Of a stretch of 64,000 nt of DNA, positions 1-64,000 are shown one piece after another. A program made the translations under genes and the position numbers. The stretch is from assembly GCA_001603805.1 (NCBI GenBank), contig LUZY01000014.1, positions 62,001-126,000 on the forward strand, in the 5' to 3' direction. The number at the start of each line of letters is the position of its first letter. Positions within the stretch are counted from its first letter, which is position 1. Origin of the DNA: Deferribacterales bacterium Deferri_01. Lineage in GTDB: Bacteria > Chrysiogenota > Deferribacteres > Deferribacterales > Geovibrionaceae. The notes under the pieces were generated by a model, which did no database searches, had not been told where the DNA came from, and worked only from the letters and a program-made list of their open reading frames with translations.

Positions 1-812
1 TGTCCTATATTTCAATGAAAAACCTGCTTGAGGCAGGCGTTCACTTCGGTCACCAGACAAAACGCTGGAACCCCAAAATGTCCAAATATGTTTTCGGCGC
101 AAGAAACGGTATCTACATTCTTGACCTTCAGAAAACAGTTCAGTGCTTCAATCAGGCTTATGAGTTCGTAAGAGACGCTTCCAAAGGCGGCAACAAGTTC
201 CTTTTCGTAGGTACTAAAAAACAGGCTCAGGAAGCTATCAAAGAAGCTGCTGACAAATGCGGCGCTTACTATGTAAACCAGAGATGGCTGGGCGGAATGC
301 TCACTAACTTTGAAACAATCAAAGGACGTATCGCAAGACTTAAAGAACTTGAAGATATGTTTGAAAGCGGCTACATCAACAGATTTACCAAAAAAGAACA
401 GGCAGTTCTCCGCAGAGAGTTCGAGAAACTTACAAAGAACCTCAGCGGTATCAAAGAAATGACTGAAGTTCCCGACATTATGTTCGTTATCGATATCAAA
501 CTTGAACAGAACGCCATCAGCGAAGCTCACAAACTCGGCATACCCGTTGTTGCCATAGTTGACACCAACTGCGACCCCGATCTTGTTGACTTCCCCATTC
601 CCGGTAACGATGACGCTATCCGTGCCTGCCAGCTTATCGCTGTAAGAATAGCCGACGCTATTCTCGAAGGCAAACAGCTCAGAGAGGAAAACCTCATTGA
701 AGAAATCAGAAGCGCAGGCTCTGATGATGTACCCGTTGAGGAAATAGTTGACGAAGCAGAGCTTGCAAAAGAGCTTACTTCCGGCGAACCCGAAAAAAAG
801 GATGAGGATTAA
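1..812 (+). CDS. rpsB: 30S ribosomal protein S2 (5' end at window edge)
   Basis: Small-subunit ribosomal protein S2, needed to recruit S1 and complete the 30S head. The conserved S2 start, [19 protein letters not shown], is followed by [12 protein letters not shown] and [12 protein letters not shown], then by [10 protein letters not shown] and [27 protein letters not shown]. An internal ATG lies at 15, but four in-frame codons precede it (Ser-Tyr-Ile-Ser). Bases 1-2 are TG, so the true start codon is probably an ATG whose A lies one base outside the window, giving [13 protein letters not shown]. Total length would be about 270 residues, normal for S2, with an acidic C-terminal tail. tsf follows after 3 bp, the usual rpsB-tsf operon. 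Confidence 0.97.
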
Positions 813-815
813 TCA

Positions 816-1685
816 ATGGCAGAAATAACAGCAGCACTCGTAAAAGAACTTCGTGAAAAAACCGGCGCAGGCATGATGGACTGCAAAAAAGCCCTTGCCG
901 AAACCGATGGTGATATGGATGCAGCTGTGGATTTCCTTCGTAAAAAAGGTCTTTCCGCAGCAGCTAAAAAAGAAGGCAGAATCGCAGCCGAAGGCGTTGT
1001 GGCTGACTGCCTTAAAGGAAATGTCGGTGTTATTGTTGAAATCAACTCTGAAACTGACTTTGTTGCTAAAAATGCTGACTTCCTTAACTTTACAAAACAG
1101 ATAGCAGAAATCATAGCTGACAGCAATCCCGCTGATGTTGATGCTCTTCTTCAGATTCAGACAGGCGGCAAGCCCGTTTCTGAAGTCCTTACAGAAAAAG
1201 TGGCAACAATAGGCGAGAAACTCAGCATTCGCCGTTTCAAAAGATGCGAAGGCGGCAACATCGGCACTTACATCCACATGGGCGGAAAAATCGGTGTTGT
1301 TGTTGAGCTTGAAGGCGGAGACGCAGAACTTGCTAAGGATGTTTGCCTCCACGTTGCGGCATCAAACCCCAAGTTCCTTGACAGCAACTCTGTTGATCCC
1401 GAATACATAGCTAAAGAAGAAGAAATCTTCGCTGCTAAACTTGCTGAACAGGGCAAACCCGCAAACATGATCCCTAACATTGTTAAGGGTCAGGTTTCAA
1501 AACTCCTCAAAGAAGTGTGCCTTATTAACCAGCCCTTCGTAAAGGATCCCGACACCACAATAGAAAAGCTTGTTGCAGGAAAAGGCGCTAAGATAGTTTC
1601 CTTTACCCGTTTCCAGATGGGAGAAGGCATCGAAAAAAAGCAGGAAAACTTTGTGGAAGAGGTAATGAAACAGATCAAACAGTAA
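816..1685 (+). CDS. tsf: Translation elongation factor Ts
   Basis: Guanine-nucleotide exchange factor that regenerates EF-Tu-GTP in the cytoplasm. The N-terminal UBA-like region has the signature LREKTGAGMMDCKKAL, followed by EGVVADCLKGNVGVIVEINSETDFVAKN, which contains the family TDFVA motif. The C-terminal dimerisation domain ends in FTRFQMGEGIEKK. At 289 residues it is the normal length for the long form of EF-Ts. The ribosome-binding site (AAGGATGAGG) lies inside the last codons of rpsB, so the two genes are translated from one transcript. A rho-independent terminator lies 41 bp downstream. Confidence 0.97.
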   Translation: MAEITAALVKELREKTGAGMMDCKKALAETDGDMDAAVDFLRKKGLSAAAKKEGRIAAEGVVADCLKGNVGVIVEINSETDFVAKNADFLNFTKQIAEIIADSNPADVDALLQIQTGGKPVSEVLTEKVATIGEKLSIRRFKRCEGGNIGTYIHMGGKIGVVVELEGGDAELAKDVCLHVAASNPKFLDSNSVDPEYIAKEEEIFAAKLAEQGKPANMIPNIVKGQVSKLLKEVCLINQPFVKDPDTTIEKLVAGKGAKIVSFTRFQMGEGIEKKQENFVEEVMKQIKQ

Positions 1686-1726
1686 GCTGTTTCACTACTG
1701 CTTTCGGAGTAATGAAAAAAGTTCAG

Positions 1727-1761
1727 GGTCTGCTTCCTTAAAGGGGGCAGACCTTTTTTTT
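1727..1761 (+). terminator. Rho-independent terminator after tsf
   Basis: GGTCTGC at 1727-1733 pairs with GCAGACC at 1747-1753, with a 13-base loop that can pair further. An eight-T run follows at 1754-1761. It ends the rpsB-tsf operon just before the convergent gene that stops at 1772. Confidence 0.9.
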
Positions 1762-1771
1762 GATTAAATTT

Positions 1772-2839
1772 TTAGGCTTTTGCGGCTTTATCGGATTTTT
1801 CTGTTTTAATACGGTTCAGATACTCGTCACCCACAACTTTGATAAACGAAGCAACAGGCAGCGCAATAATCATACCGCCTATTCCCATGAGAGAACCGCC
1901 CGCCATCAGGGCAAAAATAACAGCAGTAGGATGAAGCCCCAGAGACTCGCCGACAATTTTAGGTGTTACATAGTTGCTTTCCAGCGCCTGAACTACTGAA
2001 AAACCGGCTATCACCATGATCGGGTGCAGGAAATCTCCGTACTGAACGACCGCAAGCATAAGCGAGGCGGAGAAGCCAATCATAAACCCAAGGTAAGGCA
2101 CGATGCTTAAAACACCGGAAATAAGCCCCAGAAGGATTGCAGGTTTTACTCCTGCAATAAGAAGCACTATTGTGTATGACACTCCGAGGAATATCGCCAC
2201 AAGCACCTGCCCCCTGAAATATCTGCTCAAAAGTGAGTTAAAGTGCATGAAATGCTTGGGATAGTCTATGCTTGATGCTCCGGAAAACTTATCGAACATC
2301 TTGTTTTTTATACTGCTGAAATCCTTAAGGAAGTAGAAAGTCAGAATAGGTATCAGGGCTATATTCAGCATAAGGCTTACCACTGTATTTACTGACTTCA
2401 TAACCCCTTCTGCGGATGAAAGAAGCGTAGTACCTATGCCGGTGAGCTTGGGCAGCACCTGCTGCTGTATATCTTCAAATGAAATATCAATTCCGAAACG
2501 GTCGGTGAGCATGTCCACAAGGCTGAAAAGCTTTTGAAAGTATGCAGGCAGAGCATCAGCGAGATGCACACTCTCCTGATATATCACAGGAACAAGAGAG
2601 CCGAAGAACAAAACACTGACAAATACAATGACAGCATAAAGGAGAATAATGGAAAGATAACGCGGTACCTTTTTCCCTTCAAACCAGTTGATAAGCGGAT
2701 CAAACAGATACGCAAGGAAGAAGGACACGGCAAAGATTGTCACAAGAGTCTGGAGCTTGATCAGCAGCAGAACAACAACCGCAAGCGCAACGACTATTAC
2801 TATGTTTTTTACTGTGAAATCGAATTTCATAATATTCAT
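1772..2839 (-). CDS. AI-2E family (PerM/TqsA-type) membrane protein
   Basis: Polytopic inner-membrane protein of the AI-2E transporter family (Pfam AI-2E_transport). Members are variously described as autoinducer exporters or ion antiporters, so the substrate here is unknown. It has two N-terminal hydrophobic helices (residues about 10-60) and a middle periplasmic/soluble stretch with amphipathic helices. A cluster of C-terminal membrane helices holds the family-typical VPYLGFMIG and the region from VQALESNYVTPKIVGESLGLHP to ALMAGGSLMGIGGMIIALPVA. Length of 355 residues is usual. Two in-frame ATGs (2839 and 2830) are possible starts, and neither has a strong Shine-Dalgarno. It faces tsf tail to tail. 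Confidence 0.9.
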   Translation of the reverse strand: MNIMKFDFTVKNIVIVVALAVVVLLLIKLQTLVTIFAVSFFLAYLFDPLINWFEGKKVPRYLSIILLYAVIVFVSVLFFGSLVPVIYQESVHLADALPAYFQKLFSLVDMLTDRFGIDISFEDIQQQVLPKLTGIGTTLLSSAEGVMKSVNTVVSLMLNIALIPILTFYFLKDFSSIKNKMFDKFSGASSIDYPKHFMHFNSLLSRYFRGQVLVAIFLGVSYTIVLLIAGVKPAILLGLISGVLSIVPYLGFMIGFSASLMLAVVQYGDFLHPIMVIAGFSVVQALESNYVTPKIVGESLGLHPTAVIFALMAGGSLMGIGGMIIALPVASFIKVVGDEYLNRIKTEKSDKAAKA

Positions 2840-2890
2840 ATGCGGATATTACGGCAGGTTTCAGGCGGTGTAAACAGGAATTGAGAAGGT

Positions 2891-3715
2891 CTACCCTTTT
2901 GTGCATGCCTCAAAGGCTATCATTGCCCGCTTTCTGGCAGAACCCCACCTGTATCCGGTGACTGCCCCTGTCTCTCGCAATACCCTGTGGCAGGGAATAA
3001 GATAGCCTATGCGGTTTTGCCCCAGTGCAGTGCCCACAGCACGGGAGGCAGACGGCTGACCAATCATTTCCGCAACTCTGCCGTAACTGCTGAAAACCCC
3101 GTAAGGCAGGTGGAGAACCGCAGTCCACACCTTTATCTGAAAATTTGTCCCTTTCATGAGGATTTTCAGCCTGCTCCCCTTTTCCGGCTTGAAGATACGG
3201 CTCACTGTTTCCTCTGCTGCGTTGTCATCTCTGACAAGTTTTGCGTTCTGCCAGTCCGACCGGAGGGTTTCTATGGCGCTGTTTTCATCGTCAGGAAAGC
3301 TAAAGGCGCATATACCCCTTTCAGTGACGCCAATAAGACTCATGCCGAAGGGAGTGGGCTGAAAACCGTATCTGATCACAAGCCCCTCGCCCATGTTTTT
3401 ATATTCGCCGGGGGTTACGGCATCCACACTTACAAAGAGATCATGAAGGCGTGACGGACCGCTTAACCCTGTTTCTATGGATGTTTCAAGCACTGAGCGT
3501 GATTCATCCAGAAGCTTTTTTGCGGACTCTATGGTGAGACACTGCAAAAAACGTTTAGGGCTTATGCCTGCCCATTCGGTGAACATTCTCTGGAAGTGGA
3601 ACGGGCTCAAACCGAGATGTGCGGCAACTGCTTCCAGTGAAGGCTGTTCATAGGAATTTGCCTCAATGAACCTGATCGCTTTTTCTATCCTGTAATAATC
3701 CGCATGGCGCATCAT
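2891..3715 (-). CDS. AraC-type HTH / O6-alkylguanine-DNA alkyltransferase fusion (Ada-like)
   Basis: Two-domain protein. The AraC-type double helix-turn-helix is at residues about 8-105 (LEAVAAHLGLSPFHFQRMF, then GLSGPSRLHDLFV). The C-terminal alkyltransferase has the acceptor motif IPCHRVLRETGAVTGYRWG, with Cys in PCHR as the suicidal alkyl acceptor. It repairs O6-methylguanine by direct transfer and may also regulate transcription. The E. coli Ada N-terminal zinc domain with four Cys is absent, so it cannot sense methylphosphotriesters in the classical way. The gene abuts the upstream gene, whose TGA is immediately followed by this ATG (3715; a second ATG is at 3712), so they are probably co-translated. 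Confidence 0.9.
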   Translation of the reverse strand: MMRHADYYRIEKAIRFIEANSYEQPSLEAVAAHLGLSPFHFQRMFTEWAGISPKRFLQCLTIESAKKLLDESRSVLETSIETGLSGPSRLHDLFVSVDAVTPGEYKNMGEGLVIRYGFQPTPFGMSLIGVTERGICAFSFPDDENSAIETLRSDWQNAKLVRDDNAAEETVSRIFKPEKGSRLKILMKGTNFQIKVWTAVLHLPYGVFSSYGRVAEMIGQPSASRAVGTALGQNRIGYLIPCHRVLRETGAVTGYRWGSARKRAMIAFEACTKG

Positions 3716-4372
3716 TCACCTGCTGTTTCTGATAAATTTATTCAGTTCCCCGTGCCATAAATCAGGGTCGCATTCGCCGGAAAAGGTTTCAGTACCGAAG
3801 AGAAGATCCGGCAGATATTTGGGGCTCTTCCCGCCGTTTGTAACTGATTTAATGCAGGAAACACAGTAAACGGCAACATTTTCCTCTGGCATTTCCTCTG
3901 CCCGTTCACGCATTTTTTCAAGAATCGCTGATTTTTCCATTCTGCCGTAAAAGCTGTCTCCGCAACATTTGGCGCCTGTTCCTGTCCGCTCTGCCTCGTT
4001 TATCTGTATATTCATTTTACTAAGAATAGAACGGATCGTTTCATGGAGGTCAATATAATTTCTTGTGGGGCAGGCATCAATAACGGAGAGTCTCATTCCG
4101 CCATAGTCAGGAAATGGAAAATGAGGATCTTTGTCCGCCAGTTCCCACAGGCTGACAGCGGAGACGTCTTTATAGAGAGAGTCGTAACGCCTTATGCAGC
4201 CGGAACATATGCTGATAATCTGCACGGGCTCACTGAAATCAGGGCGGAAATGGCAGCACATAGTGTGGCGTTCTTCTAGATTGTGCCTGTCTTTCAGGTA
4301 GGCGGCTATCCTGTCCGCAAGTTCTGGATTATGTATCAGCAGTGCGCAGCCGGGGGCAAAAACTTTTTTCAT
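3716..4372 (-). CDS. Cysteine-rich CCG-domain (Fe-S) protein, HdrB/GlpC-like
   Basis: Soluble protein of about 218 residues with two copies of the CCG cysteine pattern known from heterodisulfide reductase subunit B, GlpC and LutA. The first copy is APGCALL, MCCHFRPD and ICSGCIRR. The second is DACPTRNY, KCCGDSFYG and YCVSCIKS. Such domains bind noncubane [4Fe-4S] clusters or zinc and usually work as redox subunits. No partner flavoprotein or ferredoxin is adjacent, so the reaction is unknown. ATG at 4372 is preferred over 4378 because GGAG (complement of 4380-4383) lies 7 nt upstream of it but only 1 nt from 4378. It is directly followed by the alkyltransferase gene. Confidence 0.75.
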   Translation of the reverse strand: MKKVFAPGCALLIHNPELADRIAAYLKDRHNLEERHTMCCHFRPDFSEPVQIISICSGCIRRYDSLYKDVSAVSLWELADKDPHFPFPDYGGMRLSVIDACPTRNYIDLHETIRSILSKMNIQINEAERTGTGAKCCGDSFYGRMEKSAILEKMRERAEEMPEENVAVYCVSCIKSVTNGGKSPKYLPDLLFGTETFSGECDPDLWHGELNKFIRNSR

Positions 4373-4435
4373 GCTCATTCTCCTTCATGAGAAGCAAAAT
4401 AGCCCGAAAAAGACCACCCATCCACCCGATTCTTG

Positions 4436-4479
4436 CGGAAAAAAAGAAAAGCCCCCGCCGGAGACTCCGGCAGAGGCTT
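4436..4479 (-). terminator. Rho-independent terminator of the RND efflux operon
   Basis: Read leftward, AAGCCTCTGCCGGA pairs with TCCGGCGGGGGCTT around a three-base loop (4449-4479). A T-rich tract follows (the A-run at 4436-4450 on the + strand). It lies directly after the DUF2892 gene that ends at 4490. Confidence 0.85.
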
Positions 4480-4489
4480 GATTTGCTTT

Positions 4490-4681
4490 CTATTCCTTGG
4501 GAACGCCCATCTTGATAAGGATGTCTTCAAGCAGGCACCATTTTGTGAATGAGGACTGAAGCAGGTTCAGCCCCACAAAGGCGGCAAGGAGTAGCCACCA
4601 CTGGTTTACCCATACGCCGAGGGCAAGGCTCACTAGAATCATTATTCCCGGTACAAGTCTTAAAATATCTTTAACTGTCAT
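4490..4681 (-). CDS. Small DUF2892 (YgaP-like transmembrane) protein
   Basis: A 63-residue membrane protein with two closely packed hydrophobic helices (VPGIMILVSLALGVWVNQ, then WWLLLAAFVGLNLLQSS). A short tail holds KWCLLEDILIKMG, the DUF2892/YgaP transmembrane-domain pattern with its conserved Cys near the end. In other proteins this domain is fused to rhodanese modules, and its function alone is not known. ATG at 4681 is chosen: AAAGG at 4690-4694 sits 8 nt upstream, whereas the longer GTG start at 4690 would overlap it. It is the last gene before the efflux-operon terminator, 50 bp after the pump gene. Confidence 0.8.
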   Translation of the reverse strand: MTVKDILRLVPGIMILVSLALGVWVNQWWLLLAAFVGLNLLQSSFTKWCLLEDILIKMGVPKE

Positions 4682-4731
4682 AGCTTTCACCTTTAAACTT
4701 TATTTTTTTATATATATGCCTGAAAAGCGCC

Positions 4732-7700
4732 TTATTTTCTGAACCTTTCTTTCAGCTTGTGGTATCTGTAATACGCCAGCGGTATCACAAGGAGCGTGAG
4801 TACGGTTGATACAAATGCCCCTGTTATCAATGATACACCAAGACCGGAGAAGATAGGATCCGGCAGCATGAACAGCGCACCCACAATTACCGTTACCGTG
4901 GTAAGCACAACGGGGCGTGTCCTTATGGCTCCTGACTGTATAACCGCTTCCTCAAACTGCTTTCCGTTTGCGACACCGTGGTTTATGAAATCGATAAGCA
5001 GGACTGAGTTACGCACCATAATTCCTGCAAGTGCCATGAAGCCTATCATACTTGTTGCGGTGAAAAACTCGCCGAACAGCCAGTGTCCGGGAATTATCCC
5101 CAGAAGGCTTAAAGGGATGGGGATCATCATTATCACAGGCGTTACGAATGATTTAAACCAGCCCACAAGCACGAAATACATAATGACAAGCACCGCAGCA
5201 AAGGCGAGACCAAGGTCACGGAACACCTCGTAGGTTATCTGCCACTCTCCGTCCCATTTGATTGAAGGAACATCAGTAAATTCCGGCGAGTTTGTCCAGA
5301 ACTGCTGAATAGGCTCTCCGTTATAGGTTATATGAGCCACTCGCTCCTTCATTTTCAGTATGGCGTAAACAGGGCTTTCCTCCACCCCTGCCACATCTGC
5401 GGTGATGTATGTTACGGGCTGCATGTTCTTGTGATATACGGCCTTTTGTTTAACTGCATCCTCCACTCTTACAAGTTCGCTTAAAGAAACAGGCATTCCT
5501 GCCATGGAGATGAGATGTATGTCACGCAGGCTGTTAAGTGCATTCTTCTCCGTTTCGGGGAGCTGAACCATTATACCCACGTCTTCTCTGTCCTGACCTG
5601 TGTGCAGAACGCCCGCCTTCATGCCTTTGAGAGCCATGTAAAGGGTTTGGGAAACCATTTCGGATGAAACGCCCACAAGAGCCGCCTTTTCCTTATCAAC
5701 AGTGAAGCTGAGTTGACGCATGTCTGCTTCCTCGTAGGTGTCTATATCCACAACACCGTCTGTATCGTGGAAAACCTTCATCACCTGTTCGGCTATGTCA
5801 GTCCTTGTTTTTGCATCTGGGCCGTATATCTCAGCTACCAGTGTGGAAAGAACCGGAGGTCCGGGGGGAACTTCCGTCATTTTTACATTTGCGCCGTGTA
5901 TACCTGCTATCTCCTGAACAGGTTCACGGAGTTTTTTGGCGAGGTCGTGGCTTTTGAGCTTTCTTAAGCTTTTATCCACAAAGTTCACCTGAATATCCGC
6001 CATGTTCGGGGCATTTCTGTGGAAATAGTGGCGCACCAGCCCGTTAAAGTTTATGGGAGCGTGGGTACCGGAATATATCTGATAGTTCGCCACCTCATCC
6101 ACAGTGGAGAGATAAGCGCCTATTTCCGTTGCCACGAGGGTTGTCTGCTCAAGGGGTGTGCCTTCGGGCATGTCTATTATTATCTGCATCTCGTTCTTGT
6201 TATCAAATGGAAGCATCTTCATCACAACCATTTTGGCGGGCACAAACATGAAAGCTCCGGCGAACAGCCCCAGCATAACCAGCCCGAGGATTACCCTCTT
6301 GCTGAAGCTGTGCAGAAGCGGAGTAAGCAGAAGATTATAGAACCTGTACAGCTTTGTGCTTTTTATGAATTCATCTTCATCTATGTCTTCATGCTCTTCG
6401 TGTTTTTGCTTGCCGAGCAGCTTGTATGCCAGCCACGGGGTTATAACCAGCGCCACAAAAAGAGAGAACATCATCGCAAGAGACGCTCCAATGGGCATCG
6501 GCTTCATGTATGGTCCCATAAGCCCGCGGACAAATGCCATGGGATAAAGTGCAACTATGACTGTAACTGTGGCGAGGATGGTGGGGTTGCCTACTTCACC
6601 CACGGCGTAGATCGCACGTTTCAGCATGTTCTTTGTGGACATCTTGAAGTGCCGCTCCATGTTTTCCACAACAATTATGGCGTCATCCACCACCAGCCCG
6701 GTAACGAAGATAAGGGCAAACAGAGTTACCCTGTTCAGCGTGTAGTCCAGCATGAAGTAAACAAACAGTGTCAGAGCAAAGGTTACAGGCAGCGCCACAA
6801 ACACCACTGTCCCCGCACGCCAGCCCATAGTGACAGTCATAACCACGATAACTGCGATTATGGCGCCGAGGAGATGCTCAAGGAGTGTCATCACCTTGTC
6901 ATAAGCTGTTTCGCCGTAGTTTCTCGTTACTTCAATATTAACGCCTTCGGGGATTATATAGCCTTTAAGCCCTTCAAGCTTGTTCAGCACATTTTCCGCA
7001 ACAACAACCGAATCGCTTCCTTTGCGTTTAGAGAGAGACACTGTGACAGCCTGAAACCTGTCCGGGGATATGCTTTCATTGAAGCCCATCATAGTATATG
7101 CGGAAGGGATTTCCGCTCCGTCTGTTATTTTTGCAACATCCTTAAGGAGAACAGCTTTTCCGTTATGCGCACCGACAACTGCGCTGCGCACTTCATCAGT
7201 ATTTTTAAAAAAACCGCCGGCAGTTATATAGATAACTTCATTGTTCTGAACAATTTCTCCGGTGTTAAGGGATTTGTTGGATGATTCCAGAGCCTTGAAA
7301 AGACTGAAAAGGTCAAGGTTATACGCTTTGAGCTTTTCCATCTCCGGCTCGATCCTGAGAACACGCTTGTAACCGCCGAGTATAGATGTTCTTGATACGT
7401 CAGGCACTTCCTTAAGGTACTTCTGCGCTTCCGCCGCAACACGGCGAAGCTCGAAGGCATCCAGAGTTTCGGACCAGAGAGTAATGGAAATCTGCGGAAC
7501 ATCATCAATGGATTCCTTTTTGATCAGCGGGTTGAGAACACCATGGGGCATTCTGTCCATGTTGCTGTCTATCTTCATTTTGAGGTTAGTGATGCTCTCT
7601 TCCTCATTCATCCCGACCTTAAAGCGGACAATAACAACGCCTATATCGTTTGAGGCGGTGCTGTAAACGTATTCCACTCCGGGAATTTCCCAGATTATTT

Positions 7701-7947
7701 CTTCAAGGGGCTCGGTGACTGTTTTTTCAACATTCTTGGCATCCGAACCGGGATACGGAACAATTATATCTATCATCGGCACAGTAATCTGCGGTTCCTC
7801 CTCTTTGGGAGTCATCACCACTGATGCAATACCGATGAACAGAGTTGCTATTATGAGAAGAGGCGTAAGCTTGTTTGTGATGAAAGCCGACGCCATTCGT
7901 GAGGCGAAGTTCGGCTTCTCCTCTGTTACATCATGTTCGGGTTTCAT
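4732..7947 (-). CDS. RND efflux pump, inner-membrane permease (HAE/AcrB-like)
   Basis: Proton-driven inner-membrane trimeric exporter of 1,071 residues, the usual RND length. Topology is classical: TM1 near residues 25-45, a large periplasmic porter loop starting with EEPQITVPMIDIIVPYPG, TM2-6, a second periplasmic loop, and TM8-12 at the end. TM4 carries GLVVDDAIIVVEN with the paired Asp of the proton relay. The first periplasmic loop begins with the typical PYPGSDAKNVEKTVTEPLE segment. It overlaps the adaptor gene by one base (TAATG). With the adaptor, TolC protein and ArsR regulator it makes a complete tripartite pump; the substrate cannot be read from sequence. Confidence 0.95.
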   Translation of the reverse strand: MKPEHDVTEEKPNFASRMASAFITNKLTPLLIIATLFIGIASVVMTPKEEEPQITVPMIDIIVPYPGSDAKNVEKTVTEPLEEIIWEIPGVEYVYSTASNDIGVVIVRFKVGMNEEESITNLKMKIDSNMDRMPHGVLNPLIKKESIDDVPQISITLWSETLDAFELRRVAAEAQKYLKEVPDVSRTSILGGYKRVLRIEPEMEKLKAYNLDLFSLFKALESSNKSLNTGEIVQNNEVIYITAGGFFKNTDEVRSAVVGAHNGKAVLLKDVAKITDGAEIPSAYTMMGFNESISPDRFQAVTVSLSKRKGSDSVVVAENVLNKLEGLKGYIIPEGVNIEVTRNYGETAYDKVMTLLEHLLGAIIAVIVVMTVTMGWRAGTVVFVALPVTFALTLFVYFMLDYTLNRVTLFALIFVTGLVVDDAIIVVENMERHFKMSTKNMLKRAIYAVGEVGNPTILATVTVIVALYPMAFVRGLMGPYMKPMPIGASLAMMFSLFVALVITPWLAYKLLGKQKHEEHEDIDEDEFIKSTKLYRFYNLLLTPLLHSFSKRVILGLVMLGLFAGAFMFVPAKMVVMKMLPFDNKNEMQIIIDMPEGTPLEQTTLVATEIGAYLSTVDEVANYQIYSGTHAPINFNGLVRHYFHRNAPNMADIQVNFVDKSLRKLKSHDLAKKLREPVQEIAGIHGANVKMTEVPPGPPVLSTLVAEIYGPDAKTRTDIAEQVMKVFHDTDGVVDIDTYEEADMRQLSFTVDKEKAALVGVSSEMVSQTLYMALKGMKAGVLHTGQDREDVGIMVQLPETEKNALNSLRDIHLISMAGMPVSLSELVRVEDAVKQKAVYHKNMQPVTYITADVAGVEESPVYAILKMKERVAHITYNGEPIQQFWTNSPEFTDVPSIKWDGEWQITYEVFRDLGLAFAAVLVIMYFVLVGWFKSFVTPVIMMIPIPLSLLGIIPGHWLFGEFFTATSMIGFMALAGIMVRNSVLLIDFINHGVANGKQFEEAVIQSGAIRTRPVVLTTVTVIVGALFMLPDPIFSGLGVSLITGAFVSTVLTLLVIPLAYYRYHKLKERFRK

Positions 7948-9038
7948 TACATTGCCTCTATTATATCGCCTGTTCTTAAGGATGATGCGTTGTCTGCAAC
8001 ATAGGTTTCGCCTTCGCTGAGTCCGCTGATTATTTCAACACCTTCAGCGAAGATCTGCCCTGTTTTTACTATCCGCATGTCGGCACGGGCATCCTTCACA
8101 ACAAAGATAACGGTAAGCTGCCCCCTCTGAACCACGGCGGTGGAGGGAACAACTATCTTTTCCCCTGTTCCGGTGGGGAGTATTACTTTCACGTACATTC
8201 CTGTGACAAAGCTGTCGTTTCCGTTCAGCTTTATGCGGAAATTGCGTGTGGCGGAATCGATGTCAGGGCTTATTTCGGTTATTTCGCTTTCACACCTGAA
8301 ATTGATCGATTCAGCTTCAACCGCTGCTTTCATCCCTGTGTTGAGAGAATTGAAAAGGCTTTCATTTATATATGCGTAAACCACAGTTTCTTTCGAGCCG
8401 ATTTTCAGTATAGGGCTGCCCGGAGCGGCAAGGTTGCCCGCATCCATAAGCTTTTCCAGAACGATACCGTCAAAAGGAGCTCTTATGCCTGTGTATGAGA
8501 GATATGTATTTACCTCCGCAAACATTGCCTCCGCTTGGCGCTTCTTGGTGGCGGCCTGGCGTACCTGCTCCTGAGCGAGGCTGTATTGTGCCTCGATCTG
8601 GTCATATTCCTGCCTGCTCACACTATTGTTTCTGATCAGGTTTGAATATCTCTGAAAGGTTTTTTCAGCCAGAGTAAGGTTGACCTCTGCCTGCCTCAAA
8701 CCTGTTTCAGCTTCGGCAACGGAGCTTTCTGCGAAGCGTTTCTTCTCTTCAAGCTCTCCGCTTTTGATGCTTACAAGCAGATCGCCTTTCTTAAAGGAAT
8801 CGCCGGGAGCAAAGTTGACAGACTCAATATATCCCACGATCTTGGGTATGATCAGCGCTGTCTTATCGCTTGATACCGTAGCGGAAAATGTTCTGGAAGA
8901 AGGCACTTCAGCCTTTGCGGCAACAGCAGTGCGTGCCTTAACAGTGCGCACCTGAGGCTTTGCCGCCTCCTCCTTTTTCCCGTCGCCGCATGCAGCGGCA
9001 AACAGCAGTGCTGCAAAAAGAATGACAACTCTCCGCAT
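7947..9038 (-). CDS. RND efflux periplasmic adaptor (MFP/HlyD family) lipoprotein
   Basis: Membrane-fusion adaptor bridging the RND pump and TolC. The N-terminus MRRVVILFAALLFAAACGDGKK is a lipoprotein signal with lipobox FAAAC, so the mature protein is anchored to the inner membrane. A half lipoyl/barrel motif (VESVNFAPGDSFKKGDLL-type, at about residues 70-90) is followed by a coiled-coil hairpin (about 95-165). The second lipoyl half, YTGIRAPFDGIVLEKLMDAG, and a beta-barrel/C-terminal MP domain then follow. Length of 363 residues is normal. It lies between tolC (106-bp gap) and the pump gene (1-bp overlap). Confidence 0.93.
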   Translation of the reverse strand: MRRVVILFAALLFAAACGDGKKEEAAKPQVRTVKARTAVAAKAEVPSSRTFSATVSSDKTALIIPKIVGYIESVNFAPGDSFKKGDLLVSIKSGELEEKKRFAESSVAEAETGLRQAEVNLTLAEKTFQRYSNLIRNNSVSRQEYDQIEAQYSLAQEQVRQAATKKRQAEAMFAEVNTYLSYTGIRAPFDGIVLEKLMDAGNLAAPGSPILKIGSKETVVYAYINESLFNSLNTGMKAAVEAESINFRCESEITEISPDIDSATRNFRIKLNGNDSFVTGMYVKVILPTGTGEKIVVPSTAVVQRGQLTVIFVVKDARADMRIVKTGQIFAEGVEIISGLSEGETYVADNASSLRTGDIIEAM

Positions 9039-9114
9039 TTTATATTCTCCTTAATAATTTTAAATTCCGTTTATATGAATTTTACGATATTTTAAGCGCA
9101 CTAACAAAAAAATC

Positions 9115-9126
9115 ATATGCGCATAT
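9115..9126. promoter_or_regulatory. 12-bp perfect palindrome in the tolC-adaptor gap
   Basis: ATATGCGCATAT is a perfect 12-bp palindrome within the AT-rich 106-bp gap between the tolC and adaptor genes. It could be an internal operator or promoter element, or a chance dyad in AT-rich DNA. No protein is assigned. Confidence 0.25.
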
Positions 9127-9144
9127 TTAAATTTTACACCATTT

Positions 9145-10473
9145 TTAGTTCAGAATGCCTGCCGCAAAGTGGAGTCCGGCTGTAGCAATAATAAGGTTAT
9201 ATTCTGACATGTAGAGGGAAAGCTCCGCCTGTCTGAGTTCCACTTCCCTGTCAAGCAGTTCTGTGACCTTGGAGAGACCTTCCTTAAACCTGTTTTCTGT
9301 TATCTCAAGTGCGGCGTGTGCGCTCTGCACCTGTTTTTTTGCCGCTTCAAGCTGTTTTTCCGCAGCGAGAACAGAGTGATAAGCTTCTTTAACTTCGGAT
9401 TTAATTTCAAGTTTCTTATCAGCTATGCGGTGAAGCATGGCGAGCTGAGATGCTTTGCTCTCTTTTATTTTGTTATAGTCTGAGCCGCCTTTGAAAAGGT
9501 TCAGATTAACCTGAGCGCCGAAGGTATAGCCTTCGCCGTTATTGCCGAAAAGTTCATCGTCATTCCGCTGATAGTCAGCAAAGAGGGCAACTTCAGGCAT
9601 AAGGGCTGATTTTGACTTTTTGACTTCGTAGTCCGCAGTTTTAGCATACTGCTCCATGGCTTTGAGATCCTGCCTTTCCGTTGCAGCAAGGGCGATGTAT
9701 TTTTCAATATTTTCCTCAAAGGAAAACTCGGGGTCTTCCCACACCACGGCTATTTCATTGTCCGTGTCCAGAAGTCTCTGGAGCTGGCTGGAAGCAACGG
9801 CAAGGTTCTTTTCCGCTTCCTTGACAGCCTGATCATTTCTTAGAAGATAGGTTTCCGCCACAAGCAGATCGCTCATGACTATCAGACCATTGTCATAGAA
9901 GTCTTTTGTCATGGCGTAGTATTTTGCTGTTCTGCCGTATGACACCTTCACGGTGGAAAGCGCTTTATCAGCAAGGGCAAGCCCGAAGAAAGCCCTGTTG
10001 AAGCTGTATATTGTGTTCTGGCGGACTCTTTCTGCGGTTTCAAGGGAAGCCTTGTGCGCAGCACCTGCCTGTTTGGCTCCGTAGTGAATCTGCCCGCCGG
10101 CGAGAACCGGTTGAACTATTTCAAGCTTTGTCCTGTAGTTTGTAACTCTGTCCGAAGGATCGGCAAGCTCATCGATGAAATACGTCATGTCAAACCGCCC
10201 CTGTGCCATCTTGGCAAATGCGGCGTTTGAAGGCTCATCCGTGTTCATCCATGTTTCGCTGAACGTCACTCTGGGCATATAACCGCCCACAGCCTGACGC
10301 ATGCGGTATTCAGCTCCTTCCGCGTCCGCTTCGTAAGCTTTAATCAGTCTGCTGCTGTTGAGGGCTTTTTCTTTGCCCTCTTCATACCCGAGGCGTTCAG
10401 CCCCTTGAGCAGATGCGGAAAAAAGCAGAAAAAGGGCTATCAGTCCTCCGGATGACAGTCTCCCAAGTCGCAT
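9145..10473 (-). CDS. TolC family outer-membrane efflux protein
   Basis: Outer-membrane channel of the tripartite pump. The signal peptide is MRLGRLSSGGLIALFLLFSA up to about residue 25 (SAQGA|E). Two repeats of long amphipathic helices follow, with TolC/OEP features such as GTFGAQVNLNLFKGG-type strands at about residues 315-330 and RFKEGLSKVTELLDRE near the C-terminus. Length of 442 residues is typical. The 5' end overlaps arsR by 34 bp, and the signal peptide supports that start. Transcription is leftward from the arsR operator. Confidence 0.92.
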   Translation of the reverse strand: MRLGRLSSGGLIALFLLFSASAQGAERLGYEEGKEKALNSSRLIKAYEADAEGAEYRMRQAVGGYMPRVTFSETWMNTDEPSNAAFAKMAQGRFDMTYFIDELADPSDRVTNYRTKLEIVQPVLAGGQIHYGAKQAGAAHKASLETAERVRQNTIYSFNRAFFGLALADKALSTVKVSYGRTAKYYAMTKDFYDNGLIVMSDLLVAETYLLRNDQAVKEAEKNLAVASSQLQRLLDTDNEIAVVWEDPEFSFEENIEKYIALAATERQDLKAMEQYAKTADYEVKKSKSALMPEVALFADYQRNDDELFGNNGEGYTFGAQVNLNLFKGGSDYNKIKESKASQLAMLHRIADKKLEIKSEVKEAYHSVLAAEKQLEAAKKQVQSAHAALEITENRFKEGLSKVTELLDREVELRQAELSLYMSEYNLIIATAGLHFAAGILN

Positions 10474-10748
10474 CCCGTTTCCTCCATGAGTATTTTGAGC
10501 ATTTTTTTGATTGCTTCGTCTTCTATGCTGTAGCAGATACTTGTGCCGTCTCTGCGTCCTTTAATTATTCCCTTGTTTTTAAGAATAGCCAGATGCTGGC
10601 TTGTGGTTGCCTGAGGAATTTTAAGCCCTTTGCATATTTTGGTAACGTTGCACTCGTTCCCCATGAGTCCCATGACAAGCTTAAGCCTCACAGGATGCCC
10701 CAGTGCCTTGAGCTTTTCTGAATAAATGTCAAGCCATGATAAATCCAT
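10440..10748 (-). CDS. ArsR family winged-helix repressor of the efflux operon
   Basis: A 102-residue ArsR/SmtB-type repressor. It contains SEKLKALGHPVRLKLVMGLM, then the recognition-helix region KIPQATTSQHLAILKNKGII and a wing GRRDGTSICYSIED. In the metal-sensing alpha3 position (classically ELCVCDL) it reads NECNVTKICKGL, so the two Cys are five residues apart rather than two. The tail adds a second pair in TGCDLGDCHPED. This suggests a metal, metalloid or redox signal, but the site is not a textbook one. A strong GGAGGAGA ribosome-binding site lies at 10751-10758. It is the first gene of the arsR-tolC-adaptor-RND operon and probably represses itself. Confidence 0.9.
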   Translation of the reverse strand: MDLSWLDIYSEKLKALGHPVRLKLVMGLMGNECNVTKICKGLKIPQATTSQHLAILKNKGIIKGRRDGTSICYSIEDEAIKKMLKILMEETGCDLGDCHPED

Positions 10749-10760
10749 GTTCTCCTCCGA

Positions 10761-10776
10761 ATAAACTTTAGTTTAT
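10761..10776. promoter_or_regulatory. Putative ArsR operator
   Basis: Perfect inverted repeat ATAAACT-N2-AGTTTAT immediately upstream of the arsR Shine-Dalgarno. Size and position match operators of ArsR/SmtB repressors and would let ArsR control the whole efflux operon. The flanking DNA (10777-10800) is very AT-rich. Confidence 0.6.
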
Positions 10777-10948
10777 ATATGGATATTTATATATATAACA
10801 TGAGACAAATGTCAACCTCAATTATGAAAAATGTAAATTAGAGGCAAGTTTTTTTATTTCATAGGTAAAACTTTTCAGGTTAAGCAAAATTTTGACAAAT
10901 GTAATTTGCTTTTCAGCCGATTTATTTCTGGTAAACTTCAGGTAATGT

Positions 10949-11242
10949 ATGGAAACAGTATTTATAAAAGTTGACAGATTTCTTCTGCCCCATGTTCAGG
11001 GCTATATAGACCACGTAAAGAAAGCCTGCGGGGACATTTGTGCCCTTTCCTCATCTGGCGGGCTGGATGAGATCTCCCTCCTTGCGCATAGAATGAAGGG
11101 TGAAGGGAGCGCCTACGGACTGGATGAGGTGTCCGCCGCAGGGAAAGATATCATGAGCCTCGCAAAAGCGGAAGACGCTGCCGGCGTGCGGGAGCGTGCT
11201 TTGTCATTAATTAAATATCTTGAGAGAGTTAAGGTGATCTGA
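10949..11242 (+). CDS. Stand-alone HPt (histidine phosphotransfer) domain protein
   Basis: A 97-residue all-helical protein with the HPt signature LAHRMKGEGSAYGLDEVSAA, in which His of AHRMKG is the predicted phospho-acceptor. HPt proteins shuttle phosphoryl groups between receiver domains of hybrid kinases and response regulators. No kinase is in this operon, but a REC-HPt protein (14,662) and several kinases are nearby. Its TGA overlaps the ATG of the next gene by one base (TGATG), so translation is coupled to an SRPBCC-epimerase protein. That is an unusual partner for an HPt gene. Confidence 0.85.
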   Translation: METVFIKVDRFLLPHVQGYIDHVKKACGDICALSSSGGLDEISLLAHRMKGEGSAYGLDEVSAAGKDIMSLAKAEDAAGVRERALSLIKYLERVKVI

Positions 11243-12609
11243 TGGCTGTTTTCAGAAAAAGAAAGTCCTTTGACTGCCCCAGAGAGCAGCTTTTCGACTG
11301 GCATGGACGCTACGGAGCCATAGGCAGGCTTGTGCCCCCATGGGAAAAGGTAAATGTTCTGGAGCGTATGGGCGGCATAGGTGACGGCTCAAGTGTTAAA
11401 ATGAGAGTTAAGGCGGGACCCTTCAGCACGGAATGGCACGCATTGCACAAAAACTATAAATACCCTGAAGAGTTTACGGATGTGATGCTCAAGGGACCTT
11501 TTAAAGAGTGGGAACACCGCCATGTATTTTTTGAATGCGGCGGCGGGAGCGCCATTGAAGACTGTGTAACCTATAAGCTTCCCCTGTCCCCTGTTTCAGA
11601 CATTATTGCCGGAAGGTATGTGACAAAAAAGCTGGAAAAAATGTTTGCCTATCGCCACAGAGTGACGGAAGGGGACATAAACTTTATTAATAAATATAAG
11701 CCCCGCAAGCTGAATATAGTTGTTTCAGGCGCAGGCGGGCAGATTGGGCGGTATCTTGTGCCGTTTCTCACCACACAGGGGCACAGTGTTAAAAGGCTTG
11801 TACGCCGCCAGAGCGATTCTGAATTTGAGTTTTCATGGAATCCCGATACATGTGAGATAGACAACTGCTTCGGCGGGTGCGATGCGGTAATTCATCTTGC
11901 CGGAGAGCCCATAGGCGAAGGCAGATGGTCAAAATCCAAGAAAAAGAAAATTATCGACAGCCGTGTGGAGGGCACAAAGCTTATTGCAGAGTTTATATCA
12001 AAGATGGACACTCCGCCGCCTGTGCTGATATGCGCTTCTGCCATAGGATATTACGGCGACAGAGGTCAGGAACTTCTGGATGAGCATTCCCCAGCCGGCG
12101 AAGGCTTCATTGCAGATGTATGCAGAAAGTGGGAGGAAGCGGCAAAACCCGCCGCCGACAAAGGTATAAGGGTTGTTTTTGCCCGTATAGGCGTTGCTCT
12201 CACTCCGTCCGGCGGCGCTTTGGAGCGCTTTCTGCCTTTTTTCAGGGCGGGTCTGGGCTGCTTCCCCGGCAGGGGCGATCAGGTTCTGAGCTGGGTGGCT
12301 ATGGATGATGTTGTCAGAGGCATAGCCCACTGCATTCATAATGAGGAAGTGGAAGGCGCAGTGAACCTTACCGCACCTGAACAGGTGACGATGAAGGAGT
12401 TTGCCCGTACACTGGGAAAAGTTCTGGGGAGAAAAGCACGCTTCCGGATTCCCGCATGGCTCATAAAGCTTGTTTACGGACAGATGGGCAGGGAAGTTTT
12501 GCTTTCCGGAGCAAGGGTTAATCCTAAAAAAATGGTGGATACGGGGTATGAATTCGGGTATCCTCGCCTTGAGACAGCTTTAAGGCATCTCCTCGGAAGG
12601 ATACTATGA
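11242..12609 (+). CDS. SRPBCC-domain / TIGR01777 NAD-dependent epimerase fusion
   Basis: A 455-residue fusion. Residues about 1-145 resemble the SRPBCC/START-like ligand-binding fold (CPREQLFDWHGRYGAIGRLVPPW, then FEDCVTYKLPL-type end and ending in FAYRHRV). Residues about 150-455 are a TIGR01777/YfcH-type short-chain NAD(P)-binding enzyme: VSGAGGQIGRYLVPFLTTQG, the nucleotide-binding segment DAVIHLAGEPIGEGRWS, the catalytic-region sequence ASAIGYYGDRG, and a C-terminal DUF1731-like part (FRIPAWLIKLVYGQMG). The substrate is unknown; family members are sometimes linked to cell division. The last four bases overlap the next ATG (ATGA). Confidence 0.88.
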   Translation: MAVFRKRKSFDCPREQLFDWHGRYGAIGRLVPPWEKVNVLERMGGIGDGSSVKMRVKAGPFSTEWHALHKNYKYPEEFTDVMLKGPFKEWEHRHVFFECGGGSAIEDCVTYKLPLSPVSDIIAGRYVTKKLEKMFAYRHRVTEGDINFINKYKPRKLNIVVSGAGGQIGRYLVPFLTTQGHSVKRLVRRQSDSEFEFSWNPDTCEIDNCFGGCDAVIHLAGEPIGEGRWSKSKKKKIIDSRVEGTKLIAEFISKMDTPPPVLICASAIGYYGDRGQELLDEHSPAGEGFIADVCRKWEEAAKPAADKGIRVVFARIGVALTPSGGALERFLPFFRAGLGCFPGRGDQVLSWVAMDDVVRGIAHCIHNEEVEGAVNLTAPEQVTMKEFARTLGKVLGRKARFRIPAWLIKLVYGQMGREVLLSGARVNPKKMVDTGYEFGYPRLETALRHLLGRIL

Positions 12610-13718
12610 CACGGAACACCAAGCTACTTTTCTCTATAATGATGACCGTCGCCCTGCTCTTCGGATATATGTTTCACTTTTTTCCGGAACACCACTTTGA
12701 GCGGCTCCATATTTTTCTTTTCAACCTCTGCACAGGCGGAACAATAGTCCTCTATTTCACTGAAGGGCTGGGCGAACCCAGCGGCAAAGTGAAAGCGTTT
12801 TTCGCTCTTTCATTCATATATGCAATACTGTCATCATTTGAGCTTTATGCTCCTGCGATAGTGGTTTCTCTGTGCATGATCCCCATTGTGGAATACATAA
12901 GAATAAAGAAATTTTCCTTATTTCCATCGGATTTTTTCACAACAAAAGTTCCCACAGCAGTGAAGTTTCATCAGGCTTCCCTTCTGTGCCTATCCATGGG
13001 TCTGCTTATATCGGCATTTGCCATAGTAAATGAAGAGTATGTGCGTGTGCTGGATTTTGAAAAGCTTACGCTTAACACTTTTTTCCTCGGTTTTTCTTTT
13101 CCTTTATCACTCATAACATTCAGCCTGATCTTTACCCTTATGCACAAGGGGCGGACTCCGCTTAAACGCTTCCTCAAGCTTATGAGCTTCTGGGTTATCA
13201 ATCTGGGAGTGATTATATTCTTTGTTTTCATCCTCATGGAGTCCGTGGTGCTTGAGCTTGTGGTTTCATCCATTCTGTTCATTGCTGTGTGCAATGTTCT
13301 GATAATGTATGTGACACTTGGAATGAAAGAGCAGCAGAAAACCTTTCTTACATCAGGTATTTTTTTCTTAATGGTCACCGCTGTTACGGGAATAGTTTAC
13401 ATAATGTTGTATGCTATTGATCTTAACAGCCCGGAAAACAAGGCTCTTGTGCTTAACTACCACCGTATAGCGGCTCTTTACGGCTGGAATTTAAGCGGTC
13501 TTGCCGTTATATGCAGGTTCAATGACTTTCCCATAAGGCTTCATTCAGGCAAAACAATTCTTCTTCACTGGATAATCGTTATGCTTCTTGCTCCTCTGGG
13601 CTATTATTATGTCTCTGCGGGAATAGCCGCCGTTATAGGTTATGCCTTCTTTCTCCGCAGCCTGTTTTTCAGCACCGGAACAGAGCAGATACCGTCTTTT
13701 GAAAGGAATCCGTCTTGA
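12606..13718 (+). CDS. Polytopic membrane protein of unknown function
   Basis: A 370-residue, strongly hydrophobic protein with roughly ten predicted transmembrane segments (for example residues 9-24, 33-50, 60-78, 80-95, 120-140, 160-180 and 190-215, plus several C-terminal helices). No nucleotide-binding or catalytic motif was recognised. Charged loops are short (EHHFERLH, FNDFPIRLHSGK). It overlaps the SRPBCC-epimerase gene by ATGA at the 5' end and the EamA gene by TTGA at the 3' end. It is therefore a fixed member of a four-gene translationally coupled operon. Function unknown. Confidence 0.8.
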   Translation: MTRNTKLLFSIMMTVALLFGYMFHFFPEHHFERLHIFLFNLCTGGTIVLYFTEGLGEPSGKVKAFFALSFIYAILSSFELYAPAIVVSLCMIPIVEYIRIKKFSLFPSDFFTTKVPTAVKFHQASLLCLSMGLLISAFAIVNEEYVRVLDFEKLTLNTFFLGFSFPLSLITFSLIFTLMHKGRTPLKRFLKLMSFWVINLGVIIFFVFILMESVVLELVVSSILFIAVCNVLIMYVTLGMKEQQKTFLTSGIFFLMVTAVTGIVYIMLYAIDLNSPENKALVLNYHRIAALYGWNLSGLAVICRFNDFPIRLHSGKTILLHWIIVMLLAPLGYYYVSAGIAAVIGYAFFLRSLFFSTGTEQIPSFERNPS

Positions 13719-14584
13719 CAAATACACTGCGTTCGCCTCTTGCCGCACTCACGGCAGGGGCTTTTATCATAAGCTTTTCTTCCATATTCTCACGTCTCTC
13801 CAGTGAAGCTCCGGTGGTAAACGGCTTTTACCGTATGTTCTTCGGGGCGGTTTTCCTTATTTTTCTTGCTCTTCTCACAGGCAGCCGTTTCAAAGCGGGA
13901 CGCTCAATGGTTTATTCCGCTTTAGCAGGTGTTTTGCTGGGAACAGATATGGTTTTCTGGCATACGGGCATAGAGTATGTGGGACCCGGTTTAGCCACTC
14001 TACTTGCAAATTTTCAGGTGTTTTTCCTCGCTTTTTATGAAATTTCCGTTGAGAAAAAGCCAGCCTCAAAGCGGCTGTTTGCAGCAATGCTCCTTGCTGT
14101 GGCGGGGCTTTATCTGCTTGTGAGCCCCGGCTGGAACGCAGGAGAGGATTTTCAGAAAGGTGTGTTTTTCAGCCTGACGGCAGGAATGTTTTATGCTTTT
14201 TTTACCATTTTCATAAAAAAATCATCTCAGGTAGTTAATCCGCTTGAAAAAACAGCCTCAATAGCATCGGCTTGCGCCGCAAGTGCGGTTTTTCTCTTTG
14301 CAGGGACATTCTTAATGGGTGAAAACCTTATTGTGGAAAGCACAGGAGATCTTGGAATCCTGCTGGTTTACGGGATAGTCTGTCAGGGTGTGGGGTGGGT
14401 TCTTATCACTGGTGCTATAAGGTCCGTGCGTTTAAGCATCGTCGGGCTTGTGCTTCTTTTGCAGCCCACTCTTTCCTGGGTCTGGGAGGTTATAATATTT
14501 TCAAAGCCTGTGGCGGCAACAGACATTGCCGGCGCTTTACTTGCAATGATCGCTATATATCTCGGAAGTGTTTCAAAAAATTAG
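13715..14584 (+). CDS. DMT superfamily transporter (EamA)
   Basis: A 289-residue inner-membrane protein with two EamA repeats and about ten helices. The first repeat contains ALTAGAFIISFSSIFSRLS and LLGTDMVFWHTGIEYVGPGL, and the second contains YGIVCQGVGWVLITGAIRSV and LLLQPTLSWVWEVIIFSKP. Drug/metabolite transporters of this type usually export amino acids or small metabolites; the substrate is not identifiable. The start codon is TTG at 13715, overlapping the previous stop (TTGA), with GAAAGGA 7 bp upstream. Confidence 0.88.
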   Translation: MTNTLRSPLAALTAGAFIISFSSIFSRLSSEAPVVNGFYRMFFGAVFLIFLALLTGSRFKAGRSMVYSALAGVLLGTDMVFWHTGIEYVGPGLATLLANFQVFFLAFYEISVEKKPASKRLFAAMLLAVAGLYLLVSPGWNAGEDFQKGVFFSLTAGMFYAFFTIFIKKSSQVVNPLEKTASIASACAASAVFLFAGTFLMGENLIVESTGDLGILLVYGIVCQGVGWVLITGAIRSVRLSIVGLVLLLQPTLSWVWEVIIFSKPVAATDIAGALLAMIAIYLGSVSKN

Positions 14585-14661
14585 TTTTTGTTATTATTTT
14601 TCCCTAGGTCTCGCAAAAATAATTATTTAATGTTAGAATTAATTAAATAAGAGAGTCTTTT

Positions 14662-16467
14662 GTGAAAAGAAAAATATTTATTCTGAATTTTCTTGCTGTT
14701 GTAATTCTCGTTTTCTCCATTTCCGCCGCAATTTTGCACAGAGCGGATGATTCTGTGCGTTCTAACATCGAAGAACAGAGAAAAACTGTCCGTACCCAGA
14801 TAGGCGATAAGCTGAAAAGCTTTGATCTGTTCATGCTGGTTATTGCCTCTAAAATGGAGGAGCGTGCGGAAAAAGCCCTTCTTGAGATTAATACTGTCCT
14901 TGGGGACTCTGCTGCAAAAGGAATAGGTGCCGAACCTGATACCCTTCGCAGACTTGCTGATGAAAAAGGTGTCGGAGAGATATATCTTATAAACTCAAAC
15001 GGTATTGTTTTCAGCACATCCAACCGCAGAGAACAGGGGTTCAGCCTTGTAAAAGCCGGTAAAACCCTCAGCGCCTTTCTAAGCACTGTCTACGGAAGCG
15101 GAGAGTTTGCTCATGGAAGGATCAGTGTAGGCATGGTCTCCGGCAGGGCGGCTATGTTCTCTTACTATAGCCCGAAAGGAAGCCGGTATATAGTGGAAAC
15201 AGCAGTTTATCTCGAAGATTATCTCGCTGAACAATACGGCGTTCGGCTATATGAATACTTTTTCAGAGATTTCTTTAACGATTTAATACAATCCTGCGTT
15301 TATACAAAGAGTATAGATGTTTTTACCAAATTCCGTGTATCAGGTTATTCACTTTTCAATTTTAAGAAAGAGTTTCCCCTTGAAGGTTCGTACATTGACC
15401 GTCTGAAAGAAGGGAGCGTAATTGAAAAAAGAGACGGGGATACGCTTTATGAATACTCCGCATTCCGTCTGGAAAATTCCGAAGGCGGATTTGCCGAAAC
15501 ATATTATCTGGAAGTGGTGTACGATTTTTCAGAAGCCGGAGACTCCGTGATGAAATCTGCATATGCAGCTGTTTTGTCGGTAGGCTTAAGCGGAATTCTT
15601 CTGTTTCTTTTTCTTAATTGCGCTTTGGCTGGGTACGGGCAGCGGGGTTCTCAAAAAAATGCTTCCGGTGTGTATCCGGAAGACGATGACAAAGCGTCTC
15701 TACTTGATAGTGATGGTTCGGATTACGCCGGTGGCAAAGAGAAAGGAAGCTACCGCATCCTCCTTGCAGATGACTCGGAGTACAACAGGTTTGTAACCGA
15801 ATCTTACCTTGAAGGAACTGAATGCACGCTGGATTACGCTGAAAGCGGTTTTGCAGCACTTGAAAAATTCACAGCCAATAAGTATGACATGGTGCTGACT
15901 GATATACAGATGCCCGGAATGGACGGATATGAACTGACCAGAAAAATAAGGGCATTTGAAGCATCAACAGGCATGAAGCGCACTCCGGTTATAGCAATCA
16001 CTGCCTATGATCTTGAGCGTGAAGCCAAGAGATGCCTTGAGGCGGGCTGCGATGCTTATGTGGCAAAGCCGCTCAACAGGGATATGCTGCTGAAAACCAT
16101 GTCAATCTTCCGTGAAGGGCAGATAGATAAGCCGTCCATGCCCGCAGAAGGGGAGGACGGGCTGATCACTGTGATTGTAAAGCCTGAGTTCAGCGAAGTG
16201 ACACCTTTGTTTTTAAAAGACCTGAAAGAAACTTCGTCAAAAATCCGGAATCTGTTGGAAAATGAAGACTTTGAATCGATCCAGTTCATCGGGCACAGGC
16301 TCAAGGGAGAGGCAAAAACATTCGGATTTGAACCTGTAAGCGATTACGGACTCTATATTCAGGGAGCTGCTATCAGGAGAAACCATGCCAAGATAGAGGA
16401 GATCGCCGGAGATTTACATGAATACTCATCAAAAATAAGGCTTATTTTTGACAAAAAAAGTGTATGA
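14662..16467 (+). CDS. Membrane sensor - receiver (REC) - HPt protein without kinase domain
   Basis: A 601-residue protein starting with GTG. TM1 is at residues about 5-25 and the periplasmic sensor region spans about 26-285 (Cache-like: GEIYLINSNGIVFSTSNR). TM2 lies at about 290-315. A full receiver domain follows (about 367-485: LLADDSEYNRF, LTDIQMPGMDGYELT with phospho-Asp, ITAYD, and VAKPLNRDM with the conserved Lys). An HPt domain ends the protein (about 505-598: FIGHRLKGEAKTFGFE, phospho-His). No HisKA or HATPase motifs (N, G1, G2 boxes) are present, so it cannot phosphorylate itself and must receive phosphate from another kinase. An RND adaptor gene starts 41 bp downstream. Confidence 0.85.
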   Translation: MKRKIFILNFLAVVILVFSISAAILHRADDSVRSNIEEQRKTVRTQIGDKLKSFDLFMLVIASKMEERAEKALLEINTVLGDSAAKGIGAEPDTLRRLADEKGVGEIYLINSNGIVFSTSNRREQGFSLVKAGKTLSAFLSTVYGSGEFAHGRISVGMVSGRAAMFSYYSPKGSRYIVETAVYLEDYLAEQYGVRLYEYFFRDFFNDLIQSCVYTKSIDVFTKFRVSGYSLFNFKKEFPLEGSYIDRLKEGSVIEKRDGDTLYEYSAFRLENSEGGFAETYYLEVVYDFSEAGDSVMKSAYAAVLSVGLSGILLFLFLNCALAGYGQRGSQKNASGVYPEDDDKASLLDSDGSDYAGGKEKGSYRILLADDSEYNRFVTESYLEGTECTLDYAESGFAALEKFTANKYDMVLTDIQMPGMDGYELTRKIRAFEASTGMKRTPVIAITAYDLEREAKRCLEAGCDAYVAKPLNRDMLLKTMSIFREGQIDKPSMPAEGEDGLITVIVKPEFSEVTPLFLKDLKETSSKIRNLLENEDFESIQFIGHRLKGEAKTFGFEPVSDYGLYIQGAAIRRNHAKIEEIAGDLHEYSSKIRLIFDKKSV

Positions 16468-16508
16468 TTTCTTTTTAAGCTTCGATTGTTTTAAATTACG
16501 GAGAATCC

Positions 16509-17543
16509 ATGAGAACTTTATTAATACTTATTATAGCATTAACAGTTTATGCTTGCGGAAGCCAAAAACCGGAACAGACTGAACTAACTGAAAAAGTTGA
16601 AAAACCGGTGGACATACGTACTGCTGTTCTTGAAAAACAGAATATAAAAGATTTTTTCACTCTTCCCGGAAATGTGGAGGCGTGGGAGTCAGCAACTGTT
16701 TCAGTTGATCTGGCAGGGACTGTCATAAAAACCTACGCTGAAGAGGGGGATAGGATTGCGAAGGGTTCTCCCGTGATCAGTCTTGATACCTCAACATATC
16801 AGGCGGCAGTGGATAACAGCCGTGCTGCCCTCTCCCTTGCCGAAAAAGAATATAACAGAGCAAAGCTGCTTTATGAGAGTGACGCTGTGAGCAAGCAGAC
16901 CTATGATCAGGCTCTCGCTACCTTGGAGCAGGCGGAAGCAGATTTACGTTATAACAGTGCGCAGCTTGGGAAGGCTGTACTCAAAAGTCCTTTTACCGGC
17001 TGGCTTGACAGACGGCATGTTGATACGGGTGAATATGTGGCTCCGGGTGATCCTGTTGCTGTTATTGTAAACACTGACCGCATGCAGCTTATTGTGGATG
17101 TGCCCGAAAAGGATGTCCGCTACCTTAAGGAAGGCACGCAGACAGAGCTTTTTGAAGCGGAAGTCAACAAGAACGGAGCAGAATTCACAGGCAAAATTAT
17201 TTATATAGCCAAACAGGCGGAATCAGCCACCAAAACATACAGAGTGAAAATTGAGATTACTTCAGGCATAGAAAAGCTCCGTCCGGGGATGATAATCCGT
17301 GCGAAGTTCCTCCGCAGGGAATACACAGATGTCTTTGTAATTCCTGTTTTCAGTGTTGTAGATAAACAGGAAGGCAAGGTTGTTTTTGTTGAAAAAGACG
17401 GCAGAGCCGTATCTATCCCCGTATCTGTAACCTCTGTTATAGACAGCCAGGCTGTGATTGAACAGGGGCTTAATGAGGGCGACAGGCTGATTGTCAAGGG
17501 GCAGCATTTTGTGGCGGACGGCTCAAAGGTTCAGGCGGAGTAA
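16509..17543 (+). CDS. RND efflux periplasmic adaptor (second system), lipoprotein
   Basis: A 344-residue membrane-fusion protein. The N-terminus MRTLLILIIALTVYACGS is a lipoprotein signal (lipobox VYAC), so it is lipid-anchored to the inner membrane. The first lipoyl half contains VSVDLAGTVIKTYAEEGDRI, followed by a short alpha-hairpin (about 95-150) and the second lipoyl half KAVLKSPFTGWLDRRHVDTG. A beta-barrel (LRPGMIIRAKFLR) and a C-terminal domain end the protein. The pump gene begins 6 bp later. No tolC gene is adjacent, so an outer-membrane partner must come from elsewhere, possibly the TolC encoded at 9,145. Confidence 0.92.
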   Translation: MRTLLILIIALTVYACGSQKPEQTELTEKVEKPVDIRTAVLEKQNIKDFFTLPGNVEAWESATVSVDLAGTVIKTYAEEGDRIAKGSPVISLDTSTYQAAVDNSRAALSLAEKEYNRAKLLYESDAVSKQTYDQALATLEQAEADLRYNSAQLGKAVLKSPFTGWLDRRHVDTGEYVAPGDPVAVIVNTDRMQLIVDVPEKDVRYLKEGTQTELFEAEVNKNGAEFTGKIIYIAKQAESATKTYRVKIEITSGIEKLRPGMIIRAKFLRREYTDVFVIPVFSVVDKQEGKVVFVEKDGRAVSIPVSVTSVIDSQAVIEQGLNEGDRLIVKGQHFVADGSKVQAE

Positions 17544-17549
17544 TATTAT

Positions 17550-20500
17550 ATGCTTATAACAGACGCCTCCCTGAAAAGGAAAAGCACGGTTTTTGTACTG
17601 ATGATTCTGTTTGTTATCGTCGGTATGTACTCATACATAACCCTCCCCCGTGAATCGGACCCTGATATTACCATACCGTATGTTCTTGTTATTACAGATT
17701 ATGAAGGCGTTGCTCCGGAAGATGTGGAGAGCCTTATCACTCTGCCCATAGAGCGTAAGCTTAAGGGGATCAAGAATGTTAAGGAGATAAGAGCGACAAG
17801 CTCCGAGGGCGCATCAATAATCGTTGTGGAATTCATCGCAGATACAGATATAGACAACGCTATGCAGTGGGTGCGCGACAAGGTGGATCAGGCTAAAGGC
17901 GATCTTCCCACGGATTTAGAGAATGACCCGCTGATAATGGAAATAAACCTGTCGGAATTCCCCATCATGAAGATAGCCATTCACGGTGATGTGCCGGAGT
18001 ATATACTCAAGGACGTGGCGGAGGATCTCAAAGATGAGCTTGAAAGTGTTCAGGGTGTGCTTGAGGTCGTTATAAACGGCGGACGGGAAAGAGAGATCCG
18101 TGTTGTATTCGATCAGGAGCGTCTCACCGCCTATGGTCTTTCCTTCAGTGAGATAGCCGCTGCGGTGCAGAGAGAAAATGTTAATATTCCCGGCGGAACA
18201 ATGGATATGGGCGGCGGTAAGTATCTCCTGCGTATTCCCGGTGAGTTCAAAGATCCGGCTATCATAGATAATCTTGTTCTTCTGGCGAGGAACGGAAAAC
18301 CAATATATCTCAAAGATATTGCCCATGTTGAGGATACCTTTGAAGATCGTGAAAGCTCATCACGCCTTAACGGTGATTTAGCAGTATCCATAGAAATAAA
18401 AAAACGTGCAGGCGAAAATATAATCGAAGTTTCCAACCACGTTAAACAGATTCTGGAAATAGCCGGTACACTTGTCCCCGCCGGAGTTAACCTGACTATA
18501 ACAGAGGATCAGTCAGACGATATAAGACTCATGGTTGAAGAACTAGAGAACAATATCATGTCCGGTCTGGTGCTTGTTATTCTTGTTCTTTTTATGTTTC
18601 TCGGCAAACGCAGCTCTATCTTTGTGGCGGCTGCAATACCCTTTTCCATGCTTTTATCTTTTGCCGTGCTGCAAGTAATGGGAATCACGCTGAACATGGT
18701 TGTTCTTTTCAGCCTGATTCTTGCTCTCGGCATGCTTGTGGATAATGCTATCGTAATTGTGGAGAACATTTACCGCCATATTCAGGAAGGAAAGGAAAGA
18801 GACGAGGCTGTCTCCATTGCCGCATCAGAAGTGGGCTGGCCTATCATAAGCTCAACTGTTACCACCCTTTGTGCTTTTGCACCCATGCTTTTCTGGCCGG
18901 ATATTATGGGCGAATTCATGAAGTTTCTGCCTCTGACGCTGATAATTACCCTTACATCATCACTGTTTGTTGCTTTGGTGTTCAACCCTGTGATATGTGC
19001 GGTTTTCATGTCAAAGAAAAAAGAAAAGGCATACGAGGACACGGGAAAAGACCCGCTGTTTGTGCGTATGTATGTTAAAAGTCTTGATTTTGCCCTCCGC
19101 AGAAGATGGATAGCTGTTCTGGGCGCCTTTGGCGGAATGTTTGTGATACTCGTTTTGTTTGGCGCTTTCAACAGCGGAGTAGAGCTTTTTCCCGATACTC
19201 AGCCCAAGCGTGCATATGTTGCGATAAAGGCTCCCGAAGGTACAAGGCTTGAAGTCACGGACAGCTATGTAAGTATAGTGGAACAGATGGTTATGGCGGA
19301 GAAGGATGTAAAATACGTCATAGCCGATACAGGCATAACACCAAGCGGTGAGGAAGGCTCAAGCAGGCTTTCAAACCACGGGCGTGTCAGCATCCGTTTC
19401 CATGAAAAGGACGACCGTGAAGGGGACAGCAGTGCTGTTCTGGACAGGCTGCGTGAACAGCTCAAGTTTTTCCCCGGAGCGGAAATAAAGGTGGAAAAAG
19501 AGGAAAACGGCCCCCCAGTGGGTGATCCTGTGAGCATAGAGATAGGCGGAGAGGATGTAGGCGTTCTGGAGCGCATTACGGAACAGGTTAAGGCAGAAGT
19601 GAAAGAGGTTTACGGCATTGTGGATCTCAAAGACAACCTTGTTAAATCCAAACCGGAGATCAGGGTACGTGTGGACAGAGAAAAGGCAGCTCTTCTGGGT
19701 CTTTCCACTTCAGACATATCATACACTCTCAAGGCGGCAATAGGCGGTTATAAGCTGGGTGTTTACCGTGAAGGTGAAGACGAGTATGACATAATGGCTC
19801 GTCTGCCGGAGAATAGAAGACAAAGTGTTGCCGACGTGGCAAATCTGCTGGTTCCTAACTCAAACGGTGATCCTGTGCCCCTTTCGGAAGTGGCACAGGT
19901 GGAAACCGGCACAGGGTACGGCTCTATTAAACGTAAAGACGGCAAGAGGGTTGTCACCGTCAGTGCGGGAGTCGAAGGAAGAAACAGTAACGATGCTTTG
20001 CAGGAGATTACGCAGAGAGTTGCTAAAATAGAGCTGCCGAACGGCTACAGTATAAAATATTCCGGAGAGCAGGAGGAGCAGCAGAAAGCAACGGCATTTC
20101 TGGAAAAGGCGTTTATCATAGCTCTTTTCCTCATTGCTCTTGTACTTGTTACGCAGTTTAACTCCATACGCCAGTCAGGTATAGTTCTCACATCCGTGGT
20201 GCTTTCTCTCTCCGGTGTTCTCATGGGGCTGCTCATAATGCGGATGCCTTTCGGAATCATTATGACCGGTGTCGGGGTGATATCCCTCGCAGGCGTAGTG
20301 GTAAACAATGCTATAGTGTTGATAGATTACGCTAATCAGCTCAGGGCATCGGGCATGGATTCTGAAGAGGCGATACGCACAGCGGGGAGAACACGTCTTC
20401 GTCCAGTACTGCTTACGGCAGTTACAACCATTCTGGGTATGCTCCCCATGGCGACAGGGGTCAGCTTCAGCTTCCGCAGACTCGCATGGGAGATAGGTTC

Positions 20501-20639
20501 TGAAACTGCGGAATGGTGGAGTTCAATGGCAGTTGCCATAATATTCGGGCTGTCATTTGCCACAGTGCTTACCCTTATTGTTGTTCCTGTGCTTTACTCA
20601 TATGCTTCAACAGGAATTTTCAGAAGGAAAAAAGCCTGA
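17550..20639 (+). CDS. RND efflux pump, inner-membrane permease (second system)
   Basis: A 1,029-residue RND exporter. It has TM1 at about 13-30, the porter loop beginning RESDPDITIPYVLVITDYEG, TM2-TM6, a second periplasmic domain and TM8-12. TM4 reads LGMLVDNAIVIVEN: the first proton-relay Asp is present and the second position is Asn instead of the Asp found in the pump at 4,732-7,947. This DN form occurs in many RND subfamilies. LAGVVVNNAIVLIDYANQLR lies near the end. GCGGAG sits 9 bp before the ATG. It converges on the MocR gene with only 9 bp between stop codons and no visible terminator. Confidence 0.94.
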   Translation: MLITDASLKRKSTVFVLMILFVIVGMYSYITLPRESDPDITIPYVLVITDYEGVAPEDVESLITLPIERKLKGIKNVKEIRATSSEGASIIVVEFIADTDIDNAMQWVRDKVDQAKGDLPTDLENDPLIMEINLSEFPIMKIAIHGDVPEYILKDVAEDLKDELESVQGVLEVVINGGREREIRVVFDQERLTAYGLSFSEIAAAVQRENVNIPGGTMDMGGGKYLLRIPGEFKDPAIIDNLVLLARNGKPIYLKDIAHVEDTFEDRESSSRLNGDLAVSIEIKKRAGENIIEVSNHVKQILEIAGTLVPAGVNLTITEDQSDDIRLMVEELENNIMSGLVLVILVLFMFLGKRSSIFVAAAIPFSMLLSFAVLQVMGITLNMVVLFSLILALGMLVDNAIVIVENIYRHIQEGKERDEAVSIAASEVGWPIISSTVTTLCAFAPMLFWPDIMGEFMKFLPLTLIITLTSSLFVALVFNPVICAVFMSKKKEKAYEDTGKDPLFVRMYVKSLDFALRRRWIAVLGAFGGMFVILVLFGAFNSGVELFPDTQPKRAYVAIKAPEGTRLEVTDSYVSIVEQMVMAEKDVKYVIADTGITPSGEEGSSRLSNHGRVSIRFHEKDDREGDSSAVLDRLREQLKFFPGAEIKVEKEENGPPVGDPVSIEIGGEDVGVLERITEQVKAEVKEVYGIVDLKDNLVKSKPEIRVRVDREKAALLGLSTSDISYTLKAAIGGYKLGVYREGEDEYDIMARLPENRRQSVADVANLLVPNSNGDPVPLSEVAQVETGTGYGSIKRKDGKRVVTVSAGVEGRNSNDALQEITQRVAKIELPNGYSIKYSGEQEEQQKATAFLEKAFIIALFLIALVLVTQFNSIRQSGIVLTSVVLSLSGVLMGLLIMRMPFGIIMTGVGVISLAGVVVNNAIVLIDYANQLRASGMDSEEAIRTAGRTRLRPVLLTAVTTILGMLPMATGVSFSFRRLAWEIGSETAEWWSSMAVAIIFGLSFATVLTLIVVPVLYSYASTGIFRRKKA

Positions 20640-20648
20640 AAGATTATA

Positions 20649-22094
20649 TCAGACGGAGCGGTTATTCTGTGCTATGACCGCTTCCGCCGCCATAGCACCG
20701 AGCTTTTTCAATGCTTCGGTATGTTTTTTATCAAGGGGGCTGCCGCAGTTCAGCCGTATGAAGTTTCTGTACCTGTCCTGCGCAGTGAAGAGAAAGCCGG
20801 GAACTGTGCCTATACCCTCTTTTACCGCTGATTCATAAAGCAGAAACGAATCTGTGCCTTCGGGAAGCTCCACCCAGAGTATGAATCCGCCTTTCGGGTT
20901 TGAAACCCTTGTGCCTTTTGGGAAAAAATCAATAATATACGACCTGTAAGCTGCGACCTGATTTCTGTACACTCGCCTGATTCTGTTAAGGTATCTGCTG
21001 TATTTTCCAGAGGCGAGGTAATCGCACAAGGCAAGCTGCGGCAGGCGGGAAGTATCAAGCACAGTGGAGATCTTTTTATCCATAACCTGCTTAAAATATT
21101 TGCCGGGGCATATCCACCCGACCCTGAACGAGGGCGAGATTGTTTTGGTAAATGAGGAAACATAGATCACATTTCCATTCTTATCAAACGATGACAGGCA
21201 CTTAGGTCTGTGCCCTTCATGGCAGAGTTCACCGTAGACATCATCCTCAACAATGGGGACATTCTTCTCTGCACAAATTTCCACAATCCGCTTTTTATCC
21301 TCATCAGGAAGAGTCCCGCCAAGGGGGTTGCTGTAGTTGGGCTGTATAAGAAGTGCCTTAACGCTGTATTTTTCCAGAGCGTCCTTCAGCCTGTCAGGAT
21401 CCATACCGTGATCGGGGCGTGAAGGAACTTCAATGACATACATACCCATTGATTCAAGGGCGTGGAGATGACCGAAATGAAGAGGTGATTCTACCGCTAT
21501 GTAATCTCCGAGTCCGGCGAGAACACGAAGAATATGGCTGAGGCTTTCTGTAGTGCCGGTGGTGATGATAATATCATTAGGGGAAACCTCCACACCTGCG
21601 GAGAGCATATGCATGGAGATGCAGCCCCTGAGCTGGGCATTGCCCCTGAAATCCTCAAATGAGTTGTAGTCGGGGTTATGGTTTAATATATGCTTCATGG
21701 TTTTGGCAAGTTCAGCAGATGGCAGCATAGAGATGCAGGGTGATGCTCCGCCGAACTGTATGAGGCTTCTGTCAGCCATTGCGTTGCATACGTTGTATAT
21801 CATGCTGAATTTATCAACCCTTGCAGCGGTTATTTTTCTTTCGGAGGATATACCCGCCACAGGAATAGAGCTATCGGCGGATACGTAAAAGCCGGACTGC
21901 GGACGTGATTCCAGAATACCCTGATGCTCAAGCTCCACATACGCCTTCATTATGGTGGACACACTCAAGCCTGTGTCAGAACTCATTTTTCTGATCGAAG
22001 GTACTTTGTCTCCGGGTTTAAGCCCGTTTGCGGAGATAATTTTCTTTATGCGGCTTTGGACTTCTTCATATTTATAAACACAGTGTCTATCCAT
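20649..22094 (-). CDS. MocR/GntR-type regulator with aminotransferase domain
   Basis: A 481-residue PLP-dependent transcription regulator of the MocR subfamily. The N-terminal GntR winged helix is at residues about 5-72 (LKPGDKVPSIRKMSSDTGLS, GILESRPQSGFYV). The fold-type-I aminotransferase-like domain is at about 100-470, with IIITTGTTESL, QPNYSNPLGG and the PLP-lysine segment VSSFTKTISPSFRVGW. Such proteins sense amino acids or PLP and often control the divergent gene. Here that is a DUF2917 gene starting 126 bp away. A dyad and direct repeats fill the shared promoter region (22,115-22,164). Confidence 0.92.
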   Translation of the reverse strand: MDRHCVYKYEEVQSRIKKIISANGLKPGDKVPSIRKMSSDTGLSVSTIMKAYVELEHQGILESRPQSGFYVSADSSIPVAGISSERKITAARVDKFSMIYNVCNAMADRSLIQFGGASPCISMLPSAELAKTMKHILNHNPDYNSFEDFRGNAQLRGCISMHMLSAGVEVSPNDIIITTGTTESLSHILRVLAGLGDYIAVESPLHFGHLHALESMGMYVIEVPSRPDHGMDPDRLKDALEKYSVKALLIQPNYSNPLGGTLPDEDKKRIVEICAEKNVPIVEDDVYGELCHEGHRPKCLSSFDKNGNVIYVSSFTKTISPSFRVGWICPGKYFKQVMDKKISTVLDTSRLPQLALCDYLASGKYSRYLNRIRRVYRNQVAAYRSYIIDFFPKGTRVSNPKGGFILWVELPEGTDSFLLYESAVKEGIGTVPGFLFTAQDRYRNFIRLNCGSPLDKKHTEALKKLGAMAAEAVIAQNNRSV

Positions 22095-22114
22095 AATTCT
22101 TCTCTCTGTAAAAA

Positions 22115-22164
22115 ACTGTTATGTATACATTTCAAAAAAACTGTAACTGTTATTATATACAGTT
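22115..22164. promoter_or_regulatory. Putative MocR operator: direct repeat plus dyad
   Basis: Two near-identical boxes, ACTGTTATGTATAC (22115-22128) and ACTGTTATTATATAC (22146-22160), are spaced 31 bp start to start, about three helical turns. The second is embedded in an inverted repeat, AACTGT-N8-ACAGTT (22145-22164). Direct-repeat boxes of this kind are typical of MocR/GntR operators, and the site lies between mocR and the divergent DUF2917 gene. Confidence 0.5.
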
Positions 22165-22219
22165 TTATTATATTAATTTTCCAACGTAAAGATCAAAAAT
22201 AGATAAGGAGGGCGCAGGG

Positions 22220-22447
22220 ATGAGCGTGAAAAGTTTCAGAATGACTCTTGGGAAAGATAAGATGATGTCAGTAAACGGTATTAAAAGCGCAGACCTGTCC
22301 TGTGAGAAAGGCAAACTCTGGATAACCGGAACAAGGGAAGGAGATATTATGCTCACAGGCGGGCAGAAGATCAGCCTTCGTCCTGTTGATGCCCTGGTCA
22401 TTCAGAGCGGAAGAGAAGATTCACATTTTACAATGGAAGTAAGGTAG
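22220..22447 (+). CDS. DUF2917 domain protein
   Basis: A 75-residue protein with the DUF2917 pattern: a short all-beta, cupin-like unit with GKLWITGTREGDIMLTGGQK and ISLRPVDALVIQSG. Function is unknown, but such proteins are often encoded next to transcription regulators. Here it is divergent from a MocR regulator whose operator lies between the genes. A strong AAGGAGGG ribosome-binding site lies 7-14 bp upstream of the ATG. It converges with the small Cys-rich gene at 22,453. Confidence 0.75.
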   Translation: MSVKSFRMTLGKDKMMSVNGIKSADLSCEKGKLWITGTREGDIMLTGGQKISLRPVDALVIQSGREDSHFTMEVR

Positions 22448-22452
22448 CTTTT

Positions 22453-22623
22453 TTAGCTGCCGGAGCTTATTCGCTGCGCTGTTTCAGCGGCACTGCACCC
22501 GTGTTTTACGGAGGAGCAGTTTCCGCATGAGCCGCCGCAGCCGCTTCCGGGTTTTGTATAGTGTCTGTAAAGGTAAACCGCCGCAGCCGTTATTATTGAT
22601 GCTGTAATAATTATATCTGCCAT
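22453..22623 (-). CDS. FeoB-associated Cys-rich membrane protein
   Basis: A 56-residue open reading frame, MADIIITASIITAAAVYLYR at the N-terminus: one transmembrane helix, then a Cys-rich tail GSGCGGSCGNCSSVKHGC. This matches the FeoB-associated cysteine-rich membrane protein family, small proteins encoded in Fe(II) transport operons. It starts 10 bp after the end of feoA and is read in the same direction. No feoB lies between or beside them in this window, which is unusual for the family. Confidence 0.75.
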   Translation of the reverse strand: MADIIITASIITAAAVYLYRHYTKPGSGCGGSCGNCSSVKHGCSAAETAQRISSGS

Positions 22624-22633
22624 TGTGTCCTTC

Positions 22634-22918
22634 TTATCTGTGTCTGCCGTGTCTGTGTCTGCACGGAGTTATGTTAATTTTGCTGGAGAGGCTGCCGCAC
22701 AGGCAAAGCCTGCTTCCTTCCAGATCCACTGTGACGTTACCGTCACCCGCTTCCTCAACTACTTCAAGAGTGCGCCCTTTTATAAAGCCGTAGTCTATCA
22801 GCCTGCGCACAGACTGCCTGTCGCAGCATTTGCAGAAGCCGGATATCTCACATTTCTCTCCTTTTTTAGCATCAGAGAGACATAATATGCCTTCATCATT
22901 AATCAGGTTGCTGCACAT
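22634..22918 (-). CDS. feoA: FeoA domain protein (Cys-rich)
   Basis: A 94-residue FeoA-type SH3-like protein, an accessory of the Fe(II) GTPase transporter FeoB: LIDYGFIKGRTLEVVEEAGD, then VDLEGSRLCLCGSLSSKI. It carries an unusual cysteine cluster near the N-terminus (CEISGFCKCCDRQS), seen in a subset of FeoA proteins from anaerobes. ATG at 22918 is preferred: GGAG (complement of 22928-22931) is 9 nt upstream, whereas the TTG start at 22924 would be only 3 nt from it. The FeoB-associated gene follows at once, and fur is divergent about 230 bp away. Confidence 0.82.
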   Translation of the reverse strand: MCSNLINDEGILCLSDAKKGEKCEISGFCKCCDRQSVRRLIDYGFIKGRTLEVVEEAGDGNVTVDLEGSRLCLCGSLSSKINITPCRHRHGRHR

Positions 22919-23146
22919 ATTCAAACACTCCGAAAGGGTAAAAACCCAGTTGTTTAGTATTATATTGTAATCTATTAACTTAGTTTGTCAATGTGAACAT
23001 CATGAGTGTTGAAAAAGCCGTAAATAAAATATTTTCAGAGAATTTGAAAACAACAAAAAAATATTGATTATTTCTACTAAAACTAATAAGTTTTTAAAAG
23101 AGGCTGTTGATATGCGGTCTTAATACACAAGAAGACGGTTGTTATT

Positions 23147-23590
23147 ATGAAAAAAGAAACAAAAAACCTTGCCCTTAAAAGGCTTTCTGCGTATTTGTCA
23201 GAAAAGAAGCTCCGTGCGACAAGCCAGAGGGAAATCATTCTCGGCACATTTATTGACATGGGTAAGCACACCACAGCAGAAGAGCTTTACGAAGCACTGA
23301 AAAAATTTGACTCAAGCATCGGTCATGCTACAGTCTACCGTGCCCTGAGACTCTTTGTGGATGCGGAAATAGCCCGCGAACTTAACTTTAATGACGGTTC
23401 CGTACGCTATGAAAGTATTGTCGGAAAAGAGCCCCATGATCACATTATCTGCAAAAAATGCGGCGCAATGGTGGAATTTCTTGATGAAAGCATCAGGCAG
23501 GCGCAGGACGAAATTGCAAAAAAATACGGATATGCACTGAAAAACAGGAGCCATATACTCTTCGGTGTATGTCCCAAGTGCCGCAGATAA
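23147..23590 (+). CDS. Fur family transcriptional regulator
   Basis: A 147-residue Fur/PerR-family metalloregulator. The winged helix is at residues about 10-85 (LRATSQREIILGTFIDMGKH, IGHATVYRALRLFVDAEIA). The metal-binding dimer domain has HDHIICKKCGAMVEF and the C-terminal GVCPKCRR. The two CxxC pairs form the structural zinc site. Which metal or oxidant it senses is not decidable from sequence alone. Its neighbours are feoA (divergent) and mntP (downstream), consistent with iron and manganese homeostasis. Confidence 0.9.
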   Translation: MKKETKNLALKRLSAYLSEKKLRATSQREIILGTFIDMGKHTTAEELYEALKKFDSSIGHATVYRALRLFVDAEIARELNFNDGSVRYESIVGKEPHDHIICKKCGAMVEFLDESIRQAQDEIAKKYGYALKNRSHILFGVCPKCRR

Positions 23591-23619
23591 GCGTTCTGTA
23601 ATTAAATTTCCGTATAATA

Positions 23620-23721
23620 ACATCAGGCGGATTTTTTATATCCCGATCCGTATTAAGGGTTTTAAAGGGTTGAAAGATTCCGTCTGATGTCATATTCTTA
23701 CTCCGCAAAATCCTTACGGAG
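23620..23721 (+). promoter_or_regulatory. Structured mntP leader that hides the ribosome-binding site
   Basis: A 12-bp stem (ACATCAGGCGGA at 23620-23631 with TCCGTCTGATGT at 23679-23690, one G-U pair) encloses 47 nt. A second hairpin pairs CTCCG (23701-23705) with CGGAG (23717-23721), and this CGGAG is the Shine-Dalgarno of mntP (ATG at 23727). An alternative pairing of CGGAT (23628-23632) with ATCCG (23646-23650) would break the long stem. The layout resembles an aptamer plus a translational switch. The conserved core of the yybP-ykoY manganese riboswitch was not found. Confidence 0.45.
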
Positions 23722-23726
23722 CAGTC

Positions 23727-24290
23727 ATGACCTTTATAGAAGTTTTCTGGATAGCGGTGGGTCTTTCAATGGACGCATTCGCTGTATCTATAGCTTGCAG
23801 TGTTCTTTTATGTCATGTGTCTTTCAGGCAGATTTTCCGGCTCGGTTTCCACTTCGGACTTTTTCAGGCGCTGATGCCCGTTGTGGGCTGGCTTGCAGGA
23901 AGGAGCGTGAGCGAATATATCAGTGCATGGGATCACTGGGTGGCTTTCGGTCTGCTTGGGCTTATAGGTCTGAAGGCCATAAGAGAATCTTTTAAGTCCG
24001 GTGATGAAGATGACGTTAGAGGCGACCCGACGAAGGGGATGAGCCTTATTATGCTCTCTGTTGCCACAAGTATAGATGCTTTGGCTGTGGGAGTAAGCCT
24101 TGCTGCTGTTAATGTAAGCATCTTTCAGCCCGCCCTTATTATAGGAATCATCACCGCCTGTTTTTCCGTTGTAGGTACAGTTTACGGCTGTCGGATCGGG
24201 GCTCGTTTCGGCAAAAAAGTCGAGGCCGCCGGCGGAATAATACTTATTCTTATTGGTCTTAAAATCCTGCTGGAACACACAATATTCTAA
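23727..24290 (+). CDS. mntP: MntP-type manganese efflux pump
   Basis: A 187-residue, six-helix inner-membrane protein of the MntP (DUF204) family, which exports Mn(II). The duplicated signature is clear: GLSMDAFAVSIACS in TM1 and ATSIDALAVGVSLA in TM4, each with the conserved Asp. GLFQALMPVVGWLAG and a final GGIILILIGLKILLEH are also typical. It follows fur by 136 bp, and the gap carries a structured leader that sequesters its ribosome-binding site. Confidence 0.92.
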   Translation: MTFIEVFWIAVGLSMDAFAVSIACSVLLCHVSFRQIFRLGFHFGLFQALMPVVGWLAGRSVSEYISAWDHWVAFGLLGLIGLKAIRESFKSGDEDDVRGDPTKGMSLIMLSVATSIDALAVGVSLAAVNVSIFQPALIIGIITACFSVVGTVYGCRIGARFGKKVEAAGGIILILIGLKILLEHTIF

Positions 24291-24330
24291 AATAACCCTT
24301 AACCTCCCCCAACCTCCTTTAAGTTTTTTC

Positions 24331-24363
24331 TTGACTGTCGCTATATACTGATCTATATAGCGA
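24331..24363 (+). promoter_or_regulatory. Sigma-70 promoter overlapped by a perfect ModE box
   Basis: TTGACT (24331-24336), a 17-bp spacer and TATATA (24354-24359) form a near-consensus promoter. A perfect 26-bp inverted repeat, TCGCTATATA-N6-TATATAGCGA (24338-24363), covers the spacer and -10. It matches the ModE operator consensus (CGnTATATA-N6-TATATAnCG type). A ModE dimer bound there would block RNA polymerase. A weaker dyad, CGTTAT-N12-ATAACG (24369-24392), lies in the leader. A ModE-family gene lies downstream in the same locus at 28,279. Confidence 0.85.
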
Positions 24364-24407
24364 TTAATCGTTATGTGCCGAGGGGAATAACGTTTCGGAG
24401 AGGTTAA

Positions 24408-26426
24408 ATGATAAGACAAGGCAAAATTTTGACAGCCGCCGTGATTGGTGCGGCATTCATGTTCGGGGCTGCTTCAGCGAAAGCAGAAGATGAGCGCATT
24501 TACAAACTTGGTGAAATCGAGATAACAGACTCAGTTTCATGGGTTAATTCAAAACCCATGCAGGAAGTGTCGTCTGAAGAGTTTGAAGCAGGGTCGGCTA
24601 CGAGCGTTTCAGAAGCACTTGAGCAGCTTCCTTCTGTTAATTTTACTCCCAATTCAAAAGGAGAGAAGCGTCTCAATATCAGAGGCTTTTCAGACAGATA
24701 CATTCAGGTTTACTTTGACGGTATTCCCGTTGCCCTGCCCTATGAAGCTTATATAGATTTGGGCAACTACAATACTTTCGGTATTGATAAGATAGAGCTT
24801 GAAACAGCCGGCGGTTCAGTTCTTTTCGGACCTAATGCGGCAGGCGGTGCGGTGAATATAGTTACAGCGAAGCCGAATAAGCCTTTTGAATCAGCTATAG
24901 AGTTTATGTACAAAAGCGGCGACACCTACCAGACAAGGATAGGTCTGGGGAGCAAAATAGGCAAAGCTTACGGCATGCTGTCTGTTGCGTATGAAGATTC
25001 CGACGGCTTTGAACTTCCCAGCGGGTATGATGAACGTAATGAAAACGGCGGGCTTCGTGACAACTCCGGCTACTGGAGAGGAACAATCACAGGTAAAGTC
25101 GGCTATGAGTTTGCCAAAGGCAGTGAAGTTGCTTTCGGTATAAACCACATTAACAGCAGCCTTGAACTTCCTCCCAATACCAAAGAAATAGACAACGGAA
25201 AAAATAACAGTCCTGTGCGTTACTGGAATTACGAAGAATGGGACAAGGACACCTATTACCTTCTGGGCAGTGTAAGAAAAGATAAATACGCAGTAACAGC
25301 AAGACTCTATAGAGATGAATACTATAACGTCATGAACCGTTATAAGGATAATACTTACACAGAATGTCTGAGCCCTTCATGGTGCAACAGCGCATATGAC
25401 GACTATTCCAACGGTGTAATTGTCAACACTGAGATCAAAACAGGTGCAATAAACACTGTGATCCTCAGCGGTCAGTATAAGAAAGATGTACATAAAACAA
25501 GAAATGACAAAACTCCCGAATGGGAAAAAGACGTGGCGGAAACTTACTTCGCAGGTATAGAGGACAGACTTACGCTTGGTAAATTCATCATCAGCCTCGG
25601 CGGCAGCTATGAAGTAAACAACGCCATATCCTCCGACAGCGAAGAGGAGCTTAATGACGATATAAAAGTTTTTAACCCGCAGGCAACTGTAATTTATAAT
25701 ATGTCTCCCAACACGATCTTACATGCAAAAGCGGCACGCAAAACCCGTTTTCCTTCAATGAAGGAGCTTTACTCAAGCTACTCATACAACAACGGCGGGC
25801 AGACAACATATTTTGCAAACTCTGACCTTAAAGAAGAAAAAGCCATGAACTATGAAATAGGTATTAAACAGACACTGTTCGATACTGTTCTTGTTCAGGC
25901 TAATGTTTTCTACTCAAAAATAGACGACAAGATTAACACTAAAGCTGCATACACAGGCAATGACCCGAACGCTTCAGCAGATGCACAGACATCAGACAAC
26001 ATTGATGATGTGACCATGCAGGGATTTGAAGTAATGCTCGGAGGAGATTTTACAAAAAACACCACCACAATAGCTTCATATGCTTACATTGATGCTGAGA
26101 AAAGTATCGAAGGCGACGACTCTGACATAGTTGCCGATGTCCCCGAACACAAATTCTATCTGGATCACTCATACAGAATAGGCAAAATTTTTGTTCTCGG
26201 CGGCAGAATTAATATGGAAAAAGGACGCTATTCTCAGAAATCCGATTACAGCTACAAAGAGCTTGATACATACTGGACAGCGGATCTCAGAGCTGAGGTT
26301 TCACCTTTGAAATACACTTCCATAGAGGTTGGTGTGGAGAATGTGGCGGATGAAGAATATGAGCTTTCATACGGTCTGCCTCAGGCGGGAAGAACATACT
26401 ACGCAAAGCTTAAAATGAAAATATAA
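24408..26426 (+). CDS. TonB-dependent outer-membrane receptor, ModE-box controlled
   Basis: A 672-residue TonB-dependent transporter. The signal peptide runs to about residue 27 (ASAKA|ED) and a TonB-box-like stretch is GEIEITDS. The plug domain is at about 45-165 (VSEALEQLPSVNF, KRLNIRGFSDRYIQVYFDG, GSVLFGPNAAGGAVNIVTAK), followed by a 22-strand barrel ending RTYYAKLKMKI. The C-terminal residue is Ile rather than the usual Phe. The substrate is not evident from the barrel, but the promoter is covered by a ModE box. The next gene starts 2 bp after the stop, and a ModE regulator follows. A molybdate or tungstate complex (or metallophore) is therefore the best inference; siderophore uptake is the alternative. 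Confidence 0.9.
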   Translation: MIRQGKILTAAVIGAAFMFGAASAKAEDERIYKLGEIEITDSVSWVNSKPMQEVSSEEFEAGSATSVSEALEQLPSVNFTPNSKGEKRLNIRGFSDRYIQVYFDGIPVALPYEAYIDLGNYNTFGIDKIELETAGGSVLFGPNAAGGAVNIVTAKPNKPFESAIEFMYKSGDTYQTRIGLGSKIGKAYGMLSVAYEDSDGFELPSGYDERNENGGLRDNSGYWRGTITGKVGYEFAKGSEVAFGINHINSSLELPPNTKEIDNGKNNSPVRYWNYEEWDKDTYYLLGSVRKDKYAVTARLYRDEYYNVMNRYKDNTYTECLSPSWCNSAYDDYSNGVIVNTEIKTGAINTVILSGQYKKDVHKTRNDKTPEWEKDVAETYFAGIEDRLTLGKFIISLGGSYEVNNAISSDSEEELNDDIKVFNPQATVIYNMSPNTILHAKAARKTRFPSMKELYSSYSYNNGGQTTYFANSDLKEEKAMNYEIGIKQTLFDTVLVQANVFYSKIDDKINTKAAYTGNDPNASADAQTSDNIDDVTMQGFEVMLGGDFTKNTTTIASYAYIDAEKSIEGDDSDIVADVPEHKFYLDHSYRIGKIFVLGGRINMEKGRYSQKSDYSYKELDTYWTADLRAEVSPLKYTSIEVGVENVADEEYELSYGLPQAGRTYYAKLKMKI

Positions 26427-26427
26427 G

Positions 26428-28056
26428 ATGTCACTAACCGACAGTAGCGACACTAAATGGAGAAAGGGAGCCATAGCGGGGGGCGTCTGGGGGACCTCCG
26501 AGATGACCCTCGGCTCTTTTCTTCATAACTTACGGATTCCGTTTAAAGGGCATATCCTGACGGCAATCGGCATAGCCATACTGAGCGCTTTCGGAATGAA
26601 ATGGCGCACAAGCGGCATGTTTTACAGGGCAGGGCTTACCTCAGCAATGCTTAAGGCATTTTCGCCCAGTCCTAAAGTCGTTGTCCCGATGGTGGCAATA
26701 ACAATAGAAGGCTTTCTGTTTGAGCTTGGTACACGCATTCTGGGGAGGAACGTCATAGGCTTCCTTGTCAGTGGCGGGCTTGCAATGCAGTGGGCGGTTC
26801 TCCATAAGGTTATAAGGCTTCTTATATTGTACGGAGCCAGCATATATACTGTCTATGAACAGCTTTTTGAAAAAGCGGCAACAGGGCTTGAACTTCCTTT
26901 TATCAACCCTGTGTACGGCATTGTTTTTGTGTTTGCACTGAGTTTTGCTGTAGGCGCCGGAGCATCCGCAGTGGGGTGCGCCGCAGCGGCAAAGAGCAAT
27001 GGAAGTGATGAACCCATAACCTTCGGGGACAGGCAGACGGCTCCCGCCGGCACTATGATGCAGGGCTGTGCGGGGCGCCACTCGCTCCTGTGGCTTCTGC
27101 TGCATATAGCAGTTATTGCCGTTGTTGTGGGTTTTATGGATAAAAGTGAGTGGCTCGCATACATTCTGCTGGTTTACTCACTGGCTGTCTCAGTAAGGTA
27201 CAGAAACTTTCTGAAGCGGTTTGCATCGTGGAAGATATGGCTTCCAATATTTGTAATATCATTTGTATCAGGCTTTGTGTTGAAGTCTCCGGAAGGAAAG
27301 TTCATCAGCACGCCGGGTTTTCTTGAGGGGATAAGGCTTGCAGTGAGAGCTTTTGTTACCACATGCGCTCTCAGCGGTTTGGTCTCGGAGATGGGGCATC
27401 CGCTTATAGCCGGTTTCTTCCGCCGCAGATACGGGGACAGGATAGACTCCGTACTGTCTGTAGCGTGGGGTACTGTGAACACTGTTGCTCCAAGCGTAAA
27501 GGTGAGAACATTGATAAAAAACCCTGTGAAGGGCATCGCCGGAATGATGGATTCTGTTCTTTCTTCAGATAGAAAGAGGGCAATTCTTATCACCGGGGAA
27601 GTTAACGGAGGCAAGACAACTTTTCTCAAGGCCTTCCTCAGCACACTGCCTTCGGATGCGGAAGTCAGAGGTTTTGTGGCGGAAGCTGTTTTTGAGGATG
27701 GAACAAAGACAGGATACAGCATAACAGATGTCCGCACAGGAGAAAGTGCTGAACTGTGCAGACGCACAAAGGACGGCTTCTATTTTGAACCCGCAGGGCT
27801 TGCCTTCGGTGAAAAATGTATGGGTGAAGCGCCTTATAAAAATATGTACGCTGTTTTTGATGAGGTCGGTCACTACGAAATGAGGGGCGGCGGGTGGGAC
27901 ACTTTAATAAAGAAAGTCACCGCCGGCGGTGCTGCTCCGGTTATTGCGGTCAGGCGCAGTCTCGTGGATAAGGTTTGCGGGCGTTACGGTCTTGTAAACG
28001 CAGAAATATATGATGTTGATAATATAAAAGTGCAGGCTGCTGAGTCTGCCGTATAA
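26428..28056 (+). CDS. Membrane protein fused to a THEP1-like P-loop NTPase
   Basis: A 542-residue protein starting 2 bp after the receptor stop, so probably translationally coupled. The N-terminal half is a polytopic membrane module (GGVWGTSEMTLGSFLHNLRI, then hydrophobic segments near 40-60, 85-105, 108-125 and 165-190) that resembles an ECF-type substrate-binding component. A second membrane block (about 215-355) loosely resembles an EcfT-like component (ends at ALSGLVSEMGHPLIAGFF). The C-terminal domain (about 383-535) is a THEP1/DUF2478-type nucleoside triphosphatase: Walker A GEVNGGKTTFL near residue 390 and DEVGHYEMRGGGWD near 477. Family roles are inferred. Together it looks like a one-polypeptide energised importer or chaperone for the receptor's cargo. 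Confidence 0.7.
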   Translation: MSLTDSSDTKWRKGAIAGGVWGTSEMTLGSFLHNLRIPFKGHILTAIGIAILSAFGMKWRTSGMFYRAGLTSAMLKAFSPSPKVVVPMVAITIEGFLFELGTRILGRNVIGFLVSGGLAMQWAVLHKVIRLLILYGASIYTVYEQLFEKAATGLELPFINPVYGIVFVFALSFAVGAGASAVGCAAAAKSNGSDEPITFGDRQTAPAGTMMQGCAGRHSLLWLLLHIAVIAVVVGFMDKSEWLAYILLVYSLAVSVRYRNFLKRFASWKIWLPIFVISFVSGFVLKSPEGKFISTPGFLEGIRLAVRAFVTTCALSGLVSEMGHPLIAGFFRRRYGDRIDSVLSVAWGTVNTVAPSVKVRTLIKNPVKGIAGMMDSVLSSDRKRAILITGEVNGGKTTFLKAFLSTLPSDAEVRGFVAEAVFEDGTKTGYSITDVRTGESAELCRRTKDGFYFEPAGLAFGEKCMGEAPYKNMYAVFDEVGHYEMRGGGWDTLIKKVTAGGAAPVIAVRRSLVDKVCGRYGLVNAEIYDVDNIKVQAAESAV

Positions 28057-28059
28057 AGA

Positions 28060-28225
28060 GCTTTGCCGGCGGAGGTTCTGCTTCCTGCATTTTGTCAGAA
28101 TCCTTGCCGGCACAAGAAAACAGCGGAACTGGGGGTTCCGTTGCCGTAACACTCATAAGCAGGTACACAGGGCGGCGGAGCGGAAGCATGAGTTCCTCGT
28201 CTCAGAAGCAAATGCTCCGCCTCCT
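28060..28225. other. Intergenic region with several hairpins before modE
   Basis: The 222-bp gap between the NTPase fusion and modE holds a series of stems. TGCCGGC repeats enclose TTCTG/CAGAA (within 28062-28115). CGGAAC-N5-GTTCCG lies near 28124-28140. GGCGGAGC (28174-28181) pairs with GCTCCGCC (28214-28221). No convincing gene was found on either strand and no known riboswitch core was recognised. It may be a structured leader of modE or mRNA-stabilising elements. Confidence 0.35.
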
Positions 28226-28278
28226 TCTGCTCTTCTGTCTTCACAAAAGTTTTATACGACAATTCCAGTGAGTGTGTA

Positions 28279-28659
28279 ATGAAAAAAAACGGTTATGAAA
28301 TCTCTTTTTCCAGAACAGCGGGCGATAATGTCCTTGGCGGAAGAATATGGATAGACAAGCAGGGCAGAAACTTCATTGGTCTTGGCAAAATAGTTTTTTT
28401 GGAGGCGATCAGGGAACACGGGTCAATCTCCGCTGCTGCTTCCTCACTTAATATGTCATACCGTAAAGCATGGGGGCTGGCACAGAGTATAAACGCCCTG
28501 TCCGATGAGCCTCTTGTAACAAAACAGGCAGGCGGTGCCGGCGGCGGCGGGGCGGAACTCACCGAAGAAGGTGAGAGAGTTATCTCGCTTTACTGGGATA
28601 TCTGCCGCAAGTTTGAGAAGTTTCTGGAAGTACAGCAGGAATTGATAGAGAGGTTCTGA
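28279..28659 (+). CDS. ModE family regulator (DNA-binding domain only)
   Basis: A 126-residue winged-helix protein of the ModE N-terminal type. IWIDKQGRNFIGLGKIVFLE leads to the helix-turn-helix HGSISAAASSLNMSYRKAWG. The family-typical glycine-rich wing follows (AGGAGGGGAELTEEGERVI). The C-terminal molybdate-binding TOBE (di-Mop) domains of E. coli ModE are absent. Short ModE forms are known in many bacteria, and how they sense molybdate is less clear. It should act on the palindrome at 24,338-24,363 that drives the receptor and NTPase-fusion genes. The ribosome-binding site is weak. Confidence 0.9.
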   Translation: MKKNGYEISFSRTAGDNVLGGRIWIDKQGRNFIGLGKIVFLEAIREHGSISAAASSLNMSYRKAWGLAQSINALSDEPLVTKQAGGAGGGGAELTEEGERVISLYWDICRKFEKFLEVQQELIERF

Positions 28660-28670
28660 TTTTTATCGGT

Positions 28671-28700
28671 TTGACTTAATTCCACATATGGGATTATCAT
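28671..28700 (+). promoter_or_regulatory. Candidate promoter of the kinase gene, possibly leaderless
   Basis: TTGACT (28671-28676), an 18-bp spacer and TATCAT (28695-28700) lie so close to the ATG (28707) that transcription would begin at or next to the start codon. No Shine-Dalgarno is visible. Confidence 0.35.
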
Positions 28701-28706
28701 TCATCC

Positions 28707-30536
28707 ATGAGCAAAAAGCTGGCAATATGGATAAGCGTTTTGGTGACTGTTGTTCTTGTGTTCTCCACGGGAGTTTATTATTCACAGTCGCAGAAGGCAG
28801 TTCTTTTTGAGATACAAAAACGTGCCGCCGAACTCTTAAGGGCGGACAAGCGTACCGTGTCCGATTTTCTGGGGCATATCCGTTCCGTAACCTACGGTCT
28901 TTACACAAACCCGATAAACAGCCGTTTCATCTTCCACGGAGAAGGAAAAGCAAAGGCGGAAAGCCTTTTTATGGACTACTGCAACAACGTCCGTGAGGTA
29001 CAGGCTATCAGGCTTGTAGACAAGGACGGCAGGATTCAGGTCTTTATGAGAGAATGCGAAAACCTGTCCGGTGAAGCAGATTACGAACCTATAGATATTT
29101 CATCTAAAGACTTTATACAGGACGCAGCCGAACTGGACAGACCTGATATTCTCTTCAGCAAGTTTGAGCGGGGCTTTCTGCCGGATGCTGTGAGCTTCTG
29201 CCCCTCTATGATACGTACCGTTGTCCCTTATTTTGCAGGGGGTGAGCATGCGGGCTATCTGGTGGTGAATTACTGGGGCGAGCGTTTGGGCGAGGTTGTG
29301 AACAGGCTGAACAACGATGAGGGGCACGCCTTTATTGTTGAGAAAAACAAAATCAATCCTGACCGGCACGGAATTTTCCTTTTCCACAGAAACAAAAGCT
29401 ACGAGTTCGCAAATCAGATGCAGCATAGCCACCGCTTTCAGACTGTTTACGGCGAAGATGTCTTTGATGAACTAGTCAAAGGGCTGGACGGCATAATCCG
29501 GCTTAAAAACGGTGATTTTCTTGGCTATACTACGGTTTATCCATACGAAGGGACTGATATTTCCTGGAAAGTCTGCACTGTGATAGATGCCAAGTACGCC
29601 TTCCGCAATCTTCAGGCACTTAAGATGGGCTTTATCCTTGTTCTGTCTCTTTCTGTATTTCTTGCGGTCTTGACAGCATTTATATTTGCAGAAAGATTCC
29701 TCCGCCCTCTTGGCGGGCTGAAAACCGCTCTGGAAAGCTACGGCAGGGGCGAACTGGACTATGAGATAAAAGAAAAATATACTGACGAACTGGGCGATAT
29801 TGCTGAAAAAGTGCAGGAGATGGCACATTCTCTGCGAAGGTACATCGGTGAGCGTGAAACATCGCAGAAAAGGATGGAGCTTGCTGACAGGCTCTCATCA
29901 TTAAGTATATTAAGCGCAGGGGTTTCCCATGAGCTTTCGACTCCGCTGAATTCTATTCTTCTTGCTGCTACACTGCTGGAGAAACAATACGGGCTCAGTG
30001 ATGAGGTGCAGGCGGTTAAAACTCAGGCTGAAAGATGCGTGGAGATAATAGCCTCAATGAAACGCCTCGTGGCGGACGGGTATGACAGCTGCACAAAGGA
30101 ACGGCTGAACCTGAAGGAGCTTGTGAGCGAGGCTGTGCGCTTTATGCGTGCCGGCGGCGGAGTGGTGATAGAAACCAGGCTTGAGGATGCATACATAGAA
30201 GGCTGCCGGACTCTTCTGAATCAGGCATTTCTGAATATAGCGGTAAATGCTGTTGATGCTGTCTACCCCGAGGGCAGGGTGGTTTTTCGTCTGTTTAGGG
30301 ATAAAGGGAAAGTTATACTGGAAGCGGAAGACAACGGAAGCGGAATAGAGCCGGAGAAGCTTGAAAAAATATTCGACCCGTTTTTCACCACGAAATCACC
30401 GGATAAGGGAACTGGGCTTGGGCTCTCCATAACTCACAGGATAATCACCGAACACGGCGGCAGGATAAGTGTTAAAAGCGAAAAAGGGAAAGGGACATCC
30501 ATAAGGTGTGAATTTAATGAAAGTAGTGATAGTTGA
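28707..30536 (+). CDS. Membrane sensor histidine kinase (partner of NtrC-type regulator)
   Basis: A 609-residue kinase. TM1 is at about 5-25 and a large periplasmic double-Cache-like sensor spans about 30-300 (VQAIRLVDKDGRIQVFM; VVPYFAGGEHAGYLVVNYWG). TM2 is at about 308-330, and HAMP follows at about 330-385 (FLRPLGGLKTALESYGRGEL). The phospho-His box is GVSHELSTPLNSILLAAT (about 409-425). The ATPase domain has NAVDAV (N box), DNGSGI (G1) and GTGLGLS (G2). The downstream NtrC-type regulator gene overlaps its 3' end by 20 bp, so the two form one two-component system. The likely target is the sigma-54-dependent cytochrome gene at 32,667. Confidence 0.92.
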   Translation: MSKKLAIWISVLVTVVLVFSTGVYYSQSQKAVLFEIQKRAAELLRADKRTVSDFLGHIRSVTYGLYTNPINSRFIFHGEGKAKAESLFMDYCNNVREVQAIRLVDKDGRIQVFMRECENLSGEADYEPIDISSKDFIQDAAELDRPDILFSKFERGFLPDAVSFCPSMIRTVVPYFAGGEHAGYLVVNYWGERLGEVVNRLNNDEGHAFIVEKNKINPDRHGIFLFHRNKSYEFANQMQHSHRFQTVYGEDVFDELVKGLDGIIRLKNGDFLGYTTVYPYEGTDISWKVCTVIDAKYAFRNLQALKMGFILVLSLSVFLAVLTAFIFAERFLRPLGGLKTALESYGRGELDYEIKEKYTDELGDIAEKVQEMAHSLRRYIGERETSQKRMELADRLSSLSILSAGVSHELSTPLNSILLAATLLEKQYGLSDEVQAVKTQAERCVEIIASMKRLVADGYDSCTKERLNLKELVSEAVRFMRAGGGVVIETRLEDAYIEGCRTLLNQAFLNIAVNAVDAVYPEGRVVFRLFRDKGKVILEAEDNGSGIEPEKLEKIFDPFFTTKSPDKGTGLGLSITHRIITEHGGRISVKSEKGKGTSIRCEFNESSDS

Positions 30537-31800
30537 GGACGATAAAACCCTCTGCGGGCTGCTGAAAAAGAGCCTTGAAAATGAATTTAACGTTACTGCA
30601 TTTTACGAACCGGAAAAAGCTCTGGCACACATAAAGAGCGCCGGGACTGATGCCGTGGTGTCTGACGTGCGAATGCCGGGGATGACGGGCTTTGAACTTC
30701 TGGAGGCTCTTCGAGAGGATATGCCGGAGGTGCGCCTTATCCTCATGACAGGCTATGGGACAGTCACGGAATCCGTAAACGCAATCAAAAGCGGCGCATA
30801 TGACTACATCCTTAAGCCCGTTGATCCTGACATACTCATAAAAAAGCTCGATCAGATACGCACCCTTCTGGACTTTGGCAGACAAAGTGCCGGAAGCTTC
30901 GCACCTATATTTAAATCAAGAAAATTTGACGATATAATGCAGCTTGCCGCCCGTGCCGCAAAGGCAGACAGCGGTGTTTTGATCACAGGCGAGACAGGGA
31001 CAGGCAAAGAGGTCATCGCCCGTTTTATCCACGGGGTTTCTTCCCGCAAGACAGCCCCTTTTATTGCGGTAAACTGCGGAAATATGCAGGAGCAGCTTTT
31101 TGAAAGTGAGCTTTTCGGCTATCGAAAAGGGGCGTTTACCGGAGCTGATACAAATAAACGGGGTCTTGTTTCCGCTGCTGAAAGGGGCACTCTGTTTCTT
31201 GATGAAATAGGTGAGCTTCCCCTGCCCTCACAGTCGAAGCTGCTTCGTTTTATAGAAACAAGAACCTACTATCCCCTTGGCTCAGTGGAGCCTAAGACGG
31301 CAAATGTGCGCTTCATAGCCGCAACAAACCGCAACCCAGCCGAAGAAGCTGAAAACGGTACTTTCAGAAAAGACCTTTATTACAGGCTGAATGTGGTTGA
31401 GATCAAAGTTCCGCCACTCCGTGACAGGAAAGAGGATATTATGCCTCTTGCAGAACATTTTCTCGGCAGGTTCCGTCATATTAATCCTAAAATTGAAGGT
31501 TTTTCCCCTGATGCAGTTCAGGCTTTGGAAAACTATTCTTATCCGGGAAATGTGCGTGAGCTTTCAAATATAATAGAGCGTGCCGTGATTCTTGAAACAG
31601 GGCACAGAGTGTCTCCGGCATCACTCCACATGACAGGTTCGGCGGAACGGACCGTTTCAAAAAAGCTGGATGATGTTGTGCGTGAGCATATACTCGCTGC
31701 TCTGGCTGAAGCGGGCGGAAGCAAGGCGAAAGCAGCGGAGATTCTGGGAATCGACGCCTCCACAATCTACCGCAGACTCAAGGAATACGGTATAAACTAA
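30517..31800 (+). CDS. Sigma-54-dependent response regulator (NtrC family)
   Basis: A 427-residue activator in three parts. The receiver is at about 1-120 ([18 protein letters not shown] with phospho-Asp, YILKPVDP). The AAA+ sigma-54 interaction domain is at about 135-365 (Walker [10 protein letters not shown], the GAFTGAD loop in [16 protein letters not shown], Walker [14 protein letters not shown]). A Fis-type helix-turn-helix is at the C-terminus ([22 protein letters not shown]). ATG at 30517 is chosen because MKVVIVEDD is the natural receiver start; the in-frame GTG at 30508 would add only three residues. It overlaps the kinase gene and probably binds the twin palindromes at 32,493-32,528. 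Confidence 0.93.
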
Positions 31801-31921
31801 AGAGTATTCGTATTCTTGAAATTGTCAGCCTTACACATCTGTTAGTAAATACCTAAAAAGTGCGTACTTTAATTTTGCAGCTAAGTGAATATATTTTTGT
31901 GAAAAAAACGGGAGAATACGT

Positions 31922-32467
31922 ATGAAGAATATTCTTGTACTTACAGGAAGCCCCAGAAAGGGCGGAAACAGCGATCTGCTTGCAGATGCCTTCATTAAAG
32001 GAGCAGAAGAAGCAGGGCATAAGGTGAGCAAGTTTGCCTCAGCAGAAAAGAAGATAGCCGGATGCCGTGCCTGTGACAAATGCTGGACAACGGGAACAGC
32101 GTGTATTTTTCCCGATGACTTCAGGGAATTAGCTCCTTTGGTGGAGGAAGCGGATACATTGGTTATTGTTTCTCCTGTTTACTGGTTTACAATGTCTGCA
32201 CAGATAAAAGCTGCAATAGACAGGCTTTATGCTTATTACACTCCGAATAGAAAAAAAGACCTTAAGCTCACAGAAACTGTTCTGCTCTCCTGCGCTGCGG
32301 ATGAGCCCAGTGTGTTCAAAGGGCTGGAGGAGACCTATAAGTCCCTGCTAGCATACACAGGATGGAAGGATGCGGGTATCATAACAGTGCCCGAAGTCTC
32401 AGATAAAGGTGACATACTTAAAACAGGTGCGTTAACAAAAGCAGAAGAGCTTGGAAAAAGTATCTGA
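31922..32467 (+). CDS. Flavodoxin-fold NAD(P)H-dependent FMN reductase / iron-sulfur flavoprotein-like
   Basis: A 181-residue flavodoxin-like protein. The FMN phosphate loop is LTGSPRKGGNSDLLADAF, then a Cys-rich segment CRACDKCWTTGTACIFPDDF (about 49-68) and a second flavin-binding stretch TLVIVSPVYWFTMSAQIKAA. The CxxC-x6-C spacing resembles the cysteine cluster of archaeal/anaerobe iron-sulfur flavoproteins, though it is not the exact compact motif. It probably transfers electrons from NAD(P)H in the cytoplasm; the substrate is unknown. GGGAG lies 8 bp before the ATG. It sits between the two-component genes and the sigma-54 promoter. Confidence 0.82.
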   Translation: MKNILVLTGSPRKGGNSDLLADAFIKGAEEAGHKVSKFASAEKKIAGCRACDKCWTTGTACIFPDDFRELAPLVEEADTLVIVSPVYWFTMSAQIKAAIDRLYAYYTPNRKKDLKLTETVLLSCAADEPSVFKGLEETYKSLLAYTGWKDAGIITVPEVSDKGDILKTGALTKAEELGKSI

Positions 32468-32492
32468 ACAATTCGTGAGTCCGGAACGGTTT

Positions 32493-32528
32493 TTGCAATT
32501 TGCAAGAAACCTGTTTTGCAAAATGCAA
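32493..32528. promoter_or_regulatory. Twin upstream activator sites for an NtrC-type regulator
   Basis: TTGCAATTTGCAA (32493-32505) and TTGCAAAATGCAA (32516-32528) are two TTGCA-N3-TGCAA palindromes, 23 bp apart centre to centre. They share 15 of 17 positions when flanks are included. They lie about 100 bp upstream of a -24/-12 promoter, the usual place for enhancer sites of sigma-54 activators. The activator encoded at 30,517 is the obvious candidate. Confidence 0.75.
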
Positions 32529-32614
32529 GATTCCTATATAAAAACTAGTCTTTCTGCACCTGATAACCTGTTTATAAATCATGTTTTTTCATAAGTTTAT
32601 CTTTTGCCCTTCCG

Positions 32615-32630
32615 TGGCATGTTCATTGCT
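32615..32630 (+). promoter_or_regulatory. Sigma-54 (-24/-12) promoter
   Basis: TGGCAT-N5-TTGCT, with GG (32616-32617) and GC (32628-32629) exactly 10 bp apart, matches the RpoN consensus TGGCAC-N5-TTGCW. Transcription should start near 32,641, upstream of the GGAGG ribosome-binding site (32652-32656) and the ATG at 32667. Confidence 0.85.
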
Positions 32631-32666
32631 CAATACAAAGCAAGCATACACGGAGGTTTATTAAAT

Positions 32667-34574
32667 ATGAAGAAACTCATAATAGTCTGTTTTATGACTC
32701 TTTTCTGTTTCGGTGTTGTGCAGGCTGCGGAACAGTCTTCCTGCATTTCATGTCACGGAAACAAAGCGGAAATGGAAAAACTCGGTTACCCCCAGCTTTA
32801 TCTTGATCCTGTTGAAGTTGAAAAAGAGGTCAACATGGGTGAGGTTGCCTGTGAGGACTGCCATATGGGAAACCCTGCTGAAATGACAGCAGAAAAAGCC
32901 CACGAGGGAATGCCCCGCCCCTTTTACGCTGCTGCCGGCAAAACCCTTAAGTATCAGGCAGTGGGCAGAGAGGTCACAAACTATGACCCCATACAGCCCA
33001 AAGGTAAGGAACGCTTTAAGTTCCTCATGAGAAAACCTGATCCTCAGCAGGCAAAAGAGAAAGGCATAGCTGTTCTCGCACAGCTTTACTACCATGACCA
33101 CGATCCCGAAACCATGGCGTATGATCCTTCCGTTGCGGAAAAAACATGCGGAAAATGCCATGAAAACGAAGTTAAGGAATATAACGTTTCCGGTATGGGT
33201 CTGAACAAGTATCAGAGAGGCTTCACAAACTTCAGCGACCTGAAACCCGGCCCTCAGAACTGTGGTGCTTGGTTCGGCGATAACCATGACAAAATAGGTG
33301 CAGAGCTTGCCGTTGAGTATCCCAAGGCGCATGGGGACGGCTCGGCAAGAGGCTGCAACAAATGTCATGCAAGCTGTAATGACTGCCACTATAAAGGTTA
33401 TGAAAAATCAAACGCACGCCACGTTTATCAGAAAGATCCCGAACCTCTTTCATGCTACGGAAGCGGTAAAGGTACAATCTGCCACGCCGGACCAATGGAC
33501 AGAAGAAGAGGCGCAGGCTACATGAGAGAGGAATTCGCATTCCCTATACATGAACTCGCTGAAGATGTTCACGCTAAAAACGGAGTAACCTGCAACGATT
33601 GTCATAAAATGGAGAGCCACAGTTACGGGCATCTCAGTTCGCAGTCCGCACGGGAATCATGCAAAAACTGCCACGAAGAAATATATAACGCAGCCCTCGA
33701 AAGCCCGGATCACGGCAATGTAGATTGTACATCCTGCCATATTCAGGCTGTAGGGGCTTACCAGTTTACTTTCTGGGGTCCCGGAAAGCAGGAAGCACAG
33801 GTTAAAGCCCTTGCAAAACATAAAGAATATTACGGCACAAGAAGCCAGCCCACCCTCGTAAAGCATCCCGAAAGAGGAGTATGGATTCCCATGAAACCCT
33901 ACCCCATGGGAGTTCTCAACATGAAGGATGATGTCAAGGGAGTGAACAAGCTGATTCTTCGTGAGATTGAACCCACTATGGTGAAAGGAAACGCCAAGAT
34001 CGGCGAGCAGGACTTCACTCTTGAAAGAAAACCCGATGAAGTGAACGACATGTACATCATGAACGGCACGTATAAGCTGAAAAAGAACAATAAGATGCTT
34101 GCATGGATTCAGATGGATAAAATGAGCCACTCCATAGGCGAAGCAAGAAACTGCGACTCATGCCACTCTTCACACGATCAGATTGCTACCTCATGGTGGA
34201 CATACGATGCTTCTAATGATGTCAAGAAACCCTTTAACGGCAGCTACATAATCCGCGGAACCAAAAAGGGTCTGTTCTTCACCGACTGGAAGTACGAAAC
34301 TCCTGAACCCGCAGCAGGGATGGACACAGAGGATTTTATGCCCTTCATCAATTCCGGCAATGTTTGGGATACCAAAGGCATAGACTTTTCAATACCCTTT
34401 GATGATAAGAAATATGCTGATGCCAGAAGTGATTATGAACTTCTTTACGGAAAACTCCATGGTCTTGAGCAGCAGTATGCGAAGGATCAGGCAAAACTTG
34501 ATACTATCAAGCTTGCCAGAAAGATACTTCCCCACAACCCGAAAAAAGCCGCAGAGATGGTAAGCGGTTTTTAA
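32667..34574 (+). CDS. Periplasmic multihaem cytochrome c (nine CxxCH plus one CX8CH), sigma-54 dependent
   Basis: A 635-residue exported cytochrome: signal peptide MKKLIIVCFMTLFCFGVVQA, then nine CxxCH motifs (CISCH, CEDCH, CGKCH, CNKCH, CNDCH, CNDCH, CKNCH, CTSCH, CDSCH). Two of these are almost contiguous (CNKCHASCNDCH). An extra CYGSGKGTICH has eight residues between the cysteines and may be an atypical haem site, as in sulfite reductase MccA, which uses a longer spacing. The C-terminal 150 residues are haem-free. Related proteins include octahaem oxidoreductases of the HAO/OTR/MccA group and ExtKL-type electron-transfer cytochromes; which one is undecided. The start is fixed by GGAGG and by the sigma-54 promoter lying downstream of the longer ORF start. 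Confidence 0.88.
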   Translation: MKKLIIVCFMTLFCFGVVQAAEQSSCISCHGNKAEMEKLGYPQLYLDPVEVEKEVNMGEVACEDCHMGNPAEMTAEKAHEGMPRPFYAAAGKTLKYQAVGREVTNYDPIQPKGKERFKFLMRKPDPQQAKEKGIAVLAQLYYHDHDPETMAYDPSVAEKTCGKCHENEVKEYNVSGMGLNKYQRGFTNFSDLKPGPQNCGAWFGDNHDKIGAELAVEYPKAHGDGSARGCNKCHASCNDCHYKGYEKSNARHVYQKDPEPLSCYGSGKGTICHAGPMDRRRGAGYMREEFAFPIHELAEDVHAKNGVTCNDCHKMESHSYGHLSSQSARESCKNCHEEIYNAALESPDHGNVDCTSCHIQAVGAYQFTFWGPGKQEAQVKALAKHKEYYGTRSQPTLVKHPERGVWIPMKPYPMGVLNMKDDVKGVNKLILREIEPTMVKGNAKIGEQDFTLERKPDEVNDMYIMNGTYKLKKNNKMLAWIQMDKMSHSIGEARNCDSCHSSHDQIATSWWTYDASNDVKKPFNGSYIIRGTKKGLFFTDWKYETPEPAAGMDTEDFMPFINSGNVWDTKGIDFSIPFDDKKYADARSDYELLYGKLHGLEQQYAKDQAKLDTIKLARKILPHNPKKAAEMVSGF

Positions 34575-34604
34575 TAAGAACTTAATAGAGTAAGCTGAAA
34601 AAAG

Positions 34605-34643
34605 AAGCCCCCGGATATGATTCATTCCGGGGGCTTTGTTGTT
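34605..34643. terminator. Bidirectional terminator between cytochrome and MCP genes
   Basis: AAGCCCCCGGA (34605-34615) pairs with TCCGGGGGCTT (34626-34636) around a 10-base loop. T-rich sequence lies on both outer sides: TTTGTTGTTTT rightward and, on the minus strand, CTTCTTTTTTC. It separates convergent genes and can serve both. Confidence 0.88.
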
Positions 34644-34661
34644 TTAAGGATTTTGTACTAA

Positions 34662-36605
34662 CTAAATTTTAAATACCTGAACAGTTTCGTTCATCGCTTC
34701 CGCCTGCTGGCTGAGGTCGTTGATTGTAACAGTTATTTCACTTATGGCAGCCGTACTCTGCTCAAGTCCGGAGCTAACCATCTGCACGCTGTCGTTTATG
34801 CTTAAAATCGCTGTATTCTGCTGCGATACGGCTGTGGATATGGCATTGTTGGAGTTTATAACGTCATCAATCGCCGAGACTATGGTGTCGAAAACTTCAA
34901 TAGTAGACTTCAGGGCGTCAACACCTTCCTCAACCTGTTCTCCCGCCTTGGTCATGTTAACAGATGCAAGCTTTGTATCCTTTTGAAGGTTGGTGATTAT
35001 TGCGTCTATTTCCTGAATAGCGTTCTGGCTTCTTTCCGCAAGCTTCCTTACCTCGTCTGCTACCACGGCGAAGCCTCTGCCAGCATCCCCTGCTCTGGCT
35101 GCTTCTATTGCCGCATTGAGTGCAAGCAGGTTTGTCTGGTCTGCTATATCATTAATTACATTAAGTATATTGCTTATCTGCGTGGATGATTCAGTAAGGT
35201 TTGTGATAGTTCCTGAAAGATCCGCAGCAGAACGGCTTATGTTCTCAATGCTTTTATTTGTGTGTGCAAGGGTTGACTTGCCTTTATCTGTCTGCTTTTT
35301 GGTATGGTTGCTTTTGTCCATAACAATCTCAAGGTTATTCATCACTTCCTGAGAGGTGGCAGCCATCTCTTCCATTGCGCCTGCTATAGATGATATCTGT
35401 GCGGACTGATCACCGAAGGTTGTGCTTAATTCCTCACTGGCACTGGCAAGCTCTGTACTACCTGATGCTACACTTTCTGATGAAAGGCGGATTTTACCGA
35501 CTACATCTGAAAGATTATCCCTCATCTGCTTCATTGCCTCGTAAAGGCCTGTTATTTTACCTGAATTGTCAAACTGTATTCGGAGATCGCCTGAAGCGAT
35601 TTTCCTCGCAATTTCTGACATTTCCACAGGTTCACCGCCGAGAGGTCTTTTCACGCCGACTGTTATCACTCTTGCGAAGAACAGCGCAACAGCAAGTCCG
35701 ATGATTGAAAACAGAGACACAAAGAAAGTGATCTTCTTATTGTTGCTCTGAATTCGAGGGCCTATCTGATCCTGGTGAGCTTGTGCATCTGATGTCATAG
35801 CTTTTGTTGCTTTAGTTATTTCTACGCCTAAGACACTGAGTTTATCGTTCACTAGAACGTCTCTCTTTTCAAGAAGCGGTGCAACTTTTGTTATATTTTC
35901 AAGGAATCTGTTTTTTGTTTCCATGAAATTGTTATAAATATTGCCTGCTTTGCCTGATGAGTTTTTATATTGGCTCAGCGAACTATTGATTTCAGTCCCA
36001 AGAGAACTGAGTGTTTCATTATAATATTTTCTATCTCTTAAGTTGATAAACTCATCTGCATTGAATCTGGATCTAATCAGATTTTCCTGAGCGGCACCTA
36101 ATGCCTGTGATGTCCCTGATATTGCTCTCAGCTCATTAAGCATATCAGTCATTTTTTCTCCGTCAGCCTTCATTGCGCTTTTGAGTTTATTTCTCTCATA
36201 TATTACGGAGACAAGTTCTTTAAAGTCATTTCTATATGCTTCTGCATTTTTTTGGATAGAAACTAACTTTTCCAGAGTATCTTTGTCTGTCAGTATGCTT
36301 TTTGCATTTTCAGCAGTTTTTGTGAGAGTATCCATGTCTTGATTAAATACCTGAACATCCGACTCTGCATTGCTCATCAGAAACTTCATGACAGCAAGTC
36401 TCACCGAAAGCATTGAGGAGTCAATAGAGGCAGCAAAGTTGCTTGTTCTTGCCTGTGTCCGGTATTCTTTAAATCCAGATGCTGAGTTCAATGTTCCGAG
36501 TACAGCAGATAAAGATATGGCTATTACTGTTCCGATTACAAAGCCAAAGCCGATGAGAATTAATCGGGAAATTTTCATCCTGTAGAAAAGATTCAGAGGG
36601 TTCAT
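34662..36605 (-). CDS. Methyl-accepting chemotaxis protein
   Basis: A 647-residue chemoreceptor. TM1 is at about 13-35, the periplasmic four-helix-bundle-type ligand domain spans about 40-285, and TM2 is at about 288-312. HAMP follows (about 315-370: [25 protein letters not shown]). The long signalling coiled coil has the conserved hairpin tip [41 protein letters not shown] (residues about 500-540). It would signal to CheA/CheW, which are not in this window. The ligand is unknown. A GGAG ribosome-binding site is 7 nt before the ATG. No CheR-binding pentapeptide is seen at the C-terminus. Confidence 0.95.
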
Positions 36606-36655
36606 GTTTTGTCTCCTAAAATAAGGCTGAAGTGGTCTTGTTTTTAATAATAATG

Positions 36656-36669
36656 TTAACCCGAGTTAA
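36656..36669. promoter_or_regulatory. 14-bp dyad upstream of the MCP gene
   Basis: TTAAC-CCGA-GTTAA, a perfect inverted repeat with a four-base centre, lies about 50 bp upstream of the MCP start. It is a possible operator; no regulator is assigned. Confidence 0.25.
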
Positions 36670-36716
36670 ATATTGCAAGGGAATTGTTGTGTTTGAATAA
36701 AGTTTTTTTTTAACAC

Positions 36717-36749
36717 AAAAAAGCCCGACCTTAATAAGATCGGGCTTTG
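36717..36749 (-). terminator. Terminator after tRNA-Asn
   Basis: Read leftward, AAAGCCCGATC pairs with GGTCGGGCTTTTTT around a short loop, followed by a T tract (A-run on the + strand). It ends the tRNA-Asn transcript a few bases after the mature 3' end. Confidence 0.85.
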
Positions 36750-36755
36750 TGTAAG

Positions 36756-36828
36756 CTCCCTGAGCAAGACTCGAACTTGCAACCTAATGATTAACAGTCA
36801 TTTGCTCTGCCGGTTGAGCTATCAGGGA
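36756..36828 (-). tRNA. tRNA-Asn (GUU)
   Basis: On the minus strand the 7-bp acceptor arm is TCCCTGA/TCAGGGA with discriminator G. The D arm contains AGCTCAACCGGCAGAGC, the anticodon loop CTGTTAATC gives GUU, and the T arm contains GTTCGAGTC. The 3' CCA is not encoded. A terminator follows directly. Confidence 0.95.
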
Positions 36829-36935
36829 ATTATAACCGTTACAACCGTAACGAGAGACGAATATAACAACAGAGGATTTGTTTGTCAATATGATTTGTCA
36901 AAAAAATATCTGCAATTATATCTTATTGTCACGGT

Positions 36936-37445
36936 TTACTTTTCCAGAGAAAATTCCATCATATCAAACCAGAAACCATCCTGCTGGATAAACTGCATTT
37001 CCGCCTGAAGTATGTCATAATGCTTCTGCTCCACGGCAGCAAGATCAGTAAACAGCTTTTTAGCCTGAAGATTGTCGGTTTTCTGAGCTTGATCAAGATA
37101 AAAAAGACGTGCTTTTTCCTCATGCGCCATTGCAATTTTTATTGCATCAAGATCGCCTACGCTTGCCTTGTCCATTTTCTGCAGACTGGCATCCGCAACT
37201 TTGGGCATAAACTTGTCCAGCCTTGCTTTTGGTACTTCAACAGTCTGGTAAACTTCGCCTTTCAACATGCGTTCCATAAATCTGTTGATCAGTTCCATGT
37301 GGTCAATTTCGTCCATTGCAAGCTGGATGAGAATGTTTTTCCCGCCGGCAACCTCTGTTTGTTTAGCGAACCTGAGGTATGACCTCATTCCCTCTACCTC
37401 TGCGTCGTGTGCTGTCTTTAGTGCCTGAAGAAGTTCAAGATTCAT
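36936..37445 (-). CDS. Ferritin-like diiron protein (rubrerythrin erythrin domain)
   Basis: A 169-residue four-helix-bundle protein with the diiron ligand pattern E...ExxH...E...ExxH: AEVEGMRSYL, MDEIDHMELI, AHEEKARLFYL and AVEQKHYDIL. There is no rubredoxin domain, so it is an erythrin-only member. Related proteins act in peroxide reduction or iron handling in anaerobes. A GGAGG site sits 6 nt upstream of the ATG. It is divergent from the aminotransferase gene, with about 130 bp of shared AT-rich promoter DNA. Confidence 0.85.
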   Translation of the reverse strand: MNLELLQALKTAHDAEVEGMRSYLRFAKQTEVAGGKNILIQLAMDEIDHMELINRFMERMLKGEVYQTVEVPKARLDKFMPKVADASLQKMDKASVGDLDAIKIAMAHEEKARLFYLDQAQKTDNLQAKKLFTDLAAVEQKHYDILQAEMQFIQQDGFWFDMMEFSLEK

Positions 37446-37575
37446 GCGTTGCCTCCGTAGATGATAGTGTTATGCTTATACACAGTATAATATTCTTCTT
37501 TTAAATTGTGTATTATTTTTGTATAGTTCGGCTATTAAAACAACCCGTAGCATGCGTTAATTGGAGGCAATTATA

Positions 37576-38886
37576 ATGAACGCTCTCGCAAAAGAACTTA
37601 ACGAGATTATAGCCGGAGTAAACCCCGCCGTTTACGAAATGCTTTCCGACCTCGGAAAGAACATCTATATGCCCAAAGGCATCATTACACAGTCGGCAGA
37701 GGCTAAGGAAAAGGCTCATAAGTTTAACGCTACCATAGGTATAGCAATGGAGAAAGGCGAACCCATGTATCTCCAGTGCATCTATGACCATCTCAAAGGG
37801 CTGTCCGCAAAGGATGTTTTCACATATGCACCCTCTTCCGGAAAACCTGAGCTGAGAACGAGATGGAGAAAGAAAATTTACGATGAAAACCCCTCTCTCG
37901 AAGGGAAAAATATAGGCACACCCGTTGTCACAAACGCACTTACCCACGGGCTTAACGTTGTTGCGGATATGTTTCTGGATAAGGGGGATTATGTTGTTCT
38001 TCCCTCAATGTTCTGGGGCAACTACAGGCTTACATTCTCCGTTATCAACGGCGCAGAAATAGCCACATACGAAACTTTTACAGAAGCTGGCGGCTTTAAT
38101 GTGCAGGCTCTGCTCTCCAAAGTTGAGGAATGCGGCAAAATTAAAGGCAAAGCGGTTGTAATTCTTAACTTCCCTAACAACCCCTCCGGCTATACTCCCC
38201 TGCCAGATGAAGCAAAAGCAATTGCAGACGGTCTTGCAGCTATTGCTGAAAAGGGTATTAAGCTTGTTGTTGTTACTGATGATGCTTACTTCACGCTTTT
38301 CTATGAAGGCAGCATAAAGGAATCAATCTACGGACAGCTTGTCGGCAGAAGCAAGAACCTTCTTCCCATTAAGCTTGACGGAGCTACTAAAGAAGAATTC
38401 GTATGGGGCTTCCGTGTGGGCTTCATAACTCTCGGTGCTACATCCGGTGCGGATGAATCCAAAATGTTTGCGGCTATCGAAAAGAAGATTACAGGGCTTA
38501 TCAGAGGCACTATCTCTAACTGCCCCCACCCCTCGCAGACACTTGTTCTCAAATCGCTGGAACATCCCGATTTTGAGAAACAGAGAAAACAGAAATTTGA
38601 AGTTCTTAAAGAAAGAGCCCTTAAGTTTAAGGAAATTCTTGGCAGAGGCGAATTTACTGATCAGTTCTCCTTCTATCCGTTTAACTCAGGCTACTTTATG
38701 TGCCTTAAGCTGAACACTGTGGATGCTGAAGAACTTCGTGTTTACCTCCTCGATAAATACGGCATCGGAACAATCTCTTCCAGCAAAACTGACCTTCGTA
38801 TCGCATTCTCATGCGTTGAAGTCGGCGACAGTGAAGAGCTTTTCAAATGTATCTATCAGGCTTGCAAAGAACTCGCCGCAAAATAA
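37576..38886 (+). CDS. PLP-dependent class I/II aminotransferase
   Basis: A 436-residue fold-type-I aminotransferase: the region around VTNALTHGLNVVADMFLDKG, the PNNPSG motif in LNFPNNPSGYTPLP, VVTDDAYFTLFYEG with the PLP-contacting Asp/Tyr, and the PLP-lysine region LDGATKEEFVWGFRVGF. The amino-acid substrate cannot be read from sequence; it is not a MocR fusion. ATG at 37576 is chosen because GGAGG (37563-37567) lies 8 nt upstream; the in-frame TTG at 37561 would include the ribosome-binding site. A strong terminator follows. Confidence 0.88.
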   Translation: MNALAKELNEIIAGVNPAVYEMLSDLGKNIYMPKGIITQSAEAKEKAHKFNATIGIAMEKGEPMYLQCIYDHLKGLSAKDVFTYAPSSGKPELRTRWRKKIYDENPSLEGKNIGTPVVTNALTHGLNVVADMFLDKGDYVVLPSMFWGNYRLTFSVINGAEIATYETFTEAGGFNVQALLSKVEECGKIKGKAVVILNFPNNPSGYTPLPDEAKAIADGLAAIAEKGIKLVVVTDDAYFTLFYEGSIKESIYGQLVGRSKNLLPIKLDGATKEEFVWGFRVGFITLGATSGADESKMFAAIEKKITGLIRGTISNCPHPSQTLVLKSLEHPDFEKQRKQKFEVLKERALKFKEILGRGEFTDQFSFYPFNSGYFMCLKLNTVDAEELRVYLLDKYGIGTISSSKTDLRIAFSCVEVGDSEELFKCIYQACKELAAK

Positions 38887-38909
38887 GAAACAACTGAAAA
38901 TATATTATA

Positions 38910-38942
38910 AAGGGGAGCCATATTGCTGGTTCCCCTTTTTTT
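38910..38942 (+). terminator. Terminator after the aminotransferase gene
   Basis: AAGGGGAGCCA pairs with TGGTTCCCCTT around a TATTGC loop and is followed by a run of T (38935-38942). Confidence 0.88.
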
Positions 38943-38972
38943 GTGGCTTTGCTGCATTTTTTGATAATCATT

Positions 38973-39101
38973 ATGGACGATAAATTTCCGTTGGTAATTA
39001 AGTTCCATGGATGGTACTTCGCCGTGCGTAGCGAAGCCGTGTTTATCACGGCGCGAGCGTGTGCGGAAATTTTCATGGATGATAAATTTCCGTTGGTAAT
39101 T
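38973..39101. repeat. Intergenic structured repeat element, copy 1
   Basis: A 129-bp module. A 27-bp direct repeat (one mismatch) flanks it at 38973-38999 and 39075-39101. Inside is a short hairpin with loop CCATGGATGG (39000-39019), then the core GCCGTGCGTAGCGAA (39021-39035). Hairpin GCCGTG-TTTAT-CACGGC (39036-39052), linker GCGAGCGTGT, and hairpin CGGAAATTT-N11-AAATTTCCG (39064-39092, loop TCATGGATGAT) follow. Copy 2 at 53,746 has the same core, linker and loops but different, still complementary, stem arms. It lies between a terminator and tRNA-Leu. Confidence 0.8.
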
Positions 39102-39151
39102 GACACGCAATACAAATCAGCATATAAAACTAAACCGATTCTTTAAATTTA

Positions 39152-39236
39152 GCCCGAATGGCGGAATAGGTAGACGCAAGGGACTTAAAATCCCTCGGTA
39201 TTTAATACTGTGCCGGTTCGATTCCGGCTTCGGGCA
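39152..39236 (+). tRNA. tRNA-Leu (UAA)
   Basis: An 85-nt class II tRNA: acceptor GCCCGAA/TTCGGGC with discriminator A, D arm with AATAGGTAGACGC, and anticodon arm GGGACTTAAAATCCC giving UAA. The long variable arm is CGGTATTTAATACTG and the T arm contains GGTTCGATTCC. CCA is not encoded. Confidence 0.96.
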
Positions 39237-39259
39237 TTTATATTTATCAATGGTTTATA

Positions 39260-39294
39260 AAGGGCAGTCCTTCTTCTGGGGCTGCCCTTCTTTG
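39260..39294 (+). terminator. Terminator after tRNA-Leu
   Basis: AAGGGCAG (39260-39267) pairs with CTGCCCTT (39282-39289), followed by a T-rich tract (CTTTGTT). Confidence 0.75.
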
Positions 39295-39427
39295 TTCCTG
39301 TGTTGTAAAAATGTTGTATTTTGTTTTGTAAAAAAATTTGATAATCTGTCAACAAGATTAGAAATATATCTTAAAATCACTGAATAATATGCTAATTTTC
39401 TTATAGCGGTAGTTTAAGGAGCAAATG

Positions 39428-40276
39428 ATGAATTATCCTTATAATATCAACATACATATTGCTGAAGGCACGCCTGAAGGGTTAAAAGTTATTGAAAAAT
39501 CAGGAATATGGTCTGGGCGTGGCATTGTTTTTTCAAGAAGCGGATATACTTCTGTTAAAAATAGAAATGAAATCAATATGCCGGGAGTTTACATTCTTCT
39601 TGGAGTTGAGAGTGAAGATATTCCGCTTATATACATTGGGGAAGGTGATCCTGTGGGTCCCAGGATAGAATCGCACCATAAAAATAAAGATTTTTGGACA
39701 TGGTGTGTTTTCTTTACATCAACCAGTAATAGCTTAAATAAAGCACATATACAGTATCTGGAGTCAATGCTGATTAAAACAGCCAAAGAAGCAAAACGTG
39801 TGCATATGGACAATAGTAATACACCTGATTTACCAAACCTCAGTGAAATGGAAAAGGCTGTTGTCGATGATTTTCTTAGGCATATGATGGATATTTTCCC
39901 TATTTTGGGTATTTCAGCATTTGAAAAGCCTCCTGCAAAGGAGAGGAAGCAGGAGATGCTTTACCTTGAAGGTCCTGATGCTGAAGCAACAGGGTATCCA
40001 TCCTCAAAGGGTTTTGTTGTGTTGAAAGGTTCTAAGGCACGGAAAAACAACGTAGCATCAATGCGCAGCGGTATGCTGAAAACGATCAGCTCTTTCGTTG
40101 AGAGTGGGCTTTTTGAAGAAAAAAGTGATTCATACATCCTTACGCAGGATTATATTTTTACTTCACCTTCCACCGCTGCCGAAGTTTTTCTTGCACGCAG
40201 TGCCAACGGGAGAATTGAATGGAAAAACAAACAAGGTAAAACGCTTAAACAGATTCAGGAAGAAAGTACGGTATGA
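39428..40276 (+). CDS. GIY-YIG nuclease-family protein with DUF4357 domain
   Basis: A 282-residue protein. The GIY-YIG fold is at about 48-140: PGVYILLGVE and LIYIGEGDPVGPRIESHH, with the arm-Arg segment and WCVFFTSTSNSLNKAHIQYLE. The DUF4357 domain is at the C-terminus (FTSPSTAAEVFLARSANGRIEW). Such proteins are widespread and often annotated as methionine sulfoxide-like or nuclease proteins of unknown role; some accompany mobile DNA. AAGGA (39416-39420) favours ATG 39428 over ATG 39425. It follows tRNA-Leu by 190 bp, but no integrase or attachment repeat was found. Confidence 0.82.
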   Translation: MNYPYNINIHIAEGTPEGLKVIEKSGIWSGRGIVFSRSGYTSVKNRNEINMPGVYILLGVESEDIPLIYIGEGDPVGPRIESHHKNKDFWTWCVFFTSTSNSLNKAHIQYLESMLIKTAKEAKRVHMDNSNTPDLPNLSEMEKAVVDDFLRHMMDIFPILGISAFEKPPAKERKQEMLYLEGPDAEATGYPSSKGFVVLKGSKARKNNVASMRSGMLKTISSFVESGLFEEKSDSYILTQDYIFTSPSTAAEVFLARSANGRIEWKNKQGKTLKQIQEESTV

Positions 40277-40654
40277 CTTATAAGAAGCTGTGCGACAACT
40301 CCAAGGCTTATAGATTACCGATGATATAAATTAGAATTCTTATACATTCGATAACCCTTTTCTGTGAAATGACCACATCTGACTGAGTATTCTCTCATTA
40401 AATTGACAACAGCGTATGATTACTGTATTTTTTTAATATATACAAGAAAGCGTCGGCTTTTCTGCTGTTTGCTGTCTTTTTAGGGTGGCGCTAAAATATT
40501 TTGCTGTATTGAAAATACTTTCCGTCCGCCCTTCCGGTATTTCTCAACCAAACTTAAAGCTTGCGCAGAAGCAAAAATACTGACTCATCTGAAAATTCCT
40601 CATTCTGAACTGTCCGGTAAAAATCTGAAATTATGTTGTACTAGGGGTTGGATC
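40277..40654. other. 378-bp intergenic region
   Basis: AT-rich DNA without a credible gene on either strand. It holds one candidate promoter (40403-40431) and a weak hairpin AGAAAGC/GCTTTTCT near 40,445-40,463. No tmRNA, RNase P, SRP or known riboswitch core was recognised. The last 220 bp would be a long leader of the kinase gene that starts at 40,655. Confidence 0.6.
40403..40431 (+). promoter_or_regulatory. Candidate sigma-70 promoter for the haem-kinase gene
   Basis: TTGACA (40403-40408), a 17-bp spacer and TATTTT (40426-40431). It would give a leader of about 215 nt before the ATG at 40655. Confidence 0.4.
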
Positions 40655-42196
40655 ATGAAACTGAAATACCTTATCCCTGTTTTCCTTGTCGGATTATTTG
40701 TAATATCCGTGTGTATGTTTGAGTTTTACCGCGGGAGAATGTTTTTCCGCAATGCAGCAATAGCTCAAACAAAACAGATTTACGAAATACTTATAGCAAC
40801 GAGACAGTGGAATGCGATGCTTGGCTGGGTCTATGCTCCGGTAAGTGAGGACAACAGACCGAACCCTTATCTTAATGTGCCCAACAGAGATGTCCGGACA
40901 GAGGATGGGGTGCTTCTTACCATGATTAATCCTGCTTATATGACAAGGCAGATTGGTGATATAATAAGCAGAAGGGTTAATTTGAAAATAAAGTTAACAG
41001 GAACCGAGCCGCTTCGTCCTGAAAATGCGCCGGAACCATGGGAATCCAAAGCGCTGGAGAGTTTCTTCATGGGTGAGGGTGAATATATAGACTGGGCAGG
41101 CGTAAACGGTTCATATTCAATCCGTTACGCAGCTCCCTTGTTTGTAACGCCTGAATGTCTCCAGTGCCATGCGGGATATAGCACAGGTGAAATCCTTGGT
41201 GCGCTTACAATTGTAAGAAATCTTGATGTTGCTAAACAAAAGTTTTTTGAAAAAGACATGTGGACAGCTTTTCTTACGGCTTTTTTTGGAATGCTTGGTG
41301 TTTTGGTTATTTATAGGTATCAAAAAAAATTGGAAAAGACCGAAGCTGTTCTTGCTGAAAAGGTCAATGAACTTAAGATTGAAATAGGCCGCAGAGAGGA
41401 AAGCGAAGCCGCAGCAGTCAAACAGACAAGGCTTAATAATATGGCAGAGATTCTGCGCTCAATAGCCCACCACTGGCGTCAGCCCATGAACGCTTTCTGT
41501 GCTTCCCTGCAGCATCTTCAGGATACTTATTCGCTTGATAAAGAGGACAACGAGCTTGTTGACAATACACTGGCGTCCATTGTTGAGCTTTCGGATACCA
41601 TAGATAATTTTACAAAAGTTTTTGCCCGCACGGAAAAATCAGCAGTTTTTGATCTTTGTGAAGCATTAATGGAAACCAGCGAGATATATGCACCGTATCT
41701 GCGTGAAAAAAGTATCAGAATGACAATAAGGAGGGGGCTTGATACAACAACACCGGAAAGCCTTGTCCTTGCCGGTCCCGTGTATGACTGTTCAATATTT
41801 TCAGACTGTTCCTATGGCTGTCTGGATGGGAAAACAATGAGGGTTAAGGGCGATGTGGGTGAGTTCCGCCATCTTATATCTTTTCTTATTACAAATTCGA
41901 TTGAATCAATTCTCGAAAGAAAGCTTCGGGAAAAGAGGATTTTGTATCATGTGGATATTGAATATTTTCGCACAGAGGGGTATTACTGTATAAGAATTGC
42001 CGACAACGGAACGGGCATAAAAGATGAGGACTTCGGCAGACTTTTTGAACCCTACTTTTCCACAAAAGGCTGCGGTTCGGGCAGAGGTCTCGGGTTATAT
42101 CTGGCAGCCGATATAGCTGTAAAATGTTTCGGAGGGTCAGTCACCGCCGAAAAAGTTTCCGAAGGGGCGTCATTTATTATAAAGCTTCGGGGCTGA
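40655..42196 (+). CDS. Haem-binding-type (DUF3365/Tll0287-like) sensor histidine kinase
   Basis: A 513-residue kinase. TM1 is at about 5-22. A periplasmic DUF3365 domain spans about 28-190 (RQWNAMLGWVYAPV; MINPAYMTRQI) and ends with a single haem c motif CLQCHAGYS (Cys 168-His 172). TM2 is at about 203-222, followed by a coiled coil. The phospho-His region is SIAHHWRQPMNAF (about 270-282), and the ATPase domain has DNGTGIKD and GRGLGLYLA. The haem suggests sensing of redox state, NO or O2. No response regulator gene is adjacent. A PAS-GGDEF gene follows 32 bp later and the nap operon next, so a role in respiratory control is inferred. Confidence 0.9.
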   Translation: MKLKYLIPVFLVGLFVISVCMFEFYRGRMFFRNAAIAQTKQIYEILIATRQWNAMLGWVYAPVSEDNRPNPYLNVPNRDVRTEDGVLLTMINPAYMTRQIGDIISRRVNLKIKLTGTEPLRPENAPEPWESKALESFFMGEGEYIDWAGVNGSYSIRYAAPLFVTPECLQCHAGYSTGEILGALTIVRNLDVAKQKFFEKDMWTAFLTAFFGMLGVLVIYRYQKKLEKTEAVLAEKVNELKIEIGRREESEAAAVKQTRLNNMAEILRSIAHHWRQPMNAFCASLQHLQDTYSLDKEDNELVDNTLASIVELSDTIDNFTKVFARTEKSAVFDLCEALMETSEIYAPYLREKSIRMTIRRGLDTTTPESLVLAGPVYDCSIFSDCSYGCLDGKTMRVKGDVGEFRHLISFLITNSIESILERKLREKRILYHVDIEYFRTEGYYCIRIADNGTGIKDEDFGRLFEPYFSTKGCGSGRGLGLYLAADIAVKCFGGSVTAEKVSEGASFIIKLRG

Positions 42197-42228
42197 TAAA
42201 CAAAGCGCTCCGCAGCCGGAGCGGTATT

Positions 42229-45200
42229 ATGGTTAAATCCACCAGCAGCATAAGAAAAAAGACAGCGTTTCTTCTGGCTTCTGTTCTTGCTTTCTTTGCG
42301 GTTGTTTTTTCGACGCTTCTTTATTTTGAACAGAAGAGCGTACTTGACGCCAGGGTTTTTGAAGCCGATAAAAAGATGGTCACGCTCTTTGAAAATTATC
42401 TTAAAAGGCTCAACAGGGTTTACCTTGCCCGTCTGGCTGAGATCTACAGCTCCGATGAATTTACTTCCGCTCTTCTTTCCCGTGACAGGGAAAAGGTGAT
42501 AAAAATCCTTAAGCCGAAGTATGAATCTCTCAGAAAGAATAATCCGTATCTTAGTGTAATGCATGTTCATACTCCTGATTCCCGTTCCTTTGTAAGAATC
42601 CATATGCCTGAAAAATTCGGCGACAGTCTGAGCGCCTATCGTGATTCCGTAGGCGAGGTTAATTCGGGTCTACGTCCTGTCAGCGGTTTTGAACTTGGTG
42701 CAAGCGGACTGCATTACCGGATAATAAGCCCTGTTATAGACAGCAAAGGAAGGCATTTAGGCAGTATAGAAATGGGCATTGAACCCCAGTATTTCTATGA
42801 GACGATAAGGGAATTCATGCCTGAGCTGATCCCCTATATAAGTGTTGCAAAAAACAGTCTGAACCCTGCTTCAGGCATAACAGGCAGGATATTCCATTCC
42901 GGTGGGAATAATGCACTGCTGGTTGAAAAATATGCAGATACTGATGAAAAGGAGATCTTTTTTGATTCCAGAGTATATGCTGTTTGCCGTGGTGCAGTAT
43001 TCAAAAATTTCAGAGGTCAGGAAGCGGCTGTTTTAAGAGCATTCTATGACATAACAGATGCAAGAATTCTCATAAAAGAGAAGACCATTTTTTTCTTTTC
43101 ACTTTCAGTCGTGCTGTTCATCATTCTCTATCTGATAATGCGTCAGGGTTTCGAGAGTTTTCTGAGCCACTACAGCGTCCGGAATGCGGAACTGGACAGT
43201 ATGTATGCACTGTTTGATGAAGGTGCAACGGTAATATTCCGCTGGAATAATACCTTAAACTGGGATGTGGCTTACTGCACCGGTAATGTTCAAACTGTTT
43301 TCGGCTATTCTCCGGAGGAACTCAGCAGCGGTGCTGTAAAATATGTTTCAGTTGTTCATAAAAGTGATCTGGGAAGAGTTTTCGGAGAAGTAAAAAGAGC
43401 CGTGGAGAGCGGTTCTGCTGGTTTTACCCATGAGCCGTACCGTATTGTTTCAAAAGACGGCAGGATAAGATGGGTTCTTGATTTTACTAAGATTATCAGA
43501 GACGAAAGCGGCAAGGTTCTTCATTTCCTCGGTTATATATGCGATATAACGGATCTTTATGCAGAAACGGAAGAACTCCGTAATCTGGCAGACAGATACA
43601 AGCTGGCTTCCGGTGCTTCGGGCATTGGTCTCTGGGATTGGGATCTGCTTAAGGATGAGGTCTTTTTCTCCCGTGAGTGGAAATCCATGCTCGGTTATGA
43701 TGAAAGGGATATAAAAGGCGCGTCGCAGTCATGGCGTGATCTTCTTCATTCCGCAGACAGAGATAAGACTTTCGATGCAGTGGATAAAATGCTTTCCGGC
43801 GAATCTGAGCGCATGAACTGTGAATTCAGGATGAGGTGCAAGGATGGCTCATACAGATGGGTGTGTTCTTACGCTAAAGCTGTTTTCAGCGAAGAGGGAA
43901 GACCGCTGAAAGCTGTTGGTTTTCATTTAGATATTACAGACAGCAAGCTTCTGGAGCTTAAGCTTGATGATAACGGAAGGTTTCTTGAGGTTCTTTTGGA
44001 GAATCTGCCTGTTCCTTTGTTTTATAAAGACCGCAGCCTCAAATATCTGGGGTGCAACCAGCGTTTCCTTGAGTTTATGGGTGCTGAATCAAAGGACGAG
44101 ATAATAGGAAGGCGTGACTTCAACTTTCTTGATGCAAAACAGGCCGATATACAGAGCAGCTACGACAAGCTCGCACTCGAAGACAGCGGAAGAATGCACG
44201 AATACGAGGTTGAGCTTACAACTCTGAGAGGCAATAAGAGAAAAGTCATAATTTATAAACGTGCATTCAAAAACTCTGCGGGTGAACTTGCGGGTGTGAT
44301 AGGCGCTTTTGCCGATGTTACGGAGATGAAGTCCCTCCAGCGCATGCTGATGAACAACGCCGAAGAGGTTCACAGAGCCAAAAAAGACCTCGATGATGCT
44401 CAGGCGCTGGCAAAGATAGGGAGCTGGCGCTATGAAATAGGCACAGGACGTATGGTCTGGTCTGATGAGCATTACAGGATCTTGGGGCTGGAAAGCGGGA
44501 GTGTTCTGCCTTCCTTTGATCTTTTCCTCGAATTTGTGGGTAAAAGAGACAGAGACAGAATTAAGGGAATCATAGAAGGCGCCCTCTCAGAGAAGAAAGC
44601 ATTCAGCGAGGAGCATATTCTCAATATTCCCGGAGAGCCTCACAGGCATGTTCATATAAGAGGCAGTGTGATAACCGGTGAAAGCGGTTCTGCTGTTGCG
44701 CTTATCGGAACTCTTCAGGATGTGACGGATATAAGAAACGCCCAGCTTGCATTGGACAGAATGAACAGAATGCTTTCTGAATATACTGAAATTGTTGATA
44801 AAAATGTCATTGTTTCCCGCACTGATCTTAACGGCAAGATACTCTATGTCAGTGATGCGTTCTGCCGTGCTGCGGAAATGACCAGAGAAGAACTTATCGG
44901 CAGAACCCACAACGTAATCTCGCACCCCGATATGGATAAAGAGGTCTACAAAGAACTCTGGGAAACTATAACATGGGGCAATGTGTGGAAGGGCGAAATC
45001 AAAAACCGCAGCGGAAAAGGCAATGACTACTGGATATCCGCCACAATATCGCCGACCTACAGTAAAAGCGGCAGAATAAACGGCTACACAGCAGTCTGTA
45101 CTGATATTACCGTAAAAAAGCAGATGGAGAAACTCTCTGTCACAGATCCTCTTACTGGCTTGTTTAACAGACTTCGCCTTGATTCTGTTTTCAAAAAAGA

Positions 45201-45624
45201 GATAGAGCGCTGCGAACGCTACGGCTGCCCTCTCTCTGTTATTCTCATAGATGTGGACGGGTTCAAATCCATAAACGACAGCCACGGTCACCAGACAGGA
45301 GATATAGTTCTGTGTGAGGCAGCTGAAGTTCTGAGAAACAATATACGCAAGACAGACACAATCGGACGCTGGGGAGGCGAAGAATTCCTCATAATATGTC
45401 CCGAAACGGATATGGACGGAGCTTTCAGGCTTGCGGAAAAGCTCAGGAGCGCCGTCGCCTCCCATAATTTCTTGGTAGCGGGGCATGTTACATGCAGCAT
45501 CGGAGTGACCGCATATGAGGAAAATGCAACAGAAAGCATTATGATGAAATCAGCGGATCTTGCTCTTTATCAGGCAAAGCATGAGGGGCGCAATAAAGTT
45601 GTCTCACGCAGAACAGAAATATGA
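42229..45624 (+). CDS. Multi-PAS diguanylate cyclase with periplasmic Cache sensor
   Basis: A 1,131-residue membrane protein. TM1 is at about 12-30. A double-Cache-type sensor spans about 35-285 (MHVHTPDSRSFVRIHMPEKFGDS, GSIEMGIEP). TM2 is at about 288-308. Five or so PAS/PAC repeats follow (LLEAN-like motifs: VQTVFGYSPEELSSG, KSMLGYDERDIKG, KYLGCNQRFLEFMGAES, YRILGLESGSV, FCRAAEMTREELIGRTHNVI). The C-terminal GGDEF domain reads GRWGGEEFLIICPE with the inhibitory I-site RKTD five residues before GGEEF. It should make c-di-GMP with product inhibition. ATG at 42229 is chosen (GGAG 7 nt upstream); a longer ORF from 42124 would overlap the kinase gene. Confidence 0.92.
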   Translation: MVKSTSSIRKKTAFLLASVLAFFAVVFSTLLYFEQKSVLDARVFEADKKMVTLFENYLKRLNRVYLARLAEIYSSDEFTSALLSRDREKVIKILKPKYESLRKNNPYLSVMHVHTPDSRSFVRIHMPEKFGDSLSAYRDSVGEVNSGLRPVSGFELGASGLHYRIISPVIDSKGRHLGSIEMGIEPQYFYETIREFMPELIPYISVAKNSLNPASGITGRIFHSGGNNALLVEKYADTDEKEIFFDSRVYAVCRGAVFKNFRGQEAAVLRAFYDITDARILIKEKTIFFFSLSVVLFIILYLIMRQGFESFLSHYSVRNAELDSMYALFDEGATVIFRWNNTLNWDVAYCTGNVQTVFGYSPEELSSGAVKYVSVVHKSDLGRVFGEVKRAVESGSAGFTHEPYRIVSKDGRIRWVLDFTKIIRDESGKVLHFLGYICDITDLYAETEELRNLADRYKLASGASGIGLWDWDLLKDEVFFSREWKSMLGYDERDIKGASQSWRDLLHSADRDKTFDAVDKMLSGESERMNCEFRMRCKDGSYRWVCSYAKAVFSEEGRPLKAVGFHLDITDSKLLELKLDDNGRFLEVLLENLPVPLFYKDRSLKYLGCNQRFLEFMGAESKDEIIGRRDFNFLDAKQADIQSSYDKLALEDSGRMHEYEVELTTLRGNKRKVIIYKRAFKNSAGELAGVIGAFADVTEMKSLQRMLMNNAEEVHRAKKDLDDAQALAKIGSWRYEIGTGRMVWSDEHYRILGLESGSVLPSFDLFLEFVGKRDRDRIKGIIEGALSEKKAFSEEHILNIPGEPHRHVHIRGSVITGESGSAVALIGTLQDVTDIRNAQLALDRMNRMLSEYTEIVDKNVIVSRTDLNGKILYVSDAFCRAAEMTREELIGRTHNVISHPDMDKEVYKELWETITWGNVWKGEIKNRSGKGNDYWISATISPTYSKSGRINGYTAVCTDITVKKQMEKLSVTDPLTGLFNRLRLDSVFKKEIERCERYGCPLSVILIDVDGFKSINDSHGHQTGDIVLCEAAEVLRNNIRKTDTIGRWGGEEFLIICPETDMDGAFRLAEKLRSAVASHNFLVAGHVTCSIGVTAYEENATESIMMKSADLALYQAKHEGRNKVVSRRTEI

Positions 45625-45740
45625 TAAAGAACATTCGTTCAGTTTGTAATTTTCTTAAATTCAGTTTTACCAAACCATTCTGTGCAAACGGTGTTTAATA
45701 AACAGCGGACATGAAAAGTCTTTTATTGTAAAAACATAGC

Positions 45741-45806
45741 GCCCTGCTAGGGCTTAAATAATGTAAAGAAATGCCTTTGCAATCTTAACCGCCGATATAC
45801 AAGATT
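45741..45806. promoter_or_regulatory. Hairpin and dyad in the nap promoter region
   Basis: GCCCT-GCT-AGGGC (45741-45753) is a small hairpin that could end the upstream transcript. AATCTT-N14-AAGATT (45781-45806) is a perfect 6-bp dyad about 60 bp upstream of napM and is a possible activator or repressor site. No FNR box (TTGAT-N4-ATCAA) or -24/-12 promoter was seen in 45,625-45,867. Confidence 0.3.
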
Positions 45807-45867
45807 AAAACCCCCTTAACATTCTTGGATCTATATTTATACATGAGCAAACATCAGGAGGTCCAGA

Positions 45868-46221
45868 ATGTTTAATTTTATTAAGGTCGGCTTCATAGCG
45901 CTGACGTTAATCCTCACCGTGTCGGCGGTTTATGCGGATAAACATCCGGAGGAAATAGGTAACAAGGACTGTATGGAGTGTCATGTTGATGTGACTCCGG
46001 ATGCGGTCAAACAGTGGGAAGAGAGCGCACACGGCTTTACGGGCGTTAAATGCGGCGTATGCCACGGTGATGAGTTCAACTTCAGTAAAATACCTGCCAA
46101 TACAACCTGTAGAGGCTGCCATGCCAAACAGGTCGAAAACAATTTCATGGCGGATAAATCATGTGCCATGTGTCACCCGGCTCACACTTTCACCGTGCAT
46201 AAACAGAAAGACTACAGATAA
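45868..46221 (+). CDS. napM: NapM-type tetrahaem cytochrome c
   Basis: A 117-residue periplasmic cytochrome: signal peptide to about residue 22 (SAVYA|DK) and four CxxCH motifs (CMECH, CGVCH, CRGCH, CAMCH). It is encoded directly before napA, as in the napCMADGH cluster of Desulfovibrio desulfuricans, where NapM is thought to pass electrons to NapA. Here no napC, napB or quinol-oxidising NrfH/NapC homologue is present, so NapM probably receives electrons from NapGH. AGGAGG lies 8 bp upstream of the ATG, and napA starts 12 bp after the stop. Confidence 0.82.
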   Translation: MFNFIKVGFIALTLILTVSAVYADKHPEEIGNKDCMECHVDVTPDAVKQWEESAHGFTGVKCGVCHGDEFNFSKIPANTTCRGCHAKQVENNFMADKSCAMCHPAHTFTVHKQKDYR

Positions 46222-46233
46222 CGGAGATTTATT

Positions 46234-48615
46234 ATGAACGTTTCAAGACGAGATTTTATAAAGCTTACAGCCGCTGCAAGCGCTGCAGCTGCGGCGGGCA
46301 TCTCCTTTCCCGAAGCTGCGCAGGCTCAGGAAAGCGCTGATGTGGAAAAATGGGTTAAAGGAACATGCCGTTTCTGCGGAACAGGCTGCGGTGTTTATGT
46401 CGGTGTAAAAGACGGCAAAGCAGTTGCGATAAAAGGAAACCCCGATGCTAAAACAAACTTCGGCTTTCTCTGTGTTAAGGGATTCCTCGCATTTAAATGT
46501 ATGTACCATCCCGACAGGCTGAAAATGCCCCTTGTCCGTCAGAAAAACGGCAAGTTTAAGGAAACATCATGGAACGAGGCCCTTGACCTCGTGGCAAATA
46601 AATTTAAATACCTTCGTGAAAAATACGGTAAAGACGCTGTAGCTTACTACGGCAGCGGTCAGTGTACAACGGAGGAAACATATACATTCAACAAGCTCTG
46701 GAAAGGCGGCTTCGGCAGCAACATGGTGGAAGGAAACCCCAGACTCTGCATGGCATCAGCTGTTGCCGGCTACATATCCACATTCGGTTCTGATGAGCCT
46801 ATGGGAAGCTATTCGGATATCGAAAGCTCAAAATGTATCTTTATCACAGGTTCAAATATGAGCGAATGCCACCCTGTTATATACAGAAGGGTAATGCGCC
46901 ATAAAATGAAAAACCCCGATGTTAAGATAATAGTTTGCGAACCCAGAAGGACAAGTACGGCGAAAATTGCAGATCTCTGGCTCCCCAATGACCCAGGAAC
47001 AGACCTTGCAGTGTTTCATGCAATGGCGAATGTGATCATAGCAAAAAATCTTCATAACATGGATTTCATCAATAAACATTCACGCATTACCACAGGCAAG
47101 GATGTTGTTGACTTTGAGGAATACAAAAAATTCCTTTCCCAGTTCACGCCTGAAGCAGTTGAAAAACTTACAAGATGCCCTGCTGATCATATAGTTAAGG
47201 CTGCCGAATGGTTTGCCACAAGCGGTGCCACTCTCTCCATGTGGTGCATGGGTCTCAACCAGCGTAAAAGAGGAATGTGGGCAAACAACCTTGTACACAA
47301 CCTTCATATAATAACAGGGGAAATGGGTAAACCCGGTGCAGATTCCTTCTCGCTCACAGGTCAGCCTAACGCCTGCGGCGGTGTTCGTGAAACGGGCGCC
47401 CTTTCCCATCTTCTCCCCGGAACAAAACCTGTGGCGAACGATAAGTGGCGCGCTCATGTGGAAAAAGCCTGGAATATTCCTGCGGGTACAATCAATCCCA
47501 AACCAGGATTCCATACTATGCTGATGTTTGAAAAACTCGGCGGTGAAAAGGATGCTGAAAAGCCGATTAAAGGAATGCTTGTAAGCACCACAAACCCTGC
47601 ACAGTCTCTGCCCAACCTGCACAAATATGTTAAGGGAATGCAGGACAGCTTCCTTGTGGTTCTGGATATTTTCCCCACAAGAACAACACAGCTCGCTGAC
47701 GTTATTCTTCCCGCTGCTTTCATTTATGAAAAGGGCGGAGTTTACGGATGTTCAGAGCGCAGAAGCCAGCTTACGGAAAAAGCAGTTGAGCCGGTGGGAC
47801 AGGCAAAACCTGACCTTTGGATTGCCGCTCAGATTGCAAAAAGAATGGGGTTTGAAAAGCTCATTCCTTGGAACGGAAACGACTCCATGAAGGCAAATGA
47901 GCAGGCATGGACAGACTATATAACAGTTACAAAAGACACTGAACACACCCTTTGGGGAGCGACTTACGACAGGCTCAAAAAAGAGAAAGCAGGCATACAG
48001 TGGCCCTGCCCCTCTGTTGACCACCCCGGAACGGAAAGACGCTATGTCAGAGGACAGGACCCTATGTTTGAGCATCCCGCTGAAAAGGATCACATCCCTT
48101 CTGATGCAACAATCTACTTCTATGCGGATGCTAAAAAGGAAGGCAAGCTTAATCTTTTCCTCCGTCCGTACGATGGACCGGGCGAAATGCCTGACAAGGA
48201 ATACACTTTCTTCCTCACTACAGGAAGAGTTGTGGAACAGTGGCACACGGGAACAATGACAATGCGTATTCCCGAAATAGCCAGAACTCACCCGAACGCA
48301 TATATAGAACTGCATCCTGACGATGCTAAACAGCTTGGTATAACCGCAGGGGACATGGTGGAGATAGTGAGCAGAAGAGGCAAGTCCGTCATGCCGGCGG
48401 TAATAACAAAAGGCACTCTTCCGGGTGTTGCTTTTGTTCCGTGGCATGATCAAGCAATGGCAAGGATGATCAACTTCGTATGCAACGACGTTGTAGACCC
48501 CGATTCAAAAGAACCGGAATACAAAGTTGCCGCAGTGCGCATTAACAGGGTAAGCGGACCGAAGGACGTTGCGGATAAGTACATAATAGACGATGTAAAC
48601 GCTCCTTTTGCTTAA
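46234..48615 (+). CDS. napA: Periplasmic nitrate reductase catalytic subunit
   Basis: A 793-residue molybdopterin oxidoreductase reducing nitrate to nitrite in the periplasm. The twin-arginine signal is NVSRRDFIKLTAAASAAAA. A [4Fe-4S] site has CRFCGTGCGVYVG plus a fourth Cys in GFLCVKGF. The Mo-coordinating Cys lies in GNPRLCMASAVAGYISTFGSDEP. The C-terminal domain includes TGRVVEQWHTGTMTMRIPEI. NapA carries a single Cys Mo ligand and bis-MGD. It lacks a following napB gene, which resembles the monomeric NapA type of Desulfovibrio. It belongs to napMADGH, and its cofactor links it to the molybdate locus at 24-28 kb. Confidence 0.95.
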   Translation: MNVSRRDFIKLTAAASAAAAAGISFPEAAQAQESADVEKWVKGTCRFCGTGCGVYVGVKDGKAVAIKGNPDAKTNFGFLCVKGFLAFKCMYHPDRLKMPLVRQKNGKFKETSWNEALDLVANKFKYLREKYGKDAVAYYGSGQCTTEETYTFNKLWKGGFGSNMVEGNPRLCMASAVAGYISTFGSDEPMGSYSDIESSKCIFITGSNMSECHPVIYRRVMRHKMKNPDVKIIVCEPRRTSTAKIADLWLPNDPGTDLAVFHAMANVIIAKNLHNMDFINKHSRITTGKDVVDFEEYKKFLSQFTPEAVEKLTRCPADHIVKAAEWFATSGATLSMWCMGLNQRKRGMWANNLVHNLHIITGEMGKPGADSFSLTGQPNACGGVRETGALSHLLPGTKPVANDKWRAHVEKAWNIPAGTINPKPGFHTMLMFEKLGGEKDAEKPIKGMLVSTTNPAQSLPNLHKYVKGMQDSFLVVLDIFPTRTTQLADVILPAAFIYEKGGVYGCSERRSQLTEKAVEPVGQAKPDLWIAAQIAKRMGFEKLIPWNGNDSMKANEQAWTDYITVTKDTEHTLWGATYDRLKKEKAGIQWPCPSVDHPGTERRYVRGQDPMFEHPAEKDHIPSDATIYFYADAKKEGKLNLFLRPYDGPGEMPDKEYTFFLTTGRVVEQWHTGTMTMRIPEIARTHPNAYIELHPDDAKQLGITAGDMVEIVSRRGKSVMPAVITKGTLPGVAFVPWHDQAMARMINFVCNDVVDPDSKEPEYKVAAVRINRVSGPKDVADKYIIDDVNAPFA

Positions 48616-48635
48616 ACCTCCATCTCTATTTCTTC

Positions 48636-48675
48636 CCGTATCCGTTCCCGCTCTCGACCGGCGGGGCGGATACGG
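48636..48675 (+). promoter_or_regulatory. Strong intercistronic hairpin between napA and napD
   Basis: CCGTATCCG (48636-48644) pairs with CGGATACGG (48667-48675), with an inner CCCGC/GCGGG. No T-run follows, so it is unlikely to be a classical terminator. It may stabilise the napMA part of the mRNA or lower napDGH expression. Confidence 0.6.
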
Positions 48676-48698
48676 CCTTATATTAAGGAGTATTTATT

Positions 48699-49022
48699 AT
48701 GATATTTACAGGCAGCATAATTTCTTTTGAGGCAGGACAGAGTGCGGAAGCCCTTAAGCTGCTGGAAAAATTTCCGGAAATAGAAGTCCACACATTTTCT
48801 GAAGATGGAAACAATGCAGTGGTTTCAATAGAGACAAACGACAGCAAGGCACTGGAAAACATTACGGATAAACTTAAAAAAGCAGACGGCATCAAAGATA
48901 TAGCCCATCATTACATGTATTTCGGTGAAGAAACTGAAAAACTTCTCACCGAAGACGCTGCCTCCACGGAACTCGGCGCATTCTTCAAAAGCGCAAGGAT
49001 TAAAAACGGCAAAGCATTATGA
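48699..49022 (+). CDS. napD: NapD chaperone
   Basis: A 107-residue cytoplasmic chaperone that binds the twin-arginine signal of NapA before export. It has the NapD ferredoxin-like beta-alpha-beta-beta-alpha-beta fold with TGSIISFEAGQSAEALKLLEKFPEIEVH and AVVSIETNDSKALENITDKL. The family end is followed by an extra acidic tail of about 30 residues. It has a good AAGGAG site and overlaps napG by ATGA. Confidence 0.85.
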   Translation: MIFTGSIISFEAGQSAEALKLLEKFPEIEVHTFSEDGNNAVVSIETNDSKALENITDKLKKADGIKDIAHHYMYFGEETEKLLTEDAASTELGAFFKSARIKNGKAL

Positions 49023-49771
49023 GTCTGCGTGAAAAAGTGAAAAACCACCTGAATAAAAACCCGTTTAAGGGCTATTTCAGGCGGAATAGGCTGCGCCCGC
49101 CCGGCGCTGTGATGGAAGAGAAGTTTATGGAACTGTGCATCCGCTGTGCAAGGTGCATAGAGGTATGCCCATATGAATCGGTGAAAAGAGCAGACCTTTT
49201 TGACAGGCTTCAGATAGGTACTCCGTATGTTTATGCAGATGAGCGTGCCTGCTATCTCTGTATGCTCTGTCCTTCTGTCTGCCCGACGGGAGCCCTTGAC
49301 CCTAATCTGAAAGAGCCGGAAAAAGTGCGGATGGGCATTGCCTACATAGAGCAGGACAAATGCCTCAACTATCTTTATGTAAAGGATGAAAACGCCGGAG
49401 GAACTCAAGGGTTCGCCATGATATGTTCCACATGCTACAACACGTGCCCCTACACTGACGAGGCTATTAAGATGGAGCAGTTTCTTCTTCCGGTGATAAC
49501 AGATAAATGCACCGGCTGCGGTATATGTGTGGAAAAATGCCCCACCGACCCTAAGTCCATCAGCATAATCCCCGCCGGAATGGGGAATGAAGACCTTGCC
49601 GGACTTTACTATCAGCGCTCCCGCAAAAACTTTAAAAAAGCAGGAGACGCAGAAGGATACAGCGGTGATGACGCCATTAAGAAAAAAATGAGCATAGATG
49701 CGTCCGGTTCAAAACCGGAGTTTAAGTTTGATTATGAAACCACGGATAAGATAGATGGCTGGACAGAGTAA
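49019..49771 (+). CDS. napG: NapG-like ferredoxin (four [4Fe-4S] motifs, no evident signal peptide)
   Basis: A 250-residue poly-ferredoxin with four cluster motifs: CIRCARCIEVCP, CYLCMLCPSVCP, CSTCYNTCP with an associated Cys, and CTGCGICVEKCP. Canonical NapG is exported by a twin-arginine signal, but this N-terminus (MSLREKVKNHLNKNPFKGYF) has no hydrophobic stretch or RR-x-F-x-K motif. It may stay in the cytoplasm or be carried by a partner. Position between napD and napH and the cluster pattern support NapG over NapF. It overlaps napD by 4 bp and napH by 17 bp. Confidence 0.82.
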   Translation: MSLREKVKNHLNKNPFKGYFRRNRLRPPGAVMEEKFMELCIRCARCIEVCPYESVKRADLFDRLQIGTPYVYADERACYLCMLCPSVCPTGALDPNLKEPEKVRMGIAYIEQDKCLNYLYVKDENAGGTQGFAMICSTCYNTCPYTDEAIKMEQFLLPVITDKCTGCGICVEKCPTDPKSISIIPAGMGNEDLAGLYYQRSRKNFKKAGDAEGYSGDDAIKKKMSIDASGSKPEFKFDYETTDKIDGWTE

Positions 49772-50591
49772 GATAAAAAGATACAGGCGGCTTGTTCAGG
49801 CAGCGGTTTTTATGATGATGTTCATCATACCAGCGCTGAACATCCTTGAAATATACTTCATCAAAGGCACATTCTATTCCATTGATGTGGGCAATGCCGT
49901 TGCTGCGGATCCCATTGCTGTATTTCAGGCGGCAATGTCATCAAAGTCGGTGAATATATATATGGCGCTTTCCGTTGTTATACCGATCCTGCTGATGCTT
50001 TTTGCAGGCAGGGTGTGGTGTTCATGGATGTGTCCTTATCATTTCATCGTGGAAGGAGTAAGCTTTGTTAAAAGAAAGCTCGGTATGAAAAAAAGTTTTC
50101 CCGTGCATACTCCTGAAAAGAAAAGACGCACCGAAACGGCGAGGCTTATCATACTCGTCTGTTTTATTGCTTTGGCAGGTGTTGCGGGGATTCCTCTGCT
50201 GAATCTTATTTCAGCACCGGGGATTATATCATCACAGGCATTGGTGCTTGTTAAGTTCCATTATGTGACATTTGAGCTTGTGTTCATCATAGCTCTTATA
50301 ATTGCGGAGTTTGTATTCTTCCCTTTTTTCTGGTGCAGACTTTTCTGCCCCACGGGAACTTTTCTTTCTCTGTTTAAATCAGAAAGAGGAATGCACCTTA
50401 AGCGTGTTTCCTCAAGCTGTTCCATGTGTGGTTCCTGCAAGCGTGCCTGTCCAATGGGGCTTGACCCGGTAACAGACGGAAGCAGCCTTCTTTGCCACAA
50501 CTGCGGTGACTGTATTGACGTTTGCCCTGATAATAAAAAACAAGAGACCCTCCGTTTTATAAGCGGCAGGCAGCATAACTTTCCTTCATAG
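49755..50591 (+). CDS. napH: NapH, membrane iron-sulfur quinol-oxidising subunit
   Basis: A 278-residue membrane protein with about four helices. Two conserved CxxxCP loops (VWCSWMCPYH near residue 90 and FWCRLFCPTG near residue 197) face the cytoplasm in the family. A C-terminal double-cluster ferredoxin has CSMCGSCKRACPMG and CHNCGDCIDVCP. With NapG it is thought to form a quinol dehydrogenase that feeds the periplasmic Nap chain. It is the last nap gene, and a strong terminator follows. Confidence 0.9.
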   Translation: MAGQSKIKRYRRLVQAAVFMMMFIIPALNILEIYFIKGTFYSIDVGNAVAADPIAVFQAAMSSKSVNIYMALSVVIPILLMLFAGRVWCSWMCPYHFIVEGVSFVKRKLGMKKSFPVHTPEKKRRTETARLIILVCFIALAGVAGIPLLNLISAPGIISSQALVLVKFHYVTFELVFIIALIIAEFVFFPFFWCRLFCPTGTFLSLFKSERGMHLKRVSSSCSMCGSCKRACPMGLDPVTDGSSLLCHNCGDCIDVCPDNKKQETLRFISGRQHNFPS

Positions 50592-50605
50592 ATTTCTCCT
50601 TTGAG

Positions 50606-50644
50606 CCCTTCCTTTCTGCATCAGCAGAGGGGAAGGGTTTTCAA
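50606..50644 (+). terminator. Terminator of the nap operon
   Basis: CCCTTCCTTTCTGC pairs with GCAGAGGGGAAGGG (two G-U pairs) around an ATCA loop, followed by TTTT. Confidence 0.85.
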
Positions 50645-50772
50645 TTTCTGCGGTATTGAAAATAAGAGTTTTTAAATCTGCAAATCGTAGTTGATAAATC
50701 GTTAACAGTTAAGAGTATTTTCGCACATAGACAAATAAAAGACTTGATCTGTAAGACAAAAAGTGTTTTATA

Positions 50773-50817
50773 TATCAAATATAACAATAACCAATATTCA
50801 GTTATTCATATTTGATA
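50773..50817. promoter_or_regulatory. Large dyad next to the proV ribosome-binding site
   Basis: TATCAAATAT (50773-50782) and ATATTTGATA (50808-50817) form a perfect 10-bp inverted repeat. AATAAC (50786-50791) and GTTATT (50801-50806) form a nested one. The right arm ends at the AAGGA site for the ATG at 50831. It could be an operator for an osmotic regulator or an RNA hairpin that controls translation. Confidence 0.5.
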
Positions 50818-50830
50818 AGGATAAAGTATT

Positions 50831-52018
50831 ATGTGTAAAATAGAGGTTGAGAACCTTTATAAGCTCTTCGGAGAACATGCATCTCATGCCATTAACGACA
50901 TGAAGAAAGGTATGGGAAAAGAAGAAATTATGAAGAAGCACGGCGTTGCCGTGGGGCTTGACAATGTTTCCTTCTCTGTGAAGGAGGGGGAGATACTTGT
51001 GGTTATGGGGCTGTCCGGTTCGGGCAAGTCCACGCTTATTCGCTGCCTGAACAGACTTATTGAACCCACAGAAGGTTCGGTTCTTGTGGACGGGCAGGAT
51101 ATTACCAAGTTTAACAAAGACCAGCTTCGTGAACTCCGCTCGAAGAAGTTCGGCATGGTATTCCAGCGTTTTGCTCTCTTCCCTCACAAAAGTGTAATAG
51201 AGAATGCTGCCTATGGGCTTGAGGTACAAAATGTGCCGAAAGATGAAAGGCTTAAAAAAGCAGCAGACGCTCTTGAGCTTGTGGGGCTGAAAGGGTGGGA
51301 GGAATATTATCCCGAAAACCTCAGCGGTGGTATGCAGCAGAGAGTTGGGCTAGCGAGGGCACTGGCAGTGGAACCTGACATACTGCTGATGGACGAGGCG
51401 TTCAGCGCACTTGACCCGCTTATAAAGCGTGAAATGCAGGATGAACTGCTTGCTCTTCAGGCAAGGGTCAATAAAACCATAGTTTTTATTACCCATGATC
51501 TTGATGAGGCTCTGAAGCTGGGCGACAGAATCGTTCTTATGAAAGACGGCCGGGTAGTTCAGATAGGCGAACCGGAGGAGATACTCACAAACCCTGCAAA
51601 TATGTATGTAGAGAAGTTTGTGGAGAATGTGGATCTTTCCAAGGTTCTTACGGTTTCAAGCGTAATGATGAAGCCTTTTGCTGTTACTTATCCGAAGGAT
51701 GGTCCTAAATCCGCTCTGCTTAAAATGAAAGAGGCGGGGATTTCCTCCGTAATGGTAGTTAACAGAGAGCGGCAGTTTATAGGTATTGTGCATGTGCGTG
51801 ATGTGCGCAAGGCGGCAGAGCTTAATCATAAAACCCTCGAAGAAGTTCTGGACAGGGATGTTGTGACTGTTCTGCCGGATGAAAACATAAGCAGCCTCTT
51901 TACGGAAGAGAAATTCCCCATAGCGGTTGTGGACGAAAAAGGAGTGCTGAAAGGCGCTGTTGTGAGAGGTTCGCTTCTCTCCGCATTATCATCCGAAGGG
52001 GGTATAGGCAATGGATAG
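50831..52018 (+). CDS. proV: Glycine betaine/proline ABC importer, ATPase with CBS domains
   Basis: A 395-residue ABC ATPase of the ProV/OpuAA type. It has an N-terminal extension (LYKLFGEHASHAINDMKKGM), Walker A GLSGSGKST, signature LSGGMQQRVGLARAL, Walker B ILLMDEAFSALD and ITHDLDEAL. Two CBS motifs (about 270-390) normally sense ionic strength. It powers uptake of compatible solutes under osmotic stress. It overlaps the permease gene by 8 bp. Gene name follows family usage; OpuA naming is equally valid. Confidence 0.94.
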   Translation: MCKIEVENLYKLFGEHASHAINDMKKGMGKEEIMKKHGVAVGLDNVSFSVKEGEILVVMGLSGSGKSTLIRCLNRLIEPTEGSVLVDGQDITKFNKDQLRELRSKKFGMVFQRFALFPHKSVIENAAYGLEVQNVPKDERLKKAADALELVGLKGWEEYYPENLSGGMQQRVGLARALAVEPDILLMDEAFSALDPLIKREMQDELLALQARVNKTIVFITHDLDEALKLGDRIVLMKDGRVVQIGEPEEILTNPANMYVEKFVENVDLSKVLTVSSVMMKPFAVTYPKDGPKSALLKMKEAGISSVMVVNRERQFIGIVHVRDVRKAAELNHKTLEEVLDRDVVTVLPDENISSLFTEEKFPIAVVDEKGVLKGAVVRGSLLSALSSEGGIGNG

Positions 52019-52844
52019 CATACCAAAGTTTCCCCTCGGGGACATTATCGAAAAATTTATAGATTTTACCACGGAGCATTTTTCTGTTTTTACAAGGGCT
52101 ATCTCGGATATTACCGAAACGGCTCTGGAACATCTCATAGACGGGATGCTGTTTTTTCACCCTTTAGTATTCATTGCCATAGTCGGCATGGTTCTGTTCA
52201 AATTTTCCGGACGCAAAATAGCCATTGGCAGTGTGGCAGGGCTTTTGTTCATTCTGAACCTAGGGCTTTGGGATGCAACAATCTCAACACTGGCACTGGT
52301 GCTTTCCGCCACGCTGGTATCTGTTTCAATGGGAGTTCCTCTGGGAATTATGGCTGCGCTGTATAAACCATTCAACAGGGTGCTTATGCCTCTGCTTGAC
52401 TTTATGCAGACAATGCCGGCCTTTGTTTACCTTATACCCGCTATTCCGTTTTTCGGTCTGGGACCGGTTTCGGCAATTTTCACTACAGTAATATTCGCCA
52501 TGCCTCCTTCCATAAGACTTACTTGCCTCGGCATAAGTCAGGTTCCTTCGGAACTTATTGAGGCGGCAGACGCCTTCGGCTCAACCAAAAAACAGAAGCT
52601 GTTTAAGCTTCAGCTCCCCCTTGCCATGCCTACAATTATGGCGGGTGTCAATCAGACAATTATGCTTGCGCTGTCTATGGTGGTTATCGCTGCTATGATC
52701 GGTGCCGGCGGTCTTGGAGGCGAGGTGTGGAGAGCTATACAGAGACTCTGGATGGGCAGAGGGTTTGAAGCGGGCATAGCGGTTGTTATCATCGCTATGA
52801 TCCTCGACAGGGTTACACAGAAAACAGCGTCTAAGAAGAAATAA
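52011..52844 (+). CDS. proW: Glycine betaine ABC importer, permease
   Basis: A 277-residue inner-membrane permease (ProW/OpuAB family) with six to seven helices. The ABC permease coupling loop reads EAADAFGSTKKQKLFKLQLPLAMPTIMAGV. The helices FVYLIPAIPFFGLGPVSAIF and MVVIAAMIGAGGLGGEVW are typical. An N-terminal amphipathic region precedes TM1, as in ProW. The substrate-binding protein gene starts 20 bp later, with AGGAGG at its front. Confidence 0.93.
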   Translation: MDSIPKFPLGDIIEKFIDFTTEHFSVFTRAISDITETALEHLIDGMLFFHPLVFIAIVGMVLFKFSGRKIAIGSVAGLLFILNLGLWDATISTLALVLSATLVSVSMGVPLGIMAALYKPFNRVLMPLLDFMQTMPAFVYLIPAIPFFGLGPVSAIFTTVIFAMPPSIRLTCLGISQVPSELIEAADAFGSTKKQKLFKLQLPLAMPTIMAGVNQTIMLALSMVVIAAMIGAGGLGGEVWRAIQRLWMGRGFEAGIAVVIIAMILDRVTQKTASKKK

Positions 52845-52864
52845 ATATCAATCAGGAGGAAGTT

Positions 52865-53722
52865 ATGAAGAAATTAACACAGCTTTTAACCGCCGCCCTG
52901 CTCAGTCTTGTGGTTTTCACAGGTGCTGCGCAGGCTAAGGACAGAGTGGAGTTAGTATATGTTGAATGGGCAAGGGCCGTTGCCATAACCCATGTGGCGG
53001 GGGTGCTGCTCGAAGAGATGGGGTACGATGTTAAAACCAGCTCAGTGGCAAACGCCGCCATGTGGGCTTCGGTTGCGGAGGGTGATTCAGATGCGTTGCT
53101 TTGTGCATGGCTTCCCACAACCCATGCCGACCTCTACGCCAAGTATAAAAACAGAGTCGTGGATCTTGGTCCCAATTACGTGGATGCCAAGCTTGGCTTT
53201 GTTGTGCCCTCGTACGTTACAATAAATTCCGTAACGGAAATGGCGGCCAATATTGATAAGTTCGGCGGCAAAATAATCGGTATCGACCCCGGTGCAGGGA
53301 TGTCAAAGGCAGCAGAGGAAGCTATTGCAAAAAATACTTCGGGTATAGGCAAGTTTAAATATGTCTCCGGCAGCGATGCGATCATGGTTGCTTCACTCTC
53401 TAACGCTATTAAGAGAAAAGAATGGATAATTGTTCCCGGCTGGCAGCCTCACTGGATGTTCGGCGAGTGGGATCTTAAAATTCTTGATGATCCGAATAAA
53501 ATATTCGGCGGAGCTGAAACTATCAATACCATCGTAAGGAAGGGGCTTGATAAGGATATGCCTGAAGTTTTTGCATTTTTCAGCAAGTTTGACTGGAAAC
53601 AGCTTGACCTCAGTACTGCTCTTGTGGACAACAAAAACGGCATGGATCCCAAGAGAAGCGCCGAAAAATTCGTAAAAGCCAACAGAGCAAAAATAAACGA
53701 ACTTTTGAAAGCAGCGAAGTAA
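52865..53722 (+). CDS. proX: Glycine betaine/choline-type substrate-binding protein (OpuAC family)
   Basis: A 285-residue periplasmic binding protein: signal peptide to about residue 24 (AAQA|KD), then the OpuAC fold. Candidate aromatic-cage residues for a quaternary ammonium are Trp in VYVEWARAV, in LLCAWLPTTH and in VPGWQPHWMFGEW. It completes the proVWX operon. Betaine is the likely ligand; choline or carnitine are alternatives. The repeat element copy 2 starts 23 bp after the stop. Confidence 0.9.
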   Translation: MKKLTQLLTAALLSLVVFTGAAQAKDRVELVYVEWARAVAITHVAGVLLEEMGYDVKTSSVANAAMWASVAEGDSDALLCAWLPTTHADLYAKYKNRVVDLGPNYVDAKLGFVVPSYVTINSVTEMAANIDKFGGKIIGIDPGAGMSKAAEEAIAKNTSGIGKFKYVSGSDAIMVASLSNAIKRKEWIIVPGWQPHWMFGEWDLKILDDPNKIFGGAETINTIVRKGLDKDMPEVFAFFSKFDWKQLDLSTALVDNKNGMDPKRSAEKFVKANRAKINELLKAAK

Positions 53723-53725
53723 TCA

Positions 53726-53744
53726 GCTTTTCAGGAAGAAAAGC
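53726..53744 (+). other. Hairpin directly after proX
   Basis: GCTTTTC-AGGAA-GAAAAGC is a 7-bp perfect hairpin starting 3 bp after the proX stop. No T-run follows, so a terminator role is uncertain. Confidence 0.35.
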
Positions 53745-53745
53745 C

Positions 53746-53820
53746 GCCGTGCGAAGCGAAGGGCGGTTCATCCGCCCGCGAGCGTGTATGCAGAATTTCC
53801 ATGGATGGCAAATTCTGCAT
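53746..53820. repeat. Intergenic structured repeat element, copy 2
   Basis: Core GCCGTGCGAAGCGAA (53746-53760) is followed by hairpin GGGCGG-TTCAT-CCGCCC (53761-53777), linker GCGAGCGTGT (53778-53787) and hairpin ATGCAGAATTT-N11-AAATTCTGCAT (53788-53820, loop CCATGGATGGC). Core, linker and loop match copy 1 at 39,021-39,092, while both stems differ and remain fully paired. The flanking 27-bp direct repeat of copy 1 is absent. Confidence 0.8.
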
Positions 53821-53848
53821 TATATGTCGAGCTTTTCGTAGGAAGATT

Positions 53849-53872
53849 CCCCTGCTTTTTTTAAAGCAGGGG
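53849..53872. terminator. Hairpin between convergent proX and MarR genes
   Basis: CCCCTGCTTT (53849-53858) pairs with AAAGCAGGGG (53863-53872) around a T-rich loop. Outer T-runs are weak on both sides, so it is a probable but not certain bidirectional terminator. Confidence 0.55.
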
Positions 53873-53881
53873 TCAGTTTAA

Positions 53882-54331
53882 TTATAAATCTATCTTTTTG
53901 ACTTCGGGATCAAGCAGGCTGATTATCTTGCCCAGACTGGTGAGAAGATCACCTGCTTCCTGAACAGTAATCTTTGTATTATCAAAAAAACAGTCATGAT
54001 CAAAAATCTGGAAAGATTTTTCAGCAAAGACCTTTCCTTCGTCAGTGAGACGAAGATGGATTGCCCTTCTGTCTTTGCCAGTTTTAACCCTCTGAACATA
54101 GTTTTTAAGCTCAAGCCTGTCTATTATTCCGGTTATGGCGCTGTTGTTAAGGTTCAGCCTTCTGGTGAGTTCGGTGAGGTTCAGTTCCTCTTCCGTGCGG
54201 AGTTCGTTAAGACAGAGAAGCTGAGGCAGCGTGATGTGATACTTGTTGCTGAGGTATTTTGAGTATTTGTCCAAATATCTTGATAGTTTTCTGATTTCAT
54301 TAATAATATTTACAGTGCTTTCGGTGTTCAT
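53882..54331 (-). CDS. MarR family transcriptional regulator
   Basis: A 149-residue winged-helix dimeric regulator: dimer helices at both ends, HTH LNLTELTRRLNLNNSAITGIIDRLELKNY and wing VKTGKDRRAIHLRLTDEGKVF. The pattern resembles MarR-type regulators of osmolyte genes (EctR1-like). It is convergent with proVWX, so osmolyte control is plausible but unproven. ATG at 54331 is chosen because the longer ORF start (54388) lacks a ribosome-binding site, while GAGG precedes 54331 by about 9 nt. Confidence 0.85.
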   Translation of the reverse strand: MNTESTVNIINEIRKLSRYLDKYSKYLSNKYHITLPQLLCLNELRTEEELNLTELTRRLNLNNSAITGIIDRLELKNYVQRVKTGKDRRAIHLRLTDEGKVFAEKSFQIFDHDCFFDNTKITVQEAGDLLTSLGKIISLLDPEVKKIDL

Positions 54332-54424
54332 TTCAAAAATACCTCGTCCAGTTGGGAATGTTGTAAGATTTCCTGCAATAAAAGTCAACTGAATTGCGGA
54401 AAAATAAAACCGGACGGAGGTTTT

Positions 54425-55681
54425 TTACTTTATTTTAGGTGCAAATGCTGACATTTTTGCCAAGTCAGGCATTTTTCTGCCGTTGAAATAGCCGCATGCT
54501 GAATAATATTTTATGTCTTCCTTCCACAAACGAAAGAATTCACGGTCGTTGGCAACACGGCTTATCAGCCCTGCGGGATGTTCAAAAAGTTCGGTAAAAG
54601 GGGAAAGAAGCGTTGAAGGATCCCTGAAACATTCCCAGTCGCATTTGCGGCAGACTGCTTTCATGCCGAAGCCCTTTGCCTCAAAATTTTCATAAGCTCC
54701 CATATCTTCTCCCTCACGAAAGCCGCAGGGGTGGGCGTGTCCGTTTGCTGCATCTATATAAAAAAAGTCGATTCCGCCTCTGCATCCGTAATCAGCGGTT
54801 ATGTCTCCTTTATACTGCCGAAGAAGGCTTAAGAGTGAGGAACGGGGCGTGAATATACGCAGACGTGAGCGGTATTCCGGTATGGCATTAAAAAGAGCTG
54901 TGAAAAGCTCGATCTTTTCTTTTATTGAAAATTTTACTATGCGGTCTGCGGATTCCGCCTTGTAGACGGTATTCCCGTCTGCGCTCATGGGGTAACAGGC
55001 GTTGACTATGGTGAAGCCGAGGCTTTCTGCGAATGAGTAAAAGCGTCTGAAGCCTTCGGTGTAGCTTTCCCTGAACTCCGTTTCGGATTCGGCGCAGGTC
55101 GGTTCCGGTGTTTTTCCGTATGCAACATTACGGTTTATGCCGAGGTTTGCAGAAGGATAGATGCCGAACTCTGCGAATATGGGGAGCGCTTTTTCCATCC
55201 CTTTCACCACGCCTTTTAGCCCCCTGCACTCCTCGTGCAGTTCTGCGTTCCATGTGTCCAGACTGAACCAGAGGGTGTAGAGCTCTGTTGCGGCGATTTT
55301 CTCCGCCATGCGCTTAACTTTATCGGTGAAATCCGCTTTATCATGTCCGGTGAGGAAGTATGCATTTGTGCCTGTGCGGATGAATTTGATTCCTCTTTCT
55401 GTGGAACGCTTTATGCAGTTTATAAGCGTTTCCGTGTGGAGAAACGGCTCTCCTCCGGTAAAGGAGATTGCATTCACACCGTTTTCAGCGGCACGGTCTA
55501 TCATGGCAAACAGCCTTTCATCCGGCAGCTTGTGGCGCTGAAACTTCTCCTGAACACGCATGCCGCATTGAGGGCATCTTGCGTTGCAGTGATCTGTCAT
55601 TTGTATGATCGCCTGTCCGGGCGCTCTGCCCTTGAGGAATGTTCCGGCGTTTTTCAGAAAATCGCTTATATTAACAGACAT
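54425..55681 (-). CDS. Radical SAM protein (SPASM-like C-terminus)
   Basis: A 418-residue radical S-adenosylmethionine enzyme. The cluster motif is CNARCPQCG (Cx3Cx2C, residues about 33-40), followed by ISFTGGEPFLH (the GGEP SAM-binding motif). A C-terminal Cys-rich segment (HPCGFREGEDMG, then VCRKCDWECF) resembles an auxiliary-cluster SPASM/twitch domain. The substrate is unknown. Its ATG overlaps the TGA of the PHP-glycosyltransferase gene by one base (TGATG) and it has no ribosome-binding site of its own, so translation is coupled. It is likely that both act on the same lipid or glycan product. Confidence 0.85.
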   Translation of the reverse strand: MSVNISDFLKNAGTFLKGRAPGQAIIQMTDHCNARCPQCGMRVQEKFQRHKLPDERLFAMIDRAAENGVNAISFTGGEPFLHTETLINCIKRSTERGIKFIRTGTNAYFLTGHDKADFTDKVKRMAEKIAATELYTLWFSLDTWNAELHEECRGLKGVVKGMEKALPIFAEFGIYPSANLGINRNVAYGKTPEPTCAESETEFRESYTEGFRRFYSFAESLGFTIVNACYPMSADGNTVYKAESADRIVKFSIKEKIELFTALFNAIPEYRSRLRIFTPRSSLLSLLRQYKGDITADYGCRGGIDFFYIDAANGHAHPCGFREGEDMGAYENFEAKGFGMKAVCRKCDWECFRDPSTLLSPFTELFEHPAGLISRVANDREFFRLWKEDIKYYSACGYFNGRKMPDLAKMSAFAPKIK

Positions 55682-58080
55682 CAGGCAACCGAAGCGGGGA
55701 CTTCATGTATTTTTATTTCATTTTGTTCAGGGCTTCTCTTTGAAAATATATCTCTGAGAACGGTGTCCCAGTTGAAAACAGACATGACCCTTATTCTTGC
55801 TGCTTCGGAAAACCTGCGGTATTCGGCTGGCTTTGTCATGGCGAGATCTATCATCTGAGAGACTTTGTACAGCCAGTCTTCCATATTGTTTGCGTATGCC
55901 ACAAGCCCTGTTTCACGGTCGGAGATGATCTCCTTCGGTCCGCCCTCATCCGAAACTATGGCGGGCACTCCGCACGCCTGCGCCTCAAGCACTACCATGC
56001 CGAAGGTGTCCGTTGTGCTGGGAAAAAGGAAAAGATCAGCCTTTGCGTAAATCTCCGGCATGCGGTCATGCTCAACTTCATTGAGTATCAGGATGTTTTT
56101 CATACCTGCGGTTCTGCGCTTAACTTCATCCAGATACGGACCGTCACCAGCCATTATAAGCCGGAGATTGCTGTATTTTTCATTGAGCTTTGAAACAAGA
56201 TCCAGCAGAAAGTCCAGATTCTTGTCTTTTGATATTCTTCCTGCATACGCGAGTGTGAAGAAGCCGTCATCCAGCTTTTTCATAGGGCAGAAGAGCCTTG
56301 CATCAATGCCTCTGTGGAAAACGCTCATTTTATGCCGTGCCATCCCTCTTTCGGAAAGCAGGCTCATGTATTCGCTTGAAGTGGTCTTAAGTTCCGTAAC
56401 CGAGTCGAAAAACCAGCGTGTATATGTTTCCACAAGCACCTTGAGGGAGTCATTGGAGGTTATTTCGTAAACCTCCTTGGTGAAATCCGTGTGGTATATG
56501 CCGGAGCTTTTCACATTAAGAAGCTTTGCCGCCAGAAGCCCCACCAGCCCGACCGGTCCGGGGGTTGATATGTACACCTCGTCAGGGTCAAATGCGTATA
56601 TGTCCTCCAATGCCTTAAGCACGGAGGGTATCTTCACAGTGAGCTTTTCATAATAAGGCATGGCGAAGGAATATATGGGCTTTAGGTTCAGATAATTTGG
56701 CGGTAGGCGGTGGTCTATCTCCTCTTCTGCGAGGCATGAGATAAGCTTTAGATCATACCCCTGCTCATGTGCAAGCTTTCCTATGGTGCGGAGAGTGACG
56801 GAAACTCCGTTAAGATCGGTGATGGTGTCTGTAAACCAGAGGATTTTCTTTTTTGACCTGCCGGAACGGACGGAGAAGTGCTGTTCGATCTCATTTACCA
56901 GATGGCGGTCCTTGTACATATGCCCGAAGGATGTGAAGAACGGCACGCTTAAGAATATTCCCGGAAGAGATGAGGTGACACTCCGTACAAGCTCTTCGGG
57001 ACGATAGTTTTTGGCATCTCCAGTGAGTCCGGAGAGTGCCATCTTGGTGTATTCATCCGCTATGTCCGTGGCTTTATCGAACACAACGGAGAGTTTCTTA
57101 TTGATGCCCCCGCCGTTAAGGCTGCGCATATCCTCTATCAGCTCCGTGACAAGGCGTCTCACCCTGCTGCCGTCAGCATTTTTGCGTATCTTCATGCTTT
57201 TCAGCTTCAGGCGCTCAAGGAGTGTGGGTTTCTTATCATCGAAAATGTAAGAGGTGATGTTGTTGAACAATCCTTCCGCCTCAGCCATATTTTTATGGGT
57301 GCGGGTAAAGTCATAGGCTATTTTATACACTGTGAAGGCAAGGGAGTGAAAACTGCTGTAGTTTCCTGCATGCCTTGTCTGTTTGGATTTTATTTTTTCC
57401 AGAAACTCCTGCGGTGTTCCTGCCTTAGTTATTGTGTATGTATTGCCGAGGAAGAGCCCCGCATGGTCGTCCGAGCCGCCGGTGAAACCCTTTATCCATG
57501 GGCATGTGCCGAACGGCTTTATCCGGTATTTTGCAGCAAGCTCGTCTGTTTTATCGGGGGAAAGCCCCTCAAGGGCGTTAACCCATGTCATGTTGTGGAG
57601 CTTGCCACGTCCGCCGTTTATCCCCTCAAAGATATCAAACAGAAGAACAAGCTTTTCCAGATGTTCGATTTTCAGTCTGTTATTTACGGAGTATGTGGCG
57701 TGCGCAACAGAATATGCGAGGTTCTGTTCCTTGATATAGTCACGGAAGTCGTATATATCCCTCCGTATTTTCTGTATCATGGAAAACTGGCTTTCATTCA
57801 GCCCGTAGACAAGGCAGTGAATCTTGCAGCCGTCTTCGGGGAAATAAACTGTGGATTCCACTCCGGTAAATGTGTCTTCGGGGTATTTTTCATTGAGAAT
57901 AAGAGAGGCGTCCATTTTGTTGTGGTCTGTGACTGTTACAAAGTCCATCCCTCTTTCTTTCATTGTGCGGTAAATATATTCCGGTTCGGTGTATGATTCG
58001 GCAGAGCCGAGCCTTTGAAGAAACCATTCGGTGGGATGGTTGGAAAACTTGGAGTGACAGTGCAAATCTGCCTTTGCCAT
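55681..58080 (-). CDS. PHP phosphoesterase - GT4 glycosyltransferase fusion
   Basis: A 799-residue fusion. Residues about 1-250 form a PHP metal-dependent phosphoesterase: KADLHCHSKF, FVTVTDHNKMD, SVAHATYS and GFTGGSDDHAG, with the metal-ligand His/Asp. Residues about 395-790 are a GT-B glycosyltransferase family 4 domain (KILWFTDTITDLNGVS, LAYAGRISKDKNLDFLL, MAGDGPYLDEV, FPSTTDTFGMVVLEAQACG with the catalytic Glu). ATG at 58080 is preferred over 58095 because GGAG lies 7 nt upstream. It is the first gene of the pair with the radical SAM gene. Role in envelope lipid or polysaccharide assembly is inferred. Confidence 0.9.
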   Translation of the reverse strand: MAKADLHCHSKFSNHPTEWFLQRLGSAESYTEPEYIYRTMKERGMDFVTVTDHNKMDASLILNEKYPEDTFTGVESTVYFPEDGCKIHCLVYGLNESQFSMIQKIRRDIYDFRDYIKEQNLAYSVAHATYSVNNRLKIEHLEKLVLLFDIFEGINGGRGKLHNMTWVNALEGLSPDKTDELAAKYRIKPFGTCPWIKGFTGGSDDHAGLFLGNTYTITKAGTPQEFLEKIKSKQTRHAGNYSSFHSLAFTVYKIAYDFTRTHKNMAEAEGLFNNITSYIFDDKKPTLLERLKLKSMKIRKNADGSRVRRLVTELIEDMRSLNGGGINKKLSVVFDKATDIADEYTKMALSGLTGDAKNYRPEELVRSVTSSLPGIFLSVPFFTSFGHMYKDRHLVNEIEQHFSVRSGRSKKKILWFTDTITDLNGVSVTLRTIGKLAHEQGYDLKLISCLAEEEIDHRLPPNYLNLKPIYSFAMPYYEKLTVKIPSVLKALEDIYAFDPDEVYISTPGPVGLVGLLAAKLLNVKSSGIYHTDFTKEVYEITSNDSLKVLVETYTRWFFDSVTELKTTSSEYMSLLSERGMARHKMSVFHRGIDARLFCPMKKLDDGFFTLAYAGRISKDKNLDFLLDLVSKLNEKYSNLRLIMAGDGPYLDEVKRRTAGMKNILILNEVEHDRMPEIYAKADLFLFPSTTDTFGMVVLEAQACGVPAIVSDEGGPKEIISDRETGLVAYANNMEDWLYKVSQMIDLAMTKPAEYRRFSEAARIRVMSVFNWDTVLRDIFSKRSPEQNEIKIHEVPASVA

Positions 58081-58270
58081 ATCTTCTCTCCTCATATCAT
58101 ATATCTTGTCATCTGTTTGCTATATATGCCACCTTTGTCAGCTTATTGTCTCAGCGGTGTAAAACAAATGTCAGGTTTGTTTAATTTGAAATATTTTTCA
58201 CAACGGACGCAACAATCCCTGACAACAAAATAATATCCTCCTGACATAACGAAGATGCAGGGAGTGGCAG

Positions 58271-59152
58271 ATGAACGCTGTTAAAAAAGGAAAAATCAGA
58301 AAAGCCGCAGACTTTCTTCAGGAACTTTCAAAAAAATTCAGGTTCCGCCTGAGAACCTACAGACCCCATGTGAAAATCAGTCTGGATTCACGTAAATATC
58401 TTGTTAAAACTGTGGAAAACGGGGATGAACTCAGCGATGTTCTCCGCCTGCGCCATGAGGTTTTCTACCGTGAGCTTCTGGATAAAAAGCGTTTTCGGGG
58501 CAAAGATATAGATAAATATGACTTTCTGTTTGACCACCTCGCCGTGATAGACAAAGAGGCAGGGCAGGTCATCGGAACATACAGACTGAACAGCTCGCTC
58601 TTCAGCGATAAGTTCTATTCATGCTCAGAGTTTAAGATGGAGAATATAGTCAGCCTGCCGGGTGTTAAGCTTGAGCTTGGCAGAGCCTGCATCCACCCCG
58701 ATTACCGCAGCGGGGCAACCATCGCCGCTCTCTGGAAGGGGCTGGGAACTTATATCACAGAAACAGCTACGGATTGCCTGTTCGGCTGTTCTTCGGTTAA
58801 AACCACAGACAACCTCACCATTGCTCTGGTGCATTACTACCTGAATAAAAACTTCCTTGCGCCGGAGGAACTCCGTGCTGCGCCGAAATCAAAATTCCGT
58901 ACTGACAGATACCATAAAATGCTTGAAATGATTCAGGAAAAACGCTTTGCGCCTTTCCGTGAAGCAGCGGAAAATCTTGTTCCGCCACTTATGCTCTCTT
59001 ATTTCAAAGCAGGCGGAGTCATATGCGGTGAACCGGCTTATGACAAGGCGTTCAAATGCTATGACTATCTCACTTATCTTGACGTGAGATCGATGGACGA
59101 GTCATTCAGAAAGAAATTTACGGAGAAGAAACATGAGGAAGTTTGCTGTTAA
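58271..59152 (+). CDS. olsB: OlsB-like ornithine N-acyltransferase (GNAT family)
   Basis: A 293-residue acyltransferase. The GNAT-type core is at about 60-235 (LRLRHEVFYRELL, FDHLAVIDKEAGQVIGTYRL, LELGRACIHPDYRSGATIAALWKGL), matching the OlsB/hemolysin-like family, which N-acylates ornithine with a 3-hydroxyacyl group. Adjacency to an OlsA-like acyltransferase (20-bp overlap) supports ornithine-lipid synthesis. The C-terminal 55 residues are variable. The family also includes other acyl-amino-acid synthases. Confidence 0.75.
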   Translation: MNAVKKGKIRKAADFLQELSKKFRFRLRTYRPHVKISLDSRKYLVKTVENGDELSDVLRLRHEVFYRELLDKKRFRGKDIDKYDFLFDHLAVIDKEAGQVIGTYRLNSSLFSDKFYSCSEFKMENIVSLPGVKLELGRACIHPDYRSGATIAALWKGLGTYITETATDCLFGCSSVKTTDNLTIALVHYYLNKNFLAPEELRAAPKSKFRTDRYHKMLEMIQEKRFAPFREAAENLVPPLMLSYFKAGGVICGEPAYDKAFKCYDYLTYLDVRSMDESFRKKFTEKKHEEVCC

Positions 59153-59885
59153 GTTTCTTATATATTTGTATATTATCAGCAGCAAAATATTGAGTACGGC
59201 TGTAACGGATGAGGTGAATAAGCGGAGACTGCGCATAGCCCTCACATCATTCTTCTGCCGCATAGGGCTTAAGCCCCTCGGTCTGAAGCCATCTTTCAGC
59301 GGTGCTGAAGAACTTAAAAATGCCGGAGGATGCCTTGTGGTGTGCAACCATATGTCATATCTGGATATAATAGTTATGGCATCCCTGCGCCCTTTTGTGT
59401 TTGTATCGTCTGTGGATATGCGTGAGAAGCCCTTTGTGGGAATAATAGCAGAGCTGGGCGGTACATTTTTTGTGGAACGCCGGAACGCATCACGCCTTCG
59501 GGATGAAATCAAGGAGATAGCCGCACTCATGGAAAAAGGGTTTGCAGTGGTTCTGTTTCCCGAAGGAACAAGCACAGACGGCTCACAGGTTCTGCCGTTC
59601 AGGGCTCCTTTCATCGAATCGGCAAGGAAAGCCGGTGTGTCTGTTTACCCCTGCTGCCTGAAATATGAGAGCATAAACGGAGAGCCGTTCAGCGATCTCA
59701 ACAGGGATCTTGTTTGCTGGTACGGGGATATGGAGTTTGAACCGCATTTTGAATCACTTTTCAGGATGGAGTCGGTCAAGGCGTCTCTGCGTGTCATGGC
59801 ATCTGCCGATGCTTCCCATGCAGACAGAAAGGAGCTTGGGGATTATCTGTTCTCCGAGGTGTGTTCGGCTTATTATGCTTCGTAG
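59133..59885 (+). CDS. olsA: OlsA/PlsC-like O-acyltransferase
   Basis: A 250-residue membrane-bound acyltransferase of the PlsC superfamily. Motif I is VCNHMSYLDI (HxxxxD-type) and motif III is FPEGTSTDG, with GGTFFVERRNASRLRDEIKE as motif II. It probably adds the second acyl chain to lyso-ornithine lipid; 1-acyl-glycerol-3-phosphate acyltransferase is the alternative. GGAG lies 7 nt upstream of the ATG inside olsB. Its 3' end overlaps the convergent kinase gene by 13 bp. Confidence 0.78.
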   Translation: MRKFAVKFLIYLYIISSKILSTAVTDEVNKRRLRIALTSFFCRIGLKPLGLKPSFSGAEELKNAGGCLVVCNHMSYLDIIVMASLRPFVFVSSVDMREKPFVGIIAELGGTFFVERRNASRLRDEIKEIAALMEKGFAVVLFPEGTSTDGSQVLPFRAPFIESARKAGVSVYPCCLKYESINGEPFSDLNRDLVCWYGDMEFEPHFESLFRMESVKASLRVMASADASHADRKELGDYLFSEVCSAYYAS

Positions 59886-61900
59886 AGGGCGCTTAAAGGG
59901 AGGCATATCTCAAACTTGGTCCCCATGCCTTCCTCGCTTGAACAGCTTATACTGCCGCCATGTTGTCTGATGATGCCGTAAACTATTGAAAGCCCCAGTC
60001 CTGTGCCCTTGCCGGGGTCTTTTGTGGTGTAGAAGGGATCAAATATCCTGCCCTGAACCCCTGCGGACATTCCGCAGCCTGTGTCCTCAAATATAATACA
60101 GGCGTATTGTCCTTCGTCGCTCTCTTTGATGTATGAGGTGATGATCAGTTTACCGCCGTCGGGCATGGCATCCTTAGCGTTGGATGCCAGATTCATAAGC
60201 ACCTGTTCAAGCTGGATATAGTCCGCCATTACAGGCATATGCTCATCGGAAAGGTGAAGAATCACGCTGATGTTTTCATCCACAATCTTCTCTATCAGAT
60301 CAACATACTCTCTAAGAAGAATGTTCATATCCAGACATTCCGGATGGTTGGGCTGGCGTCTGCCGAAGGTGAGCAGACCGTTGGTGAGCTTTGCTGCTCT
60401 GGTGACAGCCTTCATTATATGCACGGCGTATTCGTGTTCCTGTGATTTTTCATCCAGCTTTTTTTGCAGCCTGTTAGCGAAGCCGCCGATAACCAGAATG
60501 ATGTTTTTCAGGTCATGGGCAAAGCTGCCTGCCATTTCACCTATTATATTAAGTCTCTGAGCGTGGCGTACCTGCTCTTCAAGGATTTTTTTGTCTGTTA
60601 TGTCTTCCTTTAGCCCTATGTAGTTAACTATTTCACCATTCTGATCTTTTACGGGGAATATTATTGCTGATTCCCAGTATAGTTCACCGTTCTTTTTCTT
60701 ATTGCAGAATTCCCCTTTCCAGATTTTTCCGCCGGATATGCACGCCCACAGGTCGATGAAAACCTTCGGATCCATTTTTTCTGATTTCAGTATTCGTGGA
60801 TTCTGCCCAAGCACCTCTTCCGAGGTGTACCCTGTGAAAGTTTCAAAGACAGGGTTAACGTATTCTATATTACCGTCCTTATCTGTTATCACAACGGACA
60901 CCGTGCTGTGTTCTATGGCATTTTTCAGGAGGTTAAGCTGCTTGATTGTGCGGATCTTTTCGGTAATGTCCCTGACTATGGATACAATATAGCGGTTTTT
61001 GCCCATAGAAAATGTATGGCAGCTTACACGCACAGGCAGGAGCGAGCCTGCTTTGCACCGGATAAGCGCCTCTATATGGACGTGTCCGGTTTTTATAAGA
61101 ATTGAAGAGGCTTCGTCCATATCAAATTTACCGCACGGGTAGTTGAGCATCTCCGGACTGAGGCTGAAAAATTCCTCCTGAGAGTAGCCCAACTTGTCGC
61201 ACGCAGCCTTGTTCACCTCCACAAATCTGCCGCTGAAAACTCTTTCCTCAGGCATTTCGTGGACAAATATTGCATCAGATGTGTTGTTGAAAAGCACTCC
61301 GAATTTTTCAATCAGATCCCTGTTCCCTGTTTCCGTAGAAAGCATCCTGCTTCTGGCGCATACAGTATTCATGCAGGCTGTAACTTCAGCCGTTATCTCT
61401 TTCAAAAGCGCAATTTCATCGGGGGAGAACTTATCTTTTTCACGGCTCAAGGTTGTGAAAACACCTGTGACTTTACCGTTGGTAATCATTGGGATAGCGC
61501 AGAAGGAATGGAAGCCGAACCCCATAGCCTTATACTGCCAAAAGGAGAAGTCTTCCATAAGGGAGATATCATTGACTGCGATCGCCTCGCCTGTTATCAC
61601 CGCCTCACCTACCGGACCGCAGCCCGGGTCTGTGCAGCAGATGCAGATATCCTGCGGGTTTATGTAGCCTTCAAACTCCCCGGAGTATGAGGACGGGATG
61701 ATGCGTTTATCGGCGAACTCCACAACAAAACCAGCCCAGGACATGCCGTAGCCGAGGATCTCAACGGAAAGACGGCACAGGGCATCCAGCAGCTCGCCTT
61801 CATCATAAGCGCCTGCTGTAACACGGCTGAAACATCGGTAAAACTCAGCCGCTTTAAAACCATGAAAAGTGTTTCTTTCTGCTGCGGGTTCTTTTGACAT
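59873..61900 (-). CDS. GAF-PAS-PAS histidine kinase (soluble)
   Basis: A 675-residue kinase without membrane helices. A GAF domain is at about 25-180 (GYGMSWAGFVVEFADKRI; VAVNDISLMEDFSFWQYKAM). Two PAS domains follow (FGVLFNNTSDAIFVHEMP; AIEHSTVSVVITDKDGNIEYV with PAC). The phospho-His box is GSFAHDLKNIILVIGGF and the ATPase motifs are NLASNAKDAMPDGG, EDTGCGMS and GKGTGLGLSIV. No receiver domain or adjacent response regulator is present. Its GAF domain may bind a redox-active or haem ligand, which is not decidable. It converges with olsA. Confidence 0.9.
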   Translation of the reverse strand: MSKEPAAERNTFHGFKAAEFYRCFSRVTAGAYDEGELLDALCRLSVEILGYGMSWAGFVVEFADKRIIPSSYSGEFEGYINPQDICICCTDPGCGPVGEAVITGEAIAVNDISLMEDFSFWQYKAMGFGFHSFCAIPMITNGKVTGVFTTLSREKDKFSPDEIALLKEITAEVTACMNTVCARSRMLSTETGNRDLIEKFGVLFNNTSDAIFVHEMPEERVFSGRFVEVNKAACDKLGYSQEEFFSLSPEMLNYPCGKFDMDEASSILIKTGHVHIEALIRCKAGSLLPVRVSCHTFSMGKNRYIVSIVRDITEKIRTIKQLNLLKNAIEHSTVSVVITDKDGNIEYVNPVFETFTGYTSEEVLGQNPRILKSEKMDPKVFIDLWACISGGKIWKGEFCNKKKNGELYWESAIIFPVKDQNGEIVNYIGLKEDITDKKILEEQVRHAQRLNIIGEMAGSFAHDLKNIILVIGGFANRLQKKLDEKSQEHEYAVHIMKAVTRAAKLTNGLLTFGRRQPNHPECLDMNILLREYVDLIEKIVDENISVILHLSDEHMPVMADYIQLEQVLMNLASNAKDAMPDGGKLIITSYIKESDEGQYACIIFEDTGCGMSAGVQGRIFDPFYTTKDPGKGTGLGLSIVYGIIRQHGGSISCSSEEGMGTKFEICLPLSALYEA

Positions 61901-61939
61901 AGTGTCAATATTTTCAGCGATACTTCATTTGTTTGCAAG

Positions 61940-62677
61940 TTATTTTATATCAAAATTAAAATATTTCTTTGGGAAAGGCTCTTTTTGCAGAGTATAATGC
62001 CACCACTCCTTATCATAATTAGCAAAGCCGTATTTTTTCATCAAATCTCTCAGGAGAAGCCTGCTCGAAAGCTGTTTTTCGGTGAGTGCATCACTCTCTG
62101 TTGCGGAAACAGGACTGAAGCAGTCAAAACCTGTGCCCATGTCTATGCTGTTATCGCCAAAACGGTTTTCAGCACTGCTGTCGCATCTCCGCAGCCGTAC
62201 ATGGGGTATGTACTCCTCCTGCTCCGGCGCATCATAAGGAATGACAGTAAGATCCACCGTACTCCCTCTGGAATGACCGGATTTTGTGGCTATAAACCCT
62301 CTTTTAAAAAGGGTTTCTTTAGGCTCATCAGGGTAAAATTCCATTTTTGTTTTTATATCAGACGGATCTTTTGACCAGCGCACAAAATGATCCACAGCTT
62401 TCTGCGGTCTGTAGCAGTCATACACTTTCAGAGAGAAGCCTATAAGCTCTAGATCCTTCTGAACATTGCTCAGGGCACTGGCTGCCTGACGGGTGAGGAT
62501 GCACACACCTTTCTCATAGCCGTCAACCTTTGTGCCTGTGAAGTTGTGGGGTGTTGCGTAGCGTATTTCCTGAACAATGGATGAGTTTATATCAGACAGA
62601 TAAACAAACCCTTTGGGCAGTTCTGCGAAGACCGGCTGGTGAGTAAGCAGGAGAATGATGATTAAAATTTTTTTCAT
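61940..62677 (-). CDS. D-alanyl-D-alanine dipeptidase (VanX/DdpX family)
   Basis: A 245-residue exported zinc dipeptidase of family M15D: signal peptide MKKILIIILLLTHQPVFA|E. The catalytic segments are GHSRGSTVDLTVI (SxHxxGxAxD-type, zinc His and Asp) and KEWWHYTL (E and H of the ExxWH motif). It trims D-Ala-D-Ala, probably for periplasmic recycling rather than vancomycin resistance. ATG at 62677 is preferred: the longer start at 62728 would add a hydrophilic extension in front of the signal peptide. Confidence 0.85.
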   Translation of the reverse strand: MKKILIIILLLTHQPVFAELPKGFVYLSDINSSIVQEIRYATPHNFTGTKVDGYEKGVCILTRQAASALSNVQKDLELIGFSLKVYDCYRPQKAVDHFVRWSKDPSDIKTKMEFYPDEPKETLFKRGFIATKSGHSRGSTVDLTVIPYDAPEQEEYIPHVRLRRCDSSAENRFGDNSIDMGTGFDCFSPVSATESDALTEKQLSSRLLLRDLMKKYGFANYDKEWWHYTLQKEPFPKKYFNFDIK

Positions 62678-62852
62678 TGTGAGGCACCCCTTATTTTCGT
62701 CTTCTTTTAAGTATTTCCCATAATACACAGCTATGTCAATCTGTTTGCCTTATCTGGTTTATCCGCATAGGTTCAATTATTTGACTGTATGTGATGATAA
62801 ATTTGCTGTATCATTTATTAGTATGGTTACATGTTCATTGCGGGGTTAACTG

Positions 62853-64000
62853 GTGGTTCGCAGATCCATAGCAGTTTTATTGCTTATTATTGATATTGCA
62901 GGCTGTATTTTCCTTTACGGTAAGCTTCAGGAATCCCGTGAAAGTGCGCTTGCAAACGCTGCATCCTCTCTTCGGACTGAATACAGCCGCTCTCTTTCCA
63001 TGTACTCCAGATATGTTGATGAGGTTTATCAGTCAATTGTAAACATTCCCGGTCTGAGCGAATCTGTTGCTGAAGCATGGCTTCACCCTGAAAAAAGGGA
63101 CGCCATGAGAGAAGACGTCCTCAATAAAACATTTGTCATTTATACCACGGTGAAGAGGCTTGGATACACTAAGATACATTTTCATTTTCCGGATACTGTG
63201 AGTTTTCTGCGTCTTCATGAAAGAAATATTTACGGTGATGTGCTGGGGGATAAACGCTACTCAGTATATATTGCCAATATTAATAACGGTTTTACCGAAG
63301 GACTTGAGGTGGGAAGAAGCGGCAACGCCTTCCGTTTTGTTTACCCCCTTTCTCATGGGGGCGTTCATATCGGTACGCTGGAAATAAGCTTAGACGTGAG
63401 AGGCTTTATAACCGGGATGCTGGAAAGCTACGGGAATTACTATTCCATGGGCATCAAAAAAGAAGTGGCGGAGAAAAAGCTGTTCGAAGTCTGCCTCAGG
63501 GAATGTATGGAAAGTGCTTTCTCTAATGAATACATAACTGAATCAAGATTGTCTGGTTATGATTTTGAATTATCTCAGGATATAATGCCCGCAGATGTCT
63601 TCACTTCGGTTAACAGCTCCCTTAAAAATGAAGTGGGTCCCCGACTTGCGGCTCATGAAACCTTTTCTGTTTATGAAAAATCAGGCGGCATAAGTGTTAT
63701 AACATCTTTTATGCCCATAAGGAGTGTTTCCGGTGATTACGAAAGCTATCTTGTACGTTATGCGATAGATGGCGAGATTGACGCAGCCTACCTGAGATTT
63801 ATAAAGCAGGCGGTTGCATATAATATATCCCTGCTTCTTCTGCTTATGGTTCTTCTTGTCATGGATTCCAATCGGAACAAGGTTGTTCTGGCAAATAGTG
63901 AGCTTGAACAGAAAATCAGAGAGCAGGAGGAGTTTGAGAAAGAGCTTAAAAAAGCGAAGGAGGAGGCGGAAGTCGCCAGTATGTCCAAAGATGTGTTCCT
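62853..64000 (+). CDS. Sensor histidine kinase, 3' end outside window
   Basis: An open frame from GTG (62853; an in-frame TAA lies two codons upstream) running off the window, 382 codons seen. TM1 is at about 5-23. A double-Cache-type periplasmic sensor follows (YTKIHFHFPDTVSFLRLHER, the same HxHxPD/RxH pattern as in the PAS-GGDEF protein at 42,229; GTLEISLDVRGF). TM2 is at about 325-345 (AVAYNISLLLLLMVLLVMD). A coiled coil ends in KAKEEAEVASMSKDVF, which in this family leads into the phospho-His box. It is probably a hybrid kinase, but the catalytic part is not in view. Confidence 0.8.
   Translation, partial: MVRRSIAVLLLIIDIAGCIFLYGKLQESRESALANAASSLRTEYSRSLSMYSRYVDEVYQSIVNIPGLSESVAEAWLHPEKRDAMREDVLNKTFVIYTTVKRLGYTKIHFHFPDTVSFLRLHERNIYGDVLGDKRYSVYIANINNGFTEGLEVGRSGNAFRFVYPLSHGGVHIGTLEISLDVRGFITGMLESYGNYYSMGIKKEVAEKKLFEVCLRECMESAFSNEYITESRLSGYDFELSQDIMPADVFTSVNSSLKNEVGPRLAAHETFSVYEKSGGISVITSFMPIRSVSGDYESYLVRYAIDGEIDAAYLRFIKQAVAYNISLLLLLMVLLVMDSNRNKVVLANSELEQKIREQEEFEKELKKAKEEAEVASMSKDVF

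Follow-up and report, generated by a model that had tools for sequence, protein, structure and literature searches.

In Gram-negative bacteria, the uptake of molybdenum and tungsten (Mo/W) is usually described from the periplasm on, the oxyanions being thought to pass freely through porins. The ModE–ModABC system has the same regulator family and the same operator motif as the locus described here, and both occur in one genome. ModABC consists of a periplasmic binding protein, a permease, and an ABC ATPase and has no outer-membrane step, whereas our locus has no ABC parts. Sites for ModE were reportedly surveyed by Studholme and Pau in 2003. A second comparison is offered by MolABC of Haemophilus, a BtuCD-type importer of molybdate/tungstate. 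Mo/W would there be transported by the importer class of siderophores and vitamin B12, and a comparable set is seen in one genome of our comparison (G038), where the neighbors of a stand-alone THEP1 are DUF364, TonB, an ABC ATPase, and a pair of Peripla_BP_2 proteins. Our locus differs from MolABC in having no Peripla_BP_2 protein, no FecCD-type permease, and no ABC ATPase.

The TonB-dependent receptors controlled by Zur or Fur are likewise receptors for a scarce metal under a metal-sensing repressor, and the Zur-controlled receptor of Caulobacter (PMC4176598) is an example for another metal; our locus has ModE as its regulator and Mo/W as the suggested substrate. Single-domain ModE proteins have been noted in Desulfovibrio (PMC545781), and for DUF364, links to flavin/pterin-like compounds and to the chelation of heavy metals have been put forward (PMC2954201). 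No ModE-controlled TonB receptor was found in the literature that we searched, the coverage of which was incomplete, so that an earlier report may exist. As a variant on metalloregulator-controlled receptors, such a receptor would be new, and the inner-membrane component that accompanies it is possibly new as well.

Layout of the Locus and Its Operators

The sequence studied, hereafter called the window, is a stretch of 64 kb (G000:C14:62001-126000) from a genome of 2.85 Mb in 14 contigs (G000). The features of the locus are as follows:

24331..24359, + strand: promoter-like TTGACT-N17-TATATA, found by inspection and overlapped by the first operator
24339..24362, no strand assigned: first ModE-type operator, CGCTATATA-N6-TATATAGCG, an exact match kept in G021 and G022
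24369..24392, no strand assigned: second ModE-type operator, CGTTAT-N12-ATAACG, from a pattern scan, kept in G021 and G022
24408..26426, + strand: TonB-dependent receptor, 672 aa (PF07715 and PF00593 above cut-off)
26428..28056, + strand: membrane/THEP1-NTPase fusion, 542 aa (PF03266; AlphaFold model; Foldseek)
28120..28230, + strand: tonB remnant with neither membrane anchor nor C-terminal domain (DNA identity to tonB of G022)
28279..28659, + strand: short ModE, DNA-binding domain only, 126 aa (TIGR00637, no Mop domain)

A single base separates the receptor stop from the ATG of the fusion. The receptor, the fusion, and the short ModE gene proposed in the initial annotation were all confirmed, and the NapA that it reported in the same window corresponds to a NapA-like molybdoenzyme ORF at 46234-48615, judged by sequence features only. 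Aligned over 113 columns, the tonB remnant is 92% identical in DNA to the G022 tonB, its reading frames are broken, and the short ModE occupies the place that this gene has in the relatives G021 and G018. No binding protein, ABC permease, or ABC ATPase of the ModABC, WtpABC, or TupABC type was found in 22634-32467 of the window. Directly upstream of the receptor (22634-24290) lie feoA, a gene for a Fur-family regulator, and mntP, which make this a metal-homeostasis neighborhood.

The first operator, CGCTATATACTGATCTATATAGCG, has 0 mismatches to the consensus and is the single match in 64 kb; 0 such palindromes were found in 100 shuffles of the window and 0 are expected by chance. The perfect ModE-type palindrome described at the outset is exact. 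A second operator in the same 24-bp frame had been overlooked, and the pattern CGYTAT-N12-ATARCG has only these two sites in the window (24339-24362 and 24369-24392). Both are conserved in two congeners, G021 and G022, the second being the weaker by weight matrix in relatives (13.5 and 20.1 bits). The promoter-like pair consists of TTGACT (24331-24336) and TATATA (24354-24359) with a spacer of 17 nt, and its TTGAC part is conserved in G021 and G022. The operator does overlap this pair as proposed, but the match to the consensus is 9/12, which makes the term “near-consensus” generous, and a stricter scan that required T at the last -10 position did not list the pair. Because operator sequence overlaps the promoter-like sequence, and given the established biology of ModE, repression by ModE–molybdate may be expected at this site.

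The ModE Regulon of the Genome

Two modABC systems, each with a ModE box, are present in G000. In other words, the initial description of a route without modABC is true of the locus only, and an absence of modABC from the genome can be rejected. The best boxes of G000 (0-1 mismatch) stand before modABC, modE-modC-modA-modB, exbB-exbD-tonB, and the present receptor, so the motif is common to modABC and exbBD-tonB; further boxes with 0-1 mismatch precede a PhnCDE-type ABC importer and an operon of SBP_bac_6, CobW, ABC, and methyltransferase genes. In related genomes, too, the box, frequently in tandem, precedes modABC. Because a whole-genome scan with three mismatches was no better than its reversed control (24 vs 20 sites in G000), only sites with 0-1 mismatch or sites kept in relatives were used. 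On this basis a 5'-nucleotidase was rejected as a conserved ModE target, the two weaker boxes of the G000 gene (L062) being missing in relatives.

The second modABC set is encoded together with a full-length ModE with Mop domains (L060, 5908-6699). Since boxes stand before modABC and before a modE-modCAB operon with a Mop-bearing ModE, the motif is, judged from these gene arrangements, the mark of the Mo regulon in G000. Nine TonB-dependent receptors are encoded in this genome, and for the eight others, the best box within 1.5 kb scores 11.3 bits, which is not comparable to the 28.0 of the window box. The regulon thus provides strong evidence for the predicted control of the receptor by ModE. 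The short ModE of the window scores 84.9 bits against TIGR00637 (E=3e-24; curated cut-off 98.5) and is 66% identical to a second short ModE in G000. Its signature regions align with those of the full-length ModE, and Mop (molybdate-binding) domains are absent from its 126 aa.

The Receptor and Its Conservation in the Geovibrionaceae

The receptor has a Plug domain (PF07715, 68.9 bits) and a beta-barrel domain (PF00593, 122.5 bits), both above cut-off. By inspection, a Y/F-x-L-G-E-(I/V) motif is found near the mature N-terminus in members from both Deferribacterota and Bacteroidota. Dependence on TonB is suggested by the receptor family, by this motif, and by the co-regulated ExbBD-TonB: the exbBD-tonB orthologues of G000, G025, G026, and G028 are all boxed (4/4), and the TonB loci examined outside this orthologue set have no box. 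In a tree, the window receptor forms one clade (100/100) with those of G018, G021, G022, G025, G026, and G028 and with the receptors of four Bacteroidota loci (L071, L080, L082, and L088), to the exclusion of the other eight receptors of G000.

This clade retains ModE boxes in seven Geovibrionaceae genomes. The box before the receptor is perfect in G021 and G022 and has one mismatch in G018, and tonB directly follows the fusion in G021 and G018. In G025, G026, and G028, the fusion stands alone at its own locus behind its own box (3, 1, and 3 mismatches, respectively), and the clade receptor is encoded at a separate locus, directly after a boxed lipoprotein gene (L176 5261-7132, L177 13389-15287, and L178 13194-15083) whose product has fn3 and 5'-nucleotidase C-terminal domains (Pfam, L176 only). 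The clade receptor is convergent with the boxed exbBD-tonB in G025 and G028. A check for homologous loci without boxes, suggested in the initial annotation, found a ModE-type site before the receptor or the preceding gene in 11 of the 11 clade members examined.

In G022, a deletion joins the first ~36 codons of the fusion to tonB (L018 8786-9646), so that nearly all of the fusion is gone, and the receptor, the operators, and TonB are retained despite this loss. The claim that receptor and fusion form a complete import path is left in doubt by this deletion, the separate loci in G025, G026, and G028, and the reduction of tonB to a remnant in the window.

It should be mentioned that the deletion in G022 offers a natural comparison for whether the fusion is needed. 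A gene for a SAM-dependent methyltransferase adjoins the fusion in several relatives (L014-L017), divergent in G025, G026, and G028 and downstream of tonB in G018.

The Membrane/THEP1 Fusion Protein

The fusion consists of a multi-helix membrane domain (approximately residues 1-378) and a THEP1-type NTPase (approximately 385-530; Pfam match 386-521). The NTPase_1 domain (PF03266), which scores 43.5 bits against a cut-off of 23.9 in the window protein and has a P-loop, is present in 54/54 fusion members, with G395 and K396 invariant; in 26/54, it is also weakly MobB-like, as P-loop proteins may be. No Pfam family was found for the membrane half in the 54 members, and its invariant residues include W11, E25, H33, N34, K76, S79, P80, and S81. 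An AlphaFold model from 54 sequences has a mean pLDDT of 83 (59 for an earlier model from six sequences), and its only confident Foldseek matches in the PDB are the THEP1 structures 2i3b and 1ye8. The fusion therefore has THEP1/NTPase_1 as its C-terminal domain and adds to it a conserved membrane domain of no family. These results indicate a real conserved family, whose modeled membrane part has no fold match among PDB structures; that it is a transporter would be a further step, and one that we infer.

The multi-part hydrophobic region followed by an NTPase gives the impression of the S-T-A layout of ECF-type vitamin importers, and such an importer was suspected for this reason. We rejected it: no ECF family is in the Pfam list of the 54 members, no ECF structure is among the Foldseek matches shown for the whole model, and the NTPase is not an ABC ATPase.

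In some Bacteroidota, the NTPase and membrane parts are separate genes. Together with the stand-alone THEP1 of G038, this suggests that THEP1 belongs as a module to this kind of uptake locus, and not to the fusion alone.

Related Loci and Genomes in the Bacteroidota

Scanning with the membrane domain gave 243 relatives, of which 80, mostly from Bacteroidota, were kept, and 83 loci were compared. Within five genes of the fusion, there is a receptor in 13 loci, a short ModE in nine, and a molybdoenzyme in nine; DUF364 lies just upstream in 29. Accordingly, 70/83 loci have no receptor within five genes, and 54/83 have no DUF364. Three gene orders recur: (i) ModE, receptor, DUF364, fusion (L071, L082, and L088); (ii) ModE, receptor, fusion (L080); and (iii) ModE, DUF364, fusion, with other genes after ModE (L096, L119, and L124). 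In L119, XdhC and a MobA-like NTP transferase are present as well, and look-alikes of these are seen by inspection in L139.

A weight matrix trained on modABC/modE boxes only found nine sites of at least 15 bits in the Bacteroidota loci, compared with 0-1 in shuffles. The pattern CGYTAT-N12-ATARCG has eight sites in 1.04 Mb vs 0.30 expected (0-1 for other spacers), a figure that serves as a guide and not as a blind test, the rule having been framed after some sites were seen; the weight matrix is the cleaner test. All eight sites (8/8) fall in the nine short-ModE loci, six of them directly before the receptor.

Among 119 genomes of one Bacteroidota order, MoaC is found in 26/38 with the membrane part of the fusion and in 28/81 without it (Fisher p=5e-4, uncorrected for phylogeny and MAG incompleteness). 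ModB scores above cut-off in three of 28 fusion genomes, 12 or 13 others have WtpB-looking matches of 129-157 bits (12 were fetched, most with a WtpA-like neighbor; by inspection), and the remainder have weak ModB-like matches only; this absence is soft because most of the genomes are MAGs and ModB was the component searched for.

By inspection, several Wtp-type Mo/W importer operons of Bacteroidota (L212, L213, L214, and L217) are headed by a short ModE-like gene and are often followed by a MoeA-like gene.

A Possible Route for Scarce Molybdenum or Tungsten

The locus is, with fair probability, a ModE-repressed, TonB-energized uptake system for a scarce form of Mo or W, in which the fusion would be an inner-membrane partner. 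The ModE control, the Mo/W link, and the TonB-dependent outer-membrane step that were first proposed have gained support from the regulon-wide boxes and from conservation in Geovibrionaceae and Bacteroidota, and the Mo/W link is also backed by co-location with ModE, DUF364, XdhC, a MobA-like protein, and molybdoenzymes. Regulon and neighbors suggest a substrate that contains Mo or W. We can only guess that this substrate is chelated, from the expectation that free molybdate should pass porins and from DUF364, which accompanies the fusion in Bacteroidota.

The events that we infer, from repression through substrate class and transport direction to the role of the NTPase, would be as follows. 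Under Mo/W scarcity, the Mop-bearing full-length ModE, whose gene lies elsewhere, would leave the operators (24339-24392), and the receptor and the fusion would be transcribed. The receptor would carry a Mo/W species into the periplasm, driven by the ModE-boxed ExbB-ExbD-TonB encoded elsewhere in the genome. The imported species might be an oxyanion or, more likely because a TonB receptor is needed, a chelated or otherwise bulky form. In the inner membrane, the THEP1-type NTPase and the membrane domain of the fusion would act on the same substrate, most likely importing it or releasing it into the cytoplasm, alongside the two ModABC systems. Several points weigh against this explanation, namely the loss of most of the fusion in G022, the 70/83 loci without a receptor within five genes and the 54/83 without DUF364, the fur/feoA/mntP neighbors, the FecCD-type system nearby in G025, G026, and G028, and a membrane half of no known fold or family; moreover, with two ModABC systems already in G000, the need for an extra system is not obvious.

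If the receptor, the energizing complex, and the membrane NTPase are all under ModE, some anaerobes would pay for active capture at the outer membrane, as is done for iron and vitamin B12, and this would speak for Mo/W chelates or for competition over Mo/W in sulfidic habitats. Two uncharacterized families, DUF364 and the membrane/THEP1 fusion of many Bacteroidota, would acquire a testable role, and the retention of the same set in distant Bacteroidota suggests a little-studied route for scarce Mo/W. A more ambitious reading, which we hold only tentatively, takes the fusion for an inner-membrane importer of a class not yet described, using a THEP1-type NTPase in place of an ABC ATPase. Together with the receptor and the ModE-controlled ExbBD-TonB, it would carry Mo/W, probably as a chelate, across the entire cell envelope of anaerobic Deferribacterota and Bacteroidota, and in some Bacteroidota it would stand in for ModABC/WtpABC.

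Alternatively, the receptor may feed the periplasm with Mo/W, with ModABC doing all the inner-membrane transport and the fusion acting as a membrane-anchored NTPase in the handling of Mo/W, either freeing it from a chelator or serving cofactor metabolism. We regard this as rather doubtful, even though the two boxed ModABC systems, the receptor and tonB that G022 keeps without most of the fusion, the weakly MobB-like NTPases, and the lack of a transporter fold match all agree with it, since many fusion genomes of Bacteroidota have no strong ModB-like match and the large membrane domain is conserved with invariant polar residues.

In another reading, which is unlikely, the receptor takes up an iron siderophore or a compound resembling cobalamin, and ModE does no more than tune it, for instance, on account of molybdate competing for catechol chelators. 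The strongest family similarity of the receptor is to the siderophore receptors of TIGR01783 (158.6 bits), fur, feoA, and mntP adjoin it, and G025, G026, and G028 have nearby a FecCD-type system that comes with a receptor of its own and that, in G026 and G028, is a neighbor of the homologous receptor. However, that system has no ModE box, and the window receptor falls below the cut-offs of all siderophore, heme, and B12 receptor models (223.5 for TIGR01783; 91.2 bits vs a curated score of 599.7 for the BtuB model TIGR01779). Furthermore, the ModE linkage holds in two phyla, and the operons shown have no siderophore genes.

Salvage of molybdenum cofactor (a pterin, perhaps a dinucleotide) instead of the metal, to which the proposed link of DUF364 to flavin/pterin-like compounds (PMC2954201) and the 5'-nucleotidase C-terminal domain of the boxed lipoprotein before the G026 receptor would lend themselves, at first seemed supported because molybdoenzymes occur in 10/12 MoaC-negative genomes with the fusion vs 3/17 sampled without it (p=7e-4, uncorrected for phylogeny and MAG incompleteness), and is now very improbable: the MoaC-less share of molybdoenzyme genomes looks about equal with and without the fusion (about 10/36 vs roughly 9/37, the latter extrapolated from 3/17, taking MoaC-positive genomes to have molybdoenzymes), so that MAG incompleteness explains the molybdoenzymes of MoaC-negative genomes, and the 5'-nucleotidase boxes of G000 itself are not kept in relatives.

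Other Genes with ModE Boxes

A perfect ModE box lies at 6042 of L056 (G000:C1:1500-14500), between a methyltransferase gene and the PhnCDE-type importer, whose binding protein is of the Phosphonate-bd type; G022 (L052) is arranged in the same way. The box at 6405 of L058 (G000:C3:124000-137000) belongs to an operon for a DUF1858/SBP_bac_6 protein, a CobW-type GTPase, an ABC ATPase, and a methyltransferase, and in G021 (L066, box at 6125) the operon has the first three of these genes, the methyltransferase being part of the G000 version. This DUF1858/SBP_bac_6-CobW-ABC operon is a candidate for a second uncharacterized member of the Mo/W regulon. Boxes at 5063 of L061 (G000:C13:56000-70000) and at 10285 of L065 (G025) precede a gene for a Tat-signal redox protein (GCxxG-type by eye), which in L061 is followed by ferredoxin-like and NrfD-like genes; a further short ModE gene lies close by there. 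In the same region (L061 2111-4981), ORFs of repeated HCRTGSLE-like peptides resemble a translated CRISPR array, with candidate cas genes directly upstream.

Follow-up and report, generated by a model that had tools for sequence, protein, structure and literature searches.

A One-Chain, ECF-Like Membrane Protein with a THEP1 NTPase as a Candidate Importer of the Molybdenum Cofactor

Introduction

ECF transporters are made of an S component, EcfT, and the ABC ATPases EcfA/A'. The protein described here resembles them in its S-component fold, in what is probably a T-like scaffold extended by cytosolic helices, and in a cargo that is likely to be of the cofactor type; it differs from them in that its S, T, and NTPase parts lie in one chain, its NTPase is of the THEP1 and not the ABC type, its gene is paired with that of a TonB-dependent receptor, and the ARG-type motif of EcfT is absent. 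Since the defining ABC ATPases are missing, membership of the ECF transporters is not claimed, and the fusion protein probably works like one. The second comparison is with the THEP1/NTPase_1 family (COG1618; aaTHEP1, 1ye8; human NTPCR, 2i3b), with which the C-terminal domain shares its fold, its Walker motifs, and a PF03266 score above the cut-off, the difference being that the NTPase is here joined to a membrane transporter. The parts cited here of the papers on THEP1 and HCR-NTPase (PMC1079890, PMC2700126) describe these enzymes without a settled role in vivo.

A third comparison concerns the organisms with orphan molybdoproteins. According to the portion of the 2018 survey cited here (PMC6147048), several hundred genomes encode enzymes of the DMSO-reductase or XO family together with an incomplete pathway for the molybdenum cofactor (Moco) and, mostly, no known molybdenum transporter; unknown biosynthetic parts or molybdenum-free enzymes were proposed there. 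The same pattern of enzymes without a pathway is met below, where the S-T-THEP1 module offers the import of the cofactor instead. DUF364, with a predicted pterin- or flavin-like ligand, is placed by the cited part of PMC2954201 in the context of Mo, W, V, and Fe transporters, including molybdate/tungstate ABC importers; the DUF364 partner and the molybdenum context are common to both, the transporter being an ECF-like S-T-THEP1 module here and an ABC system there. In C. elegans, mature dietary Moco passes from bacteria to worms and crosses membranes by a mechanism that the cited sections of PMC9793310 call unknown; the passage of Moco through a membrane is alike, but theirs is an animal system with no known gene, and no sequence link is claimed. 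Some outer-membrane proteins of the T11SS may serve in molybdopterin uptake, as the cited part of PMC12282271 has it. Among the matches listed in the literature on Moco import, salvage, or auxotrophy, no described Moco importer was found.

The reading put forward here, to which we give an even chance, is that the fusion protein, as a one-chain, ECF-like transporter with THEP1 in place of the ABC ATPases, imports the molybdenum cofactor as molybdopterin that probably carries Mo; both the transport and the ligand are what we infer from the evidence below.

The Fusion Gene and Its Surroundings

The window, that is, the whole stretch of 64,000 nucleotides analysed, contains the following features:

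24408..26426, + strand: TonB-dependent outer-membrane receptor, 672 aa (PF00593 at 5.5e-35, PF07715 at 6.2e-19)
26428..28056, + strand: S-T-THEP1 fusion protein, 542 aa, in a single open frame
26437..27015, + strand: S domain (residues 4-196) with predicted ECF S-component fold (own model, VIA, invariant columns)
27067..27564, + strand: T-like domain (residues 214-379), a candidate assignment (secondary structure, hhalign to CbiQ, PF02361 below cut-off)
27580..28050, + strand: THEP1/NTPase_1 domain (residues 385-541; PF03266 at 3.9e-11, VIA)
27595..27618, + strand: Walker A, GEVNGGKT (residues 390-397; sequence and alignment of relatives)
27847..27864, + strand: Walker B, YAVFDE (residues 474-479; sequence and alignment of relatives)
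28279..28659, + strand: ModE-type winged-helix regulator without a MOP domain, 126 aa (TIGR00637 at 3e-24, PF00126)

A preliminary description of this DNA had seen two membrane blocks and a P-loop NTPase in one polypeptide, and this is borne out by the open frame of 542 aa, by the two Walker motifs, and by the AlphaFold2 model of the whole chain (66 relatives aligned; mean pLDDT 84.5, pTM 0.69), which has helical membrane blocks at residues ~4-189 and 220-378 followed by a C-terminal alpha/beta domain. The gene is present as a single copy in its own genome, and the plasmid collection contained no relative. An artefact of assembly or a frameshift can be dismissed because all the parts lie within one ORF at 68 of the 76 further loci where a target ORF was called.

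The stop codon of the receptor gene lies 1 base ahead of the start codon of the fusion, and the order is the same in the relatives G001, G002, and G005. The ModE-type gene begins 222 bases downstream of the fusion and scores 84.9 bits with TIGR00637, against a curated cut-off of 98.5; apart from this ModE-like regulator, the operon in the window has no Moco gene. Immediately ahead of the receptor gene (22634-24290) are genes for a FeoA-like protein, for Fur, and for the manganese-efflux protein MntP. Positions 32604-34574 encode a protein of 656 aa whose many CxxCH motifs make it a probable multihaem cytochrome. Rfam gave no match at positions 20000-32000 of the window and only tRNA in 11 loci, so that no Moco riboswitch was found there.

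The genome to which the window belongs has MoaC, MoeA, and ModB, the gene for the last being on another contig, and a strong ModB match was found in 12 of the 12 tested genomes of its genus and family. That this genome and its close relatives make Moco and possess ModB counts against the reading as a cofactor importer. A simple replacement of ModABC was rejected for this lineage, since it has ModB. The fusion protein itself contains no domain of the ModABC type (ABC ATPase, ModB-type permease, or binding protein).

Two further observations come from the relatives. In G002, of the same genus, the fusion is cut to ~35 codons in frame with the downstream tonB (L007 1501-2361), the receptor is intact, and the Moco genes are present; this natural loss, too, counts against that reading. 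In Seleniivibrio relatives, a gene for a class I methyltransferase adjoins the fusion (L013 8610-9401, L014, L015, and L016 6756-7547); in L016 it directly follows tonB.

The Three Domains

When the S domain was folded alone (residues 4-196), the model reached a pLDDT of 90.9 and a pTM of 0.86. Compared by VIA with 313 chains, it had 5edl at the top (Z 14.5, 166 aligned residues, rmsd 3.1), then TmRibU (5kbw, Z 10.0) and the pantothenate S subunit (4rfs, Z 8.7), the next row being Lnt at Z 7.9; helical bundles may attain such Z values through a shared arrangement. With Foldseek alone, 5edl was sixth (E 2.3), and it was VIA that moved it to first. In the structure search with the whole chain, P-loop matches dominate and mask the S fold, which became visible only once the S domain was folded alone. 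Three ECF S subunits rank first and the domain is covered, and on this model the S domain is an ECF S-component fold, as the preliminary description had supposed of the first block. The invariant columns contain the motif W-x3-E-x3-G-x2-L-H-N-x3-P. Sequence methods recovered less: Pfam gave Trep_Strep in 3 and ABC_cobalt in 2 of 39 S rows, all below cut-off, while a PDB sequence search found nothing with the S profile or the T profile and weak matches, none meaningful, with the whole fusion protein.

The second block had been taken for a T component, and here the evidence divides. In the AlphaFold2 whole-chain model, the region consists of membrane helices and then cytosolic helices that run into the NTPase; R307-A308, E321, and P325 are invariant. 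The alignment of this block to that of CbiQ by hhalign was weak (E 4.6e-4, 33% probability), yet none of the 12 unrelated membrane families compared alongside did better than 0.06, and a second comparison gave the same ranking; against this, PF02361 (CbiQ) matched 5 of 37 T rows under cut-off (best 0.034), whereas the unrelated TgpA_N was commoner in Pfam (22 of 37, best 6.6e-5). The S and T parts are two modules, since they are separate genes in L129-L131. The coupling motif of EcfT is AR[GS]; it is missing from the window protein and occurs in only 3 of 66 relatives (residues 200-380). The profile comparison and the architecture are what mainly and weakly point to a CbiQ/EcfT-like block.

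For the C-terminal domain, PF03266 (NTPase_1/THEP1) scores 43.5 bits against a cut-off of 23.9 (3.9e-11), and VIA places the domain on 1ye8 (Z 15.9) and on the human relative 2i3b (NTPCR, Z 15.3). G395, K396, D478, and E479 are invariant across the 66 aligned relatives, 61 of which fit GxxxxGK[ST] and 64 of which fit a hydrophobic-DExG pattern. Walker geometry had thus been rightly expected, and of the double label THEP1/DUF2478 the first half stands; the second was rejected, as PF10649 (DUF2478) gives 12 bits against a cut-off of 22.3. For DUF2478, 23.1 bits are obtained with a standalone relative in L094. There is no ABC ATPase domain in the fusion, nor was one found among the neighbours scanned.

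Distribution and Gene Arrangements

A scan for relatives of the membrane part, with one genome per species, found 231, of which 80 were kept. Nearly all of these are labelled Bacteroidota; the others are three of the Seleniivibrio type and one each from Elusimicrobia, Alphaproteobacteria, and a record named only "bacterium". The nearest relatives in the scan are the named Seleniivibrio records, which also cluster with the window protein in the S-domain tree; the host of this protein belongs with the Seleniivibrio-like Deferribacterota. The 76 loci that are not of the Seleniivibrio type comprise 68 with the full fusion, 7 without the NTPase in the same ORF, and 1 cut by the end of a contig. Counts of neighbours refer to 76 of the 77 loci L023-L099 (L081 is without a called target ORF), with L020-L022 omitted as copies of L013-L015.

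The same parts also occur in other arrangements. THEP1, MobA, and S-T are three genes in L038, L057, L087, and L094; an S-T gene (353-365 aa) and a THEP1 gene (155-162 aa) form a pair adjoining a Psr-like molybdoenzyme cluster in L139, L143, and L144, and L145 has a similar pair; NapA, NapGH-like genes, S, T, and a TonB receptor lie in a row in L129-L131; and L132-L134 have a reversed one-chain fusion, NTPase-S-T. In the S-domain tree, where the deep branches are long, the THEP1/MobA/S-T set is nested among the fused proteins, and the reversed fusion has a clade of its own, which means at least two fusion events between NTPase and transporter, with opposite domain orders.

Beside the S-T/THEP1 pair, the cluster in L135, L137, L139, L143, and L144 consists of a Psr-like molybdoenzyme, a ferredoxin, an NrfD-like protein, and a YeeE/YedE-like protein; in L146, the position of the molybdoenzyme is occupied by a multihaem cytochrome. 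In G016 (L018 7012-13047), genes for DUF364, a standalone THEP1, BtuF-like binding proteins, an FecCD permease, an ABC ATPase, and TonB are clustered, an ABC importer thus accompanying these partners instead of S-T. Given this FecBCD-type ABC importer, DUF364 and THEP1 may serve metal-chelate import generally.

These arrangements bear on what THEP1 does. That the NTPase energises import, as the preliminary description had suggested without naming a cargo, is plausible, the two opposite-order fusions and the adjacent gene pairs speaking for it and the S-T genes of L129-L131, L056, and L177, which have no NTPase gene beside them, speaking against it. Another possibility, which we consider real but less than even, is that THEP1 is not a motor at all and handles the imported cofactor, for example, in a nucleotide-dependent release or modification, with S-T working alone or using an ABC ATPase encoded elsewhere. 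Those same solitary S-T genes would suit such a role, as would the THEP1 gene beside the complete importer of G016 and the description of a human THEP1 relative as slow in the cited part of PMC2700126. It is harder to reconcile with the two opposite orders of fusion that bind THEP1 to S-T, with the scarcity of the EcfT coupling motif, and with the absence of CbiQ/EcfT from 6 of the 7 non-Deferribacterota carriers searched, which hence probably have no ECF ATPase to share. We keep THEP1 as the probable motor of import.

Molybdenum Genes around the Module

The neighbours found across the loci include DUF364 proteins, ModE-like regulators, MobA/MocA, and molybdoenzymes. In 24 of the 76 loci, a co-directional DUF364 gene lies immediately upstream, mostly with an overlap of 4-20 bases. 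A Mo-related gene lies at most three genes away in 36 of the 76 (22 of the 76 if DUF364 is not counted), MobA or MocA is present in 12 of the 76, and ModE-like regulators adjoin the module in 8 of the 76, all outside the window. Mo-related genes made up 71 of the 398 genes within three positions versus 0 of the 229 at five or more positions, a comparison that leans towards the near count, since the clusters around the target had served for choosing the families. When ten neighbours and pathway genes were scored with NCBIfam, the best models were MobA, a MocA-type cytidylyltransferase, a PhsA-type enzyme, and NapA, all under cut-off; a neighbour in L090, a molybdopterin-dependent aldehyde oxidoreductase, was over its cut-off.

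One explanation of this context is ecological: the membrane part and THEP1 might import an unrelated cargo, such as an iron or heme chelate or another vitamin, with the molybdenum genes nearby only because of anaerobic respiration. The receptor of the window does score best with models of siderophore and heme receptors (under their cut-offs), a Fur gene lies upstream, and some carriers, several of them without Moco genes, have no molybdenum gene close by. Nevertheless, this explanation seems improbable in view of the near and distant counts above, with their bias of selection, and of the position of MobA/MocA, which act on molybdopterin, beside the module in those 12 loci and in the tandem of G238 described below.

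Molybdoenzymes without Cofactor Synthesis

A genome-wide comparison was made with 148 genomes of the phylum Bacteroidota at a completeness of at least 95%; PF00384 at 1e-40 or better defined a molybdoenzyme-positive genome, the weaker matches, possibly NuoG, being dropped. The fusion profile identified 18 carriers, MoaC was found in 85 genomes, PF00384 at this threshold in 37, and a ModB-type match in 53 (44 over cut-off). The module was present in 7 of the 8 molybdoenzyme-positive, MoaC-negative genomes (G113, G121, G137, G157, G188, G222, G230, and G238) versus 6 of the 29 MoaC-positive ones (Fisher p=0.0011, post hoc and with kinship ignored). G222 is a carrier through its NTPase only; with S-T genes alone counted, the figures were 6 of 8 versus 5 of 29 (p=0.004). 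When the main comparison was repeated with PF00384 at 1e-30 and 1e-22, the p-values were smaller than 0.0011.

The fusion profile does not detect divergent S-T genes, among them the one in G238, which encodes a 358-aa S-T protein, is followed at once by a MobA gene, and is separated by several kb from a nitrate reductase operon. This came from a scan of 315 genomes, at most two candidates being scored per genome, of which only positive matches, chiefly G238, were used; the inclusion of G238 gives 8 of 8, a post hoc figure for which the MoaC-positive genomes were searched less hard. G230 and G238 each lie on one contig (3.74 and 3.67 Mb, close to the size of the whole genome), so that missing sequence is an unlikely cause of the absence of MoaC. 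Since the eight MoaC-negative genomes have modules of different types (reversed fusion, forward fusion, S-T pair, and separate S and T), the pattern is not the history of one clade. Over the whole sample, a strong molybdoenzyme match was found in 13 of 18 carriers versus 24 of 130 non-carriers (p=8e-6). G113 and G157 are MoaC-negative carriers that retain MoeA, while in G125 and G184, which have the module, no match to MoaC or PF00384 passed the thresholds, xanthine-dehydrogenase-type enzymes being outside the genome-wide search; these two also count against the reading. MoaE in the joined query was uninformative, as it missed many genomes with MoaC and MoeA.

In the named collection, 31 of the 49 carriers have MoaA at 1e-40; most carriers thus make Moco, which counts against the reading as a cofactor importer. 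Fifteen of the 49 have neither MoaA at 1e-40 nor any MoaC or MoeA match, many of them being MAGs that may be incomplete, so that this second set carries less weight. Many Bacteroidota carriers also encode a short MoaA-like radical SAM protein of ~266 aa that matches mainly positions 1-199 of the MoaA model (for example, L171 10245-11045 and L172 8967-9767).

The chief rival to cofactor import is that the machine takes up molybdate, tungstate, or a Mo chelate by a TonB-dependent metallophore route, under ModE-like control, as an alternative to ModABC. This would fit the ModE-type regulators beside the gene in the window and in the 8 other loci, and it would fit the ModB counts, since ModB is over cut-off in only 5 of the 49 carriers of the named collection; in the 148-genome sample, the corresponding figures are 1 of 18 carriers versus 43 of 130 others. 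The association of DUF364 with molybdate and tungstate transporters in the cited part of PMC2954201 also favours it. However, the metal alone would be useless to the carriers that have none of MoaA, MoaC, and MoeA, and all 12 tested genomes of the window's genus and family already have a strong ModB. Molybdate, moreover, is small enough for porins and should need no receptor. We consider metal import unlikely. The presence of the module where molybdoenzymes are found but MoaC is missing suggests that the distribution favours the cofactor over the metal as cargo. Because some genomes without MoeA and MoaC keep the module, the cargo is, for them, most likely already metal-bound; and the MobA or MocA gene next door fits a mononucleotide rather than a dinucleotide form of it.

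A Possible Import Pathway

The steps of Moco import by this module might be as follows. The TonB-dependent receptor, to judge from the gene order, would move the cargo over the outer membrane, after which the S domain, whose fold is that of an S component, would bind it in the inner membrane. The T-like domain would hold the S domain, and its cytosolic helices could transmit movement to the NTPase, where hydrolysis of NTP by THEP1 would reset the transporter. DUF364, going by its place in the gene order, may receive or chelate the cargo. Where MobA or MocA adjoins the module, it would use the Mo-molybdopterin brought in to make the guanine or cytosine dinucleotide form, and this cofactor would then serve nitrate reductases and enzymes of the DMSO-reductase or xanthine-dehydrogenase type. 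In genomes without Moco synthesis, the importer would be the sole source of the cofactor; in the genome of the window, it would be supplementary because that genome makes its own.

A stronger form of this proposal, which we advance tentatively and rate somewhat short of even, is that the TonB receptor together with the one-chain, ECF-like transporter powered by its THEP1 NTPase would be the first dedicated Moco importer, and that Bacteroidota and their relatives could thus run molybdoenzymes of nitrate, sulfur, and purine/aldehyde metabolism with no cofactor synthesis of their own beyond the final step by MobA or MocA.

Significance

If true, the union of an S-component scaffold with an NTPase outside the ABC type would add a new means of powering import of the ECF type, and it would give a working role to the THEP1 proteins, whose function is unsettled and which are present in humans too (NTPCR). 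A Moco importer, if true, could explain those bacteria that have molybdenum enzymes but no synthesis of the cofactor. Once defined, such an importer would make the questions of the orphan molybdoproteins and of the passage of Moco from bacteria to worms directly testable, and it would imply that the cofactor is shared in anaerobic communities.

Follow-up and report, generated by a model that had tools for sequence, protein, structure and literature searches.

A kinase and NtrC-type regulator pair conserved beside a periplasmic multihaem cytochrome gene with a predicted sigma-54 promoter in Deferribacterales

We analyzed a window of 64,000 nucleotides from Deferribacterales bacterium Deferri_01 (contig LUZY01000014.1, positions 62,001 to 126,000), in which a gene for a multihaem cytochrome lies downstream of genes for a sensor kinase and an NtrC-type regulator. 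The features of this locus, in window coordinates, are as follows.

28707 to 30536, plus strand: sensor histidine kinase with a periplasmic double Cache domain (28788 to 29660), HAMP, HisKA and HATPase domains (Pfam; sensor model with pLDDT 82 and dCache fold; adjoins the cytochrome gene in relatives)
30520 to 31800, plus strand: NtrC-type response regulator with receiver domain, sigma-54 activation domain (GAFTGAD) and Fis-type helix-turn-helix (Pfam, sequence, conservation)
31922 to 32467: FMN reductase gene, between the regulator and cytochrome genes
32493 to 32505, unstranded: upstream palindrome 1, TTGCAATTTGCAA, proposed activator site (sequence and conservation)
32516 to 32528, unstranded: upstream palindrome 2, TTGCAAAATGCAA, proposed activator site (sequence and conservation)
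32615 to 32629, plus strand: predicted -24/-12 sigma-54 promoter element, TGGCATGTTCATTGC, with GG at 32616-32617 and GC at 32628-32629 (sequence, conservation, presence of RpoN)
32652 to 32656, plus strand: ribosome-binding site GGAGG (sequence)
32667 to 34574, plus strand: predicted periplasmic multihaem cytochrome of 635 amino acids (ATG at 32667, stop codon ending at 34574)
34607 to 34645, plus strand: probable intrinsic terminator, hairpin GCCCCCGG...CCGGGGGC followed by a T-rich tract (direct sequence reading)

With its ATG at 30520, the regulator gene overlaps the 3' end of the kinase gene, and the two palindromes are spaced by 23 bp from start to start. A transcript start of the cytochrome gene at about position 32640 is a reasonable prediction. 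The original prediction had placed two TTGCA-N3-TGCAA palindromes upstream of a GG-N10-GC element in front of the cytochrome gene, and a GAFTGAD-type activator gene further upstream; both palindromes are exact and in position, and the NtrC gene carries the GAFTGAD motif. On the other side of the pair, the segment from 24408 to 28659 encodes, in a row, a TonB-dependent receptor, a protein whose NTPase_1 domain follows a long, membrane-like N-terminus, and a DNA-binding protein resembling ModE; this is perhaps a molybdate or metal uptake locus.

Taken alone, these motifs are unremarkable in 64 kb: the pattern TGGCA-N6-TTGC was found once against 1.0 expected, and palindromes with at most one mismatch four times against 4.5 expected. 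The exact palindrome occurs 7 times in the 2.85-Mb genome (reversed control, 0), and a pair of them occurs only once, upstream of the cytochrome gene. A genome-wide search for the paired palindrome plus a -24/-12 element had been proposed as a means of defining the regulon; in the search for paired palindromes, the cytochrome promoter was the sole hit. No TGGCA..TTGC element was found in the 4 to 5 kb fetched around each of the other five exact palindromes, and a wider regulon in this genome was rejected since these lack a nearby -24/-12 element; single palindromes inspected in other genomes were mostly inside coding sequence. A dedicated circuit with the cytochrome gene as its only predicted target in this genome is strongly supported. 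In the upstream regions of 18 orthologous cytochrome genes, 15 exact palindromes were present against 0.045 expected from dinucleotide shuffles, and GGCA-N7-TG[CT] was kept in 18/18, at -60 to -25 in 17 of them (0.06 expected) and at -69 in the remaining one, although these sequences are kin and the counts not independent events. The element ends in GC in 16 regions. Where two good sites are present, their starts are mostly 21 to 23 or 31 bp apart, or about two or three helical turns, whereas in three genomes (G012, G017 and G024) the palindromes are weak and the pair scores at or near the shuffle level. Conservation across orthologous upstream regions rules out a chance origin of the motifs. 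RpoN is encoded in the window's genome and in all 19 other genomes checked, so that the GG-N10-GC element, the GAFTGA motif in the AAA+ activator and the sigma factor are all present, as expected of a sigma-54 promoter. Separately, Seleniivibrio contains a second pair of TTGCA palindromes (L066:2278-2322, L067:2511-2556) in front of a different kinase gene, which follows another NtrC-type regulator gene and has, by eye, a GG-N10-GC match near its start.

The cytochrome was searched for in 99 genomes, and the neighborhoods of the 17 orthologues other than the window's own were fetched and read. All 18 full-length orthologues belong to one order, Deferribacterales, and the other 17 are 58 to 83% identical to that of the window. 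The regulator gene adjoins the cytochrome gene in 18/18 loci and so does the kinase gene, which is broken in one of them (G018); the pair is upstream and collinear in 17 loci and convergent in one (L044), and the other neighbors of the unit vary. Misassembly as the source of this linkage is ruled out by its presence in 18 separate genomes. The FMN reductase gene was rejected as a member of the unit because none of the other 17 loci has it at the corresponding position. Three genomes of the window's genus carry unrelated genes between regulator and cytochrome (31922-32467 in the window, L031:7516-7824 and L032:7280-7813), and the gap is therefore an apparent insertion spot. Carriers are scattered inside several families (1 of 4, 1 of 3 and 1 of 2 genomes), and the kinase follows the same pattern. 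Outside the order, the cytochrome was found only in three WOR-3 metagenome-assembled genomes (MAGs) and one Melioribacteraceae MAG (L054, L056, L057 and L059). In the WOR-3 loci, kinase- and regulator-like genes precede it by eye, with a sensor match in two; in the Melioribacteraceae MAG the cytochrome stands without the sensor and no kinase- or regulator-like genes precede it. These orthologues may reflect horizontal transfer or mis-binning (MAG contamination). In D. autotrophicus (L034; G018:C6, ~214,000-216,000), the kinase gene lacks about 65 codons in its sensor region and carries a frameshift, so that control may differ there; regulator and cytochrome are intact.

The distribution of the sensor domain was determined with a profile, which matched in 19 of 384 genomes, namely, the 18 cytochrome carriers and G020, which we take to be Flexistipes sinusarabici. 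Its kinase (L102:5997-8459) is 95% identical to that of its sister as far as residue 361, where it ends, and a transposase-like gene follows. Neither the regulator nor the cytochrome had a match in the 16 kb fetched around this kinase, which suggests joint loss of both alongside the truncation. Among genomes G000 to G044, co-occurrence of sensor and cytochrome has a Fisher's exact P of 1e-11, a value uncorrected for ancestry. The original prediction of a Cache domain in the kinase was borne out: Pfam dCache_1 matches just below its cutoff (E 3.9e-11; 43.4 bits against 45), and the model (pLDDT 82) has a double Cache fold nearest to VpHK1S-Z8 (3lid, 2p7j) and then to amino acid chemoreceptors, which identifies the sensor as a double Cache domain. 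Two stretches are invariant, FERGxLP....FCPxMxR and RxGxFxFH....EFANQ, and they include segments of low model confidence, which might be like parts that close on a ligand. Amino acid sensors of the dCache_1AA type have an R-x-W-Y motif and further ligand residues (R126, W128, Y129, Y144 and D173 in PctA); at the apparent place of this motif, the sequences here read [KR]-x-F-[FI].

The cytochrome has 9 CXXCH motifs and, by eye, a signal peptide. A further motif, CYGxGxGTxCH (CX8CH; residues 263 to 273, positions 33453 to 33485), is invariant in 18/18 orthologues, as is an additional cysteine, C199, in the sequence PGPQNCG. The protein is thus predicted to be a periplasmic cytochrome with nine or ten haems. 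No Pfam or NCBIfam model spans it and it has no full-length match to a curated family; weak matches in Pfam are to Cytochrom_c3_2 and Mtrc-MtrF. No solved structure matched in a PDB profile search beyond short stretches of haem motifs, and the AlphaFold model (pLDDT 41) was not used for a fold search. Known reductases were considered individually. For NrfA, there is no PF02335 match, and the alignment shows CXXCH and CX8CH as haem motifs rather than CXXCK. For Hao, the cytochrome has no match to PF13447, whereas the Hao encoded in its neighborhood in G018 does. The sulfite-reducing cytochromes MccA and SirA are likewise periplasmic and multihaem, and they too combine an unusually long motif of the haem type with an additional invariant cysteine; however, their motif is CX15CH, not the CX8CH found in all 18 orthologues, the PDB profile search gave no match to them, and no dedicated haem-lyase gene was seen near the window's cytochrome gene. 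By analogy with CX15CH, CX8CH may mark a haem site of an unconventional kind, or else a metal site; the string CX8CH was not found in use in a literature search.

The closest known system is NrfS-NrfR with nrfHA of Desulfovibrio (regulator DVU0621), which shares with the window's unit the sigma-54-dependent two-component pair, the GAFTGA-type regulator, the adjoining target genes for periplasmic multihaem cytochromes and the small number of target sites per genome (PMC3333781, PMC4641369, PMC5701242). NrfS-NrfR responds to nitrite, and its targets are nrf and, in the Desulfovibrio species D. desulfuricans, also nap. In contrast, no matching paired palindrome precedes nap in the window, and the output differs from NrfHA in its 9 CXXCH plus CX8CH motifs, the lack of a PF02335 match and the lack of an adjoining NrfH gene. 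The control logic is a known one, and the output protein matches no curated family over its length.

The gene order, the anatomy of promoter and sites, their conservation and the joint presence and absence of the genes are read directly from the genomes. We infer from them a dedicated circuit with one output, leading from the kinase via the NtrC-type regulator and the sigma-54 promoter to the cytochrome. This circuit, proposed in the original prediction, is well supported and quite probable because of the co-location in 18/18 loci, the conserved sites and -24/-12 element, the unique pair of sites, the matching distribution of the sensor and the joint loss in Flexistipes; this assessment concerns the circuit and not the substrate. 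In such a circuit, the kinase would bind a small molecule in the periplasm via its double Cache domain and phosphorylate the regulator encoded by the overlapping next gene. Regulator dimers would then bind the two TTGCA-N3-TGCAA sites, and the GAFTGA loop would open the sigma-54 promoter in front of the cytochrome gene. The soluble, nine- or ten-haem cytochrome would be fed by the general electron pool of the periplasm and reduce a soluble small molecule, in the simplest case the sensed compound or its precursor. What the kinase senses may be an electron acceptor or the product of one, and the role of the cytochrome may be respiratory, or else protective or purely electron carrying. Since the distributions of sensor and cytochrome are nearly equal, the ligand of the sensor would point to the substrate of the cytochrome.

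Among the carriers, G012, G005 and G002 are presumably Calditerrivibrio, Denitrovibrio and G. thiophilus, and the noncarrier G023 we take to be Mucispirillum. The cytochrome is carried by these three and by D. autotrophicus, and it is absent from the D. desulfuricans of this order (G025) and present in Seleniivibrio woodruffii (L058). According to Table 2 of PMC6896113, Calditerrivibrio, D. autotrophicus, Denitrovibrio and G. thiophilus produce ammonium, D. desulfuricans stops at nitrite, and Mucispirillum and S. woodruffii do not reduce nitrate; Seleniivibrio is thus an exception to a nitrogen-related function. We identify G018 as D. autotrophicus because it carries two CooS genes over the cutoff, a trait called unique in the phylum in PMC6896113. 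Its gene order, nap genes, Hao, small protein, Hcp, cytochrome, NtrC, matches that around FHQ18_08740, so that its cytochrome should be FHQ18_08740, for which a possible role in nitrite reduction has been proposed (PMC6896113). Judging from gene order, DEFABY_v1_50072 of D. abyssi, a "cytochrome c3" gene three loci after Hao that PMC13186404 suggests for Fe(III) reduction, is probably the same gene. In the accessible parts of both papers, these roles (nitrite or Fe(III)) are discussed from position and presence, and sensor, regulator and promoter go unmentioned.

In the window, the cytochrome gene is followed after about 12 kb by a periplasmic nitrate reductase (nap) cluster (46234-50591). The distance between NapA and the cytochrome is 11.7 kb in the window and 12 to 44 kb in its genus. 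In G018 it is 4.5 kb, whereas five other genomes with both on one contig have them 200 kb to more than 1 Mb apart. Conserved nap linkage was rejected, as it does not extend beyond the window's genus and D. autotrophicus; Hcp, Hao and the NrfA family were rejected as partners since their phyletic profiles do not follow that of the cytochrome. Our best guess for the substrate is a nitrogen oxide of nitrate ammonification, i.e., nitrite, NO or hydroxylamine, but it is held tentatively and at clearly less than an even chance because of the Seleniivibrio exception, the distant NapA and the nonmatching distributions of Hcp, Hao and the NrfA family.

The same circuit might instead serve a ligand and substrate other than a nitrogen oxide, such as an organic acceptor or an oxyanion of sulfur, of another metalloid or of a halogen. 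We consider this a serious possibility that falls only somewhat short of an even chance: Seleniivibrio, the lack of conserved nitrogen genes adjoining the unit in most genomes and the lack of a full-length family match are in its favor, whereas the nap-hao-hcp genes adjoining the cytochrome gene in D. autotrophicus and the agreement of carriers with ammonium production in the few strains tested (PMC6896113) argue for a nitrogen oxide. The weak Cytochrom_c3_2 and Mtrc-MtrF matches would agree with a role in carrying electrons for the reduction of Fe(III) or for extracellular reduction, but in the loci read no outer membrane partner genes adjoin the cytochrome gene. Moreover, Denitrovibrio, Calditerrivibrio and G. 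thiophilus, none of them a known Fe(III) reducer, are among the carriers. Such a function, suggested from an observation on Fe(III) reducers of one clade, is unlikely, given also that the Fe(III) reducer D. thermophilus lacks a homologue of that gene, both points as reported in PMC13186404. As to the regulator, the paired palindromes of Seleniivibrio lie beside a different NtrC-type regulator, so that this type of site is not unique to one regulator, and another such protein could drive the cytochrome promoter while the adjacent pair controls something else. Given the absence of a second paired site from the window's genome, the strict co-occurrence of kinase and cytochrome and the joint loss in Flexistipes, we regard this as very improbable.

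A bolder reading, which we put forward as a long shot, is that the cytochrome is the founding member of a new family of reductases for small molecules in the periplasm, switched by its own double Cache kinase and with an active center formed by a CX8CH haem or by a metal site of C199, C263, C272 and H273, and that in Deferribacterota it supplies the step from nitrite or NO to ammonium where NrfA is thought to be absent. According to PMC6896113, Deferribacterota form ammonium from nitrate partly without a recognized NrfA, and a dedicated, switchable cytochrome is therefore a useful candidate. The kinase-regulator-cytochrome unit has remained intact as a neighborhood throughout an order of anaerobic bacteria, and an anonymous multihaem cytochrome becomes part of a testable pair of signal and output.
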